64,000 nucleotides of DNA from a virus. The number at the start of each line of letters is the position of its first letter. Position 1 is the stretch's first letter. Under the pieces are notes generated by a model. The model was not told the origin of the DNA. It saw only the letters and a program-made list of their open reading frames with translations, and did no database searches. The DNA is taken from IMG/VR virus record IMGVR_UViG_3300025096_000004, positions 62,001 to 126,000 of that record; one strand, 5' to 3'. Below are positions 1-64,000 of the stretch, in pieces. Both the position numbers and the translations under genes were made by a program.

Positions 1-1
1 C

Positions 2-193
2 AAAAATAAAGGAAAATATTATTCGAAAAAGATGATGAATGAAAACAGAGTGATAACCCCATCCGATGATGCTATCACGATAGAGAGGAAAATTAGAGCA
101 TTCTGGTGCCCCCCTTATGCCGGCGCCGCTATAAAATTAAATAATATTGAGTATACTTTAATAAATAAAGAGATATTAAAAACAATAGAATAG
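2..193 (+). CDS. Sugar N-formyltransferase, C-terminal end (partial)
   Basis: An open frame enters from the left edge and ends at a TAG 8 bases before the next ATG; 63 residues are visible. The stretch KIRAFWCPPYAGAAIKL followed by a short strand (NNIEYTLIN) matches the C-terminal part of the formyltransferase fold seen in methionyl-tRNA formyltransferases and, more closely, in enzymes that N-formylate dTDP-amino sugars with formyl-tetrahydrofolate. The catalytic Asn-His-Asp core would lie left of the window and cannot be checked. The DegT-type aminotransferase 340 bases downstream supports an amino-sugar role, because such enzymes make the amino group that is formylated. The family call rests on a short segment. 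Confidence 0.6.
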   Translation, partial: KNKGKYYSKKMMNENRVITPSDDAITIERKIRAFWCPPYAGAAIKLNNIEYTLINKEILKTIE

Positions 194-201
194 GAGAAAA
201 A

Positions 202-510
202 ATGGCCGATACACTTGGAGGTTTAATAGATAAACTCATCACTATCGATATGAAAATGTGGAACAATCAAGAGTTTCTCTATGAAGTGAGGCGCCTTTCC
301 TTTGATGAGTTTCAAAAAAAATACACTGAAACAGAGAAGAAAAGAATAGATTTGTTTAGTTCAGTTAAAAAATGTTGCGACTTAAATATGCAAAGGAATC
401 AACTGATTGATGAAATCGATGAAAAAATAATAGACATTGTCAAGACAGCCCTTTCGGGCAAAAATATAGATGATGGAAAATTTATTCAAAGAAAACATAA
501 AACATATTAA
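202..510 (+). CDS. Small helical protein of sugar cluster, unknown function
   Basis: A 102-residue protein, predicted mostly helical and highly charged, with a good Shine-Dalgarno (GGAG) 7 bases before the ATG. Its start (MADTLGGLIDKLITIDMKMW) recalls small proteins found inside bacterial polysaccharide clusters, possibly the DUF4254 type, in which a Leu/Ile-rich N-terminus precedes a Trp and acidic residues. No catalytic motif, membrane segment or signal peptide is visible. It sits between the formyltransferase end and the aminotransferase with 8- and 23-base gaps, so it is probably co-transcribed with them and may be an accessory to the same glycan pathway. The family link is a recollection of pattern, not an alignment. 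Confidence 0.55.
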   Translation: MADTLGGLIDKLITIDMKMWNNQEFLYEVRRLSFDEFQKKYTETEKKRIDLFSSVKKCCDLNMQRNQLIDEIDEKIIDIVKTALSGKNIDDGKFIQRKHKTY

Positions 511-533
511 TCGAAGTCCTTAAGAGATACCAT

Positions 534-1640
534 ATGATAAGAATTTATGAACCATATTTAACAGAGTCAACTAAGAAGTACGCCCATGATGCAATAGAGT
601 CTGGGTGGATTTCTTCTCAAGGCTCCTATATTGCTGTGGCTAGAGAAAGTTTGGCATCACTTATGGGAGTGAAACATTGTGTTCTTTTATCAAATGGAAC
701 AACTGCAACCCATTGCTTGTCTAAAGGATTAAATTTTAAATATCCAAAAATAAAGAATTTAATTGTACCAAACAACGTCTATGTAGCAGCATGGAATTCT
801 TTTTTACACGATGGTCAATATGAAGACATTACTGCGATCGATGCTTGCGAAGATACGTGGAATTACAATTTGGACAAATTATATAAAACTCTTGAAGAAG
901 TAGATTTTGATACAACAGCGCTCTTGTGTGTTCACAATTTGGGAAACATTATAAATATACCGAAAATCAAAAGAGATTTTCCATCTTTGGTTATCGTTGA
1001 GGATAACTGTGAAGGGTTTTTGGGAAAATATGAGAATTCTTACTCTGGTACTCAATCTTTCTGCGCTTCAGTTTCTTTTTATGCTAACAAGAACATTACT
1101 TCGGGAGAAGGCGGCGCCTTTTTCACCAATTGTGATGAGACATATCATTATATTTCGTCATTTATAAATCAAGGAAACACAAAGGAGAAGTTTATTCATG
1201 ATAAGTTGTCGCAAAACTATAGAATGACAAATATCCAAGCCGCTCTTTTATTGGGACAAATTGAAGATTTGGAGTTGATTCGAGAAAAAAAGAATGTTAT
1301 TTTTGAAAAGTATAAACAAAAATTACCAAATATTGATAATGTAACAATCCAATCAAGAGAGGCTAATACAGACCCCGCCGATTGGATGATGGGCGTAAGA
1401 GTTACAAATGGCAAAACCTATAGCACCATTGAGTCGGAATTAAAATCAATGGGCGTCGAAACCCGTCCTATGTTTTATTGTTATAATAGACACAAACATC
1501 TTAAAAAGATTATAAAATCAGAAACAAACAAAGTAGCCGAACACCTTAGCTTATGTGGCTTTATGATACCAAGCCACCCCTTGTTGTCTGAATATGAGAC
1601 AGATTTTATAATAGATAGTATTGCAAAAATATCAAAATAA
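534..1640 (+). CDS. DegT/DnrJ/EryC1/StrS-family PLP sugar aminotransferase
   Basis: A 368-residue protein of the usual length for this family of pyridoxal-phosphate enzymes, which transfer an amino group from glutamate to a nucleotide-linked keto sugar. Visible signatures are LLSNGTTA (residues 52-59, cofactor phosphate binding), VEDNCEGFLGKY (155-166, Asp157 facing the pyridine nitrogen) and SFYANKNITSGEGG (181-194), with Lys186 as the expected Schiff-base lysine. The C-terminal part (ETRPMFY) is also typical. Beside a formyltransferase, it suggests synthesis of an N-formylated amino sugar that could decorate the virion or alter the host surface. The exact sugar cannot be read from sequence. 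Confidence 0.9.
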   Translation: MIRIYEPYLTESTKKYAHDAIESGWISSQGSYIAVARESLASLMGVKHCVLLSNGTTATHCLSKGLNFKYPKIKNLIVPNNVYVAAWNSFLHDGQYEDITAIDACEDTWNYNLDKLYKTLEEVDFDTTALLCVHNLGNIINIPKIKRDFPSLVIVEDNCEGFLGKYENSYSGTQSFCASVSFYANKNITSGEGGAFFTNCDETYHYISSFINQGNTKEKFIHDKLSQNYRMTNIQAALLLGQIEDLELIREKKNVIFEKYKQKLPNIDNVTIQSREANTDPADWMMGVRVTNGKTYSTIESELKSMGVETRPMFYCYNRHKHLKKIIKSETNKVAEHLSLCGFMIPSHPLLSEYETDFIIDSIAKISK

Positions 1641-1652
1641 AGGAGAAAACAG

Positions 1653-1868
1653 ATGAAATTAAGCGATCAAGCAATGGGGGCTATTATGATGGCCTTGCAG
1701 AAATCTCTAATGGAGCAGAGTGACATTGTTCCGTTGCTGAAGGAGATGAACTTTGTTGAGATGGACAATGGAGAATTGTTGGTTGAAAATCCGCCAACAG
1801 TTAAAGCTCCTAACACAGGTGTTAAAATTGTTGAAGAGGACAAAACAGTTTTAAACTATGGGAATTGA
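1653..1868 (+). CDS. Small conserved phage protein, unknown
   Basis: A 71-residue protein with a strong Shine-Dalgarno (AAAGGAGA) upstream. The N-terminal half is helical and rich in Met/Leu (AIMMALQKSLMEQ); the second half carries NGELLVENPP, a pattern I associate with short uncharacterised proteins of large aquatic myophages. It has no cysteines, signal or membrane segment. It ends 4 bases before the zinc-ribbon gene and lies in the same tight run as the late sigma factor, so a role in late gene expression is possible but unproven. Confidence 0.7.
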   Translation: MKLSDQAMGAIMMALQKSLMEQSDIVPLLKEMNFVEMDNGELLVENPPTVKAPNTGVKIVEEDKTVLNYGN

Positions 1869-1872
1869 ATGG

Positions 1873-2121
1873 ATGCCAAGATATGTTTACAAGTGTAAAG
1901 ATTGCGAAGCCAGCTTCATGACTGTGCATGGTATTATGGAGGATCAAGATCATTGCGAGGTTTGTTTTAATTTTGGTTCAGTCTTTCGAATCCCCCAGAT
2001 GCCAACCGTCAGGGTCACCAAAGAAAAATCAGGCAATCTTGTGAAAGAGTTTATAGAGGACTCAAGAAAAGAACTTAATGAAGAAAAGAAAAAATTGACA
2101 AGTGAGGAATATGATCGATGA
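1873..2121 (+). CDS. FmdB-like zinc-ribbon protein
   Basis: An 82-residue protein from this start. The opening MPRYVYKCKDC and a second Cys pair (C8, C11, C27, C30) form a four-cysteine zinc ribbon as in FmdB-type putative regulatory proteins; the tail is a charged helix. An ATG 15 bases upstream (1858) is in frame, but it overlaps the previous gene. MPxYxYxC is the usual family start, and a GGGA lies 9 bases before this ATG. The gene overlaps the next one by ATGA. Zinc ribbons of this size often contact nucleic acid or RNA polymerase; its place two genes before a gp55-like sigma factor fits a transcription role, which is inference. Confidence 0.75.
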   Translation: MPRYVYKCKDCEASFMTVHGIMEDQDHCEVCFNFGSVFRIPQMPTVRVTKEKSGNLVKEFIEDSRKELNEEKKKLTSEEYDR

Positions 2122-2531
2122 CGATACTTAATATATGGTTAATAGTGGCCTTGACTCTTTCGTTAACAGCAAATATTTTGTTGGTGTGGTACCTTCGAAA
2201 ACTTCTTGATAAATTTCTATTTATATCCCAAAACCTTGGTGATTTAGTAGAAATGGTTGAAAATTATCATGCGCACCTCAAACATGTTAATAATATGGAA
2301 ACTTATAATGGAGACGAAACAATAGAGTACTTACTACGCCACACACATAGTTTGATTGATTTAATGGATGATTATAGAGATGTTTACGATATTAGCATAC
2401 CTTTAGAAGGAAAACAGGAGAACCTAGATAATGAAGAACGAGACACCCAAATTGAAGAGGAGGAGGCGGAGCCGGTCTCGATCTCCGAAGAAAATGTATT
2501 TTACGCAGGAACACGAAGACGCAATAGTTAA
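2118..2531 (+). CDS. Single-pass membrane protein with acidic tail
   Basis: A 137-residue protein with one N-terminal hydrophobic helix (about residues 4-25, ILNIWLIVALTLSLTANILL) followed by a basic flank, which suggests an anchor with a cytoplasmic C-terminus. The middle is helical with several His residues. The last 33 residues are strongly acidic (EEEEAEP) before a basic end, TRRRNS. That tail is encoded in the 101 bases shared out of frame with the start of the sigma-factor gene, which explains its composition. The start overlaps the previous stop (ATGA). Function unknown; could be a membrane-tethered regulator or a small virion/lysis component. Confidence 0.65.
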   Translation: MTILNIWLIVALTLSLTANILLVWYLRKLLDKFLFISQNLGDLVEMVENYHAHLKHVNNMETYNGDETIEYLLRHTHSLIDLMDDYRDVYDISIPLEGKQENLDNEERDTQIEEEEAEPVSISEENVFYAGTRRRNS

Positions 2532-3153
2532 ATATGCTCTTACAAATTGCAGAGAGGTAAGGACAGAGCTTTATGTTACGCTGCTTAAACCAGCATTTGA
2601 TGAAATGGTTGATAAAATAGTTTTTACTTATAAATTTACAACTTTGCCAAATATTGATGAATTAAGAGATGAGTGTAAGGTATGGCTAACTACTATTCTA
2701 GATAAGTATGATCCCAACAAGGGGTCCAAAGCTTTTTCATATTTTAGTGTTATAACGAAAAACTGGTTTATTCATAAGGTTAAACAAACAACTCGCCGAG
2801 CAAAGAGAGAAGTTGACTATGAATTGGTTGCAAAAGAAGTTGATGAAAAACTTGTTGATAACAGGAATATCTATGTTGAAACTCGAGAGAAAAAAGAGTT
2901 CTGGCAAAATCTTTGGAAAGAAATCGAAAGTTGGCAACCCGAAATGATGAAAGAGAATGAACGCAAGGTGTATGAAGCAGTAAAAATCCTTTTACAATCT
3001 GTGGATCAGATTGATATTTACAACAAAAAGGCGGTTTATCTTTATTTGAGAGAATTAACTGATTTAAACACTAAACAAGTTGTTAATCAACTCAATAAGA
3101 TGAGAAAAAAATATAAGGTATTTCGGAGGAATTGGGATGACGGGAAAATTTAA
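2431..3153 (+). CDS. T4 gp55-like late-transcription sigma factor
   Basis: A 240-residue protein. Residues 84-119 (VWLTTILDKYDPNKGSKAFSY and on to WFIHKVKQ) match sigma region 2 as in T4 gp55: the FDPxKxxxFxxYxxxxxxN pattern that binds the RNA polymerase clamp and melts the -10 region. As in gp55 there is no clear region 4. T4 gp55 has 185 residues; the extra length here is an N-terminal Arg/Ser-rich stretch (RRRRSRSRS, residues 10-18) and a longer C-terminus. The start has AGGAG 10 bases upstream, better than the internal ATG at 2494. The first 101 bases overlap the previous gene out of frame. It should direct host polymerase to late promoters. Confidence 0.8.
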   Translation: MKNETPKLKRRRRSRSRSPKKMYFTQEHEDAIVKYALTNCREVRTELYVTLLKPAFDEMVDKIVFTYKFTTLPNIDELRDECKVWLTTILDKYDPNKGSKAFSYFSVITKNWFIHKVKQTTRRAKREVDYELVAKEVDEKLVDNRNIYVETREKKEFWQNLWKEIESWQPEMMKENERKVYEAVKILLQSVDQIDIYNKKAVYLYLRELTDLNTKQVVNQLNKMRKKYKVFRRNWDDGKI

Positions 3154-3171
3154 CCTGAGACTAGTTAAGGC

Positions 3172-3477
3172 ATGGCAAGCGAATTAGATAAATATTTACA
3201 AGAGACAGTGGACAATATCCGCAATGATAGAGAGGTCACCAAAGAATTGTTAGATGATGCAATGAAATGGTTAGCCAAGGACGAATCTCGTCATCGTGAG
3301 TTGGGACTTGTATTATCAAAATATGTTGAAACATTGCAGAGATCAAATGAGCAGTTGGTAAAAGTGGCCTCTCTTATTTCAAAAAAAGCATCATCCCAAG
3401 ATCTTACTGATGATGACAAAGAGCAAATATTTGATATGATCAAGGGAGATGAAAAAGATGAAACATCACAATCCTGA
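3172..3477 (+). CDS. Conserved phage protein, helical, unknown
   Basis: A 101-residue, almost fully helical protein (LLDDAMKWLAKDESRHRELGLVLSKYVETLQRSNEQL) with a charged tail. I recognise the type from large aquatic myophages but know no function. It has no cysteines or membrane segment. It overlaps the following transglycosylase gene by 20 bases and follows the sigma factor after 18 bases. Its position at the boundary between expression genes and tail-tip enzymes, and its helical character, would suit a small virion or assembly protein; this is a guess. Confidence 0.65.
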   Translation: MASELDKYLQETVDNIRNDREVTKELLDDAMKWLAKDESRHRELGLVLSKYVETLQRSNEQLVKVASLISKKASSQDLTDDDKEQIFDMIKGDEKDETSQS

Positions 3478-4642
3478 TTTGTTAGCAGATGATCATAGTC
3501 TAAGTCAAGTTCGTCAAGATATGGAGGATGATATAATTAAAGATGCTTTTTTTGATTTTACCAAAGGTAAGAGAAATTGGAGAGCAGTTTGTTTGACCGA
3601 TTCGGACTCATCAGATAAAAAAATGATAAATTCGCTAGATGGCTCTCGACTGCCAATCAAACTAAGAGTGTTGGATACATTGGATTCTGTTCTACCCAAC
3701 CCCTGTGCTCTTAAGTTTTCTGAGCCCGAGGTGAAAAAGATAGTTTCACTTTACCCAACCGGATGGTCAACACAGCCATTCGAAAATCGATACTCTTTGC
3801 CGTCATTTGGGCATGTATTAAGGGTCTCTTTTAATGAAAAAGGCCCCGCCGAACAAGGCCGCCACAGAGGTCTTCAGTACACATATAAGACAGATAAAGA
3901 AACAGAACGTTACGACTGTGAAACACGAAAGTTTATGGGCGGCCTAACTAGTTTTACAGGAAGAAATGCTAGATTATTGAGGTCTGTTGCCCCCGGTGCC
4001 GCCGGACCTCATGGCGCCATAGGCCCTCCTCTTGGCGCCGCCTCTTGGGATGACACCGTCGGCGCGGGTGAAACACATTGGTCTAATGAAGATACGAAGA
4101 ATAACTATATGGACAGCAATCACTCTAATCGAAATTCATATGATGATTTGATTGTCAAGTGGTCGTCTCAATATAATATTGATCCAAATTTGGTCAAAGC
4201 ACTCATATGGGCCGAGAGTGGTTTTAAAATCAAAGCTCAATCGAACAAAGGCGCCTCCGGCCTGACTCAGATCATGCCAGATACTCAAGAGAGTATTAAT
4301 AAAGTTTTAAAATATAAAACAATAAATTTGGGAGATCCCGACCAAGCGGTTCATTTTGGCGTTTATTATCTTGTAAGAAAAATAAATCAAGTCGCAGAGA
4401 AGAATTATGTAGACAAATATAAGGACGTCGAAAATGTAAACGCCGGCGGTAAAGGATATAGTGCGCTTGAATTGGGCTTAATATCATATAACTCTGGTCG
4501 AGGAAACTTGGTAAAATACGGCCCAAAGACAGTTATGGGTGAGAGATGGGACTGCAAAAACAACGCTTGTGGTCAAACAAGAAAATATGTTCGAAAGGTG
4601 ACAGCATGGTATGAATGGCTCCTCGCGAATGAAAAATTATAG
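3458..4642 (+). CDS. Virion-type lytic transglycosylase with shared N-terminal module
   Basis: A 394-residue protein. Residues 1-145 form a module shared with the next two genes (start NPDLLADDHSLSQ; core VLPNPC, then IVSLYPTGW, then a GHVLRVSF strand), which recalls OB-like domains of phage baseplate hub proteins. A Gly/Ala/Pro linker (about 175-200) leads to an SLT-type transglycosylase domain (about 225-394): WAESGF holds the catalytic Glu253, followed by GASGLTQIMPDT and ISYNSGRGN. It would cleave glycan strands between MurNAc and GlcNAc. The ATG at 3458 has GGAG 9 bases upstream; the in-frame ATG at 3449 touches that site and is unlikely. Probably a tail-tip enzyme for cell-wall penetration rather than a free endolysin. 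Confidence 0.85.
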   Translation: MKHHNPDLLADDHSLSQVRQDMEDDIIKDAFFDFTKGKRNWRAVCLTDSDSSDKKMINSLDGSRLPIKLRVLDTLDSVLPNPCALKFSEPEVKKIVSLYPTGWSTQPFENRYSLPSFGHVLRVSFNEKGPAEQGRHRGLQYTYKTDKETERYDCETRKFMGGLTSFTGRNARLLRSVAPGAAGPHGAIGPPLGAASWDDTVGAGETHWSNEDTKNNYMDSNHSNRNSYDDLIVKWSSQYNIDPNLVKALIWAESGFKIKAQSNKGASGLTQIMPDTQESINKVLKYKTINLGDPDQAVHFGVYYLVRKINQVAEKNYVDKYKDVENVNAGGKGYSALELGLISYNSGRGNLVKYGPKTVMGERWDCKNNACGQTRKYVRKVTAWYEWLLANEKL

Positions 4643-4657
4643 AAAGAGGTACGCAAA

Positions 4658-6025
4658 ATGACTTATTTAAATCCTGACTTGATAGCTGATGATTTTTCGC
4701 TAAGCCAAATTCTCGAGGAGAAGGTAGCGAATCAACATGATGATATTTACAATAATACAATTAGGGGCAAGGAGCATTTTACAAGCAGGGTGATAACAAA
4801 CAGCGCATTACGCGGAAAAGATGAAAACTATACTGGCCGTCATTTTTTCTGTAAGGCACGTCCTCTTGACACAATGCATGATCATTGTGTTCCTGATCCA
4901 TGCACCAACCACAAGCTTGGAAAGGAGCAGCAAAAATTATTAATTAGCCTTCATCCCACTATGGTCTCCAAGAGTCCAATGAATGAGAATCAACGACCGC
5001 CAAGGTTTAGTGATAAGATAAAAATGTCTTTTTATGGAGAGGGTCCAAATGGAATGACAGCAAAAATGCGCGATATTAGATATTCCCACAAAAGCAAAAT
5101 AGATGAATTTCAATATGCATGCGCTTTTGAAGAGATAGAAGAAATGGCAGGTATGTTTGGATCTGGCCTCCCTTCAGAGCCCTTAAACCGATCAGGTGGG
5201 AACAGAAAACAGAGAGGTGACTTCCCCGACGCCAGTCTTTTTCACAACACGACTGACGGCCTCCCTGACAACCCATCGCCCAACATCCCCGGTCCATTTT
5301 CGAAATATTATGATTGTTCTAAAAAATATAAGTATACAGGCCAGCACCCTGACTTTCAAGGTCAAGAAATATATAATGGCCAATTTCCCAATGAACTCTT
5401 GGCCCTTGCTAAACACGGAAAAGGCGGCGGTGCTGGGCAAGAGAATGGAAAAACCATTTTGGCTCGCGAGGCTGTTAGATCATATGATGAAATGGCAAAA
5501 GCATATCACGCCGACACCGGCCGCGATCTTGTTGCTTCGGGCTATCGCCCGGTATATCGTCAACAGGACGCCCGCCAAGATGCTATTAAAAAATATGGTT
5601 CTCATTCCGGCTCGAAGGCATACAAAAAAACTGCAACCCCCGGAAATTCAAAGCATGGCCTCGGCCTTGCCGTCGATTTTAAGAATGGTAACATTGATCA
5701 CAGTGTCTATGGTTGGACAGATAAAACATATTATTGGTTGGTTGACAATGCCAATGCCTTTGGCTGGTACCACCCTTCTTGGGCTGCAAAGAATGATGAT
5801 AATGAACCGTGGCATTGGGAATATAAGTTTGCAGATAAAATTTTAAAGCTGAATACTGAATCCAAATCAGAAGCCCGAGCACGTCGAAGAGCTTTTGAGA
5901 AAGCCAACAAAATCGATTGCTCCAAGCGCAATCCAAAACTAAAAGTTTCGATAGATCCACTTGACACTGATACGACTTTATTTGATAGTCCTTTACTTAT
6001 TCAAATTCAACAGGGAGTGGCATAG
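4658..6025 (+). CDS. M15 (VanY-type) peptidoglycan peptidase with shared module
   Basis: A 455-residue protein. Residues 1-145 repeat the module of the flanking genes (NPDLIADDFSLSQ; CVPDPC; LLISLHPTMVS; RFSDKIKMSFYGEGP; MRDIRYS). After a low-complexity region (165-215) comes an M15-family zinc peptidase (about 245-395): SGYRPVYRQQ, SKHGLGLAVDF with ligands His333 and Asp340, and EPWHWEY with catalytic Glu383 and ligand His386. This family cuts D-Ala-D-Ala or peptide cross-links in peptidoglycan. Paired with the transglycosylase it would open both glycan and peptide bonds during injection. Gap to the next gene is 3 bases. Confidence 0.85.
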   Translation: MTYLNPDLIADDFSLSQILEEKVANQHDDIYNNTIRGKEHFTSRVITNSALRGKDENYTGRHFFCKARPLDTMHDHCVPDPCTNHKLGKEQQKLLISLHPTMVSKSPMNENQRPPRFSDKIKMSFYGEGPNGMTAKMRDIRYSHKSKIDEFQYACAFEEIEEMAGMFGSGLPSEPLNRSGGNRKQRGDFPDASLFHNTTDGLPDNPSPNIPGPFSKYYDCSKKYKYTGQHPDFQGQEIYNGQFPNELLALAKHGKGGGAGQENGKTILAREAVRSYDEMAKAYHADTGRDLVASGYRPVYRQQDARQDAIKKYGSHSGSKAYKKTATPGNSKHGLGLAVDFKNGNIDHSVYGWTDKTYYWLVDNANAFGWYHPSWAAKNDDNEPWHWEYKFADKILKLNTESKSEARARRRAFEKANKIDCSKRNPKLKVSIDPLDTDTTLFDSPLLIQIQQGVA

Positions 6026-6028
6026 ATT

Positions 6029-7690
6029 ATGGGCGTTGAATATTATACAAATAATTTAGATGCTCTTGCTGATGATCATTCTTTAAGGGATATGCGTCGT
6101 CAACTTCTTTCTGATGCTTTGGATCAAAATGAGTTTAACACAAAAAAAAGAAGAAATGAATATATTGGTACTGTTCTTTCGAACGAGCAAGAGGCGGATT
6201 TCCCACAGGCCTCCGCCGGAGGCCAATCTATTGCTGTAAAGGTAAGGCTCGATGAAGCTCAAGAAGAATATTTGCCAGATTTTTGTGCTGACACTTGGAC
6301 TGAAAAGCAAAAATTTATTCTCTTGTCTTGTCATGGATCCGCCGTTAGTCATACTCCGCTCGTCGATGATAACGGCGAAAGAGTTCCTAAATTTGGGGAT
6401 CGATTGAGTCTTTTTTTCTCTGAGGAGTCTCCTGATTTCTATGGGAGAATGAGGGATTTAAGATATAGATACCCAACTAGCGAGGGGGAGATGTGGAAAA
6501 AGAAGTGCCCTCCAGCAAAACCATTTCTATTAGCTGAGATTGTCGGAGACAAGATTCAAATCAATGAAGAAATATTTTTTGCTTTTGACAAATGGGATAT
6601 AAAAGAAGTCAGCTTTAAAGTTTTATCCGCTGTTGCAAAAATCCTTAAAGCCAATCCAAGAATAAAAATCAAACTTGATGGACACACTGATAGTCGTGGC
6701 AGCAATAAATATAACATGGCTCTTTCCAAAAAGAGAGTGGCTTCTGTTTTTAAGCACTTAACAGAAGTAAACGGAGTGTCGGCATCTCAAATACCAAAGC
6801 GACAGGGCCATGGCGAAACAAAGCCATGGAGCAAGTTGTGTGACCAATATGGGGATCACCTCAAGAGAAACCCACCTAACACACCTAGAGGAAAAAAAGA
6901 ATGGACCTATTGTCACGCCAAAAACCGTCGGGTTGAATTTAATATTATTGAAGGATTGGAATCCGGCGCTGCTAGTTATGGCTCCGCCACCGCAACTACC
7001 GAACCCACCAAAACCGCCGCCGAATCCACCTCTGAAGCAGACACCTCTTCTGAAAAAAGACGAAAACATGAGGAAAAGGCCAAAGAGGGTCAAGAAGATC
7101 CATCTAAACCAGAAGAAGTCCGCGACGATCCTTCCCAATCCGAAGCATACATAGAAAAATCAGCAGAAACAAATTCAGAAAATTGGCAAAAGTGGTATGA
7201 ACATAAACTATCATCAGAAACAGATCCTGTCATGAGATCGACTCTAGAAGAATATATTCAAAATGAAAAGAATTATAGAAGAGATCGCCCTTATGGCGAA
7301 GACCCCATAAACATTTATCCGCCCCGCTGGCGCGGAGGAAATTCTTTAGAAGAGTGGCATAGACCTGCACCTCAAACAGATTTCGAGACAGGCCACAACA
7401 CTCCCTCTTCCGGTGATGCCTATGCTTGGGTGCCGTCAGTGGACATGACCATCGAGGCCGCCAAGGGATATATGGAACATCAACAGAGCAAGATGCAAGA
7501 TTTGTTTAACGAGTATGAACTACAACACAAAAAAGAAGGATATGACGCAGTCAATGAGTTTCTTCCTGATCCATGCGCCCCCGGGCTTTCTGAACAAGAA
7601 CGTCAACGAATTTTGTCAATGTACCCACTAGACCACCCACTCAGGACGGGAGAGAGGGATTGCTATGGCATCCCTGCTGATGCGGGCTGA
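6029..7690 (+). CDS. OmpA-like peptidoglycan-binding virion protein with shared module
   Basis: A 553-residue protein. Residues 1-148 are the third copy of the module (LDALADDHSLRD; YLPDFC; FGDRLSLFF; MRDLRYRY). Residues about 171-316 are an OmpA C-terminal-like domain: FFAFDKWDIK, then GHTDSRGSNKYNMALSKKR, with Asp221 and Arg236 at the positions that bind diaminopimelate of Gram-negative peptidoglycan. A Thr/Ser/Glu-rich linker follows (about 320-385). The C-terminus (507-540, EFLPDPCAPGLSEQE then ILSMYP) repeats the central part of the shared module, a partial internal duplication. The likely role is to dock the tail tip on the cell wall beside the two hydrolases. Confidence 0.82.
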   Translation: MGVEYYTNNLDALADDHSLRDMRRQLLSDALDQNEFNTKKRRNEYIGTVLSNEQEADFPQASAGGQSIAVKVRLDEAQEEYLPDFCADTWTEKQKFILLSCHGSAVSHTPLVDDNGERVPKFGDRLSLFFSEESPDFYGRMRDLRYRYPTSEGEMWKKKCPPAKPFLLAEIVGDKIQINEEIFFAFDKWDIKEVSFKVLSAVAKILKANPRIKIKLDGHTDSRGSNKYNMALSKKRVASVFKHLTEVNGVSASQIPKRQGHGETKPWSKLCDQYGDHLKRNPPNTPRGKKEWTYCHAKNRRVEFNIIEGLESGAASYGSATATTEPTKTAAESTSEADTSSEKRRKHEEKAKEGQEDPSKPEEVRDDPSQSEAYIEKSAETNSENWQKWYEHKLSSETDPVMRSTLEEYIQNEKNYRRDRPYGEDPINIYPPRWRGGNSLEEWHRPAPQTDFETGHNTPSSGDAYAWVPSVDMTIEAAKGYMEHQQSKMQDLFNEYELQHKKEGYDAVNEFLPDPCAPGLSEQERQRILSMYPLDHPLRTGERDCYGIPADAG

Positions 7691-7717
7691 TAATACAGAA
7701 ATAAATCAACAAATAAA

Positions 7718-7725
7718 CTAATTAT
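7718..7725 (+). promoter_or_regulatory. Candidate late promoter element
   Basis: CTAATTAT (within ACTAATTATAC) lies 17 bases before the ATG of the following gene and 8 bases before its GGAG. It matches elements in the three other gaps longer than 40 bases in the structural block. A function as the -10-like element of the gp55-type sigma factor is inference. Confidence 0.35.
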
Positions 7726-7741
7726 ACTTTTTGGAGCGAGT

Positions 7742-8713
7742 ATGCCAACAGATAAGAAAAAACATGTAAATCAATTGTGCTTAAAGCCAAATAACCCCTT
7801 GACCTTTTGGAAAAAATTGGGCTATCCCCCCGGTCAATTTTGTACTGCATTAGATGAATATTTTCCAAAACTTGAAAGGGCGGGCTGTGAAGTGATTTAT
7901 AGTGGCAAAAATAATAGCGATATTGTCCTTGGGCGAGATCGAGATGCCTCTCTTGCGTCTGGATACGGCGGGTCTGGTGGAACTCAATGTGGAATGATTG
8001 ATATTGTTGTCGGCCGCTTGGCATGTCAACCAGTTCAAAAATGTGAGGTTATTACTGGTCCGAATTTTTGTGATGACGGTGCTCGTATTTATTTAACCCA
8101 ACGAGGAGATATAGATAAATATTTTGGTCTCCCCAAGGGAAAGGTTAGTGGGAAAACGGATAATAGTGCAGCCATTGGCATTAAGTCTGATCATACTAGA
8201 ATAATTGGCAGAGAGACAGTTAAAATATATGCTGGCCAAGGAGATTTTCAAGGCTTGGGTATGAATGGTGAACGAAATTCCAAGGGTGGCAGTATTGACC
8301 GTCGTGGGGTTATTGAATTGATAGCTGGATATCGAGATCCTAAATACATCCATCCCGCAGTCTTGGGAACTAACTTAGTAGAGTGTCTAAAGGGGCTTTA
8401 TAGATTAATAGCTCAAACTTTTTCTGCGCTTCATCACACTCACCTTATTCAATCGAAGATGTATGTTGCACTGTCCGGACATTCACACCAAGGCACCGGC
8501 ATCGGTGCTATTACTACTTTTCCAGACCCAATGTTGACTTACAAATCATTCAAGTCTTTTGCAAAAGCCGCCGCTTCCGGGTTTGATGACATGTTGTCGA
8601 TTATGAACACAGCTAGAGACGAGATGGAATATTGCGGCGTGGGTGATCCTAAGACAGGAGATCTCATTCCCGGATGGAAAAATATAACGAGTACAAAAGT
8701 CTTTTTAACATGA
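7742..8713 (+). CDS. Probable baseplate/tail-tip structural protein
   Basis: A 323-residue protein after a 51-base gap and a GGAG site. The middle holds short beta-repeat-like text (ARIYLTQRGDIDKYFGLP, then SAAIGIKSDHTRIIGRETVKI). I associate the pattern AIGIKxDxxRIIGRExxKI with baseplate or spike-type proteins of large phages, where it forms stacked strands. Cysteines (C17, C33, C48, C82, C94, C100, C110) are frequent in the first third. The C-terminal part has a His-rich stretch (SGHSHQG). It follows the three cell-wall proteins and precedes a giant virion protein, supporting a tail role. The exact T4 counterpart is not clear. Confidence 0.6.
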   Translation: MPTDKKKHVNQLCLKPNNPLTFWKKLGYPPGQFCTALDEYFPKLERAGCEVIYSGKNNSDIVLGRDRDASLASGYGGSGGTQCGMIDIVVGRLACQPVQKCEVITGPNFCDDGARIYLTQRGDIDKYFGLPKGKVSGKTDNSAAIGIKSDHTRIIGRETVKIYAGQGDFQGLGMNGERNSKGGSIDRRGVIELIAGYRDPKYIHPAVLGTNLVECLKGLYRLIAQTFSALHHTHLIQSKMYVALSGHSHQGTGIGAITTFPDPMLTYKSFKSFAKAAASGFDDMLSIMNTARDEMEYCGVGDPKTGDLIPGWKNITSTKVFLT

Positions 8714-8720
8714 GGTAAAT

Positions 8721-11700
8721 ATGGCAGAAAAAACAATAAGGGATTTCCAGACAGATGTTTGTGAACCCCTAAAACCCCCTACACCAGAAAGAGCCTGTCC
8801 AGAGTGTATACCCAACCCAGATGCAATTCTTGAGGATTGGACGCTTTCTGATGGAGAGCCGTTTTTTAACGAACGAACGTGTGAATATCAAGTTGCAGTT
8901 ATGATTAACCAAGATGGTGATTATTATCGTGCGAAAGAACTCCGCGAAGCTGATGAGAAGGGCATAGATTTTGAAATGGTTTTACAGTCCTTTGTCCTTC
9001 CCGGGTTGCGAATAATGCTTAGATATTATGATAAAGACGAATCCGATAAATTTGTGTGTGCCTTCCCGCCAGAATTCGAACACCAATATGAAAAGTCCGG
9101 TGGTGAGTCCGCCACCGAAGTTGTCACTGCTATGGGAGTTGGTTTTTTATGGGGCGGTATACCGGGAGCCATCATTGCTGGTGGGCTTGAGGTCGCCTCC
9201 GAAGTTGCAGAATGGGTTATGGATGAGAAGACCACGGAAGACAGAGCCGCCGAGGGACAGAGCGGCACAGGAGATTCAGACAAATATGGATATGACCGCG
9301 TTGCTGAGGACTACGAACGGACCCAAAATGAGATTGTGGAGGATTATAAAAATATGGTCGAAATGAGAGAAAATAATATCTCAAAGCAATCTCTTCGCTG
9401 TCGATCAATTTATAAACAAATGGTTGACGGAACACTGCCAAAGCATTTTCACAGCCAAGTCACAAAGAAGATAGAACTAACAACTGGTTTGCCAGATGGA
9501 AGTACTTTTGAAATAGTCATCCCAAACCCAAGTGGTCTTTTGGCATACCAAGAATCCAATAATGAAATTAAAAACCCTGATGCTTTGGAATTGTACGCCA
9601 GAGCAATAGATTTTGACTATGGACAAACCCCGGGCGAACCAATGATGGTTTTGGTATCAATTCCTTCCTATATAATGGACAAGGTTCCTCCCCATCCAAC
9701 TCCTGAAATAACCGATTTTTCCGGTCCACAAGAGGTCGTGCTCGATGGCCCACGAATATATGCCATGACAAGTCGATTGTCTGAAGCTTTAAGAGTTTAT
9801 GGCAATTATCAGGCGTATTGGTGGCAAACAGAGCGAGCTACCCTGTATCAGAAAATGATGCTACCAGATGGCACATTTGTTTCTCAAACCACCGGCGGCG
9901 CGGGAGCAGCCTTCTCAGAATCTTCTTTAATTAGTGAGATGGTCGGAGGCAGCGTAGAGGTGGAAACCCCAACAGATTATGAATTAGTTGGTGATCCACA
10001 AGTATTTTATATTATTCAATACCAACAAGCAATTGTCGATTTTTATATGGCTTTACAGGAATTATTGGAAAAAAATGATTTTCGTTTAACCGCATGGCCC
10101 AATTTTCTAGGAGATCGAGCAGAAGAGGTTAAAATAGTATTTGAACAAGTTGAGCCCCCAGACACAACCAAGTCCACCGACCCATCGACACCCGCCCCCT
10201 CTGGACATTTTAAAATAAAATCAGTTTGGGCAAAATATGATTTATGTGGTTGGCACAAAATGAAACAAATGGGGGGATTCTTAAACCACCCCTCGGTGAG
10301 GAACGAAACAATAATGGGGTATGTTTCCAGATTACCAGAAATAGATACCGCTTTGACTGCAAAGTCGACACCCCCGTGGTTAGATTTTATTGTTCAATAC
10401 ACATATCCTCCTTTGGATGTCAGATATCATTCTGATGCTGGTTCCCAAGGAAAACCTGCTGTCGGTGGCTGTTTTCCACTGGGCGAAGGGGGCGCGGAAG
10501 CCTTTAGAGATTGGGTTTTTAACTCAGTAATGTCCCTTGGAGAAGCTGTTGCATATCAATTTAACAAATCTTCTTGTAAGTTGCTGACAGATCCTACATA
10601 CCGCCCAACAGAAAAAAAATGGGCCGACTGGCGCAAAGGACAACGAGAAGAACACATAAAAAGAATAAACGAACACTATGCTCGAGAAGAGGCCACCATT
10701 ATGGCCGCAGGTCAAAGAATTAGAGAAAAGGAGTATAAAGATCCTCTCACAAAATCCGCAGACTACCAAGCCCAGCAACAAGCCCTTCAGTCTAGCAGGG
10801 ACAATAGAAAGGAGGCCCTTAATCATCCTTACAGGTCCGCCGCCATTGATGCCGCTTTACAAGAGTTTGATATGGATAGTTCCCTGATTGGTCTTTTTAT
10901 AGATCAAGCTGAACTTCGTAAACTCGGCCTTGGCACATCAATTTGGAAAGGCTTTAAGGGAACACTTGGGGGTAAAGACCCCGGAGTTAGTAAATTTGAA
11001 ATGTTCAAGACTAGAATAGATAAGTGTGGTTTTTCAGCGATGCTGTTCAAAACAATCCAGTGCTTAATGGGCGGCGTCACCGCCGCCGCCGCTTACGACG
11101 CCGCAGCGAAAGCCTTACTTAAATCTTTAGAGAAGGCCAATTGGGAGATTTTATTTGTTGGTATACCTTATCACAAACAGATTGAAATAAAGGACAGAGT
11201 TAACAAAGAAATGGGTAATTTGCCTCCCCCTTGGGAGTGGGTTCCCGGAAAGAATGAAATTCCTGATGATAAAATGAAAGTTGTTGAGCATGCCGACAAT
11301 GTTAAGTCTTATGAGCAACAAATCATGATAAATGACGAAAAATTGCAATCGCTGGACACCGAGTGGTTCGGTATTAATGATTCCATAGATCAGACCATGG
11401 CAAAACAGAGCCTCGCCCAGAACGATGATGAAAGACAGACATGGTTTGATATGCAAAAAGAACTAGAAAAAAAGCAATCTGACGTCGATGACCGGATGGA
11501 GGACATAAAGCGCCAAAACAAAAAATTGAAAGCAAAGACTGGAGCTTTCTGGAAATCTGATGATAAGGCCTATAGTGATTTTAAGGCTTTGTCTGACGAC
11601 GACAAAGAAAGAATCAGAAAGGAAACAGCAGCTTATCAAAAATCTCTCGGTTCAGACCCACAGAGTCGATATACTCAAGGCTCTGTCGGCGGAGGTTTGG

Positions 11701-14700
11701 GAAAAGCACAACAAGCAGCTTTTGACATCTATATTGATGCGATTATCGAAGTTTGGGGCGGCGAGCATGTTTTAAACTTTTGCGAAAGGTTTCCCGGAGC
11801 TAAGTTTATAGTTGATGCGATTAGGAGATGGGATTGTCCATATCCAAATCTTTTTAATCCACCAGCCGGCTCCTTTATGGAATCATTTAGTTTGGATATT
11901 TGTTCTGGAGATGCAAGTGGCAAATTGTCGATGCCTCATTTAATGTCTTTTGGTAACCTTACTTGGACAAATATTATTAAGATTTTGTGGCAAGCGATAT
12001 TGAAACAAGTAACTGCATCTCTTTTTAAGGTCTTGGTTACAATGATAGTAAAGGTATTGCAGATTCTGGAATCTGCCCTTTGCAAAGCTATAGAGCTTGC
12101 GGGCCGCTTGGCTGTGAACCTCATTACTCCCGGCGATCAAGGTGGGTTCATGGGGGCAATTTCGGATGTTTTTTGCGGCGACCAAGGGACTGCTGATGAT
12201 GAGCAGGTTACCGCTTCAAATCTTTTTTCTGCTTTGGGAATTAATCCCTCTGATATTCAAGGAATGAATCAAGAAGATCTCATGGATTCCCACATGAAAG
12301 TCGCTCAAACGCTGTCATCTGTTAGTACAAGAAATGAGATAAAAGAATTATTTATTTCAGATTCGCGTGATCATGACCAAAACGTTCTTAGAAGAATATC
12401 AAAAGCAGTATCGTTAGTCAATCCAGAATATGCTTCTATTTTTTCTGACCCCAATAATATTTCACAGCTTTTCGCAGCCGCGAAGAATTATTTAACACCA
12501 ACTCAGCTTATGGCCCTCCGAGAGGAATTGGATGCACCAGAGGATGATGTTCCTGTTGACGATAGTATTTGTTTGACCAAAGCCCAACTTGACAAGTGGA
12601 ATGAAGATAGAGAAGCTATATTTTCCGAGCTTCCCGGTGATTTGGCCAAAGAGTGGGTAGATAAACAAAACGATAAGGCAAAAACCGATCTAATTGAGGT
12701 TTGCTCGTTGGCCGCGAGAGGGGTTGACGGACCCATGCGCGATGAGCTTGATAAATTACTTAACTTTGAAACCGCCATGGGAGATCCGGCATGTAAAAAA
12801 AATACATCTGCCATCAGTTTTCGGACTCCCGAGACCGACGCTGCTGATGAAGAAGCTGCAAGTGGCATCTTTCGATCTTTGACAAAAGAATTTCAAAAAG
12901 ATATGATTGGCGGCGGCTGGATTTGGAACAAGTATGGGGTGGTTGATCATATGCTTGCGGATAGGAGAGGAACCCCTCTTAGAAAACATGAAAATAGAGT
13001 TAGATCGAGCTTTTTATGGCCCAGTTGGGCGAATACTCAAGAGGATTATGAAGCGAAAAAAGATGATTTAGCTGAATTTCTTGGCATTCCTGAAGATTTT
13101 ATAGATTGGATTTTGCCAGAAGATGCTTCGGGGATCTTCCCCGATACAGTTGGGATCTTGTTGCAAGATGAGTTATTTAAAAATGATTTCCATTCTGATC
13201 CAAAGTTTTCATATGGTTCCGGTACAAGCATCGCCCCACAGACCGGCTTAAAAGAGCGGTGGTTTGGAATTGATTATAGTTTTACCTATTCAAAGCCAAT
13301 TATGAAAGATGCAGATATGATTTGGACATATAAGGACAATTTGACTCCCCTTGAGACAGACAAGTCAGAGTATGGTTTTGCAATGCATTATCGTTCTTTT
13401 ATTATTAATGGTTTGAATACAAGCGAAACACCAATGGTATCAACCAAGTTTGATTATGAAATTAGTCTAGATTCTCACCTATATTACAATGAATCCATCG
13501 ATCCCGAAACCGGTGTTGCATCTCCAATGCCTGAGAGTGTCGTCAGTATAGAGAAATTTAGAATGAAGGTACAAAATGATATTGATCACCCTCGTCAAGA
13601 AATCATAGATTCATTGGAAATTCAATCATCGGACCTTGCTTCTATGAAATATACCTATGAAAGCCTTTTATGGTGGAAATATTGTGAAAGCAGGTGGTCT
13701 GAATTTGGCGTTTCTTTATCAAAATTTAACCTTGCGGAAACATCTTGGAAAAATATTTCTGGAAAAATGTTTGAAGATGTTGCCAACATGATGATGAATC
13801 CAAATGGAGATATTGCCAGTGGGTTTAAATATGGATATACCTCCGATTCATCGATTGGCTTTAAAGATCTCTTATATGTTAACCCCGGAGCAGACCCCGA
13901 TGATGAGAGTACGTGGGAATATACATACGATGAAGAAGAAAAAGTTTTGGGCAAATCAGCCACTAATAACCCTAGGGTCCACTTTCTTGACCCCGATATT
14001 CACGGCGGTTGGTATTCGTGGCCCAAAGTTTATGTGGATAGGTTTGAATATTCTGGCCTTTTAAGTGTGATTCAAATAATGGTTCCAGATATTGATGGTT
14101 GTCCACCCAAGACGACTGATTTTTTAGATTGGAAATATTTGTCTAATCGCCAAGTAGAAGTCAAGCAAAAAATGATTCCTGACAAGCGTTTGACAAAGGA
14201 TGAAGAGTGTGTGAAAAAAATCCCATTTGATCTTATTCAAACAAATGATATTCATGGTTATATCGAGGCATCGGTCCTTGCAACAGTTCGAACTTATGTT
14301 TCTGAATTCATATTGAGGTCCTTGCCTGTAATATCTGCTTTGGAATTTAATGATAGAAACTATGATGATGCTCTTGCGCAAATGATAGTGCAAAATATGG
14401 AAACAGAGTTGCCGGATCAGGGCTCGTGGCTTGACTGGACTTGGATTAAGCGATATGATTATTGGCTACACTTTTTAGAACAAGCATATCAAATAGTAGA
14501 ACGCAGAATCGATCTGAAAGAGTTACACCCCACTGAAGAAATGAACGAGGTTATTGATGCTATAAAAAAGATTCAAAGAAGTTATGTTCATGTTAACAAT
14601 GACGTAATGGAGAATCTTGAGAAGAACATCCACGCCGAATCTTTGCCACATCTTAGGGACAAGTACCCTGACGAAGATGATGAATATTTTAGGGGCCGGA

Positions 14701-16229
14701 GGGTTTTGTTCCTGAACGATGACCCACGACCCAAGGATGCAGATTATCAAATAATGAAGGGAGCGTCTATCATTTATTTTGGTCGAACCGCTGATCAAAT
14801 AACGCGATTTAGAAGACAAGGTAAAGCCAAATGGTATGATGGTATGGAGACTAGGTTCTCTAATAACTTTTTTACTATAGTTCATGCTCGACGATGTGCA
14901 AAATTATATTCTTTACATCGAGGCCGCAAGCATTGTAAAAAAATGTTAAAACATCTTGTAAAAGAAGAATTGCAAAACTATGCTGAAAAGATCTATAATA
15001 CTCTAAAGCCTGCTGCAACCATAACAAGTTTATCAAAATATTACATTGGAGCCAGTAATTCAATAATTAACGGTGGTTTGCGAACTGGAATCGCAGCCAC
15101 TGAAACTCCACATCCAGCAACTCTGGAATCAACTGGGGAAGTAATTGAAACCTATATTGAGTCTATCGGTGATTGTGTCGACGTTAGTTCTGATATAAGC
15201 CTATATAATCCTTTAGATGCTGAAGGTCTTGTTGTTCCTGATCTCGATGCCGGACAATTTGTAGTTGAGAAGTATGTGAGAATAATCGACAAGCCAGAAA
15301 ATGAAAGCGAAAATGTACCAGATTTTATAAAAAATAGACCAGATAATTTGAGGGGTGTTGTTAGTATAAAGGAATTCAGAAAATTTGTTAATGAGAATAT
15401 GATTAACAATCCACTATTTGACCAAGAAGCCTACAATTTGTCCGATTTGTTTGGCGATGCAGAGCTTTTAAGAAATTTGCAGGAAAAACCCACCGGCCTC
15501 ATTGGCTCTGTCGGGTTTAGATTTGGAGTTCGATTGAGTTTAGTTCCTCCTAATGGATTTACTGTCCCTGAACCAGACTCCGATATGCTAAAAATTGCCC
15601 AACGAGAAAAGGCCTTTTATTTAAAGAAATCTTCGCAAGGGGGTATGAATACGAGACATATTTTCCCGCTTGCAGTATTTGAAAAGGATATTTTGGATGA
15701 TAAAATATCAAAAATTGATTGGGAACATGAAGCTTTTGGAGAAGATTTTCGATGCTATATTGACAATTTAGTTGAAACTCCACAGTTTAGATTGGTTTTT
15801 GATAATATATTTCCACTTCGCCGGGCTTCTTCTATGGTTGCGATATACACCAATTTTGGTTGGCTTCCATCTATAGGAAAGTCCGACAAAGAACGAGATA
15901 CGGCATGGGGCGACCGACCAATACTTCTGGGAGGCTTGGCTGACCCCGATTCACAAGAGATTTGGGGTGAGGGCCTATTTGAAGGCACTAAAATATCCTG
16001 CTATAGGATGTTCCATGGTTTCTATGAATCGGATAGTTGGGATTGGGGATGGGACTGGAATTATGATTTTAACTTTTCAATTTGGTTTAAAGACATGATG
16101 CCAAAGATATTTATGAATATTGATCCTACAACCCGTTGGTGGCAACGATGGAGGATTGAGAGAGACCGTCCCTTTGATAAAGATGGCGAACAATGTGATC
16201 ATCTTTTGTCAAATTTATTTGTTTGGTGA
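8721..16229 (+). CDS. Giant virion structural protein (2502 residues)
   Basis: One uninterrupted frame of 2502 residues with GAGG before the ATG. The N-terminus is Cys/Pro-rich (CEPLKPPTPERACPECIPNP). Hydrophobic stretches occur near residues 133-165 (VVTAMGVGFLWGGIPGAII) and 1084-1135 (IIKILWQAILKQ to LAVNLI); a charged coiled-coil-like stretch lies near 855-935. I see no enzyme motif. A mix of hydrophobic helices and long mixed regions resembles large internal or baseplate proteins of big aquatic phages, which may be ejected or span the tail tip. It lies directly before the gp25/gp6 wedge genes. A tape-measure role is less likely, because the protein is not mainly helical. Confidence 0.7.
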   Translation: MAEKTIRDFQTDVCEPLKPPTPERACPECIPNPDAILEDWTLSDGEPFFNERTCEYQVAVMINQDGDYYRAKELREADEKGIDFEMVLQSFVLPGLRIMLRYYDKDESDKFVCAFPPEFEHQYEKSGGESATEVVTAMGVGFLWGGIPGAIIAGGLEVASEVAEWVMDEKTTEDRAAEGQSGTGDSDKYGYDRVAEDYERTQNEIVEDYKNMVEMRENNISKQSLRCRSIYKQMVDGTLPKHFHSQVTKKIELTTGLPDGSTFEIVIPNPSGLLAYQESNNEIKNPDALELYARAIDFDYGQTPGEPMMVLVSIPSYIMDKVPPHPTPEITDFSGPQEVVLDGPRIYAMTSRLSEALRVYGNYQAYWWQTERATLYQKMMLPDGTFVSQTTGGAGAAFSESSLISEMVGGSVEVETPTDYELVGDPQVFYIIQYQQAIVDFYMALQELLEKNDFRLTAWPNFLGDRAEEVKIVFEQVEPPDTTKSTDPSTPAPSGHFKIKSVWAKYDLCGWHKMKQMGGFLNHPSVRNETIMGYVSRLPEIDTALTAKSTPPWLDFIVQYTYPPLDVRYHSDAGSQGKPAVGGCFPLGEGGAEAFRDWVFNSVMSLGEAVAYQFNKSSCKLLTDPTYRPTEKKWADWRKGQREEHIKRINEHYAREEATIMAAGQRIREKEYKDPLTKSADYQAQQQALQSSRDNRKEALNHPYRSAAIDAALQEFDMDSSLIGLFIDQAELRKLGLGTSIWKGFKGTLGGKDPGVSKFEMFKTRIDKCGFSAMLFKTIQCLMGGVTAAAAYDAAAKALLKSLEKANWEILFVGIPYHKQIEIKDRVNKEMGNLPPPWEWVPGKNEIPDDKMKVVEHADNVKSYEQQIMINDEKLQSLDTEWFGINDSIDQTMAKQSLAQNDDERQTWFDMQKELEKKQSDVDDRMEDIKRQNKKLKAKTGAFWKSDDKAYSDFKALSDDDKERIRKETAAYQKSLGSDPQSRYTQGSVGGGLGKAQQAAFDIYIDAIIEVWGGEHVLNFCERFPGAKFIVDAIRRWDCPYPNLFNPPAGSFMESFSLDICSGDASGKLSMPHLMSFGNLTWTNIIKILWQAILKQVTASLFKVLVTMIVKVLQILESALCKAIELAGRLAVNLITPGDQGGFMGAISDVFCGDQGTADDEQVTASNLFSALGINPSDIQGMNQEDLMDSHMKVAQTLSSVSTRNEIKELFISDSRDHDQNVLRRISKAVSLVNPEYASIFSDPNNISQLFAAAKNYLTPTQLMALREELDAPEDDVPVDDSICLTKAQLDKWNEDREAIFSELPGDLAKEWVDKQNDKAKTDLIEVCSLAARGVDGPMRDELDKLLNFETAMGDPACKKNTSAISFRTPETDAADEEAASGIFRSLTKEFQKDMIGGGWIWNKYGVVDHMLADRRGTPLRKHENRVRSSFLWPSWANTQEDYEAKKDDLAEFLGIPEDFIDWILPEDASGIFPDTVGILLQDELFKNDFHSDPKFSYGSGTSIAPQTGLKERWFGIDYSFTYSKPIMKDADMIWTYKDNLTPLETDKSEYGFAMHYRSFIINGLNTSETPMVSTKFDYEISLDSHLYYNESIDPETGVASPMPESVVSIEKFRMKVQNDIDHPRQEIIDSLEIQSSDLASMKYTYESLLWWKYCESRWSEFGVSLSKFNLAETSWKNISGKMFEDVANMMMNPNGDIASGFKYGYTSDSSIGFKDLLYVNPGADPDDESTWEYTYDEEEKVLGKSATNNPRVHFLDPDIHGGWYSWPKVYVDRFEYSGLLSVIQIMVPDIDGCPPKTTDFLDWKYLSNRQVEVKQKMIPDKRLTKDEECVKKIPFDLIQTNDIHGYIEASVLATVRTYVSEFILRSLPVISALEFNDRNYDDALAQMIVQNMETELPDQGSWLDWTWIKRYDYWLHFLEQAYQIVERRIDLKELHPTEEMNEVIDAIKKIQRSYVHVNNDVMENLEKNIHAESLPHLRDKYPDEDDEYFRGRRVLFLNDDPRPKDADYQIMKGASIIYFGRTADQITRFRRQGKAKWYDGMETRFSNNFFTIVHARRCAKLYSLHRGRKHCKKMLKHLVKEELQNYAEKIYNTLKPAATITSLSKYYIGASNSIINGGLRTGIAATETPHPATLESTGEVIETYIESIGDCVDVSSDISLYNPLDAEGLVVPDLDAGQFVVEKYVRIIDKPENESENVPDFIKNRPDNLRGVVSIKEFRKFVNENMINNPLFDQEAYNLSDLFGDAELLRNLQEKPTGLIGSVGFRFGVRLSLVPPNGFTVPEPDSDMLKIAQREKAFYLKKSSQGGMNTRHIFPLAVFEKDILDDKISKIDWEHEAFGEDFRCYIDNLVETPQFRLVFDNIFPLRRASSMVAIYTNFGWLPSIGKSDKERDTAWGDRPILLGGLADPDSQEIWGEGLFEGTKISCYRMFHGFYESDSWDWGWDWNYDFNFSIWFKDMMPKIFMNIDPTTRWWQRWRIERDRPFDKDGEQCDHLLSNLFVW

Positions 16230-16257
16230 TTCTGTATATTAAGTTTTGATAGCTGAA

Positions 16258-16265
16258 CTATTTAT
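16258..16265 (+). promoter_or_regulatory. Candidate late promoter element
   Basis: CTATTTAT (within ACTATTTATTA) lies 37 bases before the gp25-like gene in a 73-base gap. It matches ACTAWTTAT in three other structural-block gaps. Confidence 0.35.
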
Positions 16266-16302
16266 TAATCCACGGGCCTTGTTTTTGATAGAGGAATAAA
16301 AT

Positions 16303-16683
16303 ATGTCATCCCCTAAAGCCGCACCAAAATTACCAATTGAAATTGTTAATGGAACAGTTGATTCATTTGATATTTCTGAAGTACAAGAGATTGTAAAACA
16401 AAATGTCAAAATGGTTGTATTAACTTATCCCGGAGAAAGGATAATGATGCCAGAGTTTGGCGTAGGTATGCCAAGATATCTTTTTGAACAAGCAGGTTCT
16501 GAGATCCCAGCAGAACTTAAAATGATTATAAGAGACCAATTGAAAAGATATATTCCATCTATTAATTTATTAAATGTCTCTGTAAGATCCGGTTTTGATG
16601 ATCATAAATTAAATGTTTCGATATCTTATGAGATTGACTTTTTAAGTATAAAAGATCGACTAGATTTGTTATTGGAGTATTAA
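16303..16683 (+). CDS. T4 gp25-like baseplate wedge protein
   Basis: A 126-residue protein, close to T4 gp25 (132 residues). IVKQNVKMVVLTYPGERIMMPEFGVG (residues 30-55) is the family signature: a helix, a strand and the PGER/MxPxFG turn, followed by LFEQAG. gp25 sits in the inner baseplate at the sheath contact and belongs to the gpW/gp25 family, whose members start sheath assembly. It has AGAGG before the ATG and is followed after 45 bases by the gp6-like gene, the usual wedge pairing. Confidence 0.9.
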   Translation: MSSPKAAPKLPIEIVNGTVDSFDISEVQEIVKQNVKMVVLTYPGERIMMPEFGVGMPRYLFEQAGSEIPAELKMIIRDQLKRYIPSINLLNVSVRSGFDDHKLNVSISYEIDFLSIKDRLDLLLEY

Positions 16684-16698
16684 ACTTATTTAAAATTA

Positions 16699-16706
16699 CT
16701 ATTTAT
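16699..16706 (+). promoter_or_regulatory. Candidate late promoter element
   Basis: CTATTTAT (within ACTATTTATTG) lies 22 bases before the gp6-like gene. The adjoining TTGACA has no -10 box at a suitable distance, so a host-type promoter is not supported here. Confidence 0.35.
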
Positions 16707-16728
16707 TGACAAGAGGGCTTAATATAAA

Positions 16729-18534
16729 ATGGCAAGAAAAAAACAAATTCCAATAAAATATACTAGTAGAGATTTTATTTCCATAAAGAGTGAACTAATA
16801 GAACACGCAAGGAGATATTATTCCGAAACGTATAAAGACTTCTCCGCCGCATCTTTCGGTTCTTTAGTTATAGATACTGTTTCTTATGTGGGAGATGTGC
16901 TATCATTTTATTTGGACTATCAGGCAAATGAGAGTTTTATGGAGACTGCCATTGAGTCAGAAAATGTCCGCCGCCATGCCAAAAATTTGGGATATAAATA
17001 TAATACAAATAGTAATTCTTTTGGTTTTGTTTCGTTGTATATTATAGTTCCATCAAATTCCGATGGCTCTTCTCCTGATTTTTCTTATGTGCCAATTTTA
17101 AAATGGGGCTCATCATTTAAATCATCAACTGGTGCCGAATATAGTTTAACAGAAAATGTCGATTTTGGGAATGCGAAAAACGATATTGTATCTGCCCGAT
17201 TTGATTCAACCACTGGTATGACTACTCATTTTGCAATCCGTGCGATAGGCCAAGTGGTGTCCGGCCAGACTGGTGCCATATCGCTTGATTTAACTTCACA
17301 TCCTTTTGAAAAATTCAAGCGTGTCCGCCTTGGTGGAACAGATATCACTGAAGTCATTTCAATAACGGATAACGAAGGTCATATATGGTATGAGGTTGAT
17401 AATTTGTCTCAGGAGATAGTATTTTTGGATACGACCAACCGCAATGCTTTTAACGATGGCGTCCCAAGTATTATTAAACCATTTGTTGCAGCTAGGCGAT
17501 TTGTTGTGGACCAAGGTCCAGAAGGAACATATTTGCAATTTGGCAATGGGTCTGATTTGTCAACACAAGTAACGGGACTCCTCGAGCCAACCCGAGTTGG
17601 CATGAAACTTTATGGAAAAAGAAATATCTCCTCTTTATCATTTGACCCCACTCACCTGATTAATTCTGGAAAACTAGGTATGTGTCCAAGTGGCAAACAC
17701 CTTCGAGCAGTAGTTAAGATAAATCCTTTCACGCAGGGATATTCTTCTCCTGTTGGGTCGATAAACACTGCTCTCACTTTCGAACTTCAATTTGAAGATC
17801 CAACTTCTCTAGATCCAACGATCATAAACTCAATCATAGATTCTCTAGAAGTAAACAACGACGATCCCATTGTTGGGTCTAATGAAGAACTGACAAAAGA
17901 TGAAATTAAAATAAGAGCAAGGGCCCACTATGCAATGCAAAACAGAGCAGTAACCGCCGGCGATTATGAATCGTTGGTTTACTCTATGCCGCCTAATTTT
18001 GGCACAGTCAAAAGGTGTAATATTATAAACGATCCGTCTTCTGCAAATCGCCGACTGGCTATGTATGTCATCTCTGAAAATGAAGACGGCCACCTAACCT
18101 CAACAAACAATATTATAAAAAATAATTTAAAAAACTGGATATCGATATATCGTTCCATAAATGATGTTGTCGATATACTTGATGCAAAGGTTGTAAATTT
18201 TGGTGTTGAATTTTCTGTTGTAACGTCCGCACAGTACAATTCGCAGGATGTCATACAATCTGCAATTTATGAACTACAAGAATATTTTAAGGATGGTATG
18301 TATATTGGAGAACCTTTGTATCTTAGTGAGATTTATAGGGCATTGAATTCAACTCCCGGCGTTGTTGATGTGAAAAATGTTAAGATAAATATTAAATCTG
18401 GCGGAGTGCATTCCGCTAACACTCTAGATTTAGATGAAATATTGTCCCGAGATGGTACATACTATAAGGTTCCAAAAAATGTAATAATGGAATTGAAGTT
18501 CCACCAGTTGGATATTAAAGGTATTATTAGATAA
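16729..18534 (+). CDS. T4 gp6-like baseplate wedge protein (baseplate J family)
   Basis: A 601-residue protein (T4 gp6 has 660). The N-terminus, KYTSRDFISIKSELIEHARR then FGSLVIDTVSYVGDVLSFYLDYQANESF, is the typical gp6/baseplate-J start. Later come FGNGSDLSTQ, DEIKIRARAHYAMQNRAVTAGDYESLV (about 385-415) and a C-terminal SEIYRALNSTPGVVDVKNV, all family features. gp6 dimers form the continuous ring that joins the baseplate wedges and moves during contraction. The last base of its stop is the first base of the next gene's ATG. Confidence 0.92.
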   Translation: MARKKQIPIKYTSRDFISIKSELIEHARRYYSETYKDFSAASFGSLVIDTVSYVGDVLSFYLDYQANESFMETAIESENVRRHAKNLGYKYNTNSNSFGFVSLYIIVPSNSDGSSPDFSYVPILKWGSSFKSSTGAEYSLTENVDFGNAKNDIVSARFDSTTGMTTHFAIRAIGQVVSGQTGAISLDLTSHPFEKFKRVRLGGTDITEVISITDNEGHIWYEVDNLSQEIVFLDTTNRNAFNDGVPSIIKPFVAARRFVVDQGPEGTYLQFGNGSDLSTQVTGLLEPTRVGMKLYGKRNISSLSFDPTHLINSGKLGMCPSGKHLRAVVKINPFTQGYSSPVGSINTALTFELQFEDPTSLDPTIINSIIDSLEVNNDDPIVGSNEELTKDEIKIRARAHYAMQNRAVTAGDYESLVYSMPPNFGTVKRCNIINDPSSANRRLAMYVISENEDGHLTSTNNIIKNNLKNWISIYRSINDVVDILDAKVVNFGVEFSVVTSAQYNSQDVIQSAIYELQEYFKDGMYIGEPLYLSEIYRALNSTPGVVDVKNVKINIKSGGVHSANTLDLDEILSRDGTYYKVPKNVIMELKFHQLDIKGIIR

Positions 18535-20549
18535 TGGCTATTATAAGATACACTGCTAGCGCAGACAACACAATAACAAATGCTTTTACTGAGACAATCT
18601 TGTCTTCACAGAGAGCCACCGGATCGAACATGGGAAAATCCGATGTGCTTGAAGTATTTTCTATATATGGCCAGAGTTCCGGGTCCACAGGAGTTTCATC
18701 CGAATTGTCGAGGGTTTTGATCAAGTTCAACACAACAAAGATTGCTTCTGATCGCAATACATCAGCAGTCTTGCCGGCTTCCGGGTCTGTTAATTTCTAT
18801 CTTTGTCTTTATAATGCCCCGCATGTTTCAACCCTTCCAGAAGACTATAAGTTAACAGTAGCTCGTGTAACAAATGACTGGGAAGAGGGCTATGGCCTTG
18901 ATATGGATAATTATACAGACAAGACATATGATGGTATCGGCTCTAATTGGGTGAATGCCCAAGGAAGCCCAGCAGCAGCAACATTGGTCGATGCGATTGA
19001 TCTGACCGGCGTTTCCTATGGTGATAAATTTACGATGACAGTCCCAACCTCCGCAGGTGGAGATGGTGTCGCCCACCAATTTGTATTTGATCGTCATACC
19101 GACATCGACAACCTCTCCGATACAACTGGTTTTGGTATTAACACCCAGCATGCCGCCGACGATGCAGCAAAGGCTGCAATCTTGATTAATGCTATAAATG
19201 GAACAGCCGATACTAACAACTATCAATACGGCGGTGCTGCCCTCAGTGCCGGATCAACCCTAGCGGCTGGAACATTGGGACTCACAGCAAAGCAAGGCTC
19301 TAGCACCTCCAAGATTACTTTAACAATGGACGACAAAGGCGATGCTGGAAATGTGGCAGTTCTGACCCGTGTTACTGGATTTGCTGGTAGCAAACTAGTC
19401 ATCACCGCCGCCACCGGCGGACAGGGCCCATGGACAAATTTCGGTGGAGATTTTGTAACAGCCGCCAATAGCGGCATGGACTTTGTTGATGTATCTTTTC
19501 CAGATGGCGATGAGGATATTAAAGTGGATATCACATCAATTGTTGAGGGTTGGGTTACCACTGGTAATACAAACTATGGATTGATAGTTAAGATGTCTTC
19601 AAGTTATGAGGCATATTTTTCTGCATCCTCCGGCGCTGATACGGCCACTGCAACACACAACACATCTGGCGCCAAGCGATCTTATTATACTAAGAAATTC
19701 TTTGGCCGAGGTACTGAGTATTATTTTAAAAGACCTGTCATAGAAGCTCGATGGGATGATTCAGTCAAAGACGATAGGGGCAATATTTATCTCTCAAGTT
19801 CATTGGCTCCTCAAGCTGATAACCTTAACAAAATTTACTTATATAATTACATCAGGGGCAAACTCACAGATATCAAAGGCAACAGCAGTGAGGTACCCAA
19901 TGTTAAATTTTATTATTCCTCCGGCTCTGTACCAGAAGGCCTGCCGAGAACCTTTATTGAAAGTAATTCTTCTAAAACCAGTAACAACGCAACCCGGATC
20001 TCGAAGGGGTTATACAGCATCTCTTTCGCAATTAACAAAGATCAATTTCCAGATGGCTATCCATATCTCATCGATGTTTGGGCCCATGAGGGCAAGGAAA
20101 TACACACTGGCTCCGCAATGTTGCCCAAGTCTTTTGGATTTTCAAGTGTGAATCCAAATTCTCAATATGTTCTCGCAATATCAAACATGCGAAAGTACTA
20201 TAACAAAGATGAAACTGCAAGGTTTCGAGTATCAATTCGCTCAAAGGATTGGTCACCCACCATACACACAATAGCCTCAAACAATGTTGAATTGGCCACG
20301 GTTCCGAGTGCTTCCTACGAAATTTATAGAGTTATTGATGAAGAGATCGTCATTCCTTTTGGAACTGGTTCAATAGCACACACTATGTTATCACATGATG
20401 TGTCTGGAAACTATTTTGATCTTGATATGGGTAATTTAGAGCCGGGCTATTCTTACGGCGTTAAAATATCGATATACGAAGATTCAATCGGCTCATATCG
20501 AGAACAGCCATATACATTTAAGTTTAGAGTAAGAAAAGATGAGTATTGA
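18534..20549 (+). CDS. Tail/baseplate beta-sandwich protein with an inserted domain
   Basis: A 671-residue protein. The N-terminal part (LSRVLIKFNTTKI, then VARVTNDWEEGYG, NWVNAQG) and, after an interruption, PWTNFGGDF and IKVDITSIVEGWV resemble a DNRLRE-like beta-sandwich of phage fibre proteins. Between them, residues about 143-297 are an Ala/Thr/Gly-rich domain (AIDLTGVSYGDKFTMTVP; AAILINAINGT; GDAGNVAVLTRVTGFAG) of a type found as a repeat in other virion proteins. The C-terminal half is beta-rich. Its position right after gp6 suggests a gp7/gp8-like wedge or fibre-attachment role. It overlaps the next gene by 11 bases. Confidence 0.65.
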   Translation: MAIIRYTASADNTITNAFTETILSSQRATGSNMGKSDVLEVFSIYGQSSGSTGVSSELSRVLIKFNTTKIASDRNTSAVLPASGSVNFYLCLYNAPHVSTLPEDYKLTVARVTNDWEEGYGLDMDNYTDKTYDGIGSNWVNAQGSPAAATLVDAIDLTGVSYGDKFTMTVPTSAGGDGVAHQFVFDRHTDIDNLSDTTGFGINTQHAADDAAKAAILINAINGTADTNNYQYGGAALSAGSTLAAGTLGLTAKQGSSTSKITLTMDDKGDAGNVAVLTRVTGFAGSKLVITAATGGQGPWTNFGGDFVTAANSGMDFVDVSFPDGDEDIKVDITSIVEGWVTTGNTNYGLIVKMSSSYEAYFSASSGADTATATHNTSGAKRSYYTKKFFGRGTEYYFKRPVIEARWDDSVKDDRGNIYLSSSLAPQADNLNKIYLYNYIRGKLTDIKGNSSEVPNVKFYYSSGSVPEGLPRTFIESNSSKTSNNATRISKGLYSISFAINKDQFPDGYPYLIDVWAHEGKEIHTGSAMLPKSFGFSSVNPNSQYVLAISNMRKYYNKDETARFRVSIRSKDWSPTIHTIASNNVELATVPSASYEIYRVIDEEIVIPFGTGSIAHTMLSHDVSGNYFDLDMGNLEPGYSYGVKISIYEDSIGSYREQPYTFKFRVRKDEY

Positions 20550-23500
20550 AGACCTATTTAGAAAAAAAACAGTTGTATTTGATAGCTATGCTTCCGCCTC
20601 CGTTGATGCAGAATCATCTGAATTTATTTCATCATCGATCGCTGAAAATCAAACATTTTTGCCTGTTATTGATTTTGGCACCGCCTCTAATTTTGTAAAA
20701 TACGGATCTGCTGAACTTTATTATGAAAATGCAATAAAGAGAATTTATCAACGTTATCCTTATGATGGATCCTTGTCTGAAAAAAATGAATATCATTTGT
20801 CATCCTCAGCTTTAGATCGATGGATATATAACTATAAATACCCTAAGACGACTGGATACATAAATCTGGGAACGACCGGTCAATGCACTGACAATGATGA
20901 TCAGGGTTATTACCAATCTGCTCCGACATCAACAACTCCTAATAGTTGTACATCGGGCGTAAATGAATACATAAGAGTAAATGGAGGAATTCATACAGCC
21001 TCTGTTGGAATGGAAGGCACACCGCTAGCTGATGTTTATGATGACGCTGTTATATACCATACAGCGTCTAATCGAACAACTTCGCTTAGGATGAACTTTC
21101 AATCTGGTTCAACGATCGAATTTTGGCTTAAGAAAGATAGTTTTGCCCACGCTCGTAGTGAGGTTATATTTGACGCTTGGAATGGCGTTTTGTCTAGTTC
21201 TAGTGGTTATGGTCGATTAAAATTATATATGGATACCTATGGGTATACAAATCTTGGCAACAATTCGCCTTTGTTTGTTACTGTCTGCTCTTCATCTACT
21301 CCGATTGATAACACCTCTGCTGGTCGAATTGCAGTTAAAAATATTGGGAAAAATATTGGTAGCTCTGTTGCTCCTTATCCAATTGATTGGACTCACATCG
21401 CAGTTAGTTTTCTGTCTGAATCAAATGGCATGAGGGTTAAAACTTATGTTAATGGTGAAGAGAACGATGACCAACTGTTGGGTTCAATAGGATTTAATGA
21501 GGTAACTGGGGCCATTACTGCTAACATTGGGGCCCTTCGTGCTACTCCTCCATCTGATTCTGCCACGGCTAATCATGGTGCAAACGATCACGATATAATG
21601 AATGGATACGGCAAACTATCTGCATCTCTTGATGAATTTCGATATTGGAAAGTCAAAAGGACCTCTGAGGAGATCCAAAAGAATTATTGGCATCCGATTG
21701 GTGGAGGTCAAAATAAGAAGCACCCCGATGAACAATTAAGAAATTTAGGAGTTTATTTTAAATTTAACGAGGGTATCACAGGCACCTCATCTACAGATTC
21801 TGCCGTCTTGGATTATTCTGGTCGAATTGCTAATGGTAATTGGGTCGGCTTCCCCGGCTCGGTTGCAAGAAATACAGGCTCTGCATTTGTATCCGCCTCC
21901 GTGTTAACCTCTGAACCTCCCGATCCTATTATATATTCTTCTCACCCAGAAGTTGTTTCTTTATCATCAGAAATGCAAGAGTCAGGATCATTGCATGATA
22001 GAGTGAGTGGCAGTTTTTTATATGAAACTATTCCACACTGGATTCGCGAAGAGGACACCAAAGGAAACACAAAGGCTCTTTTTCAAATCATGTCAAGTTA
22101 TTTTGATACATTACATTCACAAATTACTGAATTGACAAAGTTGCAAGAAAAAAGATATTTTAATATTGACAATCCTGATTATGAGGTTCGACCAACAGAC
22201 TTTGCCAAAAAAATGCTTGATGGTCGAGGCCTGCTGGTTCCTGAGCTTTTCCCAAATACTTCTGTGTTAGAATATTTCATGCAAAGAAATGAAGATAAAA
22301 TAAAGTTTGATCATAGCATTAATGATATTAAAAATATGATCTATCAAAATATTTATAACAATTTAGAATACATTTTTAAATCCAAAGGAACCCATGAAGG
22401 TTATCGTAATTTATTGAGATGTTTTGGCATTGATGATGAAATACTTAAGTTAAATATGTATACTGACAAGGGTATTCATTACTTTAGAGATAATGTAAGA
22501 CATACTTCGGTTAAGAAAAAGTATATAAATTTTAATAGTTTAGATAAGATAGAAGCAACAGTTTATCAAACAGCATCCACCTCTGGTGGTAATACTTTTA
22601 TTGCCGGCACCAAGACGGCTTCTAGTTATGAAAGATATTCTTCATTCACTTATGAGGTTGACTTAATAGTGCCCTTTAAGGTAAAGCCCGGCCTTTCTGG
22701 ATATTATTCTATTGATTTTGTAACAGCTTCTATATTTGGCCAACATGAGGCAAAATCAACCGCATCTGACTATACATGGGGTGAAGGCCCTGTTGATGAC
22801 GCCGCATTTCAAGTTTATTTAATTCGAGAAGAAAGTAATTCTGAAAATGCTTATTTTATGCTAACCTCCTCTGTCTTGGGAGTCGAATTAAAGACTCCAA
22901 CATATTATAAGATTTATGACAACGAGCGTTGGAATTTGGCTGTTAGGATAAAACCAGAGCATTTTCCATTTGATGGAGGTGTAACTAGTCAAATAGCACC
23001 TTCTTATGTTGTGGAGTTTTATGGTATTAATTACGCACTAGACAATGTTCGCAATGAGTTTGATCTTAGTACTACAATTAGCAATGCCTTGGGTTCTGCC
23101 CTTCAACATGCCAACAAAAGGGTTTATATGGGCGCCTATCGCACCAATTTTACCGGTTCGGTGTTGCAAAAAACTGATTTGCAGATTGGATCTCTCCGTG
23201 TTTGGATGGATTATTTAGATAATAGTGTGATAAAACAACATGCATTGGATCCGTTTAATTATGGTGCATCAAAAAATGCATTTTCAAATTCTACCATGTT
23301 TACATATAATTTGAGTGGATCTCATATTCCAAAGTATGATTCTTTGGTATTATTTTGGCAATTGGACACTTTAACTGGATCTGATTCGAGTGGCTTTTTG
23401 GCTATTGATGATTTCTCAAGCGGTTCTTCTGATTCTGTATATGGTTGGGTAGATAATATTATAAGAGAAAAACACCCAGCAAAGGGCCAATATTTCCCAG

Positions 23501-26500
23501 CCTCATCAACTTCACCAATTTCAAATGAATTTATTTTTGCTAGCAGAAAGCAGCTACCTGAAGTGTCGGTATCTTATGACAGGATATTCGTCAAGGAAGA
23601 CGAAGAAAAATATTTTATTGAAGATGACGATCTAAGTGACAATTTTTATTCTCTGGAGAAGAGTTTTTATGCTAATGTTTCTGAAGAAATGTTGGACACC
23701 TTTTCAACAGTGGCTGAATTGTCAAATCTTATGGGAAAATATCAAGATCGGTATAAGAGAAATTACACCAAGATGGACCATCTTAGAAAATTGTTCTTTG
23801 AGCGGGTCGACGGCGATTTAGATTTTGACCAATTTACTTCTTATTTCAAGTGGATTGATTCTTCTATTTCGACAATAGTTAGGCAACTTGTTCCTATTTC
23901 TGCCAGAATTTCTCCTGATGTATCCAATATGATTGAAGATCATATGCTGGAAAGGAACAAATATGATAATAAATTTCCATTATTAGAGCGAGAAGTACAA
24001 GATCCTAAGTTTGGTTCCATAAAAGCAATTAACGAGTTAAATTATAATTGGAAATTTGGCCACGCTCCAATTGAAACCGTAATTCCTGAAACTGCAACCT
24101 GTTTGTTCATCGACAATCACAATCAGGTTAACTCAGTTGAATATTTAAAAACCGAATATTCAAGTTTAGACGGTGGAAATAGCACTTTGACAACATTTGC
24201 GCCAACTGATTTTACCATTTCAATGTGGTTAAATCCAAGTTCTTTGATGAGTTCCAAGGCAATAATTTTTGCTCTTCATCGCTCCAATACATTTATAAGT
24301 CCGATACAAATTGGCATAGGTTCTAATAATAAATTGTTTTTTACGACAATCTATAGTGGCGACATGATTACGTGGGAGGCTGATGCATTGCAGTGGGGAA
24401 ACCAACTCCCCTTGGATCAATGGTCACACATTTCCATAGTATTTAATGGTTCCGCCACGAATGGTGCCCAATCTGACTCAACAGTGACTTTTTATACCAA
24501 TGGGTCGCCATATTCGGGAACCATAAACAGAACTACATCTGGCGGTTCGTTCCCAACGGGCAGCCCTGATTCTTATGAAGACACTTCAGGTTGGCTTCTC
24601 GGTGTCGGCATGGCCGGCGGAGCCTTTGAATTTATTGGAAAAATTGATGATTTGGCTGTTTGGAAAACTTTGCTATCTTCATCTGAGGTATCTGCGGCCT
24701 ATAACAGCGCCACCCCGGTTGATTTGAAAACAGTTCAAGCATCTAATATTTTAGCTTGGTGGAGAATGGGAGATAGCCATCACGACACTGATCCTCCTCA
24801 ATTAACGGTGTACAATGAAATTGACTCAAATTTTCCTCTTGAGCAGATCGGAGAAGCAGGGGCAATAGAATTTCAAACTGGTGTTACAAATGTATATAGT
24901 ACAACTGTGCTAGCCTCATCGGATCCAACGTTTGATAATAGACATTGCTTGTGGTGGGATGAACGCGCCCTCCGGGACCATGATGTAACAACGAGTAATT
25001 CAACAAATGATGAACAAAGAGAAACAATAAGAAAATTAAGCACATTTGAAGTCTCTTCCTCTTCTCCTATTTTTTCTAAAACAGATAATACAATATATTC
25101 CGGCTCTGCTTATGCAATACGAAGATTCTCAAAGCCTTACAAATTGACGGCCATCGAGCAACCAGTGATCCATGCTGGAACGAATTATGATAGAAGAAAA
25201 AATCGAGATATAATCCACAATGCAGTTCACATTCATGGACCATATGCTAGCACTGGTGTTCCTTCGAACATTGTACTGGTCGGTGCCCTCGGCGGCGATG
25301 GTCTAACCAAAGAGATAGATTGTGTTGACATCGAGGAGCCAACTTTGGACTCTTCGGGGACATCTATTATTGCCAGAAAGAAGAAAAGGAATAGTGCTGC
25401 CATCATGGGGCGCGAATACGAAGATGAAAAACATACGCTTGATAGAATTCTTCCCGGTGATATGGTGTTACCATTTAATATTTATTCCTCTTCAACTGAC
25501 GGTATGGATGGGACTTATAAAGCTATACGATTTACCTATGCTAAGAATATTATTTTTACAAACTTGCATTCTGACACCTATGGAAATCAAAATGATATAG
25601 GTCTTCAAGGCCCCTTTTCAGATACTTGGGTCGGCGGCCATCAACATCGTCATGTTCCATTAAACCATCCAGATGCAAATTATATATCATACACGCCATC
25701 AAATAACCCACAGAAACCAAACCCAACAACTCCTCCTAATAATTTGGCAGACCTTCACACGAGACCAGAAGCTTGGTATATTTATCATCAATCTGCTGGA
25801 AACCTTGAGGATCCTTTGGGTAATGGCCCAGACACCGACGGTATCATTGGCGTTGTAGGTCCTGACTATGGTTTCGGATATCCATCTCCTTTTATGAAAT
25901 ATGCTTATAAATATCGTGATGAAAGGGCGAAGAGACCGTTTAATATTAGAAATATAAAAACAATCCGACCTCAGTTTGATTCAACTGGGTCCTATCTTCT
26001 TAACACCGATGGTATCCACCGCCAGTCTCATCCATATTTTCACTCATCCTCTGGTCAGAGTCATAAAATGACCGGGTCTGCTAGACTGGGGAATTTTTAT
26101 TCTAATTATGAGGTGGTTCAAACTACCGGGCGCTCTACCAACAATCTTTATCTCAGAAAAGCTTTTGGATCAGCAGATGTGGATGGTCAGGAGTCTCCAT
26201 TTTTACCAGAGGCGATGAAAAGTGCTAACTCAGAAATATATTCTGGCAACACTTTGTTAACGAACGCCACTCACTATTCTTCATTGTATGGTCGAAGACC
26301 ATCTGTGTTACACACCCAAGCAAACCATTTTTTGCGAACTCCATCTGCGGCCGAGGGCATTGGCCACTTGGGAACCAAACAGTATTGTGTTGATTTTACC
26401 CAAACACCAGACTCTGGTTTATCTATTCGGAGATTGTTTACCAACTTACATCAAATTAATGGTACGGGAATCTTGAGTGAGTTCTGTTTTTCAATGTGGT

Positions 26501-28893
26501 TTGGGGTTTCTCTTTTATCTCTGGGAAATGATAGATACACTATCTTGGCCAAATTCGGTGACAACTCTTTGGACTATACCTCTGAGGTTCATTTGTGTAG
26601 AAAATCAACAGGTGATATGGGTCTTAGAATTGTCATTGGTGGTTCAGCCTCTATTGGTGTTTGGGAGTCTACAGTTGATAATCTTGAATCTTTGGGCACC
26701 AATTGGAATCATGTTGTTATTGAGTTCACTGCAACGACTCAGGTTCCTCGGGTCTTTTTAGAGGGACAAGAAGTGGAACTGACTCAAACTCAAACACTTG
26801 ACGGTTATAATTCTGCTTATCAATCTGAAGGTCATTTATGTATGTCGGAAACAACAACTACATATAAAGTTGATATGACAAACACAACCACACTAGGCCC
26901 CACCACTTTGAGTAAATATGTTGGCTATTTGGGTGACTGTTTTATGGTATTGCATAAATCACAATCCACAGGGTTTTCAGATCGCCTCTTGAAAAGGTTT
27001 TATAATAGAGGTCACTTGTGTGACCCAACCACCTTGACCGACAGGGAGGTGTTATTTTGGTTCGGGATGGGAAGAGGCCCCTCTGATAAGCTTTTGTCGC
27101 AGGGCCCGTATGGAACCAATGTATCTGTTTATGACTCCTCTCTTCTTGAGATGGAAGATGGTATTAAAATATTCAATTTAGTTCAAAAAACAGCACCTCA
27201 TATTGATATTATTTTGGACCAACAGGGCACCGGCGGCCCTAGTGACTACAATCAAACAACTACTGAAAACTCTTTTAAAAGCCGCGACGGCATTGGCTCT
27301 GGTCCACTTCTTGTTGACAACAGCGGTTATCATTGGGAATATGCGTTTGATAAAAATCCAAGTCTTACTGGCTCTAATTCGGATTCTGTGTTTGTAAATC
27401 GATTTTCTTCTCCCGGCGGTCCGGAAGTAATGAGTCGTGGGTTTTTAGACGCCGCCGCCGGTGAATATTCTGTTTATAATGCGCTGCCTTGGAGAAATTT
27501 GAGTGTTCGAGGTTTTAAGCCAAAATCCGGCCCGGTCAATTATGGTGTAATATTTCCAATAATGGAAGATTCTGGGCCCTTTAATGGAACCAACTCTTCT
27601 CAATCTGGCATACATGTTGTTGATCATCACAATGAATTTGATGGATTGGTGGCCAGATTGGCAAGACACTCTGGAATATATGGCACTGATCCGAAAAAAG
27701 TTAGACATATTGATATAACAAACGAGAATGAGAATGCATCGTTTTTAGAAGAGCGGTTTAATATGCCATCATGGCACAAACAGCAAAGAAACATAAGTCG
27801 AGTTCCCACAACAGCCTCAACAATTTCCTCTCCGGAATTTAGAGAAATATTTGATAATGCTTATTTAAACACTCCAATTCCAAGATCCGATTTCCAATAT
27901 TCTTGGATCACAGACTCTTTGGGTCAAGACTACAATATCCACAGTGGAAAGCAACGGGTATATGGTTATACCCCTCGAAATGGAGAAGCAATTGTCAGAA
28001 CTCCCACTACCGTCAACGGAAGTTCTCATTTGCTTCAATTGTCATCAACTAACATTGGGTATAGGGTAAATCCACTTGCGGATTTAACTAAATTTTATAA
28101 TCAACAGTGGACTTTCGCCGCATGGATTCGCCCCGATTTCAGTGGCCTCTCCACTTTCCGCAATTTTCTATACAAAGTTAATATGCAGAATCCACAAGGC
28201 GCTACTATGCAGACATCGATTTATATCTCTGGCAATGTGGCAAAGTACCTGTATGTAAGAGTGCCAAGTGTTGACGGCACTTGGACTGATTGGTATATTC
28301 CTTTCGATAGTTATTATGACCAAAGGTGGCTTCATGTAGCAGTCTCTTTTGATGGTAGCGAAGAAAAAATATCTAATCCTATTTATATTTATATAAATGG
28401 TATCAAAGTGAATACCACTCAATCGGGAACTTGGGAAAACCCCTCTGTTACAACTTGGAACTTTCCTAAAGTTAATTTGTATTGCATGAATATAACTGGC
28501 AATGGGTATAACTTCGTCGGCGCCGTTGATGAGACTGTGGTTTATAATAGGGCCCTAAACAACAATGAAATAGAAAAAATCTATAATCTTGGAAAGGCTT
28601 ATGACTATAAGGACAAATCGGCGGTTTATGGTGTATCCGCGTGGTGGAGATTCGGAGATTCAAATGATTTTCAAGGAGACTCTCACAATGTGCAGGACTC
28701 TGCCGCCGATGGAAGTCAAGTTAGAGATCGATCTGGCAGTGAACTTCACCTTAAAGTAGCTAATACGGGTGTAGATATATTTCAAATAGAACAAACAAAT
28801 GTGATTGGAACCTTTGATCACAAAATAGTGGGAAAGAAGTCGCTTGTAGAAGCAATCATTTTCCCAAGCGCATCAGAGATAATAGGAGTTTAA
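20539..28893 (+). CDS. Giant tail adhesin with multiple LamG-like domains
   Basis: A 2784-residue protein. At least four laminin-G/concanavalin-like beta-sandwich domains can be read, near residues 175-370 (TIEFWLKKD), 1220-1390 (FTISMWLNPSS; WSHISIVFNG; GKIDDLAVWKT), 1955-2145 (FCFSMWFGVS; WNHVVIEF) and 2520-2690 (WTFAAWIRPD; WLHVAVSFDG; GAVDETVVYNRAL). AWWRMGDS and AWWRFGDS follow the second and fourth. Such domains bind glycans or proteins. The region 480-780 is more helical and may assemble into the baseplate. The protein is the best candidate in the window for host-surface contact. It ends one base before the next gene. Confidence 0.75.
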   Translation: MSIEDLFRKKTVVFDSYASASVDAESSEFISSSIAENQTFLPVIDFGTASNFVKYGSAELYYENAIKRIYQRYPYDGSLSEKNEYHLSSSALDRWIYNYKYPKTTGYINLGTTGQCTDNDDQGYYQSAPTSTTPNSCTSGVNEYIRVNGGIHTASVGMEGTPLADVYDDAVIYHTASNRTTSLRMNFQSGSTIEFWLKKDSFAHARSEVIFDAWNGVLSSSSGYGRLKLYMDTYGYTNLGNNSPLFVTVCSSSTPIDNTSAGRIAVKNIGKNIGSSVAPYPIDWTHIAVSFLSESNGMRVKTYVNGEENDDQLLGSIGFNEVTGAITANIGALRATPPSDSATANHGANDHDIMNGYGKLSASLDEFRYWKVKRTSEEIQKNYWHPIGGGQNKKHPDEQLRNLGVYFKFNEGITGTSSTDSAVLDYSGRIANGNWVGFPGSVARNTGSAFVSASVLTSEPPDPIIYSSHPEVVSLSSEMQESGSLHDRVSGSFLYETIPHWIREEDTKGNTKALFQIMSSYFDTLHSQITELTKLQEKRYFNIDNPDYEVRPTDFAKKMLDGRGLLVPELFPNTSVLEYFMQRNEDKIKFDHSINDIKNMIYQNIYNNLEYIFKSKGTHEGYRNLLRCFGIDDEILKLNMYTDKGIHYFRDNVRHTSVKKKYINFNSLDKIEATVYQTASTSGGNTFIAGTKTASSYERYSSFTYEVDLIVPFKVKPGLSGYYSIDFVTASIFGQHEAKSTASDYTWGEGPVDDAAFQVYLIREESNSENAYFMLTSSVLGVELKTPTYYKIYDNERWNLAVRIKPEHFPFDGGVTSQIAPSYVVEFYGINYALDNVRNEFDLSTTISNALGSALQHANKRVYMGAYRTNFTGSVLQKTDLQIGSLRVWMDYLDNSVIKQHALDPFNYGASKNAFSNSTMFTYNLSGSHIPKYDSLVLFWQLDTLTGSDSSGFLAIDDFSSGSSDSVYGWVDNIIREKHPAKGQYFPASSTSPISNEFIFASRKQLPEVSVSYDRIFVKEDEEKYFIEDDDLSDNFYSLEKSFYANVSEEMLDTFSTVAELSNLMGKYQDRYKRNYTKMDHLRKLFFERVDGDLDFDQFTSYFKWIDSSISTIVRQLVPISARISPDVSNMIEDHMLERNKYDNKFPLLEREVQDPKFGSIKAINELNYNWKFGHAPIETVIPETATCLFIDNHNQVNSVEYLKTEYSSLDGGNSTLTTFAPTDFTISMWLNPSSLMSSKAIIFALHRSNTFISPIQIGIGSNNKLFFTTIYSGDMITWEADALQWGNQLPLDQWSHISIVFNGSATNGAQSDSTVTFYTNGSPYSGTINRTTSGGSFPTGSPDSYEDTSGWLLGVGMAGGAFEFIGKIDDLAVWKTLLSSSEVSAAYNSATPVDLKTVQASNILAWWRMGDSHHDTDPPQLTVYNEIDSNFPLEQIGEAGAIEFQTGVTNVYSTTVLASSDPTFDNRHCLWWDERALRDHDVTTSNSTNDEQRETIRKLSTFEVSSSSPIFSKTDNTIYSGSAYAIRRFSKPYKLTAIEQPVIHAGTNYDRRKNRDIIHNAVHIHGPYASTGVPSNIVLVGALGGDGLTKEIDCVDIEEPTLDSSGTSIIARKKKRNSAAIMGREYEDEKHTLDRILPGDMVLPFNIYSSSTDGMDGTYKAIRFTYAKNIIFTNLHSDTYGNQNDIGLQGPFSDTWVGGHQHRHVPLNHPDANYISYTPSNNPQKPNPTTPPNNLADLHTRPEAWYIYHQSAGNLEDPLGNGPDTDGIIGVVGPDYGFGYPSPFMKYAYKYRDERAKRPFNIRNIKTIRPQFDSTGSYLLNTDGIHRQSHPYFHSSSGQSHKMTGSARLGNFYSNYEVVQTTGRSTNNLYLRKAFGSADVDGQESPFLPEAMKSANSEIYSGNTLLTNATHYSSLYGRRPSVLHTQANHFLRTPSAAEGIGHLGTKQYCVDFTQTPDSGLSIRRLFTNLHQINGTGILSEFCFSMWFGVSLLSLGNDRYTILAKFGDNSLDYTSEVHLCRKSTGDMGLRIVIGGSASIGVWESTVDNLESLGTNWNHVVIEFTATTQVPRVFLEGQEVELTQTQTLDGYNSAYQSEGHLCMSETTTTYKVDMTNTTTLGPTTLSKYVGYLGDCFMVLHKSQSTGFSDRLLKRFYNRGHLCDPTTLTDREVLFWFGMGRGPSDKLLSQGPYGTNVSVYDSSLLEMEDGIKIFNLVQKTAPHIDIILDQQGTGGPSDYNQTTTENSFKSRDGIGSGPLLVDNSGYHWEYAFDKNPSLTGSNSDSVFVNRFSSPGGPEVMSRGFLDAAAGEYSVYNALPWRNLSVRGFKPKSGPVNYGVIFPIMEDSGPFNGTNSSQSGIHVVDHHNEFDGLVARLARHSGIYGTDPKKVRHIDITNENENASFLEERFNMPSWHKQQRNISRVPTTASTISSPEFREIFDNAYLNTPIPRSDFQYSWITDSLGQDYNIHSGKQRVYGYTPRNGEAIVRTPTTVNGSSHLLQLSSTNIGYRVNPLADLTKFYNQQWTFAAWIRPDFSGLSTFRNFLYKVNMQNPQGATMQTSIYISGNVAKYLYVRVPSVDGTWTDWYIPFDSYYDQRWLHVAVSFDGSEEKISNPIYIYINGIKVNTTQSGTWENPSVTTWNFPKVNLYCMNITGNGYNFVGAVDETVVYNRALNNNEIEKIYNLGKAYDYKDKSAVYGVSAWWRFGDSNDFQGDSHNVQDSAADGSQVRDRSGSELHLKVANTGVDIFQIEQTNVIGTFDHKIVGKKSLVEAIIFPSASEIIGV

Positions 28894-28894
28894 G

Positions 28895-31800
28895 ATGGGA
28901 CAACCAGTAGATTTTATTGGACTAAACACGTTTATATATGAAGCGTGTGGCTATAATTCAAACAAACAAGTAACAACCGAAGGGCCGCAAAGGGAAGCCC
29001 GTCCCTTGTCTGATGGGTCGACGATTATTCATATGGAGGTGTTACAAAACCATATTGGTATCCAACCCAACCAATCAGACCTTTTCAACTATGCTGAACA
29101 AGAAATACTTAATATGATATGGTACCAGTTCTCTATACAAAATTTTCCGTTCCCACTGGAACTTCCTGATCCGACTACTGGATTGGTAGCAACCACATTA
29201 CAGGAGAAGTTGAATGCTACAGCCTCCTATTTTCCTGCTCTCATGATGCGTCGAAACGGCCCTTACGGCTGGCCTACGTGGAAACAAATTCGTTCTAGTC
29301 ACAACCCTTTGATCCGAAAACAAAGAAAAAATTCAATTTTTACATATGTCGAAGAGCCGGGAAAAGAGATACAATATTTTGGCCCAAACGGGACTCTAAC
29401 CTTGCCTCAAGCTTTTTCTGATATAAAGGTTTATGAGGAATCTGTTGTTGCTTCTAAGTTCAAACCAGTTACTATTTTGGGTTCTTTAGAATCCGAGTTT
29501 ATGCTTACAAATGCAATCAAAATATATGCCACTCTTGGAAATGAGATGATATATTTTGATAATTATCAACCAAATAGGTATTTTGGGGTATCTAGTGAAG
29601 TAAGTAAGTATTACAAAAATATTAAACAGTTATATTTGAATGGAAGACTTCAGTCCCCTGAGTCGGATTTACAATCTTTTGCTTCTTTAGAATATCGTGA
29701 AACAATATATCCTGCCATTACAAATATTTATAAAAATTATACAAGGTTTAGGCCAACATTTGATTTCCCTTGGCGCGATGATATTCGGGCTTCCATGTAC
29801 CCGGGAACTAGCCAGACTGCCGATGAATATTATAGTGCTCAAACTAGTCCAAAGATTGACAATGGTTTTGGGTTTAATGTATATTATCAAAATCGATGGC
29901 TTAAGCATACAGCATGGAATTCTGACTCTTTCAGCCCAGAAACAGACTCCAAATATTTAGTTAGCGGATCGTTCGCTGGCGCAAAATCGTTTGATGACTA
30001 TCAGAGAGTATCAGATACTAGAAAATCTTTAGACTCTTCAAGTATATTTTTTCCTCCTGTCGGCGGAGCCCGAGCATTTGGGGAATCTCTTTCAGATCCC
30101 TATTCAAGAAGACAAGCAGAGTTGACCAATTCTGCTGGCGGAGACGGCCAATTGATGAACACATATTCTCTTTTTTCTGATTGGAGGCAGGTCTCCAATA
30201 GTTCTGGTTATGCAGATTCAATTGACAATTTCTTAACAGCCTCAGCTTTCTATTCTCGATTACATGTTATACCGTCACCATATTCTATGGCCCATCCACA
30301 TGGTATGCCAATACCAGAAACGGGCTCTTATGTAGAAAATGATATCTTTTTGCCAATTGAGCAAAATTTTGGTGGATCAACCAAATGGCAAACTAACACA
30401 ACTAGAAAAGTGCTAACACCATTTTTTGGCGGCGAAGCCTTCGAGAAAAGAAACCCATTTGCCGATTCTTATTCTGATTTTTCCGAATATACAAGACTTG
30501 TTGGGAAGGATTATTCTTTGGTTCCTGAATTTAGAATCAGTAATCATGTGGAAAATTATTTAATCTCGAACGAAATTGATGGCGAAGACAACGGTATTTT
30601 CGAAATTAGCGGAGGCCTTGAGTCAACTTCTAGTTCTGACGTTACAGAATTTTATAAAATATATTCAAATTCTGATTTTATGAAGCATTTTGAGTTGGTT
30701 CGGACTGATCATTCTGGATTTATAGATCCGACTGCGATCGCGCTAAAATGTAAGATAGTTAAGAAATTTGTTCCTTATGAGGGCTTTTATCCATCACAAC
30801 GCTGCATGCAGATGGCAAAACAGTTTTATAAATCTTATGGAGATTATTTTGAAAATTTAGAATCATTTGTTTTGGAGGCAGAAGACCCAACTCAATTGAC
30901 GGGTGAATACGCCCAAGCCCAAATAAGATTATTGGGAGATTTCTTGTATCCTTATTATGAACTGACACCCGGAAAAACAACAGCTTATGGTGACAGTTAT
31001 GCAAACAACAATTATCAAGATCGAGGAAATCGCGCCCCGATAGCGAATTTGTCAACAGAGGCTTCATCTGATGGGCGATCCGTATTGGGTCCAATGGTCT
31101 GCGAATGTGGTTCACGGAACTGGACCAACGGCTCTGGTTATCATTATGATAACTCATGGAGCACGAACTTATCATATGCTTTTTATTCCCACACTGACCA
31201 GAACCCCAACAGTCCTGAACACAAATCATATAGAGACAATCATGGTTTTATATTGCAAGATGTAAATCGACTTTGTGTCTATGTACAGCTTATCGATGGT
31301 AAAATTTGGGACTTATTTACCGCAAGTGATTTTTTTCAAGATCCTTCCCTGCCTCCGGGCCAAATAAGAAACTATATGTTCCCCTTAGCTGATTATGGCG
31401 CATCCGGCAATCTCCATCGCCAACCCCTTTTGATTAAAGACACTGATCTCATTTTCGCCAATCCCAGTTGGAATTCGGACTGGAATCAATACACACTTGC
31501 TGCCACCACTGGTAACGATCATCTCCCACCAACCATGATTCCAGTTATTTGGGTTCGAGGAGATGACGACCAGACTCAAAACGATCATGTTCGTGTGGCT
31601 AAACATACTGCTCGAAACATTCGAGACGCTATCCAAGCTCTGCATAATAATTCACTTGCTAAGGATGTGGTTAATAAAGATGTGGGCCCCACTTCTAATT
31701 TACTTCATTGGTTTAATAGAGCAACAGATATTAATGGTATTGGTCTAACTTGGGAACGCCAATGGGGCTATTCGATATTTGTCCCCGGACAATCACCAAC

Positions 31801-34800
31801 TGTTGACACTACATTTCCTACAAGCACCGGTACCGGCCCTGCAAGCTGGGGAGTTAGTGCAGCGATAATAAACAGCATACCTTCCTCCAATCTTAGTCCA
31901 GAGTGGGATGATCATGTAATAAAATTTCAAGACAACAGCATCGCTGTGCGAGATGAAGATCAAAGAATGATTATGAACTTTTGTTATGGAATTTCTACAT
32001 CTACTTCACAAATGGGCGCCGAATTCGAATTATCCGAAGCTCCGACCACTCCAAATCACACAGGGATGTGGACGCTATATAATTCTTCTATGATAAACAC
32101 CAATCATGTGATTCAAAATTCGTATGGAGAAGATAGTTCCAAATATACAAGAACTCAGCCTTTTCTCACTCCGTTATTCGCCCCCGGCGTATTATTTAAC
32201 ACAATTAAAGCCGGCGTTGCGTGTGATTATCCCCTCATGACAGATAATCTTAATCGTGTATTGGCAACGGTTAGTTCTTCTCAAGAGGGTACAGCATCTT
32301 TTTGGATGATTGGATCAAGAACTGCCGCAACATCTTCTTTTATTGGTCCCACAGATTATAATTATTTTGAGAATTATAAAGATAATCCTTCCACCTATAC
32401 CACCAACACAGCCCTCCTTGGCGGCGATAACCTCGACGCTGCCGGAAATGTCATTGGCTATTTGTCAAGTTCTCATTTTAGGACAGCCAATGGGGAGCTT
32501 GGTCGTGTCGCTGACGAAGAATCTCACAATTCTTACGGTGTATTGGCAACCGCTCGTAATCTTAATTCAAATCAATTCCGAGGTTTTAACTTGAGGGTTC
32601 CATTTGAAGCTCTTTTAGAACCAGAGGGATATTTGGCACACCGAGCCATGGTTAACCAAGAGCCAGATAACTTTTTATATTTTAATAAATATTTAAGGAT
32701 AAGCTACAAGGCCTTTTGGGATGGCCAAGGAGATAAGTTATACAAAAAGATGGCTCACAATTTTTTGGCCGAAGTTCCTGAATTCTTTTTGAAAAATGGT
32801 GAATTCAAGTCGTTCAAATCATTGAAACAAGGAGATCCTAATTTTGGAATGGTTGAGGGTATAAATGCCGAAGAACATGGCATCGATGAAACCACAGATG
32901 ATAGAGACATAATTCCAAAAACATACAGTATGCGTCTTAAAATGTATCGAAGCACATTCGGCCCCAAAGGAAAATTTTGGAATAATGGTGTTGTCATTTA
33001 CCCACCTCAAGATTGGCCCGGTGAAAACCCCGAGATCTCCCAGATCCCAACGTTTTCAATGTATTCTCGCCCTTCCGCCTTTGGGCCACCCACATGGGAT
33101 GGGTACACTAACATGTCCGGCAACGGCGATGTTCCCGGAAATGACAATAGAATGGGATATAACTTTCCTTTTACACCCCCATATTATCACGGCGATGCTT
33201 GGGCGGATATCACATTTAAGCCGAATCGAATCGGAAAACACACATTGGATGAAATTATAGCCTCTTCATCTGTTGAATATTATCGCTATTGGCATCCCCG
33301 AGCAAACTTGGCAATGAAAAAGATGGAAGGAAATGCCAATACGGGCGCGTTCCCATTTTATTGGACAAACTGGACAGGCTCTTTGGCTAATCAAACATCC
33401 TCTCTTGGATTCATTGAATCTCAAACTATGCCGAACGGTGAAGCATATAGTGTTCAAGTTGATGGAAATTGGTATGGCCCCCAACATCCTTTGTTTGTCA
33501 ATGATAATGCAATGCAATTGGATGCTTCTTTGAATATTTTTAGCAAAGAAGAAAATTTAGTGTTGCCTGAAGAAATTTTAGATGATGGAACCATCGATGC
33601 GACGGGCATCCTCTCAACTATTGATCAAAATGAATCAAAGTGGGCTATCCAGACAAAATTCGAAACCCCCATGTTAAATTTTATGCATGTATCAGCCTCG
33701 GGCCAGCAACAGATTATTGAGATTGATGTTGCTGACTATTTCAATAACAAAGACAACATTGACACTGATGGTGGAACTGCTCCTGTTACATTTACTTATG
33801 GCCCTCAGTCGTTTGGTCCATACACATACAATCAAAGTATTGCCTATCAGGACAATAGGATTGTTATATATGACGGTATTACTCCTTATCATATATGGTT
33901 TGCAAACACCACCACCGAAAATATATGTCGAACTTTTTTGCCGAATACTCCTTTTGAGATTACAATTTGCGAATCAACCGACTTTGAAGATGCTGATCCG
34001 TCCACAGAGGGGTACGGAAACACCATCAAGGTGGACATCACGTCTTGCACATCGGATGTTTGCATTAGGTCTAGATTGCAAACTGCACTAGAGAACCACA
34101 CTCCCTTTGGTGTTACTCTTGCTTCAAATTCTACTTTTGACACGAGACTGCGAATAACTTCTTCCATGAGCGGCCCTTCAAATGCACCTATACTTTCTTC
34201 TAACTTAAGTACGATAGCTTCCACATACAGCTTGGTTGAACCATTTATTACAACTTCCGGTAGCTATGATTCTGGGTCTATGCACTACAACAAGTTGACC
34301 CCTGTGGCAACCACAAGGGGAATGTGGCATCAATATGGTGTGGTTCCAAATCCTCTTGACGGGGTATTTTTATCTCTCAGCGATGTTCCCAAGAATTGGC
34401 AAAAGGGCGCCTTGGGGGTACACCAAGGTTGGCAAGAATGCACAGGTTCGTTGTGCGATCTTGTAGGCTTTCCGAAAGATAGAGTGAAGCTCGGAGAGAT
34501 GCATTCCACCAATATCATCACTGAAGCAATTGTTGCGGTTCCTTTTATTGTTGATAATGGAGAGAGGAAGTTTTTTGAAATCCCAAGAAGAGATATTGAA
34601 GATGCCATGGCAACATATCAATCCGATAGTTCGTTCGCTGGCCATTCGATTCGCCAAATGGTTCAAAAGATGAAAAGATATGTTTTTCCTCCTCAATTTG
34701 ATTTTCTCAATAGGGAAGAATTAATCCCATTTGCAATGTATATTTTTGAATTTCAACATACATTAACTGAGCAGGATTTGTGTGATATTTGGCAAGGATT

Positions 34801-35332
34801 ACCACCCAAAATCGGTGTGGGTTTTGATGACGATGTTGCAACAATCTCACACAATCTATTGTCATCAGAGCTTCTTGGTGGTGGATCTTCCTCAGATACA
34901 CCTCCTGTTCCAGCATCTAGAAACAAAAACCCGGGCCTTCGACTTAACGATAAAATAAGGTGGATGGTTTTCAAGGCTAAAAAACGAGCCAAAACAAATT
35001 ATTATCAAAAAGTTATTAAAAAACCAAATATTACAGATTGGATTGAGGCGATCTCAGGTAAAAACATTACGTTCAACTGGCCTTATGATTTCTTTTCTCT
35101 TGTTGAGCTAGTTAAGATAGACGCGGCAGTTCAATTGTCACAAGTAGAGGAGGTTGATGATGTCGGATCCACTGAGGTATCACCACAGACCGAATCTCCT
35201 ACTGGAAACGGCCCCGTGATGATAAGGGTCAAACCAGATTTGGCTCACAAATTAGCAGCGCCAATAGGCTCCGCCGCACAATTACTCCAGCAAGACCAAT
35301 ATGGACCCAATCCGGAAGAGGAGGAAATTTGA
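28895..35332 (+). CDS. Giant virion structural protein (2145 residues)
   Basis: A single 2145-residue frame. Aromatic- and Asn-rich beta-type text dominates (YYQNRWLKHTAW; GWPTWKQIRSSHNP). No enzymatic motif, signal or membrane segment is visible. The C-terminal part has a charged helix (about 1995-2060) and a Ser/Pro-rich linker. Its start, MGQPVDFIGLNTFIYEACGYN, is a pattern I associate with structural proteins of large aquatic myophages that follow a LamG protein. Together with its neighbours it probably builds the tail fibres or outer baseplate. Its stop overlaps the next ATG by one base. Confidence 0.65.
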   Translation: MGQPVDFIGLNTFIYEACGYNSNKQVTTEGPQREARPLSDGSTIIHMEVLQNHIGIQPNQSDLFNYAEQEILNMIWYQFSIQNFPFPLELPDPTTGLVATTLQEKLNATASYFPALMMRRNGPYGWPTWKQIRSSHNPLIRKQRKNSIFTYVEEPGKEIQYFGPNGTLTLPQAFSDIKVYEESVVASKFKPVTILGSLESEFMLTNAIKIYATLGNEMIYFDNYQPNRYFGVSSEVSKYYKNIKQLYLNGRLQSPESDLQSFASLEYRETIYPAITNIYKNYTRFRPTFDFPWRDDIRASMYPGTSQTADEYYSAQTSPKIDNGFGFNVYYQNRWLKHTAWNSDSFSPETDSKYLVSGSFAGAKSFDDYQRVSDTRKSLDSSSIFFPPVGGARAFGESLSDPYSRRQAELTNSAGGDGQLMNTYSLFSDWRQVSNSSGYADSIDNFLTASAFYSRLHVIPSPYSMAHPHGMPIPETGSYVENDIFLPIEQNFGGSTKWQTNTTRKVLTPFFGGEAFEKRNPFADSYSDFSEYTRLVGKDYSLVPEFRISNHVENYLISNEIDGEDNGIFEISGGLESTSSSDVTEFYKIYSNSDFMKHFELVRTDHSGFIDPTAIALKCKIVKKFVPYEGFYPSQRCMQMAKQFYKSYGDYFENLESFVLEAEDPTQLTGEYAQAQIRLLGDFLYPYYELTPGKTTAYGDSYANNNYQDRGNRAPIANLSTEASSDGRSVLGPMVCECGSRNWTNGSGYHYDNSWSTNLSYAFYSHTDQNPNSPEHKSYRDNHGFILQDVNRLCVYVQLIDGKIWDLFTASDFFQDPSLPPGQIRNYMFPLADYGASGNLHRQPLLIKDTDLIFANPSWNSDWNQYTLAATTGNDHLPPTMIPVIWVRGDDDQTQNDHVRVAKHTARNIRDAIQALHNNSLAKDVVNKDVGPTSNLLHWFNRATDINGIGLTWERQWGYSIFVPGQSPTVDTTFPTSTGTGPASWGVSAAIINSIPSSNLSPEWDDHVIKFQDNSIAVRDEDQRMIMNFCYGISTSTSQMGAEFELSEAPTTPNHTGMWTLYNSSMINTNHVIQNSYGEDSSKYTRTQPFLTPLFAPGVLFNTIKAGVACDYPLMTDNLNRVLATVSSSQEGTASFWMIGSRTAATSSFIGPTDYNYFENYKDNPSTYTTNTALLGGDNLDAAGNVIGYLSSSHFRTANGELGRVADEESHNSYGVLATARNLNSNQFRGFNLRVPFEALLEPEGYLAHRAMVNQEPDNFLYFNKYLRISYKAFWDGQGDKLYKKMAHNFLAEVPEFFLKNGEFKSFKSLKQGDPNFGMVEGINAEEHGIDETTDDRDIIPKTYSMRLKMYRSTFGPKGKFWNNGVVIYPPQDWPGENPEISQIPTFSMYSRPSAFGPPTWDGYTNMSGNGDVPGNDNRMGYNFPFTPPYYHGDAWADITFKPNRIGKHTLDEIIASSSVEYYRYWHPRANLAMKKMEGNANTGAFPFYWTNWTGSLANQTSSLGFIESQTMPNGEAYSVQVDGNWYGPQHPLFVNDNAMQLDASLNIFSKEENLVLPEEILDDGTIDATGILSTIDQNESKWAIQTKFETPMLNFMHVSASGQQQIIEIDVADYFNNKDNIDTDGGTAPVTFTYGPQSFGPYTYNQSIAYQDNRIVIYDGITPYHIWFANTTTENICRTFLPNTPFEITICESTDFEDADPSTEGYGNTIKVDITSCTSDVCIRSRLQTALENHTPFGVTLASNSTFDTRLRITSSMSGPSNAPILSSNLSTIASTYSLVEPFITTSGSYDSGSMHYNKLTPVATTRGMWHQYGVVPNPLDGVFLSLSDVPKNWQKGALGVHQGWQECTGSLCDLVGFPKDRVKLGEMHSTNIITEAIVAVPFIVDNGERKFFEIPRRDIEDAMATYQSDSSFAGHSIRQMVQKMKRYVFPPQFDFLNREELIPFAMYIFEFQHTLTEQDLCDIWQGLPPKIGVGFDDDVATISHNLLSSELLGGGSSSDTPPVPASRNKNPGLRLNDKIRWMVFKAKKRAKTNYYQKVIKKPNITDWIEAISGKNITFNWPYDFFSLVELVKIDAAVQLSQVEEVDDVGSTEVSPQTESPTGNGPVMIRVKPDLAHKLAAPIGSAAQLLQQDQYGPNPEEEEI

Positions 35333-36408
35333 TGGGGTTTTCAAACAAAAAAGAGGATGTGATATATATGGAATTGACTCCCTATGGAAGACAGCTTTTA
35401 TCTCGCGGGCAGTTAAAACCAGCTTATTATAGCTTTTTTGATGATGATATATTATATGATTTGGCCTCTGTTGCCACATCTGATACGTCAAACTATTCTA
35501 GCGGCTTTCTTTCTGAATCTAATGGCGAAATAAAAGAAAGAATATTATCATCAACACCTTATTTAAAACCTTATGTCTCATTTGTTGGAAGAGATAGAAA
35601 AATAACATCAATTCAGAATTATTATCTATACAAGGATCTTTATAAACTTGAGTCTCAGGAAAAGAAAAATTTTTTAAACTATGCTCTTGGTACTTCTGAC
35701 TATCACTCTAGAGACTCTGCCCCCTTTTGGAACATAAAATATTTGCATGGAACAGGCTCATCAACAGAGGTGTCAACAGGTGTTTATAGTTTGAATACAA
35801 AAAAAATCTTAGATTCAAGCAGTATTCTAAGTTCTTCTTTACCATACAAGAACATCCCCCAGATTCAATTTGATGTTAATTATGAAATTTCAATTAGAAA
35901 CGTATATACCGATGACGATATAGAGCAGATAGAATATGTGAGTCCAAACTTACAAATAACCGATGTCGCTGCGGATGGAACCTATATTTCACTAAAAGAG
36001 TCTCCACTGTTGTTGCATATGTTGGAAGAAAATGGTTTCAAGGGGGCTGACATTTTTAATGTGGAGGTATTCAAACAGGATACGCTCCAAAATGATGAGT
36101 ATGTTTCTTTAAAGTTTGTAAATGATAGATATCAAGTTGCAAACCATAGAGTTATTGATGGTATGTTGGTTGAGACCCAAGAAGTTTCGATTTATGATCC
36201 AGTTACACCTGTGAATCATAATTATGTTGAATATTATTTTGACTTAAGGTTGGATTCGGAAGTTCCCGAAGATGATATATGTTCCGGCTTGAAGCTCTTG
36301 AAGAGAAAAGAAATTTTTATAGATATGGACATTGACTGTTTAGAAAGAGATGCGATTGCCGATATTGATATTTATGCGACAAAAGTAACCGAAATAGAGG
36401 AGTGTTGA
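35332..36408 (+). CDS. Virion structural protein, LTxxGRxLL module
   Basis: A 358-residue protein. The ATG at 35332 has AGGAGG 7 bases upstream and overlaps the previous stop by one base; the TTG just before it is not needed. The N-terminus (KKEDVIYMELTPYGRQLLSRG, then YYSFFDDDILYD) shares its plan with the gene at 41333 (ILDAVLTDHGRKLLAQG, then FALADDEIDYSLY). This small module recurs in structural proteins of large aquatic phages. The remainder is beta-rich with an acidic C-terminus (DIDCLERDAIADIDIYATKVTEIEEC). Exact place in the tail unknown. Confidence 0.65.
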   Translation: MGFSNKKEDVIYMELTPYGRQLLSRGQLKPAYYSFFDDDILYDLASVATSDTSNYSSGFLSESNGEIKERILSSTPYLKPYVSFVGRDRKITSIQNYYLYKDLYKLESQEKKNFLNYALGTSDYHSRDSAPFWNIKYLHGTGSSTEVSTGVYSLNTKKILDSSSILSSSLPYKNIPQIQFDVNYEISIRNVYTDDDIEQIEYVSPNLQITDVAADGTYISLKESPLLLHMLEENGFKGADIFNVEVFKQDTLQNDEYVSLKFVNDRYQVANHRVIDGMLVETQEVSIYDPVTPVNHNYVEYYFDLRLDSEVPEDDICSGLKLLKRKEIFIDMDIDCLERDAIADIDIYATKVTEIEEC

Positions 36409-36409
36409 A

Positions 36410-39280
36410 ATGACAACAGTGATTGAAAACCTACCAAATGTTTGCATTAGAAATATAACCCTAGATAATACTCAGGAGTCAAAATCTCGATGTAAGATCA
36501 CAGTTGATGTTGTGGTAAAAGCTGGGAACAATGCCCAATGGGTAAATGATGATTTTCTATTGAAACATTTAAGTTTGGTTGTGGTGAAATCTTCGAATGA
36601 ACAGTTTAATGTAGATGCCACATCCGGCCAAATTATGATAAATGGCACCAGCGTAAATTCATATTCCACTGAGCCGGGGGATATAGTTCTAAAACAAATA
36701 CCTCTGTTACAAAAAATAAAACAACAGCGGAAAAACATTCCTCTTGGAGATTCTGTTTGTATGGTTACGCTAGAGTTTTATCAGTCTGTTGATGCAAATA
36801 GTGTAGATATATATGCTATGACAACGATTAATATGTTGGACATTTCAAATTCATATGGTGTTAATTTGAATATACAAGGAATGAATAATTATTGTGGTCC
36901 GATTGTTTCTGAATCCATTTTTAGAAATGGCGCCGTCGTTACTCAGTCTAATCTCTTTCGCATCGCCGGCGGCGAGGAATATTATGGCCCGGTTCATCAA
37001 TACCCCGGAACCGGCTGGATGGCTGGCTCAAGACACACTCAAATGTCGCACCCTAAATTATCTATCCACAACGTGCCCAATACTAAACTAAAGGATAATA
37101 GGGTAGTTAGTTATGCTACCAATAATATCTTAAATCACACAAACAATTCTATTTTTTCTTCGCTAGAGACGACAATTGATAAAGACAAACTTATGAATGG
37201 TATATTTTCCATCAATATTAATACTATAGCCTTAACAAAAACAAAATATGGAAGATTATTTTATAACCTGAAGCCTGAAATCTATAATCAAATGTTAAGT
37301 AATTTTAGGATTAAATATATAAAGATATTCAAGAGCAAAGTAAAACAGTTTAAACAAAGTAAAAAAATTAGCAAATATCTCTCAACTGAACTGCTTATAG
37401 ACAGCAAAGATCCTTTAGATGATAATTTTTTGATAAGTAGATTAAAGGTTCGATCTGCTGATAACATTGCTCATGTCAATGCCGAGGCCTTTAATCTCGG
37501 TTCTGATGTGCCTTTCGACTCCTTTCAAAGAGTATCTCACATAAAAGAACAGAGCCTGGATCTGGTTCCATGGTCTTTTAAAAACCACATTAGGTCTTTT
37601 TCTTTTGTTGATGCAGAAACAAAGACAAAATTTGATGATAAATATTCCTATCGAGTTGATATTGGTTTTTATGATTCTTCTATTGCAACATTGCAGGGTA
37701 TCATGCAAGAGATCGAAACATCCATATTAAGTTTGGATAGATATATTAACCTTTCACTGAGTTTGAAAAATTATGATTTTAGATTAAAAAAGCTTAAACC
37801 AGAATATGTGAGTAGTTTGGGCGGAATATTTGGAAACTCTGGCAATGTTCCGTGGATTAACTCAATCGTGATTTATGCAAAATATTATGCTTTGTTGAAA
37901 AATCTTTCTGATGATGATCAAAATGAAATAATGAATAAATATTATAATTTTTTAAATCCAACATCCTTTGATGCCCGTTCTGCAAAATCATTTTTATATA
38001 AATTTAAAGAATTTTCTTATTCTTTTATGAAATATTTCAAAATTTCAAATAAAAAGATGCATAATTTAGTCTCCGGCAATTCACAGGAAATATATCAAAA
38101 TGTTAATTTTTCAGACATTTCGCTTTCCCATCAGTTTTCAAATGTTTTGGATTTTCAAAATAGCAACCTTGCCTTTAATTATCTCCTTGGATCATCTACT
38201 CCAAGTTCGGTGTTTCAAACCAGCGCTAACGGCAACATTCTGATATTAACAAAAGCTCAGTTTGAACAAAGGTTTCAATTAGAACTGCAACGCTTCCCAT
38301 TTATCGGAGGTGGCAATTCTGATGTGTTGTATTCTTATCTATCTCCTTTGGCTTGGCATCAAGATAATACAGTGTATGATCTTGCAAACCCAGTTAGTGT
38401 AAATTATCGAAAATTGATTGCAGGCATCCAACAGGTATCACAGGATGTAAATTTTGAAGATGGTCACCAAATGACAGTGCCAAACAATAGTAATTCTACT
38501 AATCCGGCAGATATGTTAGAAGAAGGTTTTGAAACTGCTGATATTGATTATACAAAGGCCTCGAGATATATTGGACATAGATATGGCTCTTTGGGAGCAG
38601 AAGATACTTTTGAAGAATATCCAAATTCCGCTTGGAGTGAGCCATCGACCCCCCATAACGAATCTGCCCCCAATATTCCTGTTGATCCCAACGATACATC
38701 AGAGGATGATCCCTTTTCGTCCATTCAAGAACAATACTGGAAAGACATTATGGGACAAACTTTATACACCCCAAGAAACAAGGCTTTACTTTCCATTTTG
38801 TTTTTTTCTTTGCAACGGGTTGAATATAAAGAGCCCCACACTGATTCATACTATTCGATGAAGAAAGATAATTGGAAATTGATGACACCAGATATTTTTA
38901 ACAATTTGGAGGGCAGTGTGCTTTTCCGACTTGTTCCAGCTTCATCTCGCATGTTTCCACAAGCTAAGGGCTTGCCGAATCTTTCTCCGCACAATAGAGT
39001 GTTTATAGTAAATTTTCCAAAGTCACAGGTAAACGAACAGAACCAATTAGTGTCTGCAACTGAAAGTTTGTTGGCAATAGATGGCAGCCACAATAGTGAT
39101 TATTTGGTTAGCAATATTGTAACCCAACCCAGCCGAAGAGATGGGGTCAACTTTGGTTTTGTTTACACTACTGATGCCACTACCTTCACCGCCGGAGGAA
39201 CACTTACGAGCACAAGTGCTCCATCGGAGCCCACAGCGACACCGGGGATGACAACCTCTGGAGGTAATTATGGGTATTAA
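36410..39280 (+). CDS. Large virion structural protein, unknown
   Basis: A 956-residue protein. The N-terminal 150 residues look like a beta domain (CKITVDVVVKAGN; VCMVTLEFYQ). The middle (about 250-600) is Lys/Phe/Tyr-rich and helical (FRIKYIKIFKSKVKQFKQSKK). The end is a Thr/Ser/Gly/Pro-rich tail (TSTSAPSEPTATPGMTTSGG). No family recognised. It starts 1 base after the previous stop and overlaps the next gene by 11 bases, so it belongs to the same late tail operon. Confidence 0.6.
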   Translation: MTTVIENLPNVCIRNITLDNTQESKSRCKITVDVVVKAGNNAQWVNDDFLLKHLSLVVVKSSNEQFNVDATSGQIMINGTSVNSYSTEPGDIVLKQIPLLQKIKQQRKNIPLGDSVCMVTLEFYQSVDANSVDIYAMTTINMLDISNSYGVNLNIQGMNNYCGPIVSESIFRNGAVVTQSNLFRIAGGEEYYGPVHQYPGTGWMAGSRHTQMSHPKLSIHNVPNTKLKDNRVVSYATNNILNHTNNSIFSSLETTIDKDKLMNGIFSININTIALTKTKYGRLFYNLKPEIYNQMLSNFRIKYIKIFKSKVKQFKQSKKISKYLSTELLIDSKDPLDDNFLISRLKVRSADNIAHVNAEAFNLGSDVPFDSFQRVSHIKEQSLDLVPWSFKNHIRSFSFVDAETKTKFDDKYSYRVDIGFYDSSIATLQGIMQEIETSILSLDRYINLSLSLKNYDFRLKKLKPEYVSSLGGIFGNSGNVPWINSIVIYAKYYALLKNLSDDDQNEIMNKYYNFLNPTSFDARSAKSFLYKFKEFSYSFMKYFKISNKKMHNLVSGNSQEIYQNVNFSDISLSHQFSNVLDFQNSNLAFNYLLGSSTPSSVFQTSANGNILILTKAQFEQRFQLELQRFPFIGGGNSDVLYSYLSPLAWHQDNTVYDLANPVSVNYRKLIAGIQQVSQDVNFEDGHQMTVPNNSNSTNPADMLEEGFETADIDYTKASRYIGHRYGSLGAEDTFEEYPNSAWSEPSTPHNESAPNIPVDPNDTSEDDPFSSIQEQYWKDIMGQTLYTPRNKALLSILFFSLQRVEYKEPHTDSYYSMKKDNWKLMTPDIFNNLEGSVLFRLVPASSRMFPQAKGLPNLSPHNRVFIVNFPKSQVNEQNQLVSATESLLAIDGSHNSDYLVSNIVTQPSRRDGVNFGFVYTTDATTFTAGGTLTSTSAPSEPTATPGMTTSGGNYGY

Positions 39281-41291
39281 ACGAATTAAATTTTCTTTAA
39301 ATTCTCCTGAAGATTTGTTCAAAGAGAAGAAAATTAATATGACAAATATTAAAACAATTTCTCAAGAGCCAATTAATAATCAAATAATATATAAAACATT
39401 GGAAACTGTAGAAATTGATTTTTCAAATACTATGGTATCAAATGGATCTATTTTTTCTAGTTTCATAAACGATGTTATGAGTAATAATCAAATAATATCT
39501 TTTACTGCTCAATCTGCATCACCTAGATCTCAAGGAGCAGTAGACAATTCTGATTATGGGTCATTAACATATGGTATTACACCAGTCTATAATTATTATG
39601 CGCCCCAATATGAGGAACTTGTTTCGGATTTCTTTGATAAACAATTGATTAATATATATGTGTCATCAAAGAATGGAACAAACGACTCCACCGCCAATTT
39701 CCGGCATTTTTCAAATACATCCATAACAAGAGATACATTTTTAAAATGCAAACAACGGAATACTGTTAGTTACCTTCCAATACTCCTTGGTTTGAGCGAG
39801 TCACCACAAATAATGTACCCTCAAGGCTACAATTTTTTAGATGTGGCTCCCTATGAGAAAAAGTTTCCATTTGGAATAGACATATCTGTTGGCGTGGACA
39901 ACGTTAATAAAAAATTTAAAACTTTTTTAAAGAAAGCGAATCTATATGAAACATTTGTCAAAGGATATTTTTTGTCTGAAAAGAGAAATTTGTCTATAGA
40001 TACCAAATTTAATATTGAGGGCACTGGCGAAACAAGAGGAACAGTTAATATACTCAGTCTTGATATGTTACAGTTAAATCTAAATTCTTTTCTTGCACTT
40101 CCATCGTCTCCATCAGAGGCGTATTTCTCTTCAAAACCTAGTTCTATACAGGGAATGGCACTAAAGACTGCACTTTTATCAGGCTTTATGAGACAATTAA
40201 CACTAGAGGAGGGAAAATCTTTTGCTGAGACTGTAACTGGCGCAAAAAACTATTATGAGCCGATTTTTTATAAAATAGAGAAAACCCGTGGCACCACTGC
40301 CGGACAAGTCCTTCAAACCTATGTTATCCCAGCCGATGACAAGAATATAATTAAATATTTTGATTCTCAAGTAATAGCTAATCAGACATACTCATATCGC
40401 ATCACAGAGTGCGCTCTTGTTCTTGGAAACAAGTTTTCCTCCTTAAGTGAAACTCAGTTTGATTTGGACAATAAGGTGCGATTTAATGTTGAGATTGAGC
40501 CTGCTATCTATTTGATAGAAATACCAATGATTCAAGACTCTGTAATGACTATGTCTAATGCACCACTTCGACCAAATGTTGATTTTTATACAAAAAATAA
40601 CTTTGAGAATATAATTTATATGCGAATGTATACATCTGGCGTTGGACAAGTTATAGATAATTATTATCCCATCACACCTTCGGACAATGACAATATTGAT
40701 AAGCTTAGATATAAAAATCGATTTTTTGATCAGTATGTTTTTGAAAATAAGCACAATATAATACAAAGCTATGAAGTTATGCGGTTATCAGAAAAGCCCA
40801 ATAAATTGGAGGATTTTGACAAAGGGACTCATTATTTGATTCGAGATAAGGTAGTATTTGGAAGTGTCACTGTCTCGGCCGCAATTAGGCCAAACCAAAA
40901 ATATTATTATCTTTGTCGCTCTTCCAATCAGTATGGAGTAAAATCAAATCATAGTGTAATTTACGAAGTAGAGTTGGAAAAGGGAGCTTCAACGTCTAGG
41001 CTCAAGATTAATACATATTCTTTTAATACTGAAGACAAAAATTATCATTTTAGAAAAATGTCAAACTTGATGCAAATTACACCAGCCTCTCAGCACACTA
41101 TGTATCCATCTCTTGCAGAAAACCTTACCTATAAAAATTCTCTAGATAACTACGCCCTTGGCTCCGCTGGCTCTCCGATTTGGGGTGAAAAATTTAAAAT
41201 AAGGGTCACCTCTGACAATACAGGCAGAAAAATAGACTTTAATCTGCATTTCAATCTAATTAAGAAGAAAACAAATGAAGAAATAAAATAA
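39270..41291 (+). CDS. Large virion structural protein, unknown
   Basis: A 673-residue protein whose start lies inside the previous gene. It has a short basic N-terminus, then beta-rich text with many Asn, Tyr and Ser. Residues about 340-430 (YYEPIFYKIEKT; QTYSYRITECALVLG) and 520-580 (KYYYLCRSSNQYGVKSNHSVIYEVEL) read like fibronectin-III-type strands, where a 'YRxxAxN' style motif precedes the last strands. If so it is an Ig-like fibre or decoration protein; the match is loose. It is followed by a 41-base gap with a candidate late promoter element. Confidence 0.6.
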   Translation: MGIKRIKFSLNSPEDLFKEKKINMTNIKTISQEPINNQIIYKTLETVEIDFSNTMVSNGSIFSSFINDVMSNNQIISFTAQSASPRSQGAVDNSDYGSLTYGITPVYNYYAPQYEELVSDFFDKQLINIYVSSKNGTNDSTANFRHFSNTSITRDTFLKCKQRNTVSYLPILLGLSESPQIMYPQGYNFLDVAPYEKKFPFGIDISVGVDNVNKKFKTFLKKANLYETFVKGYFLSEKRNLSIDTKFNIEGTGETRGTVNILSLDMLQLNLNSFLALPSSPSEAYFSSKPSSIQGMALKTALLSGFMRQLTLEEGKSFAETVTGAKNYYEPIFYKIEKTRGTTAGQVLQTYVIPADDKNIIKYFDSQVIANQTYSYRITECALVLGNKFSSLSETQFDLDNKVRFNVEIEPAIYLIEIPMIQDSVMTMSNAPLRPNVDFYTKNNFENIIYMRMYTSGVGQVIDNYYPITPSDNDNIDKLRYKNRFFDQYVFENKHNIIQSYEVMRLSEKPNKLEDFDKGTHYLIRDKVVFGSVTVSAAIRPNQKYYYLCRSSNQYGVKSNHSVIYEVELEKGASTSRLKINTYSFNTEDKNYHFRKMSNLMQITPASQHTMYPSLAENLTYKNSLDNYALGSAGSPIWGEKFKIRVTSDNTGRKIDFNLHFNLIKKKTNEEIK

Positions 41292-41294
41292 ATA

Positions 41295-41302
41295 CTAATT
41301 AT
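41295..41302 (+). promoter_or_regulatory. Candidate late promoter element
   Basis: CTAATTAT (within ACTAATTATTG) lies 31 bases before the next ATG. It is one of four matches to ACTAWTTAT in the gaps longer than 40 bases of the tail block. Confidence 0.35.
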
Positions 41303-41332
41303 TGTATATATATCAAATTAAGGAGAAGGTAT

Positions 41333-42307
41333 ATGGCTTTTTTGGACAATAGTGGCGACATCATTCTCGATGCGGTTTTAACTGATCATGGGAGAAAATT
41401 GTTAGCCCAAGGTGATGGATCGTTTGAAATTACACAGTTTGCTTTGGCAGATGATGAAATAGATTATTCTTTATATGAGAAAAATCATCTTAGCGGCAGT
41501 GCCTATTATGACATTCAGATCCTACAAACACCAGTGTTTGAGGCATTCACAAACAACTCCTCTTCTGTTAAAAACAAACTAGTCAGTTTTGAGAACTTAG
41601 AGCTTTTGTTTTTGCCAATTATAAAAATGAACCAACAAACAAACGCAACCAGTATGCACTCTGCGGGCACATTTATTATTGCTGCGGATGGCTATACCGA
41701 GGACGATAATGGATCAACCCAGTCGGAAAATGGAATCGTACAGGATTCTGATGGGGTCGATCGAAATGGTATTCTTCGAGGCGAAACTTTGCTTGGAGAC
41801 AACCACATTAGAATAGACCAAGGTTTAGATACTTCAACTCAAAGTGGAGACCCCGAAATTAGCCCAACCCAAGCTCTTGGAAACATGATTGAGACAGAAT
41901 ATACGGTTCAACTGGACAGTCGCCTTGGGGTTCTTTCAACTTTGAATGGGGATATATTAACGGAAGATTACATTGATGATGATCATATCGCTTTTTATAC
42001 GGTTTCTCAATCCGACACGGCGAATCAAATTGTTTCATTGATTAATGATACTACCAATAATACCTCCAACACCATTAATGGCCCTCGGGGAACAAAGTTG
42101 GAATTTAAAATTAAAAGTTCAATGGAATTACAAACTAGTACTTTTTTGTTTCAACGCTTGGGGGGCACAACAACATTGCCCAACAGGGCTAATCCAAGCA
42201 CCAACACCAATCTTTATTATGTCGACACAATGATTAGAATAACAGGTGTTAAAACTGGGCAATCAATTGATGTTCCATTACGTTTTGTAAAATATAAATC
42301 AACATAG
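41333..42307 (+). CDS. Virion structural protein, LTxxGRxLL module
   Basis: A 324-residue protein with a strong AAGGAGAAGG site. The start, MAFLDNSGDIILDAVLTDHG, followed by LLAQGDGSFEITQFALADDEIDYSLY, is a pattern common in structural proteins of T4-like aquatic phages. The first 55 residues align by eye with those of the gene at 35332. The rest is Thr/Asn/Asp-rich and beta-type, ending in a strand-rich domain (LYYVDTMIRITGVKTGQSIDVPLRF). Likely a fibre, collar or baseplate accessory protein. Confidence 0.7.
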   Translation: MAFLDNSGDIILDAVLTDHGRKLLAQGDGSFEITQFALADDEIDYSLYEKNHLSGSAYYDIQILQTPVFEAFTNNSSSVKNKLVSFENLELLFLPIIKMNQQTNATSMHSAGTFIIAADGYTEDDNGSTQSENGIVQDSDGVDRNGILRGETLLGDNHIRIDQGLDTSTQSGDPEISPTQALGNMIETEYTVQLDSRLGVLSTLNGDILTEDYIDDDHIAFYTVSQSDTANQIVSLINDTTNNTSNTINGPRGTKLEFKIKSSMELQTSTFLFQRLGGTTTLPNRANPSTNTNLYYVDTMIRITGVKTGQSIDVPLRFVKYKST

Positions 42308-42317
42308 GATATAAAAA

Positions 42318-43460
42318 ATGGCAGATTCAGCTTATAAAGTCTTGGGTGCAAACGATAGAGTTACGACCCGAACCCTTCTCCATGAAGCAATTCCGATTAC
42401 GGGAACAATTGTTAGTGGAACTTATTCAGATAACAATATTAAAAACTTTTCTCATGGAATGTTTCAGAGTGTTTATGATTATCCATACCTTTCGTCTTCG
42501 GCAAATCATATTTTTGATATCACAGTTGGCGTCGGCGCTGAATCAACCCTCTATGGTTCTGTGGATTCACAAAAAGATAAAAAGCGAAATGTTTACAACC
42601 AAATGGCCCAAGTGCTTGTTGGCTATGACCCAACTGGCTCAATTCTTAGATTTGATACAGATGGGGACTTTTCTGGCACAACAACCGATAAGATGGATGA
42701 TGTCGTTTTTCTGGTGTTCTCAAGACTCTTGGTTAAAGATGAGATTAAAAAAGAGTCTTTTTCATTGACTCTTGGGACGAATGTGACCTATACTTCTCCC
42801 TTTAGTGATTTGACCACAGTCACTGATGTTAGTGCATCAAATGAGTATCGAATCAACTCCCCATCAGGAGAATATGGAATCCTATATGCAACTGGCAGCG
42901 ACCTTCAATTTGATTATTATGGCAATGGCGGTACCGCAAGTGATTTCTATCCCCATACAGCTAGCTTTAATGGAAATGATTATGCAAAAGTTGGGTTGAT
43001 CTATTATCAAGCCGGTGTTATTGTTTTAACAGCTTCTTTGTTCAAGGATCACGCATCAGAGGGTATTTTGAAGGAGACAGGAAATAACGTTGGGCCAGAT
43101 TTTGTCGACGGAACTCATGATATTGTCGACGCCCTCACGGGTTCAGAAATTTCGTCTTCGGCCGATGCCTTTAGAAATAGAATTCAGAATGTACAGTTCA
43201 ACAACACAACGGAGTTAAATTCAACAATTTATTTCTGTCGAGCCAATCATAATGAATTTAACTATTCATCTAACCCAACTTATCTTTCCGGATCTAAGAT
43301 CCGTATTAAGAATTTTGCGACTGATGATCCGGTATCCTATATCACAACCATTGGCCTCTACAATGATCGAAGAGAGTTGTTAGCTGTTGCAAAAGTTAGC
43401 GAACCACTCAAGAAAACCCCAGACACAGAATTCACCTTGAGGGTGCGATTGGACTACTAA
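42318..43460 (+). CDS. Virion structural protein, paralogue of next gene
   Basis: A 380-residue protein. The N-terminal part (FSHGMFQSVYDYPYLSSSANH; YNQMAQVLVG) is followed by beta-rich text and a C-terminal domain of about 80 residues (EFNYSSNPTYLSGS; ITTIGLYNDRRELLAVAKVSEPLKK; FTLRVRLDY) that recurs in the next gene. Position and composition fit a tail fibre or neck protein. No enzyme motif. It lies 10 bases after the previous gene and 2 bases before the next. Confidence 0.65.
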   Translation: MADSAYKVLGANDRVTTRTLLHEAIPITGTIVSGTYSDNNIKNFSHGMFQSVYDYPYLSSSANHIFDITVGVGAESTLYGSVDSQKDKKRNVYNQMAQVLVGYDPTGSILRFDTDGDFSGTTTDKMDDVVFLVFSRLLVKDEIKKESFSLTLGTNVTYTSPFSDLTTVTDVSASNEYRINSPSGEYGILYATGSDLQFDYYGNGGTASDFYPHTASFNGNDYAKVGLIYYQAGVIVLTASLFKDHASEGILKETGNNVGPDFVDGTHDIVDALTGSEISSSADAFRNRIQNVQFNNTTELNSTIYFCRANHNEFNYSSNPTYLSGSKIRIKNFATDDPVSYITTIGLYNDRRELLAVAKVSEPLKKTPDTEFTLRVRLDY

Positions 43461-43462
43461 GT

Positions 43463-44710
43463 ATGTCTTGTTATAAATTTAATGAAGATGACCTGTTTAT
43501 TAACACGGTAAGAGCCGAGCCACAGCATAGTTTTTATATCTATAGTGGCTCTGTTTATATCGACAGTGTGCCACATCTTTCTGGCACCAAATCTACTAAT
43601 TCAAACCCAAACATTTACGGTGTTCCAGATGGCTACATAAGTCTATATGAATATAACATTGATAGGCTTGTAGATGAGAAGATTTATCCGTTTGTTTATA
43701 AAGATGGTAAAAGAAATTCATTTAAGGTTGTTACAGAGGCAAATTATGAAACACAATATGATCATGGCGATGTTGTCTCTTCCTCTTATAATATGTCAGC
43801 AAGCATTGATATTATTTATAGATTGGATTCAGATGCGACCGTCGCAGCTAGAAAAGAAATAATCGCCCTTAAGAACACACTAAACCATTATGCATATTTG
43901 TCTCCACATTATGAATATTCTTCGCCGTTTGGAGATAAGGGAACCCAAAGTATTCGTATTGTTTCGATTCCATCGATTTTTTATGGAACAACTATTAAGA
44001 AAGGAACAGTTAAATTAGATTATTTTTTTAGCGGATCGTTGTTGGGAAGTTTGGTTGATAATAAAAAAAATGGCGAGCTTATTCAGGTCTCCGGCGCCAA
44101 TTCAAGTAATGATGGCAAGTGCGCTGGGGTTGTTTTATATGATGAAGGATTTATCGTGTTAACTGGTAGCTGGAGTCTGACCGGCTCCGGCGGATCGCCA
44201 TCAACTGGTATTATAAAACATTTGAACTCATCAAACACTTTGACCTTGGAAACGATAAATTCAAATAACCCCTTGTCGTGGAGACATTGGGGTCACGGCC
44301 TTGACTTTGCTGCTTCTGACTACACAACAACAATGATCTCTTCATCTTTTGCTCTTGAATATTCCGGCTCGACAGAGACCCAAGTTATGACCATGCTCGC
44401 TCATGCCCCATATGATGAGTTAAATTATTCCAATAACCCAACCTCGTGGACTGCAAGTGATGCGAATAAGCAGACAATTTTATCCGCCATGTCAGGCTCT
44501 CATCAATATGTGGAAAAGGCAATACAAATCAAAAATATAGTTTCCGCCTCCTATACTGATCAAAATCCCCCATTTGAAAAGACAACCTACATCACAAAAG
44601 TTGCTATATACGATGAAAATAAAAATCTTATTGGCATCGCTAAACTTGCCACTCCTGTTCGGAAAACCGAAGATATTGATTATACTTTTAAAATAAAACT
44701 TGACATCTAG
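43463..44710 (+). CDS. Virion structural protein, paralogue of previous gene
   Basis: A 415-residue protein. The C-terminal domain matches the preceding gene: ELNYSNNPTSWTASD, an inserted loop, YITKVAIYDENKNLIGIAKLA, then FKIKLDI; upstream both have a GVxxYxxGxIVLTxS strand pair. The N-terminal region differs (FYIYSGSVYIDSVPHLSG; GYISLYEYNIDR). This suggests duplication of a C-terminal assembly or tip domain on different N-terminal anchors. It is the last gene of the tail block; a host-type promoter for the next gene starts inside its last codons. Confidence 0.65.
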   Translation: MSCYKFNEDDLFINTVRAEPQHSFYIYSGSVYIDSVPHLSGTKSTNSNPNIYGVPDGYISLYEYNIDRLVDEKIYPFVYKDGKRNSFKVVTEANYETQYDHGDVVSSSYNMSASIDIIYRLDSDATVAARKEIIALKNTLNHYAYLSPHYEYSSPFGDKGTQSIRIVSIPSIFYGTTIKKGTVKLDYFFSGSLLGSLVDNKKNGELIQVSGANSSNDGKCAGVVLYDEGFIVLTGSWSLTGSGGSPSTGIIKHLNSSNTLTLETINSNNPLSWRHWGHGLDFAASDYTTTMISSSFALEYSGSTETQVMTMLAHAPYDELNYSNNPTSWTASDANKQTILSAMSGSHQYVEKAIQIKNIVSASYTDQNPPFEKTTYITKVAIYDENKNLIGIAKLATPVRKTEDIDYTFKIKLDI

Positions 44711-44728
44711 TTTAAATCGTGTTATAAT
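44700..44728 (+). promoter_or_regulatory. Host-type sigma70 promoter P1 (extended -10)
   Basis: A consensus -35 TTGACA (44700-44705), a 17-base spacer and a consensus -10 TATAAT (44723-44728) preceded by TGT, i.e. an extended -10. The expected start, about 7 bases after the -10 box, is 44735, exactly the A of the resolvase ATG, so the transcript would have no leader. This is the best promoter match in the window. Confidence 0.85.
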
Positions 44729-44734
44729 ATAAAT

Positions 44735-45268
44735 ATGAATGTATATATAGGATTAGATATTAGCACCTCCAAGATTGGTATGGCACTTATTGCCGAGGAC
44801 CAAACTCTTGTCGAGACAAAACTAGTGAAACTCAATTCAGCCAATAGCCTTGAAACAAGGGCTATGAACTTTGCAATGCACTTAATAACATTCCTCGGTC
44901 CAAAATACAAGGCCATTGGTGTGTTTGTTGAGGAGCCCGCATCTATATTCTCCATGGGCCGCTCGTCTGCGCATACAATCTCTAAGCTTCAAAGGTTTAA
45001 CGGTATGTGTTGTTATGCAATTGCCACTGGATTGGGAATGAGCGCAAAATTGATTCCCGTTAGATCCGCAAGGTCATCCGTTGGAATTAAAGTTAAGCGA
45101 GGAGACAACACGAAGCTTGAAGTTATTAAATGGGTGAAACAAAAATATCCAAAAGATTTTTTATTTGAAATAACAAGGTATGGAAATCCCAAACCCGGTA
45201 CGGATGACATGGCAGATGCAATCGTCGTTGCCCTTGCAGGAATAAATCAAAAAAAACTTGACAAATAG
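44735..45268 (+). CDS. RuvC-like Holliday-junction resolvase
   Basis: A 177-residue protein with the RNase H-like fold of RuvC nucleases: first strand IGLDISTSKIG with Asp8, a second acidic position in VFVEEPAS (Glu66/67) and DDMADAIVVAL with Asp157/158 and Asp161 at the end. These carboxylates bind the two metal ions that cut four-way DNA junctions. In T4-like phages a resolvase (endonuclease VII there, an unrelated fold) removes branches before packaging; this enzyme probably fills that role. The start is fixed by the typical MxxxIGLDIS opening. It has no Shine-Dalgarno and lies on the predicted transcription start of P1, so leaderless translation is expected. Confidence 0.85.
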   Translation: MNVYIGLDISTSKIGMALIAEDQTLVETKLVKLNSANSLETRAMNFAMHLITFLGPKYKAIGVFVEEPASIFSMGRSSAHTISKLQRFNGMCCYAIATGLGMSAKLIPVRSARSSVGIKVKRGDNTKLEVIKWVKQKYPKDFLFEITRYGNPKPGTDDMADAIVVALAGINQKKLDK

Positions 45269-45286
45269 TGGCAACTGTGTTATATT
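45258..45286 (+). promoter_or_regulatory. Host-type sigma70 promoter P2 (extended -10)
   Basis: TTGACA (45258-45263), 17-base spacer, TATATT (45281-45286) with TGT just before it. The expected start, about 45293, coincides with the primase ATG. The -35 box overlaps the last codons of the resolvase gene. The 17 bases TGTTATATTATTATTAT (45278-45294) recur exactly in promoter P3. Confidence 0.8.
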
Positions 45287-45292
45287 ATTATT

Positions 45293-46231
45293 ATGACAGA
45301 AAAACATTCTATTATTAATAATATACTTGGCGGATATAAAAGGGTTAGTGGCGAATGCCTCTATCACTGTCCGTATTGTGGACATCACAAAAAAAAGATG
45401 TCAATTAACTTTCCGAAAAATGCGTTTAAATGTTGGGTTTGCGATGAGCGTGGCAAAAACATTTATCGCCTTGTTCGTAAGTTTGGTAACTTTCAACAAC
45501 GGCAAAGATGGTTAGAATTAGATGGTCGCTTGGATTTATCCGAGTTTGACAAGTTGTTCGTCGCTCTCAACGATGAAAAGATTGAGCCAACAACGGAACT
45601 TCCACCAGAATTTATTTCACTTTGCAATAGGCACCTTCCTCGTTCTTCTCAAAGACCGCTTCATTATCTCCATGAGAGAGGTCTAAACCAGAAGGACATT
45701 TTTAATTGGAAGGTTGGCTATTGTAAAGATGGAGAGTACGGCGGTCGAATCATTATCCCATCTTTCAACAATAACGGAGACATAAATTATTATATAGCGA
45801 GATCTTATGTAGGGCACAAGTGGAAATATAAGAACCCACCGGTGAGCAAAAATGTGATCTTTAATGAGTTATCCATCGATTGGGATGAGTCAGTAGTCCT
45901 TGTCGAGGGCGTGTTCGATGCTGTCGTCGCGGGACGAAATGCCATCCCAATCCTTGGATCAACTCTCAGAGATAATACAAAATTGTTTCAGGCTATTGTT
46001 TTGAATGATAGTCCTGTATATCTTGCCTTGGATGCTGATGCTGATAAGAAACTCAGCCATATTGTTAAAAATCTTTTAAAGTATGACATTGAAGCTTACA
46101 AGGTTGATACCTCCGATATTGAGGATGTAGGGTCAATCACAAAAGCCCAATTTGATACAAGATTAGCTACAGCGCAGCCAATAACATTTGACGATTTCTT
46201 TCTCATGGGTGAATTACGAAGGGTTATATAA
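45293..46231 (+). CDS. DnaG-type DNA primase (zinc ribbon plus TOPRIM)
   Basis: A 312-residue protein, a little shorter than T4 gp61 (342). The N-terminal zinc ribbon has Cys26, Cys29, Cys47 and Cys50 (CPYCGHHKKK; FKCWVC). The TOPRIM catalytic core shows VVLVEGVFDAVVAG with Glu205 and LALDADADKK with Asp247/249/251, which bind the metals for RNA primer synthesis. It would prime lagging-strand replication with a helicase not in this window. The next in-frame ATG would remove the first Cys pair, so this start is needed; it has no Shine-Dalgarno and lies on the predicted P2 start. Its stop overlaps the next gene's ATG by one base. Confidence 0.85.
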   Translation: MTEKHSIINNILGGYKRVSGECLYHCPYCGHHKKKMSINFPKNAFKCWVCDERGKNIYRLVRKFGNFQQRQRWLELDGRLDLSEFDKLFVALNDEKIEPTTELPPEFISLCNRHLPRSSQRPLHYLHERGLNQKDIFNWKVGYCKDGEYGGRIIIPSFNNNGDINYYIARSYVGHKWKYKNPPVSKNVIFNELSIDWDESVVLVEGVFDAVVAGRNAIPILGSTLRDNTKLFQAIVLNDSPVYLALDADADKKLSHIVKNLLKYDIEAYKVDTSDIEDVGSITKAQFDTRLATAQPITFDDFFLMGELRRVI

Positions 46232-46461
46232 TGCACGTATTAGATTTACATGGGACTCACCATGAAGATGTTGAGTCAAGGTGTCATCGTTTTATAAATG
46301 AACATTGGGGCAATCAACTTAAAATTGTTACGGGTCATTCTTCAACTATGCAATCAATTGTATGTAATGTTCTTAATCAATATAACCTACAATATATAGT
46401 TGGCGGAATCACAGGAAGCGAAGGATATATAAAAATATTTAAGGGAGGAATAAATGTTTAA
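46231..46461 (+). CDS. Free-standing Smr-domain protein
   Basis: A 76-residue protein that is little more than one Smr (small MutS-related) domain: VLDLHGTHHEDV at the start, the LDLHG motif being diagnostic, then LKIVTGHSSTMQSIV, the T-G-x-x-S glycine turn of the family, and a final GYIKIF strand. Smr domains occur at the C-terminus of MutS2 and in stand-alone proteins; several nick DNA or cleave RNA. Here it sits between primase and the Mre11-Rad50 fusion, overlapping the former by 1 base and the latter by 8, so a DNA-branch or mRNA-processing role is possible. Confidence 0.75.
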   Translation: MHVLDLHGTHHEDVESRCHRFINEHWGNQLKIVTGHSSTMQSIVCNVLNQYNLQYIVGGITGSEGYIKIFKGGINV

Positions 46462-49400
46462 GATAGCTCACTTGGGTGATACCCACATAAGGAACTTGAA
46501 ATATCATCAGGAATACCGGATAATATTCAAGGAACTTTATAAAAAACTCAAAGCGGATAAGCCGGATTATATCGTTCACTGCGGCGATATAGCACATACT
46601 AAAACGCAGTTAAGTCCAGAGTATTTTCAATTAGCCTCCGAGTTCCTCTCGGAGCTTTCTGCTATTGCGCCATTGATTGTCATCCTTGGTAACCACGATG
46701 GCAATTTGAAAAACGAAAGTAGAGAAGACGCAATTACACCAATCGTTAATGCACTGGAGAATCCACAAATCACTCTTTTGAAGGATTCTGGAGAGTATTC
46801 ACCCGAAACCGGTCTAACATTTAATGTTTTGAGCGTTTTCGACAGAGAGAATTGGATCAAGCCGTCATCGGACCAATCAATCAACATAGCTCTATATCAT
46901 GGCTCAATTAGCGGTTGTTTGACCGATACCGGCTGGATTATGTCTCATGGCGAGGATGAAGCAACCATATTTAACGATCATGATTATGCTCTTCTCGGAG
47001 ACATTCACAAGCCTCAGTTTCTCGACTCCAAGCGCAAGGTTGGCTATTGTGGCTCAACCGTTCAGCAGAACTTCGGCGAAGACCAGAACAAGGGCTATAT
47101 GATATGGGAGATCAAAGATAAAGATAATCATGTGGTCTCGCACCATTCGCTCTACCATCCAAAGCCATTTATTACGGTGACTCTTAACACTGACGGGACT
47201 CTACCAGAAGCAGACGTTCCAAAGTATTGCAGACTTCGCTTGGTTACCCCACGAAACCTTCCAATTAGCCAACTTCGGAAAGCCTCTGACATGGCTAGGG
47301 TAAAGTGGCGTCCGTATAGTGTTGCGTTCTTAAACCGTGGAAATGCAACAACTTCTGGGCAAAACTCGGCATCTGCTAACATCACCGAGAATCTCCGAGA
47401 CCTGAAGGTTCAAGAGAAGCATATTCGAGAATACCTCAAGGACTACAACCTTGATGAGGTCATTATCCAAGAGGTGCTTGATCACAATCTCAAATATAAT
47501 CGACTGGCAACTGAGAACGAAGAGATAAGCCGCAATGTTGTATGGCGTGTAAAAGAGATAGAATGGGACAATCTATTCAACTATGGTGGAGGCAATAAAG
47601 TAAATTTTGACAAACTAAGGGGTCTCGTTGGAATTTTTGGAAAAAACTATTCCGGCAAGTCATCGATTATTGATTCGATCTTGTTCACAATGTTTAATTC
47701 AACTTCAAAGGGCGAGCGCAAAAACGTTCATATTATAAATCAAAATAAACAATCAGCAAAGTCTAAGATAAAGATCGAGATTGGTAATGAGTTAGTTGAA
47801 ATATCTCGTAACCTTAATAAGTACGAGAAGAGGTTAAAGGGAAAAGTTACGACAGAGGCAAAAACAGATTTAAACTTTCACAATCATACACTGGGCGAAT
47901 CTATTAATGGCACTTCTCGAAATGAAACTGATGCCAACATCCGCAAAAAGATAGGCACTTTGGATGACTTCCTTTTAACATCAATGGCTTCACAACTTGA
48001 TTCTCTTGCTTTTGTTAAAGAGGGTTCGACCAAACGGAAAGAGATACTTGCAAAGTTTTTGGATCTTGAACTGTTTGACAAGAAGTTTAAATCGGCGAAA
48101 AAAGATGCTTCTGATATGAAGGCTGTGCTTAAGAGGCTGCAAAACAAATCATGGGCTGTTGAGATTGAAAATTCGAAAGCGGCAATGGAACAAATCGGCG
48201 AAGAGGTTGAACAAAAGTCTGCAAAATGCAAAGAACTTAATTCAGTATTGACACGTCGACAGGCAGAGTTAATAGAATTAGAAAAACAAATAGATTCGGT
48301 TCCTGTGGAGCCAATTAACATTGCTGAGATTCAAGGAAAAATACAACAGTTTGAATTCGAGATCCAAGAGAATATAAGAAAGAAACTGGAATACAGAGGC
48401 CGCGCCAAACAAAATGAAGAGCTTGCTGATGAATTAGAAATAGAACTCAAAAACATACCACTTGATAAATTGCAAAAGTTAAAAGAGCGATCATTGGAAT
48501 TAAGTGAAGAAAGGAGAAAAAAACACTCAAAGCACAAATTGTTAAATTCTCAAATTGCAAATTTAGAAAAAAAGCTTGAAATGCTTGAGGGCCACAAATA
48601 TGATCCAAATTGTAAGTATTGTACCGATAACAAGTTTGTTAAGGATGCAAAGGCAGCGCTGGATAGTTTGCCCCAATTGAGAGAGAAAGAGCTAGAACTT
48701 GCTGAAATAGTACAAGGTTTGACCGAAAAACTATCAATTATGGACATATCTGAGATAGAAGAGCGAATTCAAAAATGTGACAAGATCCAAGTAAAAATTG
48801 ATAAATCAAAAGCAGATGCTAAACATCTTCGACATAAGGTTGAAAAGTGTGATCTCACAAACGAGCGCATTAAATCTGATCTTATAGATTTAAGACGTAA
48901 AGAGTCGCTGTATGAAGAGAACAAAGAAACAATTGAGAACCTTGGTACTTTATGCAAGGAACAGATATCTCTTAAAAAGATGATATATAAGAAGCAAGTT
49001 GATTTGGATAATTGCAATTCTAGATTGCAACTCCTTTATATTGATCAAGGCTCGGAGACCACAATATTAAAAAATCTAAAAGAGAACCAACAAGAGCTTG
49101 AAAAAATGGAAAGACAATGGACAGCTTATGATTTGTATATGCAATGCATGCACCCCAATGGTATTCCATATAATATTATTAAACAATCGCTTCCTCTGAT
49201 CAACGAAGAGATAGCAAAGGTATTGGCGAACATTGTCGAATTTGAAACATTTTTTGACAATACCGATGGCAAGCTCGACATTTATATCAAACATCCAAAT
49301 TATGATCCTCGACCTTTATCAATGGGATCGGGAGCAGAGAAGACAATCGCTGCAATGGCAATACGCCTAGCTCTGATTTCAATAACGAATTTACCAAAAT

Positions 49401-49597
49401 CCGAACTATTTATACTTGACGAACCAGCAACAGCTTTAGACCAAGAACATATGGAAGGTTTTATAAGGCTTTTGGATATGATTAAGAATCAATTCAAGAT
49501 CGTTATTCTGATCTCCCACTTGGACTCTCTTAAAGATGTTGTTGATATGACGATTGACATTCAAAAAAATGGCGACTATGCCAAAGTGAGGATTTAA
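46454..49597 (+). CDS. Single-chain Mre11-Rad50 (gp47-gp46-like) fusion
   Basis: One frame of 1047 residues joins two enzymes that are separate proteins in T4 (gp47, 339 residues; gp46, 560) and bacteria (SbcD, SbcC). Residues 1 to about 350 are the Mre11-type metallophosphoesterase: GDTH (Asp9, His11), HCGDIAH (Asp45), LGNHDGN (Asn80, His81), YHGS (His149), GDIHKPQ (His185). Residues about 370-1047 are the Rad50-type ATPase: Walker A GKNYSGKS (396-403), long coiled coils with a CKYC zinc hook (720-723), signature SMGSGAEK (956-963) and Walker B LFILDEPAT (Asp989, Glu990). It should trim DNA ends for recombination-dependent replication. GGAGG precedes the ATG. Confidence 0.93.
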   Translation: MFKIAHLGDTHIRNLKYHQEYRIIFKELYKKLKADKPDYIVHCGDIAHTKTQLSPEYFQLASEFLSELSAIAPLIVILGNHDGNLKNESREDAITPIVNALENPQITLLKDSGEYSPETGLTFNVLSVFDRENWIKPSSDQSINIALYHGSISGCLTDTGWIMSHGEDEATIFNDHDYALLGDIHKPQFLDSKRKVGYCGSTVQQNFGEDQNKGYMIWEIKDKDNHVVSHHSLYHPKPFITVTLNTDGTLPEADVPKYCRLRLVTPRNLPISQLRKASDMARVKWRPYSVAFLNRGNATTSGQNSASANITENLRDLKVQEKHIREYLKDYNLDEVIIQEVLDHNLKYNRLATENEEISRNVVWRVKEIEWDNLFNYGGGNKVNFDKLRGLVGIFGKNYSGKSSIIDSILFTMFNSTSKGERKNVHIINQNKQSAKSKIKIEIGNELVEISRNLNKYEKRLKGKVTTEAKTDLNFHNHTLGESINGTSRNETDANIRKKIGTLDDFLLTSMASQLDSLAFVKEGSTKRKEILAKFLDLELFDKKFKSAKKDASDMKAVLKRLQNKSWAVEIENSKAAMEQIGEEVEQKSAKCKELNSVLTRRQAELIELEKQIDSVPVEPINIAEIQGKIQQFEFEIQENIRKKLEYRGRAKQNEELADELEIELKNIPLDKLQKLKERSLELSEERRKKHSKHKLLNSQIANLEKKLEMLEGHKYDPNCKYCTDNKFVKDAKAALDSLPQLREKELELAEIVQGLTEKLSIMDISEIEERIQKCDKIQVKIDKSKADAKHLRHKVEKCDLTNERIKSDLIDLRRKESLYEENKETIENLGTLCKEQISLKKMIYKKQVDLDNCNSRLQLLYIDQGSETTILKNLKENQQELEKMERQWTAYDLYMQCMHPNGIPYNIIKQSLPLINEEIAKVLANIVEFETFFDNTDGKLDIYIKHPNYDPRPLSMGSGAEKTIAAMAIRLALISITNLPKSELFILDEPATALDQEHMEGFIRLLDMIKNQFKIVILISHLDSLKDVVDMTIDIQKNGDYAKVRI

Positions 49598-49852
49598 ATG
49601 ATGAGTGAAAGCGAAAGAGAAAGTCTGGTCGAGGACATTAAAAAAGAATTGTACCTTGACAACAAAGACAAAGGCATGTTAGATGCCATTCAAGAGAAGA
49701 TGATAAGCAGAAAGCTTTTGGTTTTCTTAACTGCAACTGGCCTTATGTATTGGTCAGATCTTGACCCTGAAACTTGGGGTATGATTGCTGTTATGTATAT
49801 TACTGGACAATCTGTTATTGATGCAGTTAAAGCATGGAAATGGGGCTCCTAA
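49598..49852 (+). CDS. Two-helix membrane protein, possible holin
   Basis: An 84-residue protein (a second ATG follows directly at 49601). After a charged N-terminus come two hydrophobic segments, about residues 39-53 (KLLVFLTATGLMYW) and 59-78 (TWGMIAVMYITGQSVIDAV), separated by an acidic turn; the end is short and basic. This size and layout suit a small phage holin, but no family match is certain and no endolysin is adjacent. The two following genes also encode membrane-anchored coiled coils, so a lysis cassette is possible. It could instead be any small membrane protein. Confidence 0.55.
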   Translation: MMSESERESLVEDIKKELYLDNKDKGMLDAIQEKMISRKLLVFLTATGLMYWSDLDPETWGMIAVMYITGQSVIDAVKAWKWGS

Positions 49853-49855
49853 TCA

Positions 49856-50257
49856 ATGTGGTGGCTTGCAGCTAAAAAGTGGCTCAAGATATCTGCTATA
49901 TGGTGCAGGCAACACTGGCGATGGGTCGTTTTAGGCGGCTTTGCGCTAGTGATGTATTATTTTGGGAGAAAGGCCTCTAAAGCCCAACTGATTCAAGCCA
50001 AGCTTGCTCTTAAATCATATGAAGCCGAAAAAGCTGCAATTGAGCGAGCCCATGCAAAAGAAGTCGAAGATATAAAAAAAGCACAGGCTAATTACTCTAA
50101 AGCTTTGGCACACATAAGCCAAAGATATTCTGGAGAGACCAATTCTTTAAAAATCAAAGAAGAGAAGAAGATTCGAGATATGATCAAGAAAGCTAAGGAT
50201 GATCCTGAAGAAGTTGATAGGATCTTAGAACAAGAACTGGGAATTAAAAAAATATGA
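49856..50257 (+). CDS. Membrane-anchored coiled-coil protein, spanin-like
   Basis: A 133-residue protein. A Trp-rich N-terminus and one hydrophobic segment (about 22-36, WRWVVLGGFALVMYY) precede a long charged coiled coil (40-133; EAEKAAIERAHAKEVEDIKKA). Type II anchoring with a periplasmic coil is the layout of inner-membrane spanins (Rz) of Gram-negative phages, but many phage proteins look like this and no partner lipoprotein is seen. It lies 3 bases after the holin-like gene without an obvious Shine-Dalgarno, suggesting translational coupling, and overlaps the next small gene by ATGA. Confidence 0.6.
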   Translation: MWWLAAKKWLKISAIWCRQHWRWVVLGGFALVMYYFGRKASKAQLIQAKLALKSYEAEKAAIERAHAKEVEDIKKAQANYSKALAHISQRYSGETNSLKIKEEKKIRDMIKKAKDDPEEVDRILEQELGIKKI

Positions 50258-50424
50258 AAATCGATATTAAAACAATGATGTCTATCTTGGCAGCATCCGC
50301 CATCCTCGGCGGTTTTTATTATACAACTCAACATCGGCTTGATCTTCTTGAGGCAGACATTGCAGACCTTGAGACTGAAATTACGAAGGTCCGCAAAATT
50401 GCAAACAGGAAAAACAAACAATGA
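50254..50424 (+). CDS. Short single-pass membrane protein (56 residues)
   Basis: A small frame that fills an otherwise empty 163-base gap: its ATG overlaps the previous stop (ATGA) and its TGA overlaps the next ATG (ATGA), which strongly supports translation. It has a short charged start, one hydrophobic segment (residues 9-24, MSILAASAILGGFYYT), then a heptad-like acidic/Leu helix (RLDLLEADIADLETEITKV) and a basic end. It has the same plan as its upstream neighbour in miniature. Function unknown; it could be a partner in the possible lysis set. Confidence 0.7.
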   Translation: MKIDIKTMMSILAASAILGGFYYTTQHRLDLLEADIADLETEITKVRKIANRKNKQ

Positions 50425-51233
50425 AATTATCAAAAGAGCAGCTTAACCATATTATCAAAGAAGAACTACAGGGACAGATTCAGGATATAAAAGCAAAATT
50501 GATGACTATCGATGCCTCGGGAGATCCGAATGCTAAGGGTTGGAAATATTGGAAATATGCAGGTAGCGGCCCAAGTGATTTCGAAATAGTAGATAGCTAT
50601 CTTAAAGCATCCGGTGAGCCCGGTCTTTCAAGCCCCGACACTGATCGAACCCCAAGCGAAGAGGAAGAACAGCAATGGGGGAATTCAATGGATGATGTAT
50701 TCGCGTCTATGCATACCAAATTGAACAAAGAATCCAAACAAATGAAATTAACAAAAGAACAACTTGCAAATATCATCAAAGATGAACTTGCGAAGACACT
50801 AAAAGAATATGGCCCATTTGGTTCTGCGATGGAACATTCTCTTTACGACAAGGTCAAATCAAACATTCAAAGGATTTCCCATGATGGATCCAAAGGTCTG
50901 GAAGTTCGGAAACATGTAACATTGTTGCAGAAACTGGAAGACAGCAGTTGGGACCCTGATGAATTCAACAACCCAGAGACAGCACACGGAGTGTGGACGG
51001 ATGTTTTTATGGACACCATGAATGATACCTATTGGGATGGCAAACAAGAAGTTGATATTAGATTTTCAACACCGGAAATAGAGGAAATGTGTCCTGACTG
51101 CGGCCCCGTCTGGGACCAAGTGGTGAGAGATAACGGAATGGACGGCCCCGGCTACGGCTCAGAACAAGAACCATGGTCCGACATCGTCGACGCTGTGAAA
51201 GAGAAGAACCCACAATATAAGGATTTTGAATAA
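50421..51233 (+). CDS. Protein with two KEQL-type leader peptides, probable head protein
   Basis: A 270-residue acidic protein. It starts with MKLSKEQLNHIIKEEL, and residue 108 begins a second full leader, MKLTKEQLANIIKDEL, at nucleotide 50742, so the frame looks like two former genes joined in frame. The same leader opens genes at 51233, 51492, 58812 and 59593. It is an amphipathic helix ending in IKEE, which fits the (L/I)xE rule of T4-type prohead proteases, so I infer a capsid-targeting peptide. The C-terminal part (150-270) is acidic with CPDCGP (233-238) and no recognised domain. Confidence 0.65.
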   Translation: MKLSKEQLNHIIKEELQGQIQDIKAKLMTIDASGDPNAKGWKYWKYAGSGPSDFEIVDSYLKASGEPGLSSPDTDRTPSEEEEQQWGNSMDDVFASMHTKLNKESKQMKLTKEQLANIIKDELAKTLKEYGPFGSAMEHSLYDKVKSNIQRISHDGSKGLEVRKHVTLLQKLEDSSWDPDEFNNPETAHGVWTDVFMDTMNDTYWDGKQEVDIRFSTPEIEEMCPDCGPVWDQVVRDNGMDGPGYGSEQEPWSDIVDAVKEKNPQYKDFE

Positions 51234-51490
51234 TGAAACTAACAAAAGAACAACTTGCGAAGATTATTAAAGAAGAGATAGGACAGATGGCAGAAGCTGG
51301 CCGCTATGGCCTTGGTTCACAAAGGCCCGATTCCTCTTTCAATGAATTGCCCGATGAACCAACAACAATGTCGGGAGCCGAATCAGCAAATGATTTGCGA
51401 ACAGCTATTGCACAGTTTGTCGCAGACAATCCACAACTCTCAGACCCCAAAGCAACAATCATGGCTATTATAGATGAGGCATTGAGATAA
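51233..51490 (+). CDS. Small protein with KEQL-type leader
   Basis: An 85-residue protein. MKLTKEQLAKIIKEEI is followed by a Gly/Ser/Pro/Asp-rich segment and a short helix (SANDLRTAIAQFVADNPQL). The first 44 bases are nearly identical to those of the next gene, including 38 identical bases. Possible prohead-protease sites are IKE and the following EE. The small size and disordered middle would suit an internal head protein. The ATG overlaps the preceding stop by one base. Confidence 0.6.
   Translation: MKLTKEQLAKIIKEEIGQMAEAGRYGLGSQRPDSSFNELPDEPTTMSGAESANDLRTAIAQFVADNPQLSDPKATIMAIIDEALR
51239..51276 (+). repeat. 38-base direct repeat, copy 1 (leader coding)
   Basis: 38 bases starting CTAACAAAAGAACAACTTGC are identical at 51239-51276 and 51498-51535, spaced by 259 bases. 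Both encode LTKEQLAKIIKEE. Identity at synonymous positions indicates recent duplication or gene conversion. Confidence 0.9.
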
Positions 51491-51491
51491 G

Positions 51492-51905
51492 GTGAAGCTA
51501 ACAAAAGAACAACTTGCGAAGATTATTAAAGAAGAATATGCCAATGTTAAAGAATCGTGGCAACAAAAGATGTTCGGCGGAGAAGAGGAAATAATTCCAC
51601 CATCCGAACCCGCCCCCGCTTCTAAAGAATCTGAGAGTTGGAAGACTCTCGAAAGACTTGTGAGAGCTACCAACAAAGAATTTCCTGAATTGAATTTGGG
51701 CTTCCCTCTGCTTCGTAAATTTTACAAACTACACCGAGCCCATGGCCGCCAAGATATAGGATGGAGATTGCCAAAGATCACACAAATCATTCCAATGGAA
51801 GGTGGCCGATACGACATAGTATTCGCCGATGGCACCCAAGAAGTGTATCAAGATCGCTTTACTGACAGGGGCCACCGTGGAAGCGCTTTCCGAAGTACTT
51901 ATTAG
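51492..51905 (+). CDS. Protein with KEQL-type leader, GTG start
   Basis: A 137-residue protein that starts with GTG one base after the preceding stop. The leader KLTKEQLAKIIKEEY is followed by a Pro/Glu-rich linker (EEEIIPPSEPAPASKESES) and a compact domain (about 48-137) with GRQDIGWRLPKITQIIPMEG and YDIVFADGTQEVYQDRF, probably beta-rich. No family recognised. GTG instead of ATG suggests it is made at a lower level than its neighbours. Likely head-associated by its leader. Confidence 0.6.
   Translation: MKLTKEQLAKIIKEEYANVKESWQQKMFGGEEEIIPPSEPAPASKESESWKTLERLVRATNKEFPELNLGFPLLRKFYKLHRAHGRQDIGWRLPKITQIIPMEGGRYDIVFADGTQEVYQDRFTDRGHRGSAFRSTY
51498..51535 (+). repeat. 38-base direct repeat, copy 2 (leader coding)
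   Basis: Second copy of the repeat at 51239-51276, in the same reading phase relative to its gene. Confidence 0.9.
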
Positions 51906-51952
51906 ATGAGCTTCGAGGTCATAAAAGAAAAAAATCTTTTTGAAAAAATATG

Positions 51953-51981
51953 TTGCACAAATCGTATAACCATGTTATATT
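51953..51981 (+). promoter_or_regulatory. Host-type sigma70 promoter P3 (extended -10)
   Basis: A weak -35 TTGCAC (51953-51958), 17-base spacer and TATATT (51976-51981) preceded by TGT. The 17 bases TGTTATATTATTATTAT (51973-51989) are identical to promoter P2. Here the expected start, about 51988, leaves a 35-base leader containing GAGGAGG before the ATG at 52023. The 117-base gap holds nothing else convincing. Confidence 0.65.
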
Positions 51982-52022
51982 ATTATTATTACTTAAATTG
52001 TCTAATGTATAGAGGAGGATAG

Positions 52023-52448
52023 ATGAAAAGTTTTGTTTTAGCGTTCTTATTGGTTTACTCGCCACCTGCCAACGCAGAAGAGCCGGTGTTCACCCCACTT
52101 AAAAAAGGTCAAAAAGCCCCTTTCGATGGGAGGTTGTTTAATAACGCAGCCGTTTCTAAATTCATTATAGAAGACAGGCTAAAGGTCGAACAGTGTAATG
52201 TTCAAATCGAATATGAAGTTGGAAAAGCAAATGCCGCCTCAAAATATCAATTTGATCTCCATTCAGCAAAGTGTGAAGCTGACGACCACAGACTTCAAGA
52301 TATGATAGCCATTCGAGACGACGAGATAAAGTTTTTGAGAAAGTCATATGAGCCCCCGAAACACCAATGGTGGCTCGCCGGTGGATTTGTGGTTGGAGCA
52401 GCCTCCGCCATCGGCATCATGTATGCTGTTGCTCCGGGACTACGATGA
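52023..52448 (+). CDS. Exported protein with C-terminal membrane anchor, spanin-like
   Basis: A 141-residue protein with GAGGAGG before the ATG. The N-terminal signal peptide MKSFVLAFLLVYSPPANA is probably cut after Ala18 (no lipobox Cys). The periplasmic part begins with KKGQKAPFDGRLFNN, a GxxAPFxGxLxxxxA motif I know from small phage membrane proteins, then a helical stretch, and ends in a transmembrane helix (about 115-136, WWLAGGFVVGAASAIGIMYAV). Signal at one end and anchor at the other resembles unimolecular spanins, but the lipid-anchor Cys is absent. It is driven by its own host-type promoter P3 and overlaps the next gene by ATGA. Confidence 0.65.
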   Translation: MKSFVLAFLLVYSPPANAEEPVFTPLKKGQKAPFDGRLFNNAAVSKFIIEDRLKVEQCNVQIEYEVGKANAASKYQFDLHSAKCEADDHRLQDMIAIRDDEIKFLRKSYEPPKHQWWLAGGFVVGAASAIGIMYAVAPGLR

Positions 52449-52822
52449 AGGAAAAAGATCCCAACTATGTTGCAAAGGTGGAACAAGCCATAGCGAAGAA
52501 ATATGGCGAAGAAACAATTCAACACCCAAAGAAAGATTGGACGAATGAAAAAGAAAAGGAATACCTTGAGCAACAAAAACAATTACACTTCAAAGATATT
52601 CAAGAAGAAGATATTGACAAAGTTCAAGTAAATGGAGTTTTTGTTCCCAAAAAACTAATTAAGAAGAACTCTAATCGTTCTTGTCCCGTTTGTAATATAT
52701 ATTCATTCAAGTCAAACGATGATGTGTATATGTCAAAGTTTGAGTGTTGTGAAAAGTGTTATATCCAATGGGTCGAAGGTCGAGAAGAACGTTGGAAAAC
52801 CGGATGGAGACCAAATAACTAA
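52445..52822 (+). CDS. Zinc-ribbon protein of the packaging cluster
   Basis: A 125-residue protein; the ATG overlaps the previous stop (ATGA), and longer in-frame starts lie inside the preceding gene. The N-terminal half is charged and helical; the C-terminal half has a four-cysteine ribbon: Cys80-x2-Cys83, then FECCEKC with Cys101/102 and Cys105, followed by YIQWVEGREERWKTGWRP. I associate this ribbon and the EGREERWKxGWRP end with proteins near the terminase in large aquatic phages. It might act in packaging, for example as a small-terminase-like DNA-binding protein, but this is inference. Its stop overlaps the next ATG by one base. Confidence 0.65.
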   Translation: MKEKDPNYVAKVEQAIAKKYGEETIQHPKKDWTNEKEKEYLEQQKQLHFKDIQEEDIDKVQVNGVFVPKKLIKKNSNRSCPVCNIYSFKSNDDVYMSKFECCEKCYIQWVEGREERWKTGWRPNN

Positions 52823-53295
52823 TGGCAACAAAAGTAACAGCATCAACTTTAAAAGTATCTGTTAAAGAGGAAATCACTCTTAACGGCAAGAAACATGAAT
52901 ACCGCCATGAGCAGTCCATTGCTGATATCAATATGATTTCACAGCGAATTGTGAGAGTTCCGTACACTGGTACTGAAATAATTTTATCATTTGGAAGTGC
53001 GATTGGTGCCGGCACATATATTGCAGGAGACGTAAAGTATATTCGCGTAACAAATTTAGATGATGCTAATTTTGTTAAATTGGGACTACTTGATTCCGGC
53101 GCTGGTGATCGAGCTTATTTTAAACTTGAAAAGGGCGATACTATGATTTTTCACAATACAAAATTAGAGGCAAAAGCAGATACTAGCGGTGCATGGGTTG
53201 CTTTTGCGGATATTGAATCAATTAACGCGATAGCAGATTCCACCCTCGCCATCCCCGTCGATATAGAAGTTTTCGTTGCATCAAGTCAAAGTTAA
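52822..53295 (+). CDS. Probable small structural protein (beta-sandwich)
   Basis: A 157-residue protein with almost entirely beta-type text (RIVRVPYTGTEIILSFGSA; GDVKYIRVTNLDDANFVKLGLLD; LEKGDTMIFHNTKLEAKAD). No Cys, signal or enzyme motif. Such compact beta proteins commonly decorate capsids or close the neck. The pattern 'xxLxxGxxxxFxxxKLxxx' recalls the two proteins at 63114 and 63520, but similarity is weak. It lies between the zinc-ribbon gene and the pre-terminase gene. Confidence 0.6.
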   Translation: MATKVTASTLKVSVKEEITLNGKKHEYRHEQSIADINMISQRIVRVPYTGTEIILSFGSAIGAGTYIAGDVKYIRVTNLDDANFVKLGLLDSGAGDRAYFKLEKGDTMIFHNTKLEAKADTSGAWVAFADIESINAIADSTLAIPVDIEVFVASSQS

Positions 53296-53309
53296 GGAGA
53301 AACTAAATA

Positions 53310-53861
53310 ATGGCTAATTCAGAAATGTTAAAAGTAGTACAAGGACTGGCACAAGCCGTCTCCGATATTAAAGCAAACGGTCACGATGAACGTTACGCTT
53401 ATGATGGCGAAGCTCGCACAGTTGGTCTCAAAAGAGAAGAGGGAGACATTATTCTTGATAAAAGAGTTAATGATGGTTTTACTGTTAAATTTGTGGGCCA
53501 TATGCTTTGCATTCACTATCAAGCTGACATTATGTTAAAAGATATTTATGGTGGCAAGTTTGAAAATGAAATGCAACTTATGATCAATCAAGTTAAAAAG
53601 GCAATTCAAAAAGAATATAAAAAGGTTACTGGCGATTCAGTCACTTTAACTGGCGTTGACGAACCATATATTTTGGCTTCTTCAGTATCAAGGGTTCGCT
53701 CCTTTGTCCAAGCTCATCAATATTTTAAAATTTCTGGAATCAAAGAAAACGAGTATACTGGTGGCTCCGAAGATCGAAAAATTGAAGACTCATGGCGAAA
53801 ATTTTTAGACCTTGATAATAAAAATAAGCGACCACCCAACGACACAAGACCAAAATCATGA
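53310..53861 (+). CDS. Conserved protein before terminase, unknown
   Basis: A 183-residue protein with AAGGAGA upstream. It is mixed alpha/beta (VQGLAQAVSDIKANG; VNDGFTVKFVGHMLCIHYQ; MQLMINQVKKAIQKEYKKVTG) and has a charged, Pro-ending tail. The fold could be that of a tail-terminator or neck protein, since an early helix, then strands, then a long helix and strands is a common plan there, but I cannot prove it. It stands 9 bases before the terminase, the usual place of a small terminase subunit; no helix-turn-helix is obvious. Confidence 0.6.
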   Translation: MANSEMLKVVQGLAQAVSDIKANGHDERYAYDGEARTVGLKREEGDIILDKRVNDGFTVKFVGHMLCIHYQADIMLKDIYGGKFENEMQLMINQVKKAIQKEYKKVTGDSVTLTGVDEPYILASSVSRVRSFVQAHQYFKISGIKENEYTGGSEDRKIEDSWRKFLDLDNKNKRPPNDTRPKS

Positions 53862-53870
53862 TGAGAGATT

Positions 53871-55454
53871 ATGGCCTATCAACCTTCAAAACAAGAAATT
53901 GTAAAAGAGATTCTTAAATCAGGCAAAGATCCTGTTTATTTTATTAATAATTATTGTCGCATCTCGCACCCTATGAGGGGCTTGATCTCTTTTAAGACAT
54001 ATCCTTATCAAGATGATTTGCTTAATGATTTTAATGATTACCGCTTCAGCATTATTTTAAAAGCCCGCCAGCTAGGAATTTCAACCATTACTGCTGCTTA
54101 TTGCGTTTGGATGATGCTGTTTCATAGAGATAAGAATGTTCTTGTAATGGCAACCAAATTCGGAACAGCATCAAACTTGGTTAAAAAAGTTAAGGCGATG
54201 ATGAAGAACCTTCCTCCTTGGATTCGCATTTCCAACATTAAGGTGGATAATCGATCTTCATTCGAGCTTCACAATGGGTCTCAAATTAAAGCAACATCAA
54301 CATCCGGTGATGCGGGTCGTTCCGAAGCGCTCTCTCTGTTAGTGATTGATGAGGCTGCCCATGTGGACGGGCTAGATGAATTATGGACTGGTCTTTATCC
54401 TACACTATCAACAGGCGGCAGGTGTATTGCCCTATCAACACCCAATGGGGTCGGTAATTGGTTCCACAAGACTTATGTCGACGCTGATAATATGGAAAAC
54501 GATTTTCATCCAATCAACTTGGCGTGGGACGTACATCCTGAACGCGATAGGGTTTGGTTTGAAAAAGAGACAAAAAATATGTCTCGGAGACAAATTGCTC
54601 AAGAGTTGGAGTGTAACTTTAACACATCAGGAGATACAGTGATCCATCCCGATGATTTAGCTAGATTGAACGCCGCAACTAAAGAGCCAAATTATAGAGT
54701 CGGCCACGACAGAAATTTTTGGCTTTGGGAGAAGTTCGCCGAAAACTTTACTTATCTTATGGTCGCCGACGTAGCCCGAGGTGATGGTTCAGACTCTTCA
54801 ACCTTTCATATCTTGAAGCTAGAAACAATGGAGGTGGTGGCTGAATATCAAGGAAAACCCAGTCTTGATCTATATTCAAATATATTGTTTCAAGCTGGTC
54901 ATGAATATGGAAAGTGTTTGCTAGTGGTTGAAAACAATGGAATAGGCATTTCAATTCTCGAGAAGCTTATAGATTTAGGATATCCAAATTTATATTATTC
55001 CATAAAAGGGACTCACGAGTTTGTTGATTCGATACAGGGCGAAGTAAACAATAGAGCCCTTCCGGGGTTCACAACCTCAACCAAGACCCGCCCATTGATT
55101 GTGGCAAAATTAGAAGAGTTCATAAGGAATGGACTAATTACTTTATATTCTAGTAGGTTGTTTCATGAACTTAAGACATTTATTTGGCATAACGGTAAAC
55201 CACAAGCGATGCGTTCCTATCATGATGATTTGGTGATGTCATTGGCGATAGCTTGTTGGGTTAGGGATACAGCCCTACAGACAAGCCAAAAAGATGTTCA
55301 ATACAAAAAAGCAATGCTTGACGGTATGTTCATGAAAACTACACAAATGAGTACCACAATTGAAGGAATGGAAGGGCATAAAAAATCTTTTGATGAGAAA
55401 TACGAAGAACAACAGAAGCAAGCAACTGATTTTGCTTGGATTTTTAAAGGATAA
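53871..55454 (+). CDS. Terminase large subunit (T4 gp17-like)
   Basis: A 527-residue protein (T4 gp17 has 610). The ATPase half has the terminase-style Walker A KARQLGIST (residues 64-72), the TSTSGDAGRS loop and Walker B LLVIDEAAH (Asp160, Glu161), then ALSTPNG as coupling motif. The RNase H-like nuclease half has VADVARGDGSD (Asp300), VVENNGIG (Glu354) and YHDDLVMS (Asp452/453) as metal ligands. It pumps DNA into the prohead and cuts concatemers. It is followed after 4 bases by the portal gene, its docking partner. Confidence 0.95.
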   Translation: MAYQPSKQEIVKEILKSGKDPVYFINNYCRISHPMRGLISFKTYPYQDDLLNDFNDYRFSIILKARQLGISTITAAYCVWMMLFHRDKNVLVMATKFGTASNLVKKVKAMMKNLPPWIRISNIKVDNRSSFELHNGSQIKATSTSGDAGRSEALSLLVIDEAAHVDGLDELWTGLYPTLSTGGRCIALSTPNGVGNWFHKTYVDADNMENDFHPINLAWDVHPERDRVWFEKETKNMSRRQIAQELECNFNTSGDTVIHPDDLARLNAATKEPNYRVGHDRNFWLWEKFAENFTYLMVADVARGDGSDSSTFHILKLETMEVVAEYQGKPSLDLYSNILFQAGHEYGKCLLVVENNGIGISILEKLIDLGYPNLYYSIKGTHEFVDSIQGEVNNRALPGFTTSTKTRPLIVAKLEEFIRNGLITLYSSRLFHELKTFIWHNGKPQAMRSYHDDLVMSLAIACWVRDTALQTSQKDVQYKKAMLDGMFMKTTQMSTTIEGMEGHKKSFDEKYEEQQKQATDFAWIFKG

Positions 55455-55458
55455 ATAA

Positions 55459-57411
55459 ATGGCGAAAAATAACAAAAACCCATATAATAATGAATCAGAT
55501 TTATTCAGATCACTGACTAGATTGTTTTCTGGGCCCATCTTGAACAGAAGAACCCAAACTGGCCGACAGTTGCGTCGGAGACATTTGGATGTCTATTCTA
55601 AATGGTTTAAGTCTGCTTCAGGAAGACAGTTCAAGAAAGCAGAATACAACCCAATGAATATAACTTCTGCCAACATGATTTCAAATCGAAATAGATCAGA
55701 ACGATATGTTGACTTTGACCAAATGGAGTATATGCCAGAGATTGCATCGTCATTGGATATTTACGCAGATGAGATGACAACTCATTCTGATTTGCAACCA
55801 ATGCTCAAGATTAAATGCCCAAACGAAGAAATTAAATCAATTCTTCAGGCTCTTTATCATAATGTGCTTAACGTTGAATATAATTTATTTGGTTGGTCTC
55901 GTACAATGTGTAAATATGGAGATTTGTTTTTATATATGGAACTCGATGAATCTCTTGGAGTCAAGAATGTTATCGGACTCCCACAACAAGAAGTCGAGCG
56001 CTTAGAGGGCGAGGATATGTCAAATCCGAACTATGTCCAATTCCAATGGAACTCCGGCGGCCTTACTCTTGAAAACTGGCAAGTAGCTCATTTTCGAGTT
56101 TTGGGACATGATAAACATGCTCCATATGGAACATCAGTTCTTGAAGGCGCCCGCCGAATCTGGCGACAATTAACTCTTTTAGAAGATGCAATGATGGCTT
56201 ATCGTATTGTACGCTCTCCAGAGCGCCGTGTGTTTTATATTGACGTTGGTGCCATTGCTCCTCAAGATGTTGAACAATATATGCAAAAGGTTATGACCCA
56301 AATGAAGCGTCATCAGGTTGTTGATCCAACAACCGGCAAGATTGATCTTCGCTATAACCCGCTTTCAATTGAGGAAGATTACTATATTCCGGTTCGTGGC
56401 ACTTCAAATACCAAGATTGAAAACCTCCAAGGTGGCCAATTCACTGGAACTGTCGAGGATGTAAAATATTTAAGAGATAAATTATTTGCTGCTCTCAAAG
56501 TGCCCCAATCTTACTTGACTATGGGCGAAGGCGCCACCGAAGACAAGACCACCCTTGCTCAAAAGGACGTTCGCTTTGCCAGAACCATCCAACGCCTCCA
56601 GCGCGTTGTGACCTCGGAGCTTGAAAAGATAGGAATTATTCACTTATATACTCTTGGGTTCCGAGGTGATGATCTTTTATCATTTAAGCTTGGATTGAAC
56701 AACCCTTCTAAAATTGCAGAACTTCAGGAACTTGAACATTGGAAACAGAAATTTGATGCCGCCGGAGCCGCGACCGAAGGGTTCTTTTCAAAGCGCTGGA
56801 TTGCCGAAAATATGCTTGGCATTTCTGAAGATGAATTTCTTAGAAACCAAAGGGAGATGTTCTTTGATAAGAAGTTTATGGCAAGCCTTGAAGCTTCCGC
56901 CGAAGGTGCCGCCGCAGAAGGCGGTGAAGGTGGAGGATTGGGCGAACTCGGCGATCTGGGGGGTGAAGGTGGAGAAGAAGGAGACCTCGGCGACCTCGGC
57001 GATTTGGGCGATGAAGGGGAAGAGGCTGGTGGAGAAGAAGCCACAGCCGCCGATGAAAAGGAATCGCCCTTGCTGGCTGAACCGCCGGGAAAAAGAGACG
57101 ATAGTCAATATGGCATCCGCAACAAAGGGGGAACCTCAAAGAGAATTAAGAGCGAAGCAGGTATAACCAGAGACGCCATCAGGGCCACTCCAAGAACAAT
57201 TAATCCGGGCTGGAAGGGAGACCATGGTATGAATCCCCTTGCCAATATGTCGAAAAGTTATGTCACTTCCGGACCAATGGGAATTATGTTTGAGCAAAAA
57301 ACTGTTGACAATGATTTGTTGGAAGAACAAAAACTATTTAGTGTAAATAATGAAATAGAACACCTTTTAAAAAGTCTAAAGGAGAAGAAAAAATATGAAG
57401 ATGAAACATAA
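55459..57411 (+). CDS. Portal protein (T4 gp20-like) with Gly/Glu/Asp-rich insert
   Basis: A 650-residue protein (T4 gp20 has 524). Early features are DFDQMEYMPEIASSLDIYADE and WSRTMCKYGDLFLYMELDE; later VDPTTGKIDLRYNPLSIEEDYYIP and GATEDKTTLAQKDVRFARTI, all typical of the gp20 family, which forms the dodecameric DNA gate. Residues about 477-540 are a low-complexity stretch of Gly, Glu, Leu and Asp with repeated GDLGDLGDLG, absent from T4, then a C-terminal tail. The gene overlaps the following one by 17 bases. Confidence 0.9.
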   Translation: MAKNNKNPYNNESDLFRSLTRLFSGPILNRRTQTGRQLRRRHLDVYSKWFKSASGRQFKKAEYNPMNITSANMISNRNRSERYVDFDQMEYMPEIASSLDIYADEMTTHSDLQPMLKIKCPNEEIKSILQALYHNVLNVEYNLFGWSRTMCKYGDLFLYMELDESLGVKNVIGLPQQEVERLEGEDMSNPNYVQFQWNSGGLTLENWQVAHFRVLGHDKHAPYGTSVLEGARRIWRQLTLLEDAMMAYRIVRSPERRVFYIDVGAIAPQDVEQYMQKVMTQMKRHQVVDPTTGKIDLRYNPLSIEEDYYIPVRGTSNTKIENLQGGQFTGTVEDVKYLRDKLFAALKVPQSYLTMGEGATEDKTTLAQKDVRFARTIQRLQRVVTSELEKIGIIHLYTLGFRGDDLLSFKLGLNNPSKIAELQELEHWKQKFDAAGAATEGFFSKRWIAENMLGISEDEFLRNQREMFFDKKFMASLEASAEGAAAEGGEGGGLGELGDLGGEGGEEGDLGDLGDLGDEGEEAGGEEATAADEKESPLLAEPPGKRDDSQYGIRNKGGTSKRIKSEAGITRDAIRATPRTINPGWKGDHGMNPLANMSKSYVTSGPMGIMFEQKTVDNDLLEEQKLFSVNNEIEHLLKSLKEKKKYEDET

Positions 57412-58210
57412 TAAGAAAAGAAATACCGCTTTTCTTTACGAGTCTTTGGTTAAAGAGTTAACAAAAGCAATAGTCAGAAAACAACATGTTAGAAAAAAAC
57501 AAGTTGTTGAGATTATAAAAAAATATTTTAATAATAACTCTGTGCTTAAAGAGGAATTAGATATTTATAATTCTTTAATTGCAACCGGCTCTTTAAATAA
57601 AGAATATAGTTTGCGACTTATGCATGAAAGTAAAAAGGACTATGATTTGCTTGACAAAAAGAAAATCTTTAACATGCAAACAAGCTTGATTAAAGAGATT
57701 AATGAATCACTATCCAATCAAGTATTCGCAAACTTTATTTCAAACTATCGTCAACTTGCTAATATTGGACAATTTTTTGATTCTAACAATTTGAATGCAA
57801 AACAAAGAATTTTGGTTGAATCAAAGGTTGTTGGAATGTTGATAAATAAGAAGAAAGAGACCAAAGATATGAAGCATATTGATAATTTAACTTACAACAC
57901 TTTTGTGAATAAATTTAACAGAACCTATGAGTCATCGCTGAGAAAAGAGCAGAAAGATTTGTTAACAAATTACATTACGTCTTTTTCTGACAACGGCCTT
58001 GGGCTGAAGTCTTTTCTTAATGAGGAGATTGGACGTCTAAAGGTGGTTCTGAATGCTGCTGCCTCTAAATCAAATATTGATCGGCAACTTGCCGAGAACA
58101 CAAAAAAAGTTATAATAAAATTGGAATCATTTTCTAAAAAGCAAATAACTGAACAACTGGTTAGAGATATATTTTATATTCAAGACCTAGCTTATGAGGT
58201 GAATAAGTAA
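57395..58210 (+). CDS. Probable prohead core/assembly protein
   Basis: A 271-residue protein, basic and almost wholly helical (RKQHVRKKQVVEIIKKYF; FFDSNNLNAKQRILVESKVVG; KQITEQLVRDIFYIQDLAYEV). A second ATG two codons on (57401) is possible; GGAG lies 10 bases before the first. In T4 the genes between portal and protease (67, 68) encode prohead core proteins, and this gene occupies that place with overlaps on both sides (17 bases with portal, 1 base with the next). Sequence similarity to gp67/gp68 is not evident, so the role rests on position. Confidence 0.6.
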   Translation: MKMKHNKKRNTAFLYESLVKELTKAIVRKQHVRKKQVVEIIKKYFNNNSVLKEELDIYNSLIATGSLNKEYSLRLMHESKKDYDLLDKKKIFNMQTSLIKEINESLSNQVFANFISNYRQLANIGQFFDSNNLNAKQRILVESKVVGMLINKKKETKDMKHIDNLTYNTFVNKFNRTYESSLRKEQKDLLTNYITSFSDNGLGLKSFLNEEIGRLKVVLNAAASKSNIDRQLAENTKKVIIKLESFSKKQITEQLVRDIFYIQDLAYEVNK

Positions 58211-58812
58211 TGACCATCAATGTTAAAATTACCAATGATCAGCCCGAAGAGGATTCCAATAAGGTGAACGTCAAGATCAAAAAATCTGATGAAATACAGG
58301 TTGAGATCGTAAAAGAAGACCCTCCAATATCGTTTAAGTTAAATGCTCGCAAAGCAATGAATGGAGATATTATGATTTTTGATCATGCTGATATCGACAT
58401 CATCATTTTAACAGAAAAGAAAAAAGTTGTCGCCTTTGCAAAAGAAATCATGAGCGATATTGTTTATGGTGCTGAATCGAGATTATTTGAATATTTGCGC
58501 AAACGAGGTATCGTTGCTTTTGACTCAATACAGGGCGGCAATGTTTATGGATCCCTTGAGGCGAAAATACATGAATCAACAGAGTTCGACCCAATTAAGA
58601 TGACATTACTTAATGTATCTAAATGGATGGATGACGAACGCCCCTATTTTGAATCATTAAAGGCTCATGATGAAATGATGGACGATGCAATTTTGGAACC
58701 AGATGTGGAAAATTCAACAGAACTTGGCGAAGTTCCCCATGAAGAAGAGAAGGGTTCGATTTTGCAGCATAATTTGTTTGCACCATACTTGTACGGGAGA
58801 TACACATACTAA
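58210..58812 (+). CDS. Conserved head-cluster protein, unknown
   Basis: A 200-residue protein. The N-terminus is two charged strands (INVKITND; KVNVKIKKSD), then a mixed domain (ARKAMNGDIMIFDHADIDIIIL; KKKVVAFAKEIMSDIVYGAESRLFEYL) and an acidic C-terminal tail (EPDVENSTELGEVPHEEEKG). I have the impression of a protein kept beside the portal in large aquatic phages. No motif allows a function. Both ends overlap neighbouring genes by one base, so expression is tightly coupled to the head operon. Confidence 0.6.
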   Translation: MTINVKITNDQPEEDSNKVNVKIKKSDEIQVEIVKEDPPISFKLNARKAMNGDIMIFDHADIDIIILTEKKKVVAFAKEIMSDIVYGAESRLFEYLRKRGIVAFDSIQGGNVYGSLEAKIHESTEFDPIKMTLLNVSKWMDDERPYFESLKAHDEMMDDAILEPDVENSTELGEVPHEEEKGSILQHNLFAPYLYGRYTY

Positions 58813-59156
58813 TGAAAATAACACAAAAACAACTTAGAAAGATTATAAAAGAGGAAGTTGAAGAGACCATGAAAGAATATGGTTCTGATAAAAGAAGTAT
58901 TCCAAAGCAAGCTTGGTTAAAAGCCATTTCTGATGCCAACATGACGGATCAAAACCACCGCCCAATAGGCGAACAGACGTTAAATAATTATGGATATTAT
59001 TATCAGCCAAATCGCGACATTGGAGACTCTCGGTGGACCGGCGCCTTTTATAAACCTTACGATGCAATGGCGGATAGCGGAGGTATTTATGCTGAAAATT
59101 GGGCCGACAAGGCCATTAAAGCAGCAATGGAAATGTCTGGCGATGTTGTCGAATAA
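58812..59156 (+). CDS. Small head-cluster protein with KQL-type leader
   Basis: A 114-residue protein. The leader MKITQKQLRKIIKEEV is followed by EETMKEYGSDKRS, where KEYG also follows the internal leader of the protein at 50421. The remainder is Asn/Tyr/Asp-rich (NYGYYYQPNRDIGDSRW) with no known domain. The IKEE and VEE triplets are candidate sites for the prohead protease encoded 1.1 kb downstream. It may be packaged in the head. Confidence 0.6.
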   Translation: MKITQKQLRKIIKEEVEETMKEYGSDKRSIPKQAWLKAISDANMTDQNHRPIGEQTLNNYGYYYQPNRDIGDSRWTGAFYKPYDAMADSGGIYAENWADKAIKAAMEMSGDVVE

Positions 59157-59172
59157 ACAATAAGAGGTACTA

Positions 59173-59490
59173 ATGGAATTAATTTGGTTTATGTTAGCCG
59201 CTTTTGGCTTAACACAAATTCTTGTATACGGGAAGATTTTTGATAACTATAGGCCAGCCAAAGAACAATACAAAGGATGGGGAGAAGTATTTCATTGTCC
59301 AATGTGTATGGGCTTTTGGACTGGTGTATTTTTATTTTTCATAAATGGTTTCACAGAACTATTTACATTTGATTATAATTTAATTAATATGTTGATATGT
59401 GGATGCACGTCCTCGGGCACGTCTTATATACTTAATATGTTATTTGGAGATTATGGTCTTAATCTAAACATTGGAGATAAAGATGAATAA
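59173..59490 (+). CDS. DUF1360-like small membrane protein
   Basis: A 105-residue protein with AAGAGG before the ATG. It has hydrophobic segments near residues 3-18, 46-66 and 70-90, and the motif FHCPMCMGFWTGVFLFF (40-56). CPxCxGFWxG is the signature of DUF1360-type membrane proteins, which occur in phages and bacteria without known function. It is an odd neighbour for head genes and is followed directly by a terminator, so it probably closes a transcription unit. Superinfection or host-membrane functions are conceivable. Confidence 0.7.
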   Translation: MELIWFMLAAFGLTQILVYGKIFDNYRPAKEQYKGWGEVFHCPMCMGFWTGVFLFFINGFTELFTFDYNLINMLICGCTSSGTSYILNMLFGDYGLNLNIGDKDE

Positions 59491-59548
59491 AGTATGGACA
59501 CAAAAGTGGATGCTTCAACCAGTAAGGCATTGTTGTAAGGGTAGCTGA
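59483..59548 (+). CDS. 21-codon reading frame before terminator
   Basis: ATG overlaps the end of the membrane-protein gene, with GGAG 6 bases upstream. The frame encodes 21 residues (two Trp and two adjacent Cys) and stops 3 bases before the terminator stem. It may be a real small protein or a leader peptide; chance is also possible. Confidence 0.35.
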   Translation: MNKVWTQKWMLQPVRHCCKGS

Positions 59549-59551
59549 CTC

Positions 59552-59579
59552 AAGCGGGTAGCGCCCGCTTTTTATTTTT
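59552..59579 (+). terminator. Intrinsic (rho-independent) terminator
   Basis: A perfect 7-base stem AAGCGGG / CCCGCTT with a 5-base loop (TAGCG), followed by a T-rich tract TTTTTATTTTT. It is the only convincing intrinsic terminator seen in the window. It separates the membrane-protein gene from the protease/scaffold part of the head cluster. Confidence 0.88.
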
Positions 59580-59592
59580 AAGGAATTAACAG

Positions 59593-59949
59593 ATGAAATT
59601 GACAAAAGCCAGACTTAAACAGATAATTTTAGAAGAAATTAACGAAATGCGTGTCACGGATATTGCCGGCGATGATGAGGATCGTGCAATTGATGCACAC
59701 CGCCGCGCCAAGAGAGCCCGTGGCGAATATCCCCGCCGACCAACTGGTGGATATGAAGATACTCGATGCCCTGCCGAAATTGAACAAGCTCGCAAGGAAG
59801 GAATGGTCGAGGCCACAAGAAATATTTTAGAAATGTTCCCCGGCGGCGGCCTTATGGTAGATCAAAATACATATAATGCTATTCAAGAAATGGCCCCTGA
59901 ACTGCTTGACAGAATATCGGTCACCCGATCACGACGAAGAGAACAATAA
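59593..59949 (+). CDS. Small head-cluster protein with KxxL-type leader
   Basis: A 118-residue protein just after the terminator, with AAGGA before the ATG. The leader MKLTKARLKQIILEEI ends in ILEE, again fitting (L/I)xE cleavage. Next is an Arg/Asp-rich segment (DDEDRAIDAHRRAKRARGEYPRRP), then a helical part (IEQARKEGMVEATRNILEMFPGG) and a basic end. Highly charged, mixed-sign composition suits a DNA-associated internal head or core protein. It overlaps the protease start by one base. Confidence 0.6.
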   Translation: MKLTKARLKQIILEEINEMRVTDIAGDDEDRAIDAHRRAKRARGEYPRRPTGGYEDTRCPAEIEQARKEGMVEATRNILEMFPGGGLMVDQNTYNAIQEMAPELLDRISVTRSRRREQ

Positions 59950-60560
59950 TGTCAAAAAAGCTTTTAACAGAATATTTTGAATTGTGTCCCGATGGTGCAT
60001 GTCTCGATCTTTTGAACGAAAGAGAAAAGAAAGAGGTCATGGAAGGTGGTATGTATTTAACAGGCCGCATTCAGTCCGCTGATGTTAAAAACGGCAACGG
60101 ACGAAAGTATCCTGAAAAAGTCTTAAGACGAGAAATGGAGAATTATATGAACGTTGTTCGAGACAATAGGGCTACCGGAGAATTGGATCATCCTGATGAT
60201 TCTGTTATTAATTTAAAGAATGTATCTCACATGATTACAGACATCTGGTGGAAGGGAAAAGATGTAATGGGCAAAATCAAAGTTCTTAATACACCATCCG
60301 GCAGAATATTAAAAGATCTTGTAAATGCTGGTGTAAAAATTGGCATTTCTTCTAGAGGTCTTGGTTCTGTCAAAGAACAGATGGGGGAATCGATTGTGGA
60401 AGATGATTTTCAACTAATCTGTTTTGATATTGTATCAGAACCATCCACACCAAATGCTTATGTTTTCCCCAAATCAGATCAGCAGCGCTTCAAGATGGCT
60501 GTGCGCGAAGGAAAAGAAAACAGTATCAACAATTTATTTAAAAAAATATTGAGGGATTAA
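59949..60560 (+). CDS. Prohead core protease (T4 gp21-like)
   Basis: A 203-residue protein (T4 gp21 has 212). GELDHPDDSVINLKNVSHMI (residues 77-96) contains the catalytic His81, and VKIGISSRGLGSV (129-141) contains the serine nucleophile of this assemblin-like serine protease family. In T4 the enzyme cleaves core proteins, packaged internal proteins and the capsid protein after (L/I)xE. Its N-terminal KKLLTEYFEL and the leaders of neighbouring gene products would be natural targets. It marks the head-assembly part of the operon. Confidence 0.93.
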   Translation: MSKKLLTEYFELCPDGACLDLLNEREKKEVMEGGMYLTGRIQSADVKNGNGRKYPEKVLRREMENYMNVVRDNRATGELDHPDDSVINLKNVSHMITDIWWKGKDVMGKIKVLNTPSGRILKDLVNAGVKIGISSRGLGSVKEQMGESIVEDDFQLICFDIVSEPSTPNAYVFPKSDQQRFKMAVREGKENSINNLFKKILRD

Positions 60561-60563
60561 AAA

Positions 60564-60598
60564 ATGAGCTATTCAAGTGATAAAAAACATAAGTTAAT
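60564..60598 (+). repeat. 35-base direct repeat, copy 1 (start of DGHHRW genes)
   Basis: The first 35 bases of the two DGHHRW genes are identical (60564-60598 and 61559-61593), and similarity continues beyond with single changes. This points to tandem gene duplication or conversion of the leader. Confidence 0.9.
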
Positions 60599-61562
60599 GT
60601 TTGAGAGTTGGAGAAAATTTGTCTCCGAAGAGGCAGATCCAAAGAAAATGTCTGGAGAGGATTTTCCAATGAAACTTGGCGATGTGGGTTCAAAATATAC
60701 ACCCCAACAGGCTAAAAAAATTGCAGTAGGTGGACTTAAGGATGGAGATAAATCAGACGATATTATTAATGCCAAGCCCGGCGGAGGTCCAGTTTCTAAA
60801 CTGAAGCCCTCTCAATCATCAATGAATATCGGAAAAGCTGTTGCTTTTGCAATAGCAGCGATTCTTGAAAACGAACCTTTTCCAACAGGTCCCGGGGGCG
60901 ATTTGGGAGCAATTATAACCAGTGATAATCATATTATGGATGGCCACCATCGTTGGATCGCTAGTGGAATGATCGACCCATCTGCTAAAGTTCAAGGATT
61001 TATAGTAGATTATCCCGCGAAACAATTGATTTCTGTTCTAAATGTTCTTACTCTTCACTTTACAAAAAGTCCCAAAGGAAAACCCGGAGGGGGCAGTTTT
61101 AAAGATTTTAATGAAAAGGCAATCGGAGCGGTATTACAAAAATATGCTGCTGATGGGGTGTGGTCCGCTGGTGATGACCCTGCCATGGTTATGAGCGCTT
61201 TGGAACAATTTACAGGACAAACTGGCGAAGCAGCCGTCCCCCTTGCTGCAAAGAAAATGGCCAAAAACGTAAGTCAATTGACACTTTCTGTTCCTTCTGG
61301 TTTTCCACAGAGAGAAGATATGCCTATCATCAGCGCCAAAAAAGGACACTTGGCCTTGGCAGTCAAATTGTTAAACTCCGGCGCTATTGATGTAAATCCA
61401 CAATATGCTGGAGACACCGGTGAGCCCGGCGGAGTCGTTCCTGATTCTGGGGGAACATATGAAAAAGGCTCCCAAGCTGGCGCTGATTCCGATCAAGCCG
61501 AAAGAGAAAGGAAAATGAGAGACCTTGAAGAAAACAGAAAACGACGAAGAAGAAAAAAATGA
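60564..61562 (+). CDS. DGHHRW (ParB/sulfiredoxin-like) head-cluster protein, copy 1
   Basis: A 332-residue protein. The start, HKLMFESWRKFVSEE (residues 9-23), is a leader typical of head-region proteins in large phages and resembles the T4 capsid-targeting type (xxFIxE); VSE is a possible cleavage site. The core motif IITSDNHIMDGHHRW (117-131) is that of ParB/sulfiredoxin-fold proteins, which bind or hydrolyse nucleotides; DGHHRW replaces the GxxR pocket. Later parts are Gly/Ala-rich, and the C-terminus is very basic (ENRKRRRRKK), suggesting DNA contact. The next gene is a paralogue. The place after the protease is that of the scaffold gene in T4. Confidence 0.75.
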   Translation: MSYSSDKKHKLMFESWRKFVSEEADPKKMSGEDFPMKLGDVGSKYTPQQAKKIAVGGLKDGDKSDDIINAKPGGGPVSKLKPSQSSMNIGKAVAFAIAAILENEPFPTGPGGDLGAIITSDNHIMDGHHRWIASGMIDPSAKVQGFIVDYPAKQLISVLNVLTLHFTKSPKGKPGGGSFKDFNEKAIGAVLQKYAADGVWSAGDDPAMVMSALEQFTGQTGEAAVPLAAKKMAKNVSQLTLSVPSGFPQREDMPIISAKKGHLALAVKLLNSGAIDVNPQYAGDTGEPGGVVPDSGGTYEKGSQAGADSDQAERERKMRDLEENRKRRRRKK

Positions 61563-61593
61563 GCTATTCAAGTGATAAAAAACATAAGTTAAT
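61559..61593 (+). repeat. 35-base direct repeat, copy 2
   Basis: Second copy of the sequence at 60564-60598, again beginning with the ATG of a DGHHRW gene. Confidence 0.9.
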
Positions 61594-62458
61594 TTTTGAG
61601 AATTGGAGACGGTTTCTAAAAGAAGACGCCATTGACGATTTCATTAAGGGAAGTGGAAAGGGATTGCATGACTATACCGCTATGCTAAAGAGCATCGCCG
61701 GCGACCCTGAATTCCGTAAATTAGCACTTTCGGGCCGTGACGACAGCGCTGGCCCAGCCGATGAATCAATCCAAGTGCATGGCGGTAAGCCGGTACCAGC
61801 CATCGATTTGGTGCCAACTCAATTTGACATTGATACGGAAAAAAGTCTTGGAGATCAAATGGTTAACCGCTTCAACGGAACTGAGTATGCCTTAGAAGAG
61901 GGCTCTCCAATTCTTATGGGCTCTAAGGAGGGAAGAATTCCTGTATTGGTGTTCGACAATAAATATATTTTAGATGGTCACCACCGATGGTCGCAGGTGG
62001 TTATGACAAACCCCGGCGGCATCATGGCAGTTGATAATTTGTCTGCCCCAGCTTTTGGCTCAGGCCAAGAAGGCGCAGAACTTGCTTTAAAGGCAACACA
62101 GTTGGCCATCGCCGGAATCGCCGGAAATGTTGTCACAAATGACACTGATGTTAATCTTTTAGAAGTAGATGTTGCCACTTTGGAAAAATATGTTTTAAGT
62201 AGAATAAGTGATGAAGTTGTGCAAATGCTTTTTAATGCCGAAAAGATACCCAAAGCGGATAAAAGATTGGCTGCCAAAATGTACGGCAAGAATCTTATGT
62301 TGGTCCAAAGAGCACAAAAGGGTAAATTCCAAAGAAAACTTGGCATGCCTCAAGCCGCCGATTCCGGAACTAACCAAGCTAAAGTCAACAAGGCCCTTGA
62401 ACAAGGTCTTGTCAATTTTGATTCCCCTGAGAGAGATGATATAAAGGGCAAAAAATGA
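61559..62458 (+). CDS. DGHHRW (ParB/sulfiredoxin-like) head-cluster protein, copy 2
   Basis: A 299-residue paralogue of the previous gene, overlapping it by ATGA. The leader is nearly identical (HKLIFENWRRFLKED), with LKE as possible protease site. The motif VFDNKYILDGHHRW lies at 131-144. Between leader and motif, and after the motif, the two proteins differ strongly, so only leader and core are conserved. It lacks the Arg-rich tail of copy 1. Substrate unknown; ParB-like folds include CTPases, nucleases and sulfiredoxins. Likely co-packaged or part of the core. Confidence 0.75.
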   Translation: MSYSSDKKHKLIFENWRRFLKEDAIDDFIKGSGKGLHDYTAMLKSIAGDPEFRKLALSGRDDSAGPADESIQVHGGKPVPAIDLVPTQFDIDTEKSLGDQMVNRFNGTEYALEEGSPILMGSKEGRIPVLVFDNKYILDGHHRWSQVVMTNPGGIMAVDNLSAPAFGSGQEGAELALKATQLAIAGIAGNVVTNDTDVNLLEVDVATLEKYVLSRISDEVVQMLFNAEKIPKADKRLAAKMYGKNLMLVQRAQKGKFQRKLGMPQAADSGTNQAKVNKALEQGLVNFDSPERDDIKGKK

Positions 62459-62856
62459 ACAAAAATGAATTAAAAAAGATTTTGAAACCTCTGATTAAAC
62501 AGTGCATCAAGGAGGTGATTTTCGAAGACGGCACTCTTTCGAATATCATATCGGAGGTTGCAAAGGGCCTCGGATCTACAACTGTTATTTCCGAGGCTCA
62601 ACCAACTATACAAAAACCAATGCAGCTTGAGTCTGATAGTACAGCAGCAAAGCGTCTAGAAAGGAAAAAACGTATGCTTGATTCTATTGGTAAAGATGCC
62701 TATAACGGCGTTGACTTGTTTGAGGGAACAACCCCAACTACCCAGCCCAAAGAACGGGGCCAAGGTCCCCTTGCAGGAGTAGACCCAAGAGACCCCGGTG
62801 TAGATATATCTAACTTTGGCTCTTTAGGGCACTGGAAGAAGCTGGCAGGAAACTAA
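62455..62856 (+). CDS. Head-cluster protein with basic amphipathic start, possible scaffold
   Basis: A 133-residue protein overlapping the previous stop by ATGA. The N-terminal helix NELKKILKPLIKQCIKEVIF is followed by EDGTLSNIISEVAKGLG, a pattern I recall from large aquatic myophages near capsid genes. The middle is Lys/Arg-rich, the end Gly/Pro/Asp-rich. IKE and ISE triplets could be protease sites, as in a core or scaffold protein that is degraded during maturation. No sequence link to T4 gp22 is visible, and the assignment rests on context. Confidence 0.6.
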   Translation: MNKNELKKILKPLIKQCIKEVIFEDGTLSNIISEVAKGLGSTTVISEAQPTIQKPMQLESDSTAAKRLERKKRMLDSIGKDAYNGVDLFEGTTPTTQPKERGQGPLAGVDPRDPGVDISNFGSLGHWKKLAGN

Positions 62857-62857
62857 A

Positions 62858-63094
62858 ATGAGAAAACGAATACCAAAGAAAAAAAACAATTTAACAATTT
62901 ATCCTCGAAGAAATGAATCTCCAGAAAGACTTGTAAAGAGGTTTAATAAAAAAGTTAAAAAAATGGGAATAATCGATGAAGCAAAAGACCGACGCTATTA
63001 TACAAAACCTTCTGAAAAAAAACGATTGGCGAGAAAACGCGCCATCGCAAGAAGAAAAAAGGAAGAGGCAAAAGCCAAGAGAAGAACTAATTAA
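62858..63094 (+). CDS. rpsU: Phage-encoded ribosomal protein bS21 homologue
   Basis: A 78-residue very basic protein. IYPRRNESPERLVKRFNKKVKKMGIIDEAKDRRYYTKPSEKKRLARKRAIARRKK reads directly onto bacterial bS21: the E-x-P/S-x-x-x-LRRF opening, the K-x-G-(I/V)-(L/I)-xE(A/V)-xRR-x-(F/Y)Y-x-KP centre and the Lys/Arg-rich end. bS21 sits on the 30S platform near the anti-Shine-Dalgarno and is needed for initiation on natural mRNAs in E. coli. Phage copies are known from aquatic phages. Placement among late head genes suggests it acts late, perhaps favouring phage messages. It lies 1 base after its neighbour. Confidence 0.88.
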   Translation: MRKRIPKKKNNLTIYPRRNESPERLVKRFNKKVKKMGIIDEAKDRRYYTKPSEKKRLARKRAIARRKKEEAKAKRRTN

Positions 63095-63113
63095 GTTATC
63101 GAGGTAGAACATT

Positions 63114-63509
63114 ATGTCAAAGTATGGTGTAGGCTTAAGAAGTGTTGGCTCTTATCAAGTATCTGGGACCCCTTTTATAACAGGGAGTACAGTCCCAGCA
63201 AACGATGAAGATATCATTTCTTTCCCATATGTTACAAAAAAGGTATGGGTTAAAAATACAAAATCATCGGGGTCCACAAAGGTTATTAGAGTTCACTTTC
63301 AAGCAACCGGCTCTGGAAATGTGATTTCTGGCAAACATTTTGTTGAATTAGCGGCACAAGAGAGTGTAACTCTTGATGTAAAGTGTAGTAAAATATATAT
63401 AACAGTCAAAGCATCAGGCCAGACTTGCGATTATCAAGTTTATGCATCTTTAACAAATATACCAACTGACAGCATGTATACCCTGACAGGATCAGGAATA
63501 ACGGAGTAA
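63114..63509 (+). CDS. Small structural protein, tandem paralogue 1
   Basis: A 131-residue beta-rich protein. The start (GVGLRSVGSYQVSGTPFITG), the centre (SFPYVTKKVWVKN; HFVELAAQESVTLDVKCSKIYI) and the end (LTNIPTDSMYTLTGSGITE) are shared with the next gene. The compact beta plan and tandem copies in the head cluster suggest a capsid decoration or fibre protein. GAGG precedes the ATG. I recognise the start as one seen in structural proteins of large aquatic phages. Confidence 0.7.
   Translation: MSKYGVGLRSVGSYQVSGTPFITGSTVPANDEDIISFPYVTKKVWVKNTKSSGSTKVIRVHFQATGSGNVISGKHFVELAAQESVTLDVKCSKIYITVKASGQTCDYQVYASLTNIPTDSMYTLTGSGITE
63143..63172 (+). repeat. 30-base direct repeat, copy 1
   Basis: 30 bases beginning TGTTGGCTCTTATCAAGTAT are identical at 63143-63172 and 63549-63578 and encode VGSYQVSGTP in both tandem structural genes. 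Confidence 0.9.
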
Positions 63510-63519
63510 GGAGTGAATT

Positions 63520-63930
63520 ATGTCAAAATATAATGTAGGATTGAGAAATGTTGGCTCTTATCAAGTATCTGGGACCCCATGGTTAACTGGATCTAGTATA
63601 GCCGCCGCCACAACATATAATGTCTCCGGCGTAGCTGGAGAAATGATGTTGACATTTCCATATGTTACACAAACAGTCACGGTTGTCAACACTTCCGCCT
63701 CTGGGGCCACATTAATTCATTTTGTTTCTTCAAGTTCTCCGGGAAATGTTCACACCAACAAACATTTTATAACTTTAAACGCCGGGGAGTCTATCTCTTT
63801 TGATGTTAAATGTAAAGAAATATTTTTACACAACAACAGTGGGACCCAAACTTTTGAAATGATTGCTGATTTAACAAACATACCAATTCGTCGTATGTAT
63901 GAACTAACAGGATCTGGTATAACCGATTAG
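63520..63930 (+). CDS. Small structural protein, tandem paralogue 2
   Basis: A 136-residue paralogue of the preceding gene. The same blocks occur (NVGLRNVGSYQVSGTPWLTG; TFPYVTQTVTVVN; HFITLNAGESISFDVKCKEIFL; LTNIPIRRMYELTGSGITD) with about 5 added residues after the leader. It has its own AAGGAG site. It would form similar beta-sandwich units, perhaps with a different surface specificity on the capsid. Confidence 0.7.
   Translation: MSKYNVGLRNVGSYQVSGTPWLTGSSIAAATTYNVSGVAGEMMLTFPYVTQTVTVVNTSASGATLIHFVSSSSPGNVHTNKHFITLNAGESISFDVKCKEIFLHNNSGTQTFEMIADLTNIPIRRMYELTGSGITD
63549..63578 (+). repeat. 30-base direct repeat, copy 2
   Basis: Second copy of the bases at 63143-63172. Confidence 0.9.
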
Positions 63931-63943
63931 GAGATGAACACAA

Positions 63944-64000
63944 ATGAGTAATAAAAGTTTTAGCAACCTATCCCCTGTGGGAACTTGGGTTTTAACTGGA
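63944..64000 (+). CDS. Start of a further structural gene (partial)
   Basis: An open frame of 19 codons runs off the right edge: MSNKSFSNLSPVGTWVLTG. TAGGAG lies upstream. The VGxxxxxG...LTG rhythm loosely recalls the two preceding proteins, so a third member of the tandem family is possible. Confidence 0.55.
   Translation, partial: MSNKSFSNLSPVGTWVLTG

Follow-up and report, generated by a model that had tools for sequence, protein, structure and literature searches.

A candidate helix–OB tail-tip adaptor joined to exchangeable cell-wall cargo in uncultured marine T4-like phages

Results

Three adjacent genes upstream of the baseplate wedge genes

The window analysed here is a 64,000-nt stretch from a marine T4-like phage (IMGVR_UViG_3300025096_000004, positions 62,001–126,000; coordinates count from window position 1). 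It contains three same-strand ORFs in succession (genes 1–3), which follow a late-sigma-like gene and precede a spike-like gene (Table 1). A preliminary description had placed three consecutive genes at 3458–7690; the succession stands, but the ORF of gene 1 begins 9 bases earlier. The conserved 2502-aa protein behind the spike-like gene has no Pfam or PHROG match. Genes 1–3 lie upstream of gp25/gp6 in the baseplate cluster, the position of the gp5 family; T4 gene 5 likewise sits upstream of gene 6.

Table 1. Features of the locus (window coordinates)
Feature	Position	Strand	Evidence
Late-sigma-like gene, upstream border of the locus	2431..3153	+	phrog_234, 2.1e-4; alignment
Conserved ~100-aa ORF between sigma-like gene and gene 1	3172..3477	+	ORF, relatives
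Gene 1: module + SLT lytic transglycosylase, 397 aa	3449..4642	+	ORF, Pfam, motifs
Shared module of gene 1, ~residues 1–148	3449..3892	+	
SLT domain (PF01464), gene 1 residues 234–358, E 1.8e-21	4148..4522	+	Pfam
Gene 2: module + M15/VanY D,D-peptidase, 455 aa	4658..6025	+	ORF, Pfam, motifs, PDB
Shared module of gene 2	4658..5089	+	
VanY/M15 peptidase domain (PF02557), gene 2 residues 268–389, E 6.7e-17	5459..5824	+	Pfam
Gene 3: module + OmpA peptidoglycan-binding domain + charged low-complexity stretch + C-terminal tail, 553 aa	6029..7690	+	
Shared module of gene 3	6029..6472	+	
OmpA domain (PF00691), gene 3, E 1.3e-15	6575..6829	+	Pfam
Partial second copy of module segment, gene 3 C-terminus	7532..7630	+	Profile search
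Spike-like gene, 323 aa, 'IVLGRDR...IRIIGRE' family	7742..8713	+	Synteny, sequence pattern
Conserved 2502-aa protein, ~2000–2600 aa in relatives	8721..16229	+	
gp25-like baseplate wedge/sheath initiator	16303..16683	+	phrog_261, 1.2e-21
gp6-like baseplate wedge	16729..18534	+	phrog_219, 5.2e-16
Weak, possible spanin-like ORF, 42 kb from module genes	49856–50257		

A common N-terminal module with three different cargoes

When gene 1 was searched against its own genome, genes 2 and 3 matched via their N-terminal ~150–160 residues only (E = 1.7e-17 and 3.2e-14, 29–30% identity), bearing out the earlier claim of a common N-terminal module, whose length is ~145–165 aa. These E-values rule out chance similarity of the three modules, and a recent simple whole-gene duplication is ruled out because the modules are alike but the cargo is unrelated. 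The motif list given previously holds only in part: ADDxSL occurs in all three genes, whereas the rest is a composite and not uniformly common, with PxPC reading PNPC, PDPC and PDFC in genes 1, 2 and 3, SLHP reading SLYP, SLHP and SCHG, and MRDLRY reading HRGLQY, MRDIRY and MRDLRY. A three-gene profile found no further module copy among ORFs of at least 50 codons in tiles of the 191-kb record. Near its C-terminus, gene 3 carries a second, partial copy of the module segment PDPC...LS..E...I.SMYP (domain E 8.7e-4 with the three-gene profile and 4.5e-6 in a later profile, missed by the final iteration), which was absent from the preliminary description. The module has no model in Pfam or PHROGs, and neither its profile nor that of the spike-like protein significantly matched PDB sequences. 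No isolate record was found to contain it: direct tblastn of the modules or of full-length gene 3 against 50,697 phage records returned cargo matches or nothing.

The cargo domains were scored against curated Pfam cut-offs, and all three were well above. The SLT motifs of gene 1 (ESGF at residue 256, GLTQIMP at 271), the M15 motifs of gene 2 (SKHGLGLAVD at residue 331, WHWE at 385) and the OmpA binding motifs of gene 3 (GHTDS, LSKKR) are intact, and in the PDB the cargo of gene 2 matches D-Ala-D-Ala carboxypeptidases (1e-11) and that of gene 3 matches Pal/OmpA-like chains (3e-14). Scores and key residues together place the cargoes in the SLT, VanY/M15 and OmpA families, as had been proposed. 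All three proteins end in cargo or linker, with spike-like sequence encoded by a separate gene.

Cargo exchange at a fixed genome position

An IMG/VR pattern search with the 3-row module alignment returned no relative, and searches with gene 3 and the spike-like gene returned only one near-identical contig. Relatives were gathered via the portal and then via the sigma-like gene, and counts are given on 167 non-redundant loci. In these loci, the module is present in 174 of the 199 proteins of at least 200 aa between the sigma-like and spike-like genes, with only one match outside that interval; the module family is large and uncultured.

Among 124 cargo regions scanned, VanY (18) and Amidase_2 (13) were the most frequent, followed by M15_4 (7), SLT (6), M23 (5), DUF2272 and Phage_lysozyme2 (4 each), Phage_lysozyme (PF00959) and GDSL (3 each), and Muramidase and GH19 (2 each); Amidase_3, M74, CHAP and OmpA occurred once each, the OmpA cargo being that of gene 3. 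The cargo of relatives also includes phosphatase-like domains. The search for other cargo fused to the module, which the preliminary description had proposed, thus found it in quantity, with >12 further enzyme types at the same genome position. Modules 70–83% identical carry different cargo, and cargo is swapped freely on the module, with many wall-hydrolase families represented.

Predicted fold of the module and its spike-like neighbour

The AlphaFold model of gene 2 residues 1–160 (pLDDT 79) shows a helix at residues 12–35 followed by an OB-like barrel at 37–151. Comparison with the OB domains of gp5 and hub proteins, also suggested beforehand, gave matches to phage and T6SS spike OBs and to a cyanophage gp5-type hub-lysozyme. 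The VIA matches include the P1 baseplate (9vzk_q, Z 6.2; 77 residues, 3.2 Å), A-1(L) (8kea_D, Z 5.7; 107 residues including the helix, but at 7.8 Å), Mu (9ki1_V, Z 5.5) and VgrG1 (4mtk, Z 5.4), as well as E217, Pa193 and SN Orf41. In BFVD, a marine-virus M23B protein matched at 4.5e-5, an S-T4 hub plus tail lysozyme with a probability of 0.90 and an NIOZ-UU157 gp5/Vgr OB protein with a probability of 0.92. The structural matches are middling (Z 5.1–6.5, none reaching 8; Foldseek PDB E at best 0.036), and because unrelated OB folds (ribosomal proteins, IF-1 and RNase II) reach scores as high as the spike OBs among the top VIA rows (Z 5.1–6.2), 'OB fold' is backed more firmly than 'spike OB'. 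HHalign profile comparison of the module with gp5 OB domains was not significant (P 0.015–0.022 against 0.044 for a reversed control), nor was that with isolate OB-spikes.

The spike-like gene is the next gene downstream in nearly all relatives. Its AlphaFold model (pLDDT 87) found no fold match, with Foldseek and VIA giving helical-bundle matches only; its profile shows a weak link to isolate spikes (E 0.036), and tblastn found no match to the spike-like proteins among the 50,697 phage records. From synteny and sequence pattern, it appears to be a separate puncturing spike, corresponding to the gp5C-like part, and a putative partner of the module. No gp27-like hub protein was identified in this analysis.

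Endolysins commonly contain SLT, M15, amidase and M23 domains, and genes 1–3 could on that count be lysis-from-within enzymes sharing a common binding domain rather than parts of the virion. We consider such an endolysin set highly improbable, given the fixed place that the genes occupy, in all these loci, between the late sigma gene and the spike/gp25/gp6 region, the OB/spike-like predicted fold of the module, and the possible, albeit weak, separate spanin gene. A lysis cassette with holin or spanin was rejected as the setting of the module genes, as they lie between the sigma-like and the spike/baseplate genes.

Copy number of the module

Across the 167 non-redundant loci, module copies per locus number one (134), two (8) or three (8), and never more. 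The three-copy sets form about seven distinct groups in the tree (the window and loci L154, L156, L165, L204, L289 and L133 with L184), indicating about seven independent triplications of the module gene. Copies in the same array generally differ in cargo; L289 has a module-only copy next to two module–enzyme copies, and L133 and L184 share three orthologous copies whose order is conserved.

Discussion

With a common module, intact cargo motifs, a conserved locus, cargo exchange and repeated in-genome duplication all observed here, we regard it as quite likely that the module is an N-terminal helix-plus-OB tail-tip hub adaptor found throughout a large group of marine T4-like phages still uncultured, and that the module genes are gp5*-like with what appears to be a separate spike; OB identity and hub position are read from predicted fold and synteny. 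The preliminary description had supposed that the module plugs each wall effector into one virion site, which gains good, if indirect, support from the single locus across the 167, the exchanged cargo and the predicted OB-like fold. In function the module would be the counterpart of the T4 gp5 OB domain, and every module gene would encode a gp5*-like protein made of OB adaptor and wall-active cargo. Seated between hub and spike on the three-fold axis of the tail, the module would keep the protein in place, with the cargo carried at the side to act in the periplasm after contraction. With its three paralogues, this phage may thereby bring SLT to cut glycan, M15 to cut peptide and OmpA as a non-catalytic anchor on peptidoglycan.

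In T4 gp5, an OB-type N-terminal adaptor precedes a wall hydrolase, an order that the fold prediction suggests for the module proteins too. Its gene, like theirs, lies close upstream of gp6, and its OB and enzyme are, as would be the case here, functionally separate from the spike; T4 splits them off by cleavage at Ser351/Ala352 (PMC3004832). Here, a hydrolase follows the predicted OB (SLT and M15, and many families in relatives), but the C-terminal triple β-helix spike is missing from the same polypeptide; the spike-like part has its own gene, the enzyme comes from many families, sometimes in two or three paralogues, and the module adds an N-terminal helix and is not significantly similar to gp5 in sequence. 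The earlier contrast with the single T4 gp5 lysozyme is fair, although two wall activities at the tail tip are known elsewhere. In Anabaena phage A-1(L), hub gp15 carries a peptidase and an endoglucanase in one chain, and central spike gp25 has an N-terminal helix followed by an OB fold (PMC10966104). A-1(L) resembles the present system in the helix-then-OB order predicted for the module and in the two activities, but its enzymes are fused to the hub and not to the OB/spike protein. The specialised ('evolved') VgrG proteins of the T6SS are alike in having a gp5/gp27-like spike scaffold, exchangeable C-terminal effectors and several paralogues per cell; however, they join gp27-like part, OB and spike in one chain with the effector at the end, whereas here the effector follows a stand-alone helix–OB module in a phage, and the Pfam/PHROG scan detected no gp27-like or β-helix region in the module proteins.

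Tail tips of other phages combine OB, spike and lysin in different ways: P1 gp5 has an OB and β-helix but no lysozyme (PMC9024508), and in Methylophilales phage Melnitz an OB-domain protein adjoins a separate hub/lysozyme gene (record MZ577097). Neither has a family of OB–cargo fusions with exchanged cargo or triplication. The nearest isolates, Flavobacterium phage immuto and Microcystis phage Mel-JY01, share the synteny sigma, ~120 aa, OB/spike-like, gp25 and gp6, but the protein in the sigma-to-gp25/gp6 slot appears to combine an OB-like N-terminus with a spike-like part, and the chitinase-like lysin of Mel-JY01 is a separate gene. Neither the module nor a heterotrimeric phage hub is described in the open-licence literature searched.

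Within the adaptor reading, array sizes of one to three and about seven triplications fit the three-fold symmetry of the hub, making a mixed hub plausible: the three paralogues could form one 1:1:1 heterotrimer, with SLT, M15 and OmpA on each particle. We hold this tentatively, at somewhat less than an even chance. The absence of a fourth copy in any locus, the separate tree groups, the differing cargo within arrays, the module-only copy of L289 and the order retained in L133/L184 all argue for it, and VgrG heterotrimers have been discussed as a possibility (PMC10433429). However, the numbers are small and the pattern is post hoc, most phages manage with one or two copies, triplications that look recent could be old ones altered by gene conversion, and a Serratia study concluded against heterotrimers of VgrG1 and VgrG2 (PMC4924876). 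A mixed population of particles, each with a homotrimer of one paralogue as a hedge across hosts or wall types, seems unlikely but deserves consideration: one copy suffices in most relatives, so that a homotrimer is functional, and distinct T6SS assemblies are defined by specific VgrG–PAAR combinations (PMC4924876). Hedging explains gene 3 poorly, since an OmpA-only hub would have no enzyme, and predicts no ceiling of three copies. We find it more doubtful still that only one paralogue sits at the axis and the rest attach to other baseplate sites, or that the OmpA protein ties the baseplate to peptidoglycan after contraction. The OmpA protein is indeed unusual, with the sole such cargo among the 124, a long charged stretch and the extra partial C-terminal module segment, but its module belongs to the same family as the other two, and a single operon adjoining the spike-like gene encodes all three. 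Should the mixed hub be true, the ceiling of three genes would reflect the three-fold hub symmetry.

In summary, the adaptor with varied enzymes at a fixed genome position points to a plug-and-play tool holder with which these phages would break into bacteria, apparently a general phage tail-tip adaptor that evolution has loaded with >12 unrelated enzymes. From uncultured ocean phages, the family provides a catalogue of predicted virion-associated lysins, together with a natural case of modular effector loading comparable to VgrG, and the repeated stop at three copies raises the testable question of whether a contractile-tail hub can be a heterotrimer of different effectors.

A common N-terminal module with different cargo

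The window spans positions 62001-126000 of a virus record 191,495 bases long. The marker genes in the record (terminase, portal, gp25, gp6, RuvC-like resolvase, primase and SbcC-like) mark the window phage as a T4-like myophage. More than 600 relatives of its portal occur in IMG/VR, and portal and gp6 comparison gave Flavobacterium phage immuto and Microcystis phage Mel-JY01 as the closest isolates. Separately, two adjoining genes that each weakly match PHROG 2859 are possibly paralogues (Table).

Genes 1, 2 and 3 have in common an N-terminal module of about 145–165 residues. A search of the phage's own genome with gene 1 returned gene 2 (E 1.7e-17) and gene 3 (E 3.2e-14), the matches being confined to the module. 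The catalytic or binding motifs of all three cargo domains are intact, and their PDB homologues are of the kinds expected. The common module proposed in the preliminary description therefore stands, but the motifs listed for it were a composite of the three sequences. The C-terminus of gene 3 partially repeats the module's helical PDPC...LSxxExxxIxSMYP segment; the later, broader module profile did not pick up this repeat, and no other member was seen with one.

Features of the window (window positions; E-values from Pfam)
Feature	Position	Remark
Gene 1, module + SLT cargo	3449-4642	SLT 1.8e-21
Gene 2, module + VanY cargo	4658-6025	VanY 6.7e-17
Gene 3, module + OmpA cargo	6029-7690	OmpA 1.3e-15
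Gene 3 C-terminal repeat	7532-7630	
Spike-like gene	7742-8713	next after modules; kept in nearly all loci
Gene for 2000-2600-aa protein	8721-16229	next after spike-like gene; homologues in L102-L107
PHROG 2859-like genes	60564-61562, 61559-62458	

The locus in relatives

The first module proteins outside the window came from the same locus of relatives. Scans with the late-sigma-like and spike-like genes gathered 263 loci with both markers, reduced to 167 once loci with spike-like proteins at least 95% identical were removed. The marker interval holds an ORF of ~100 aa and one to three long ORFs. Across the 167 loci, an iterated profile found the module in 174 of the 199 proteins of at least 200 aa inside the interval and only once outside it, with 0, 1, 2 or 3 copies in 17, 134, 8 and 8 loci, respectively, and never more. 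This gene position speaks against the module proteins being endolysins, which is unlikely. Several slot proteins in the 17 loci without a detectable module look, by eye, like diverged versions; in L113, L128, L136, L144, L162, L185 and L284 the slot ORF has a different N-terminus and is possibly a diverged or replaced adaptor.

The same locus encodes very long module proteins (about 1100–1340 aa) in L145, L148, L179, L221, L227 and L235, that of L145 with a VanY domain deep within. In L102, L104, L105, L106 and L107, the tail-tip locus is bordered, on the upstream side of the sigma-like gene, by variable islands of genes for glycosyltransferases and of nucleotide-sugar/epimerase type.

Predicted structure and the spike-like gene

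The module model, built from an 84-row alignment (mean pLDDT 79, pTM 0.68), places a helix (12–35) before strands 40–45, 50–52 and 62–69, a helical connection, and strands 101–104, 120–125 and 140–147. VIA structural comparison returned mostly OB folds (Z 5.1–6.5), including P1 baseplate 9vzk_q (6.2), Mu 9ki1_V (5.5), VgrG1 4mtk (5.4) and, in the same range, a second VgrG (9jg9), E217 8eon_F, Pa193 9b45_g and SN Orf41 4ru3. The A-1(L) protein 8kea_D (5.7) aligned from residue 2 with the helix, yet at 7.8 Å rmsd. Scores just as high came from ribosomal proteins, IF-1 and RNase II, so these matches establish an OB-like fold for the model and only suggest a spike OB in particular. The top BFVD match (4.5e-5) was a marine-virus protein annotated as peptidase M23B. 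Two further matches are of gp5 type: an S-T4 entry called 'baseplate hub + tail lysozyme' (prob 0.90) and a NIOZ-UU157 entry called 'Gp5/Type VI ... OB-fold' (prob 0.92). Against seven gp5 OB domains the module profile aligned in register at P 0.015–0.022, which is not significant because a reversed control reached 0.044.

In immuto, Mel-JY01 and LR756508, the sigma–gp25 slot is filled by a single protein, OB-like at its N-terminus and spike-like over the rest. The spike-like gene has a weak profile link to this protein (E 0.036), co-linear over 191 columns, and we infer that its product acts as the spike. Its monomer model (pLDDT 87) gave no fold match, perhaps because the protein forms an intertwined trimer. 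The 2000-2600-aa protein, whose N-terminus carries a conserved CPxCxPNPxxxxPxWxxxxxPFLNxxxCxY motif, could be the holder of the missing hub.

Cargo exchange and repeated triplication

The search for other module-fused cargo that the preliminary description suggested was made with Pfam on 124 cargo regions and gave many families, most of them wall hydrolases (a region that matches two related families is counted under both): VanY 18, Amidase_2 13, M15_4 7, SLT 6, M23 5, DUF2272 4, Phage_lysozyme2 4, Phage_lysozyme 3, GDSL lipase/esterase 3, weak tyrosine/dual-specificity phosphatase-like matches 3, Muramidase 2, GH19 2, and Amidase_3, M74, CHAP and OmpA 1 each, the last in the window only. Many of the regions had no Pfam match. 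Cargo that is not obviously a wall hydrolase, namely a GDSL esterase and weak dual-specificity/tyrosine-phosphatase-like domains, occurs at L174:6970-8268, L184:10952-12415 and L124:4863-6602.

Near-identical modules can carry different cargo. The two copies in L104 have modules 83% identical, with just 30 post-module residues alike, and cargo without detectable similarity follows modules 72% identical in the third copies of L133 and L184 and 70% identical in L130 and L157. Modules of one multi-copy locus group together (IQ-TREE; FastTree), a pattern that points either to repeated duplication within genomes with later replacement of the cargo or to module gene conversion. The three-copy sets form about seven groups in the FastTree tree (window, L154, L156, L165, L204, L289 and L133+L184), and L133 and L184 retain three orthologous copies in conserved order.

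A mixed heterotrimeric hub built of three paralogues would fit copies that stop at three per locus, cargo that differs within arrays, and a module-only gene (L289:1553-2164, 203 aa) that lacks cargo and adjoins two module–enzyme genes. However, the numbers are small, the pattern is post hoc, gene conversion is possible and the Serratia VgrG result (PMC4924876) argues against it; we hold this arrangement only tentatively, at somewhat short of an even chance. Alternative particles, each homotrimeric for one paralogue, appear rather unlikely, and a single copy at the axis with the remaining copies elsewhere is more doubtful still.

Proposed role of the module

In T4, cleavage of gp5 yields gp5* (OB and lysozyme) and gp5C (spike) (PMC3004832). 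In the A-1(L) spike protein a helix precedes the OB fold, and the helices form a tripod at the axis (PMC10966104); the module has the same helix-then-OB order. Lysins at tail tips, OB adaptors of gp5 type and spikes loaded with effectors have precedents; what is new is an undescribed module family apart from the spike, the breadth of its cargo exchange and its repeated triplication. The module proteins would each sit on the three-fold axis in a position like that of gp5*, with their cargo at the side, and upon tail contraction the cargo would act in the periplasm. In the window phage the set may comprise one tool that cuts glycan, one that cuts peptide and one that anchors to the wall.

Follow-up and report, generated by a model that had tools for sequence, protein, structure and literature searches.

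Phage T4 sends internal proteins into the core by means of residues of a capsid-targeting sequence (CTS), which gp21 removes (PMC9026906). Such sequences are carried by the internal proteins IPI-III and by Alt, and are cut by gp21 (PMC9026906, PMC3012670). The giant phages SPN3US and phiKZ have a gp21-related protease that cuts head proteins after x-x-Glu; in these phages some paralogues have identical N-termini, propeptides are mostly longer than 100 residues, and redundant sites are known within a propeptide (PMC5694885).

Packaged phage proteins evolve fast and have no common fold, which is why few of the proteins injected with the DNA have been identified. Should the repeated N-terminal leaders described below be targeting propeptides, sequence alone would suffice to list what uncultured phages inject.

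The DNA analysed here ("the window") is a stretch of 64,000 nt, positions 62,001 to 126,000 of IMG/VR record IMGVR_UViG_3300025096_000004, such that window position 1 corresponds to genome position 62001. The full viral record comprises 191,495 bp (a 191-kb genome), and its source is an uncultured, marine, T4-like phage. The original prediction for this DNA held that five genes near those for terminase, portal and prohead protease begin with a near-identical leader of 16 residues, MKLTKEQLxxIIKEE, with a sixth copy inside the first gene, and that this leader targets unrelated proteins to the capsid and is cut at its terminal IKEE/ILEE. The relevant features are as follows, in window coordinates, with an arrow at each candidate cut:

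50421..51233, + strand: ORF of 270 aa, a single frame that combines two leader-cargo modules of class A
50421-50486, + strand: leader 1 of this ORF, MKLSKEQLNHIIKEELQGQIQD, in which residue 22 is Asp, not Glu
50742..51233, + strand: module 2 of this ORF, leader MKLTKEQLANIIKDELAKTLKE with candidate cut site ↓YG, then cargo
51233..51490, + strand: class A leader protein of 85 aa, leader MKLTKEQLAKIIKEEIGQMAE↓AG
51492..51905, + strand: class A leader protein of 137 aa with a GTG start codon, leader ending EEYANVKE↓SW
53871..55454, + strand: large terminase, assigned by sequence, with its motif at the same place in relatives
55459..57411, + strand: portal protein, assigned by sequence, with its motif at the same place in relatives
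58812..59156, + strand: class A leader protein of 114 aa, leader MKITQKQLRKIIKEEVEETMKE↓YG
59593..59949, + strand: class A leader protein of 118 aa, with a site at IILE14 and residue 22 without a site
59949..60560, + strand: gp21-type prohead protease (phrog_207, E=1.6e-60), with its own N-terminal LLTE↓
60564..61562, + strand: class B leader protein, MSYSSDKKHKLMFESWRKFVSE↓EA, with a DGHHRW motif in the cargo
61559..62458, + strand: class B leader protein, paralogue of 60564, leader ending HKLIFENWRRFLKE↓DA
62455..62856, + strand: possible diverged leader, MNKNELKKILKPLIKQCIKEV, whose N-terminus groups with class A

Leader copies in the source genome

The predicted leader, here termed class A, was found at all six positions where it had been placed: 50421, 50742 (internal), 51233, 51492, 58812 and 59593. 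These window copies do lie near the terminase, portal and protease genes, but that description does not extend to the whole set. A search of the rest of the genome for further leader proteins, as had been proposed, added five class A positions (genome 27179, 28357, 29171, 41049 and 170843), as well as leaders of two other classes, B and C. The class A profile, itself partly built from rows of this genome, gave 10 matches in it at E <= 1, nine of which had E < 0.001.

An all-against-all comparison of N-termini within the genome returned 56 gene pairs with a score of at least 38, the pair threshold, against 0 from shuffled N-termini; these 56 pairs are not leaders alone, as 11 small paralogous MKVGDL proteins group too. 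The latter occur in runs at genome 13351-17989 and 22302-22660. Such MKVGDLV proteins, 11 of which cluster here and about 20 in another genome (G031, L324), look like an expanded paralogous family and not a leader. Downstream of the leader cluster, a further pair of adjacent paralogues (window 63114-63509 and 63520-63930) starts with MSKYGVGLRSVGSYQVSGTP and MSKYNVGLRNVGSYQVSGTP, respectively. At genome 186785-188353, the start of a 522-aa ORF resembles that of a GroEL-type chaperonin.

The two-module ORF at 50421 has a counterpart at 365-952 of another locus (L098), which also contains two in-frame class A leaders and is independent of the window copy. Both ORFs may encode precursors split by the head protease. 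Cargo homologous to that of the 50742 module is encoded in L111 (7479) as an ORF with a leader of its own. At the DNA level, 51233 and 51492 have almost the same leader, as if one had recently been copied from the other, and homologues of 59593 stand directly upstream of the protease in three relatives (L010, L012 and L063).

Distribution among relatives

Relatives were drawn from 80 IMG/VR loci with a related protease and from the loci returned by two DNA-pattern scans. Within the 80 protease loci, class A leaders number 68 and in every case share the strand of the protease, and the totals in IMG/VR relatives reach 313 class A and 164 class B proteins. By blastp, the tails following these leaders fall into 315 mutually unrelated families, 230 of which occur with class A and 91 with class B. 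The remainders are as unrelated as had been supposed, and the set of leader-bearing proteins extends far beyond the original five genes.

In IMG/VR, 92 stretches match the class A DNA pattern; a scan of 84,980 bacterial and archaeal genomes gave no match. Neither T4, KVP40 nor the four cyanophages searched gave a match to the class A profile, and a tblastn search of cultured phages with the 22-aa leader, a query too short to be informative, was likewise empty. We did not find these leaders described in the open literature, which is weak evidence of novelty. Vibrio phage KVP40 (L369, L371) and Microcystis phage Mel-JY01 (L352) have repeated N-termini of their own near hydrophobic-x-Glu, MKFSEYQ..TEAFDRPA and MIKLKSLLxEIISDRVWH, respectively, some of which may be plain paralogues.

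Where the leaders end

The conserved class A segment measures about 22 residues, not 16. Its information content is high up to residue 16 and rises again at residues 19-22 (V-L-x-E); by about residue 24 it has fallen to background and stays there. End sites were counted with one sequence per tail family, selected by a pattern that spanned residues 1 to 15-16 only, and with L, I, V, M and F scored as hydrophobic, a set wider than the strict L/I. On this basis, hydrophobic-x-Glu with its Glu at residues 20-24 was present in 162 of the 230 class A families (70%), compared with 7-13% in control windows further on. As residues 20-24 lie outside the selection pattern, this enrichment was not built in. 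The Glu falls at residue 22 in 95 families and at residue 21 in 55, and some class A leaders, including those at window 50421 (Asp22) and 59593, have no site at 21/22.

IKE14, which corresponds to the cut proposed at IKEE/ILEE, is nearly invariant, but it lies inside the selection pattern and conservation extends beyond it. The pattern of conservation suggests that the main cut is likely to be at the hydrophobic-x-Glu of residue 21/22, where conservation stops, and that IKE14 may be an inner site that is also used. The redundant sites found within giant-phage propeptides would fit such a combination of IKE14 and LxE22.

The other classes end in a similar motif. Class B, (M..)KLIMENWRKYLxE, is present in the window on 60564 and 61559, whose leaders are nearly identical in DNA, and elsewhere at genome 32566, 33252 and 172383 by N-terminus comparison, with copies at genome 38682, 190164 and 191153 added by pattern search. 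When class B proteins were picked by the N-part alone, hydrophobic-x-Glu came next in 43 of 46 (control, 3.5%). Class C, MKIRIRK..LNE, has copies at genome 30359 and 33837 and a less clear one at 37173. Leader lengths span about 14-22 residues.

Association with T4-type heads

The motifs GEL(D/N)HP (here GELDHP) and SSRGLGS of the prohead protease are common to its aligned relatives and T4 gp21. The major capsid protein (MCP) matches phrog_138 (E=6.6e-72), and its propeptide ends in LL(R/K)E↓A, which is invariant in this phage and six relatives and directly precedes the region aligning with the T4 gp23 N-arm. By these sequence criteria the head is of the T4 type. A gp22-like core protein is encoded at genome 133275. 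Among leader-bearing contigs of at least 120 kb, 16 of 17 contain gp21. There are 13 class A contigs without gp21, 12 of which are without gp23 too, as is expected of fragments, and these 12 probably are fragments; in the other, gp23 is found 2.3 kb from the contig end.

Upstream of the terminase, within about 6 kb of it, class A genes are present in this genome and in three relatives, and two of these four genomes also have class A genes between portal and protease. Second leader clusters, away from the head genes, mix classes A and B.

Exchange of leaders on homologous cargo

Six tail families occur with both class A and class B leaders. Three pairs are the clearest, each with its class A site at residue 22, and in these the two hydrophobic-x-Glu sites superpose exactly in the protein alignment: SKVMNE↓SMPGMEPYDLS against NKFLKE↓SPPGMEPYDLS (VMNE↓SMPGMEPYDLSALVPKGED against FLKE↓SPPGMEPYDLSTLVPKGED), VLRE↓EMGSTIHFMDWL against FLIE↓GPQSTIHFMDWL, and VLRE↓NMGLKMFVLVGPPSVGKS against YLKE↓QETPLNLFVLVGPPSVGKS. 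The other three families are weaker cases, one being alignable only deep inside the proteins and two having no class A site at residues 20-24. Exchange between classes B and C was seen on VCPKATQDLELNTKNR proteins (L129 against L080, L062 and L074). Homologues that have no leader start at the leader boundary; they are a NUDIX protein and a protein of 58 aa from the same genome (G003). In these alignments, leaders of the three classes take each other's place in front of homologous cargo, and the leader shows modular behaviour, being acquired or lost at its boundary.

Cargo and its structure

An AlphaFold2 model of the largest class B family (49 members) had a pLDDT of 84 overall, and the only run below 50 was residues 1-18, the leader, which is modelled as an isolated helix detached from the folded domain. 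The solved structures nearest to this model are GNAT acetyltransferases; given E-values of 0.005-0.01 and modest TM-scores, a GNAT-like fold is likely but not certain. Pfam matches in cargo included NUDIX, AAA_33 kinase-like (P-loop), LysM, RNase_T exonuclease, cytidylyltransferase-like and DUF3293 domains; a kinase-like match is only suggestive, and most cargo had no Pfam match.

The protein at genome 28357 has R-S-ExE motifs conserved with two relatives (L016 and L335). As an ADP-ribosyltransferase it was not retained: it had no match in Pfam, PADLOC or the PDB, and its AlphaFold2 pLDDT was 32, for which reasons the likeness is a motif-level suggestion. Two ADP-ribosyltransferase-like class B cargos had no meaningful PDB match, and iterative HMM searches from ADP-ribosyltransferase-like cargo drifted to the leader itself. 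The GNAT-like, NUDIX, kinase-like, exonuclease, LysM and cytidylyltransferase-like cargos, and the few with ADP-ribosyltransferase-like motifs, could be counter-defence or takeover factors.

Some cargo segments seem, from their recurrence, to be shuffled among class A proteins. One, about ENITPENIxxVLxxLxKMG, recurs in otherwise different proteins (L061, L077, L124, L164, L246, L011 and others), and another is SEKQRRWACAQKDKPASxRADSLSAxEAEEMCTSKIEED.

Interpretation of the leaders

What the sequence itself shows is the identity of the leaders, their hydrophobic-x-Glu end, their interchange, cargo that is unrelated, and a protease and an MCP of the T4 type, with a propeptide site to match. We consider it probable that the repeated N-termini are interchangeable capsid-targeting propeptides of the T4 internal-protein kind, whose cargo would be packed, cut by the gp21-type protease and ejected. 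As the leaders end at the phage's own head-protease motif, they probably load proteins into the head to be delivered to the next host. The capsid-targeting function originally proposed is strongly favoured in comparative terms, albeit with the cut point moved, by leaders interchangeable at a gp21-type motif, co-occurrence with T4-type heads, the detached leader of the AlphaFold2 model and recovery of the T4 CTS. With respect to the last of these, the same N-terminus clustering applied to T4 as a positive control returned MKTYQEFIAE and MKTFKEFIKE together with the Alt N-terminus MELITELFDE; we take the first to be the T4 internal-protein leader and the last to be the Alt leader.

Core binding, cleavage, packaging and ejection are steps that we infer by analogy with T4. 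During head assembly, a leader would bind the prohead core and pull the attached cargo inside, where the gp21-type protease would cut past hydrophobic-x-Glu at about residue 22, and probably past IKE14 too, so freeing the cargo inside the head. The freed cargo would leave the head with the DNA at infection. Classes A, B and C would be alternative core-binding propeptides with the same role, among which evolution shifts cargo.

The leaders might instead be uncleaved docking tags, that is, amphipathic helices that recruit proteins to the portal, core, tail or another assembly, with the end Glu as a helix cap. The isolated helix of the class B model and the leaders missing a site at 21/22 would suit such a role, but we regard it as unlikely, given that three sequence-unrelated leaders all end at hydrophobic-x-Glu, that these sites superpose in swaps and that the propeptide of the MCP has a matching site at its end. 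Targeting elsewhere, to the host membrane, a phage-made compartment or the host degradation machinery, appears very improbable: the helix is amphipathic and rich in Lys and Glu, but a helix alone does not assign function, and such targeting leaves unexplained the protease-type end, the link to T4-type heads and the interchange with class B, which has the T4 CTS outline. Least credible of all, and rejected on codon use, is a translation or recombination signal at the gene start with incidental residue likeness; a few neighbours hardly differ in their leader DNA (51233/51492 and 60564/61559) and codon entropy is somewhat below that of the tails at some positions, but synonymous codons in the leaders vary nearly as much as in tails, so that conservation is mainly at the protein level, only a generic purine-rich ribosome-binding site precedes leader genes, and unrelated leaders stand in for each other on the same cargo.

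Beyond the reading of the leaders as capsid-targeting propeptides, we lean slightly towards a broader one, in which this marine T4-like lineage would have a general protein-loading system with interchangeable tags, hundreds of effector families gained by tagging, and fused multi-cargo precursors that are possibly split by the protease.

Comparison with known systems

Like the T4 CTS, the leaders are short segments at the extreme N-terminus, common to unrelated proteins (230 class A and 91 class B tail families); they end at a head-protease motif and are encoded with gp20/gp21/gp23-type head genes. In sequence they are unlike it: the class A profile matches nothing in T4, whose CTS reads MKTYQEFIAE, and class B resembles the CTS in outline only (M-K-..-(F/Y)-(L/I)-x-E). 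This mismatch weakens any claim of common descent and leaves that of like function unaffected. Class A is also longer, at about 22 residues compared with 10-19 for the T4 CTS. Unlike T4, moreover, there are several leader types per genome and hundreds of cargo families across relatives. The contrast with the long propeptides of SPN3US and phiKZ is greater, the leaders here being a short repeated module (about 14-22 residues) on unrelated cargo.

A cultured relative is available for testing in Flavobacterium phage immuto_2-6A (NC_055915). Its gp095 and gp094 start with MKKSELVKLIKEEL and MKKSQLREIIRKEL, respectively, and its gp077 and gp076 have common MENFDLKKFLxE-type leaders directly upstream of the terminase. 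It differs in that leader copies are few and diverged, and its protease is 43% identical. The leaders described here would supply new targeting tags, and the best reading of them, by analogy, is that their working principle is that of the T4 CTS, with different leader sequences and a much larger set of cargo.
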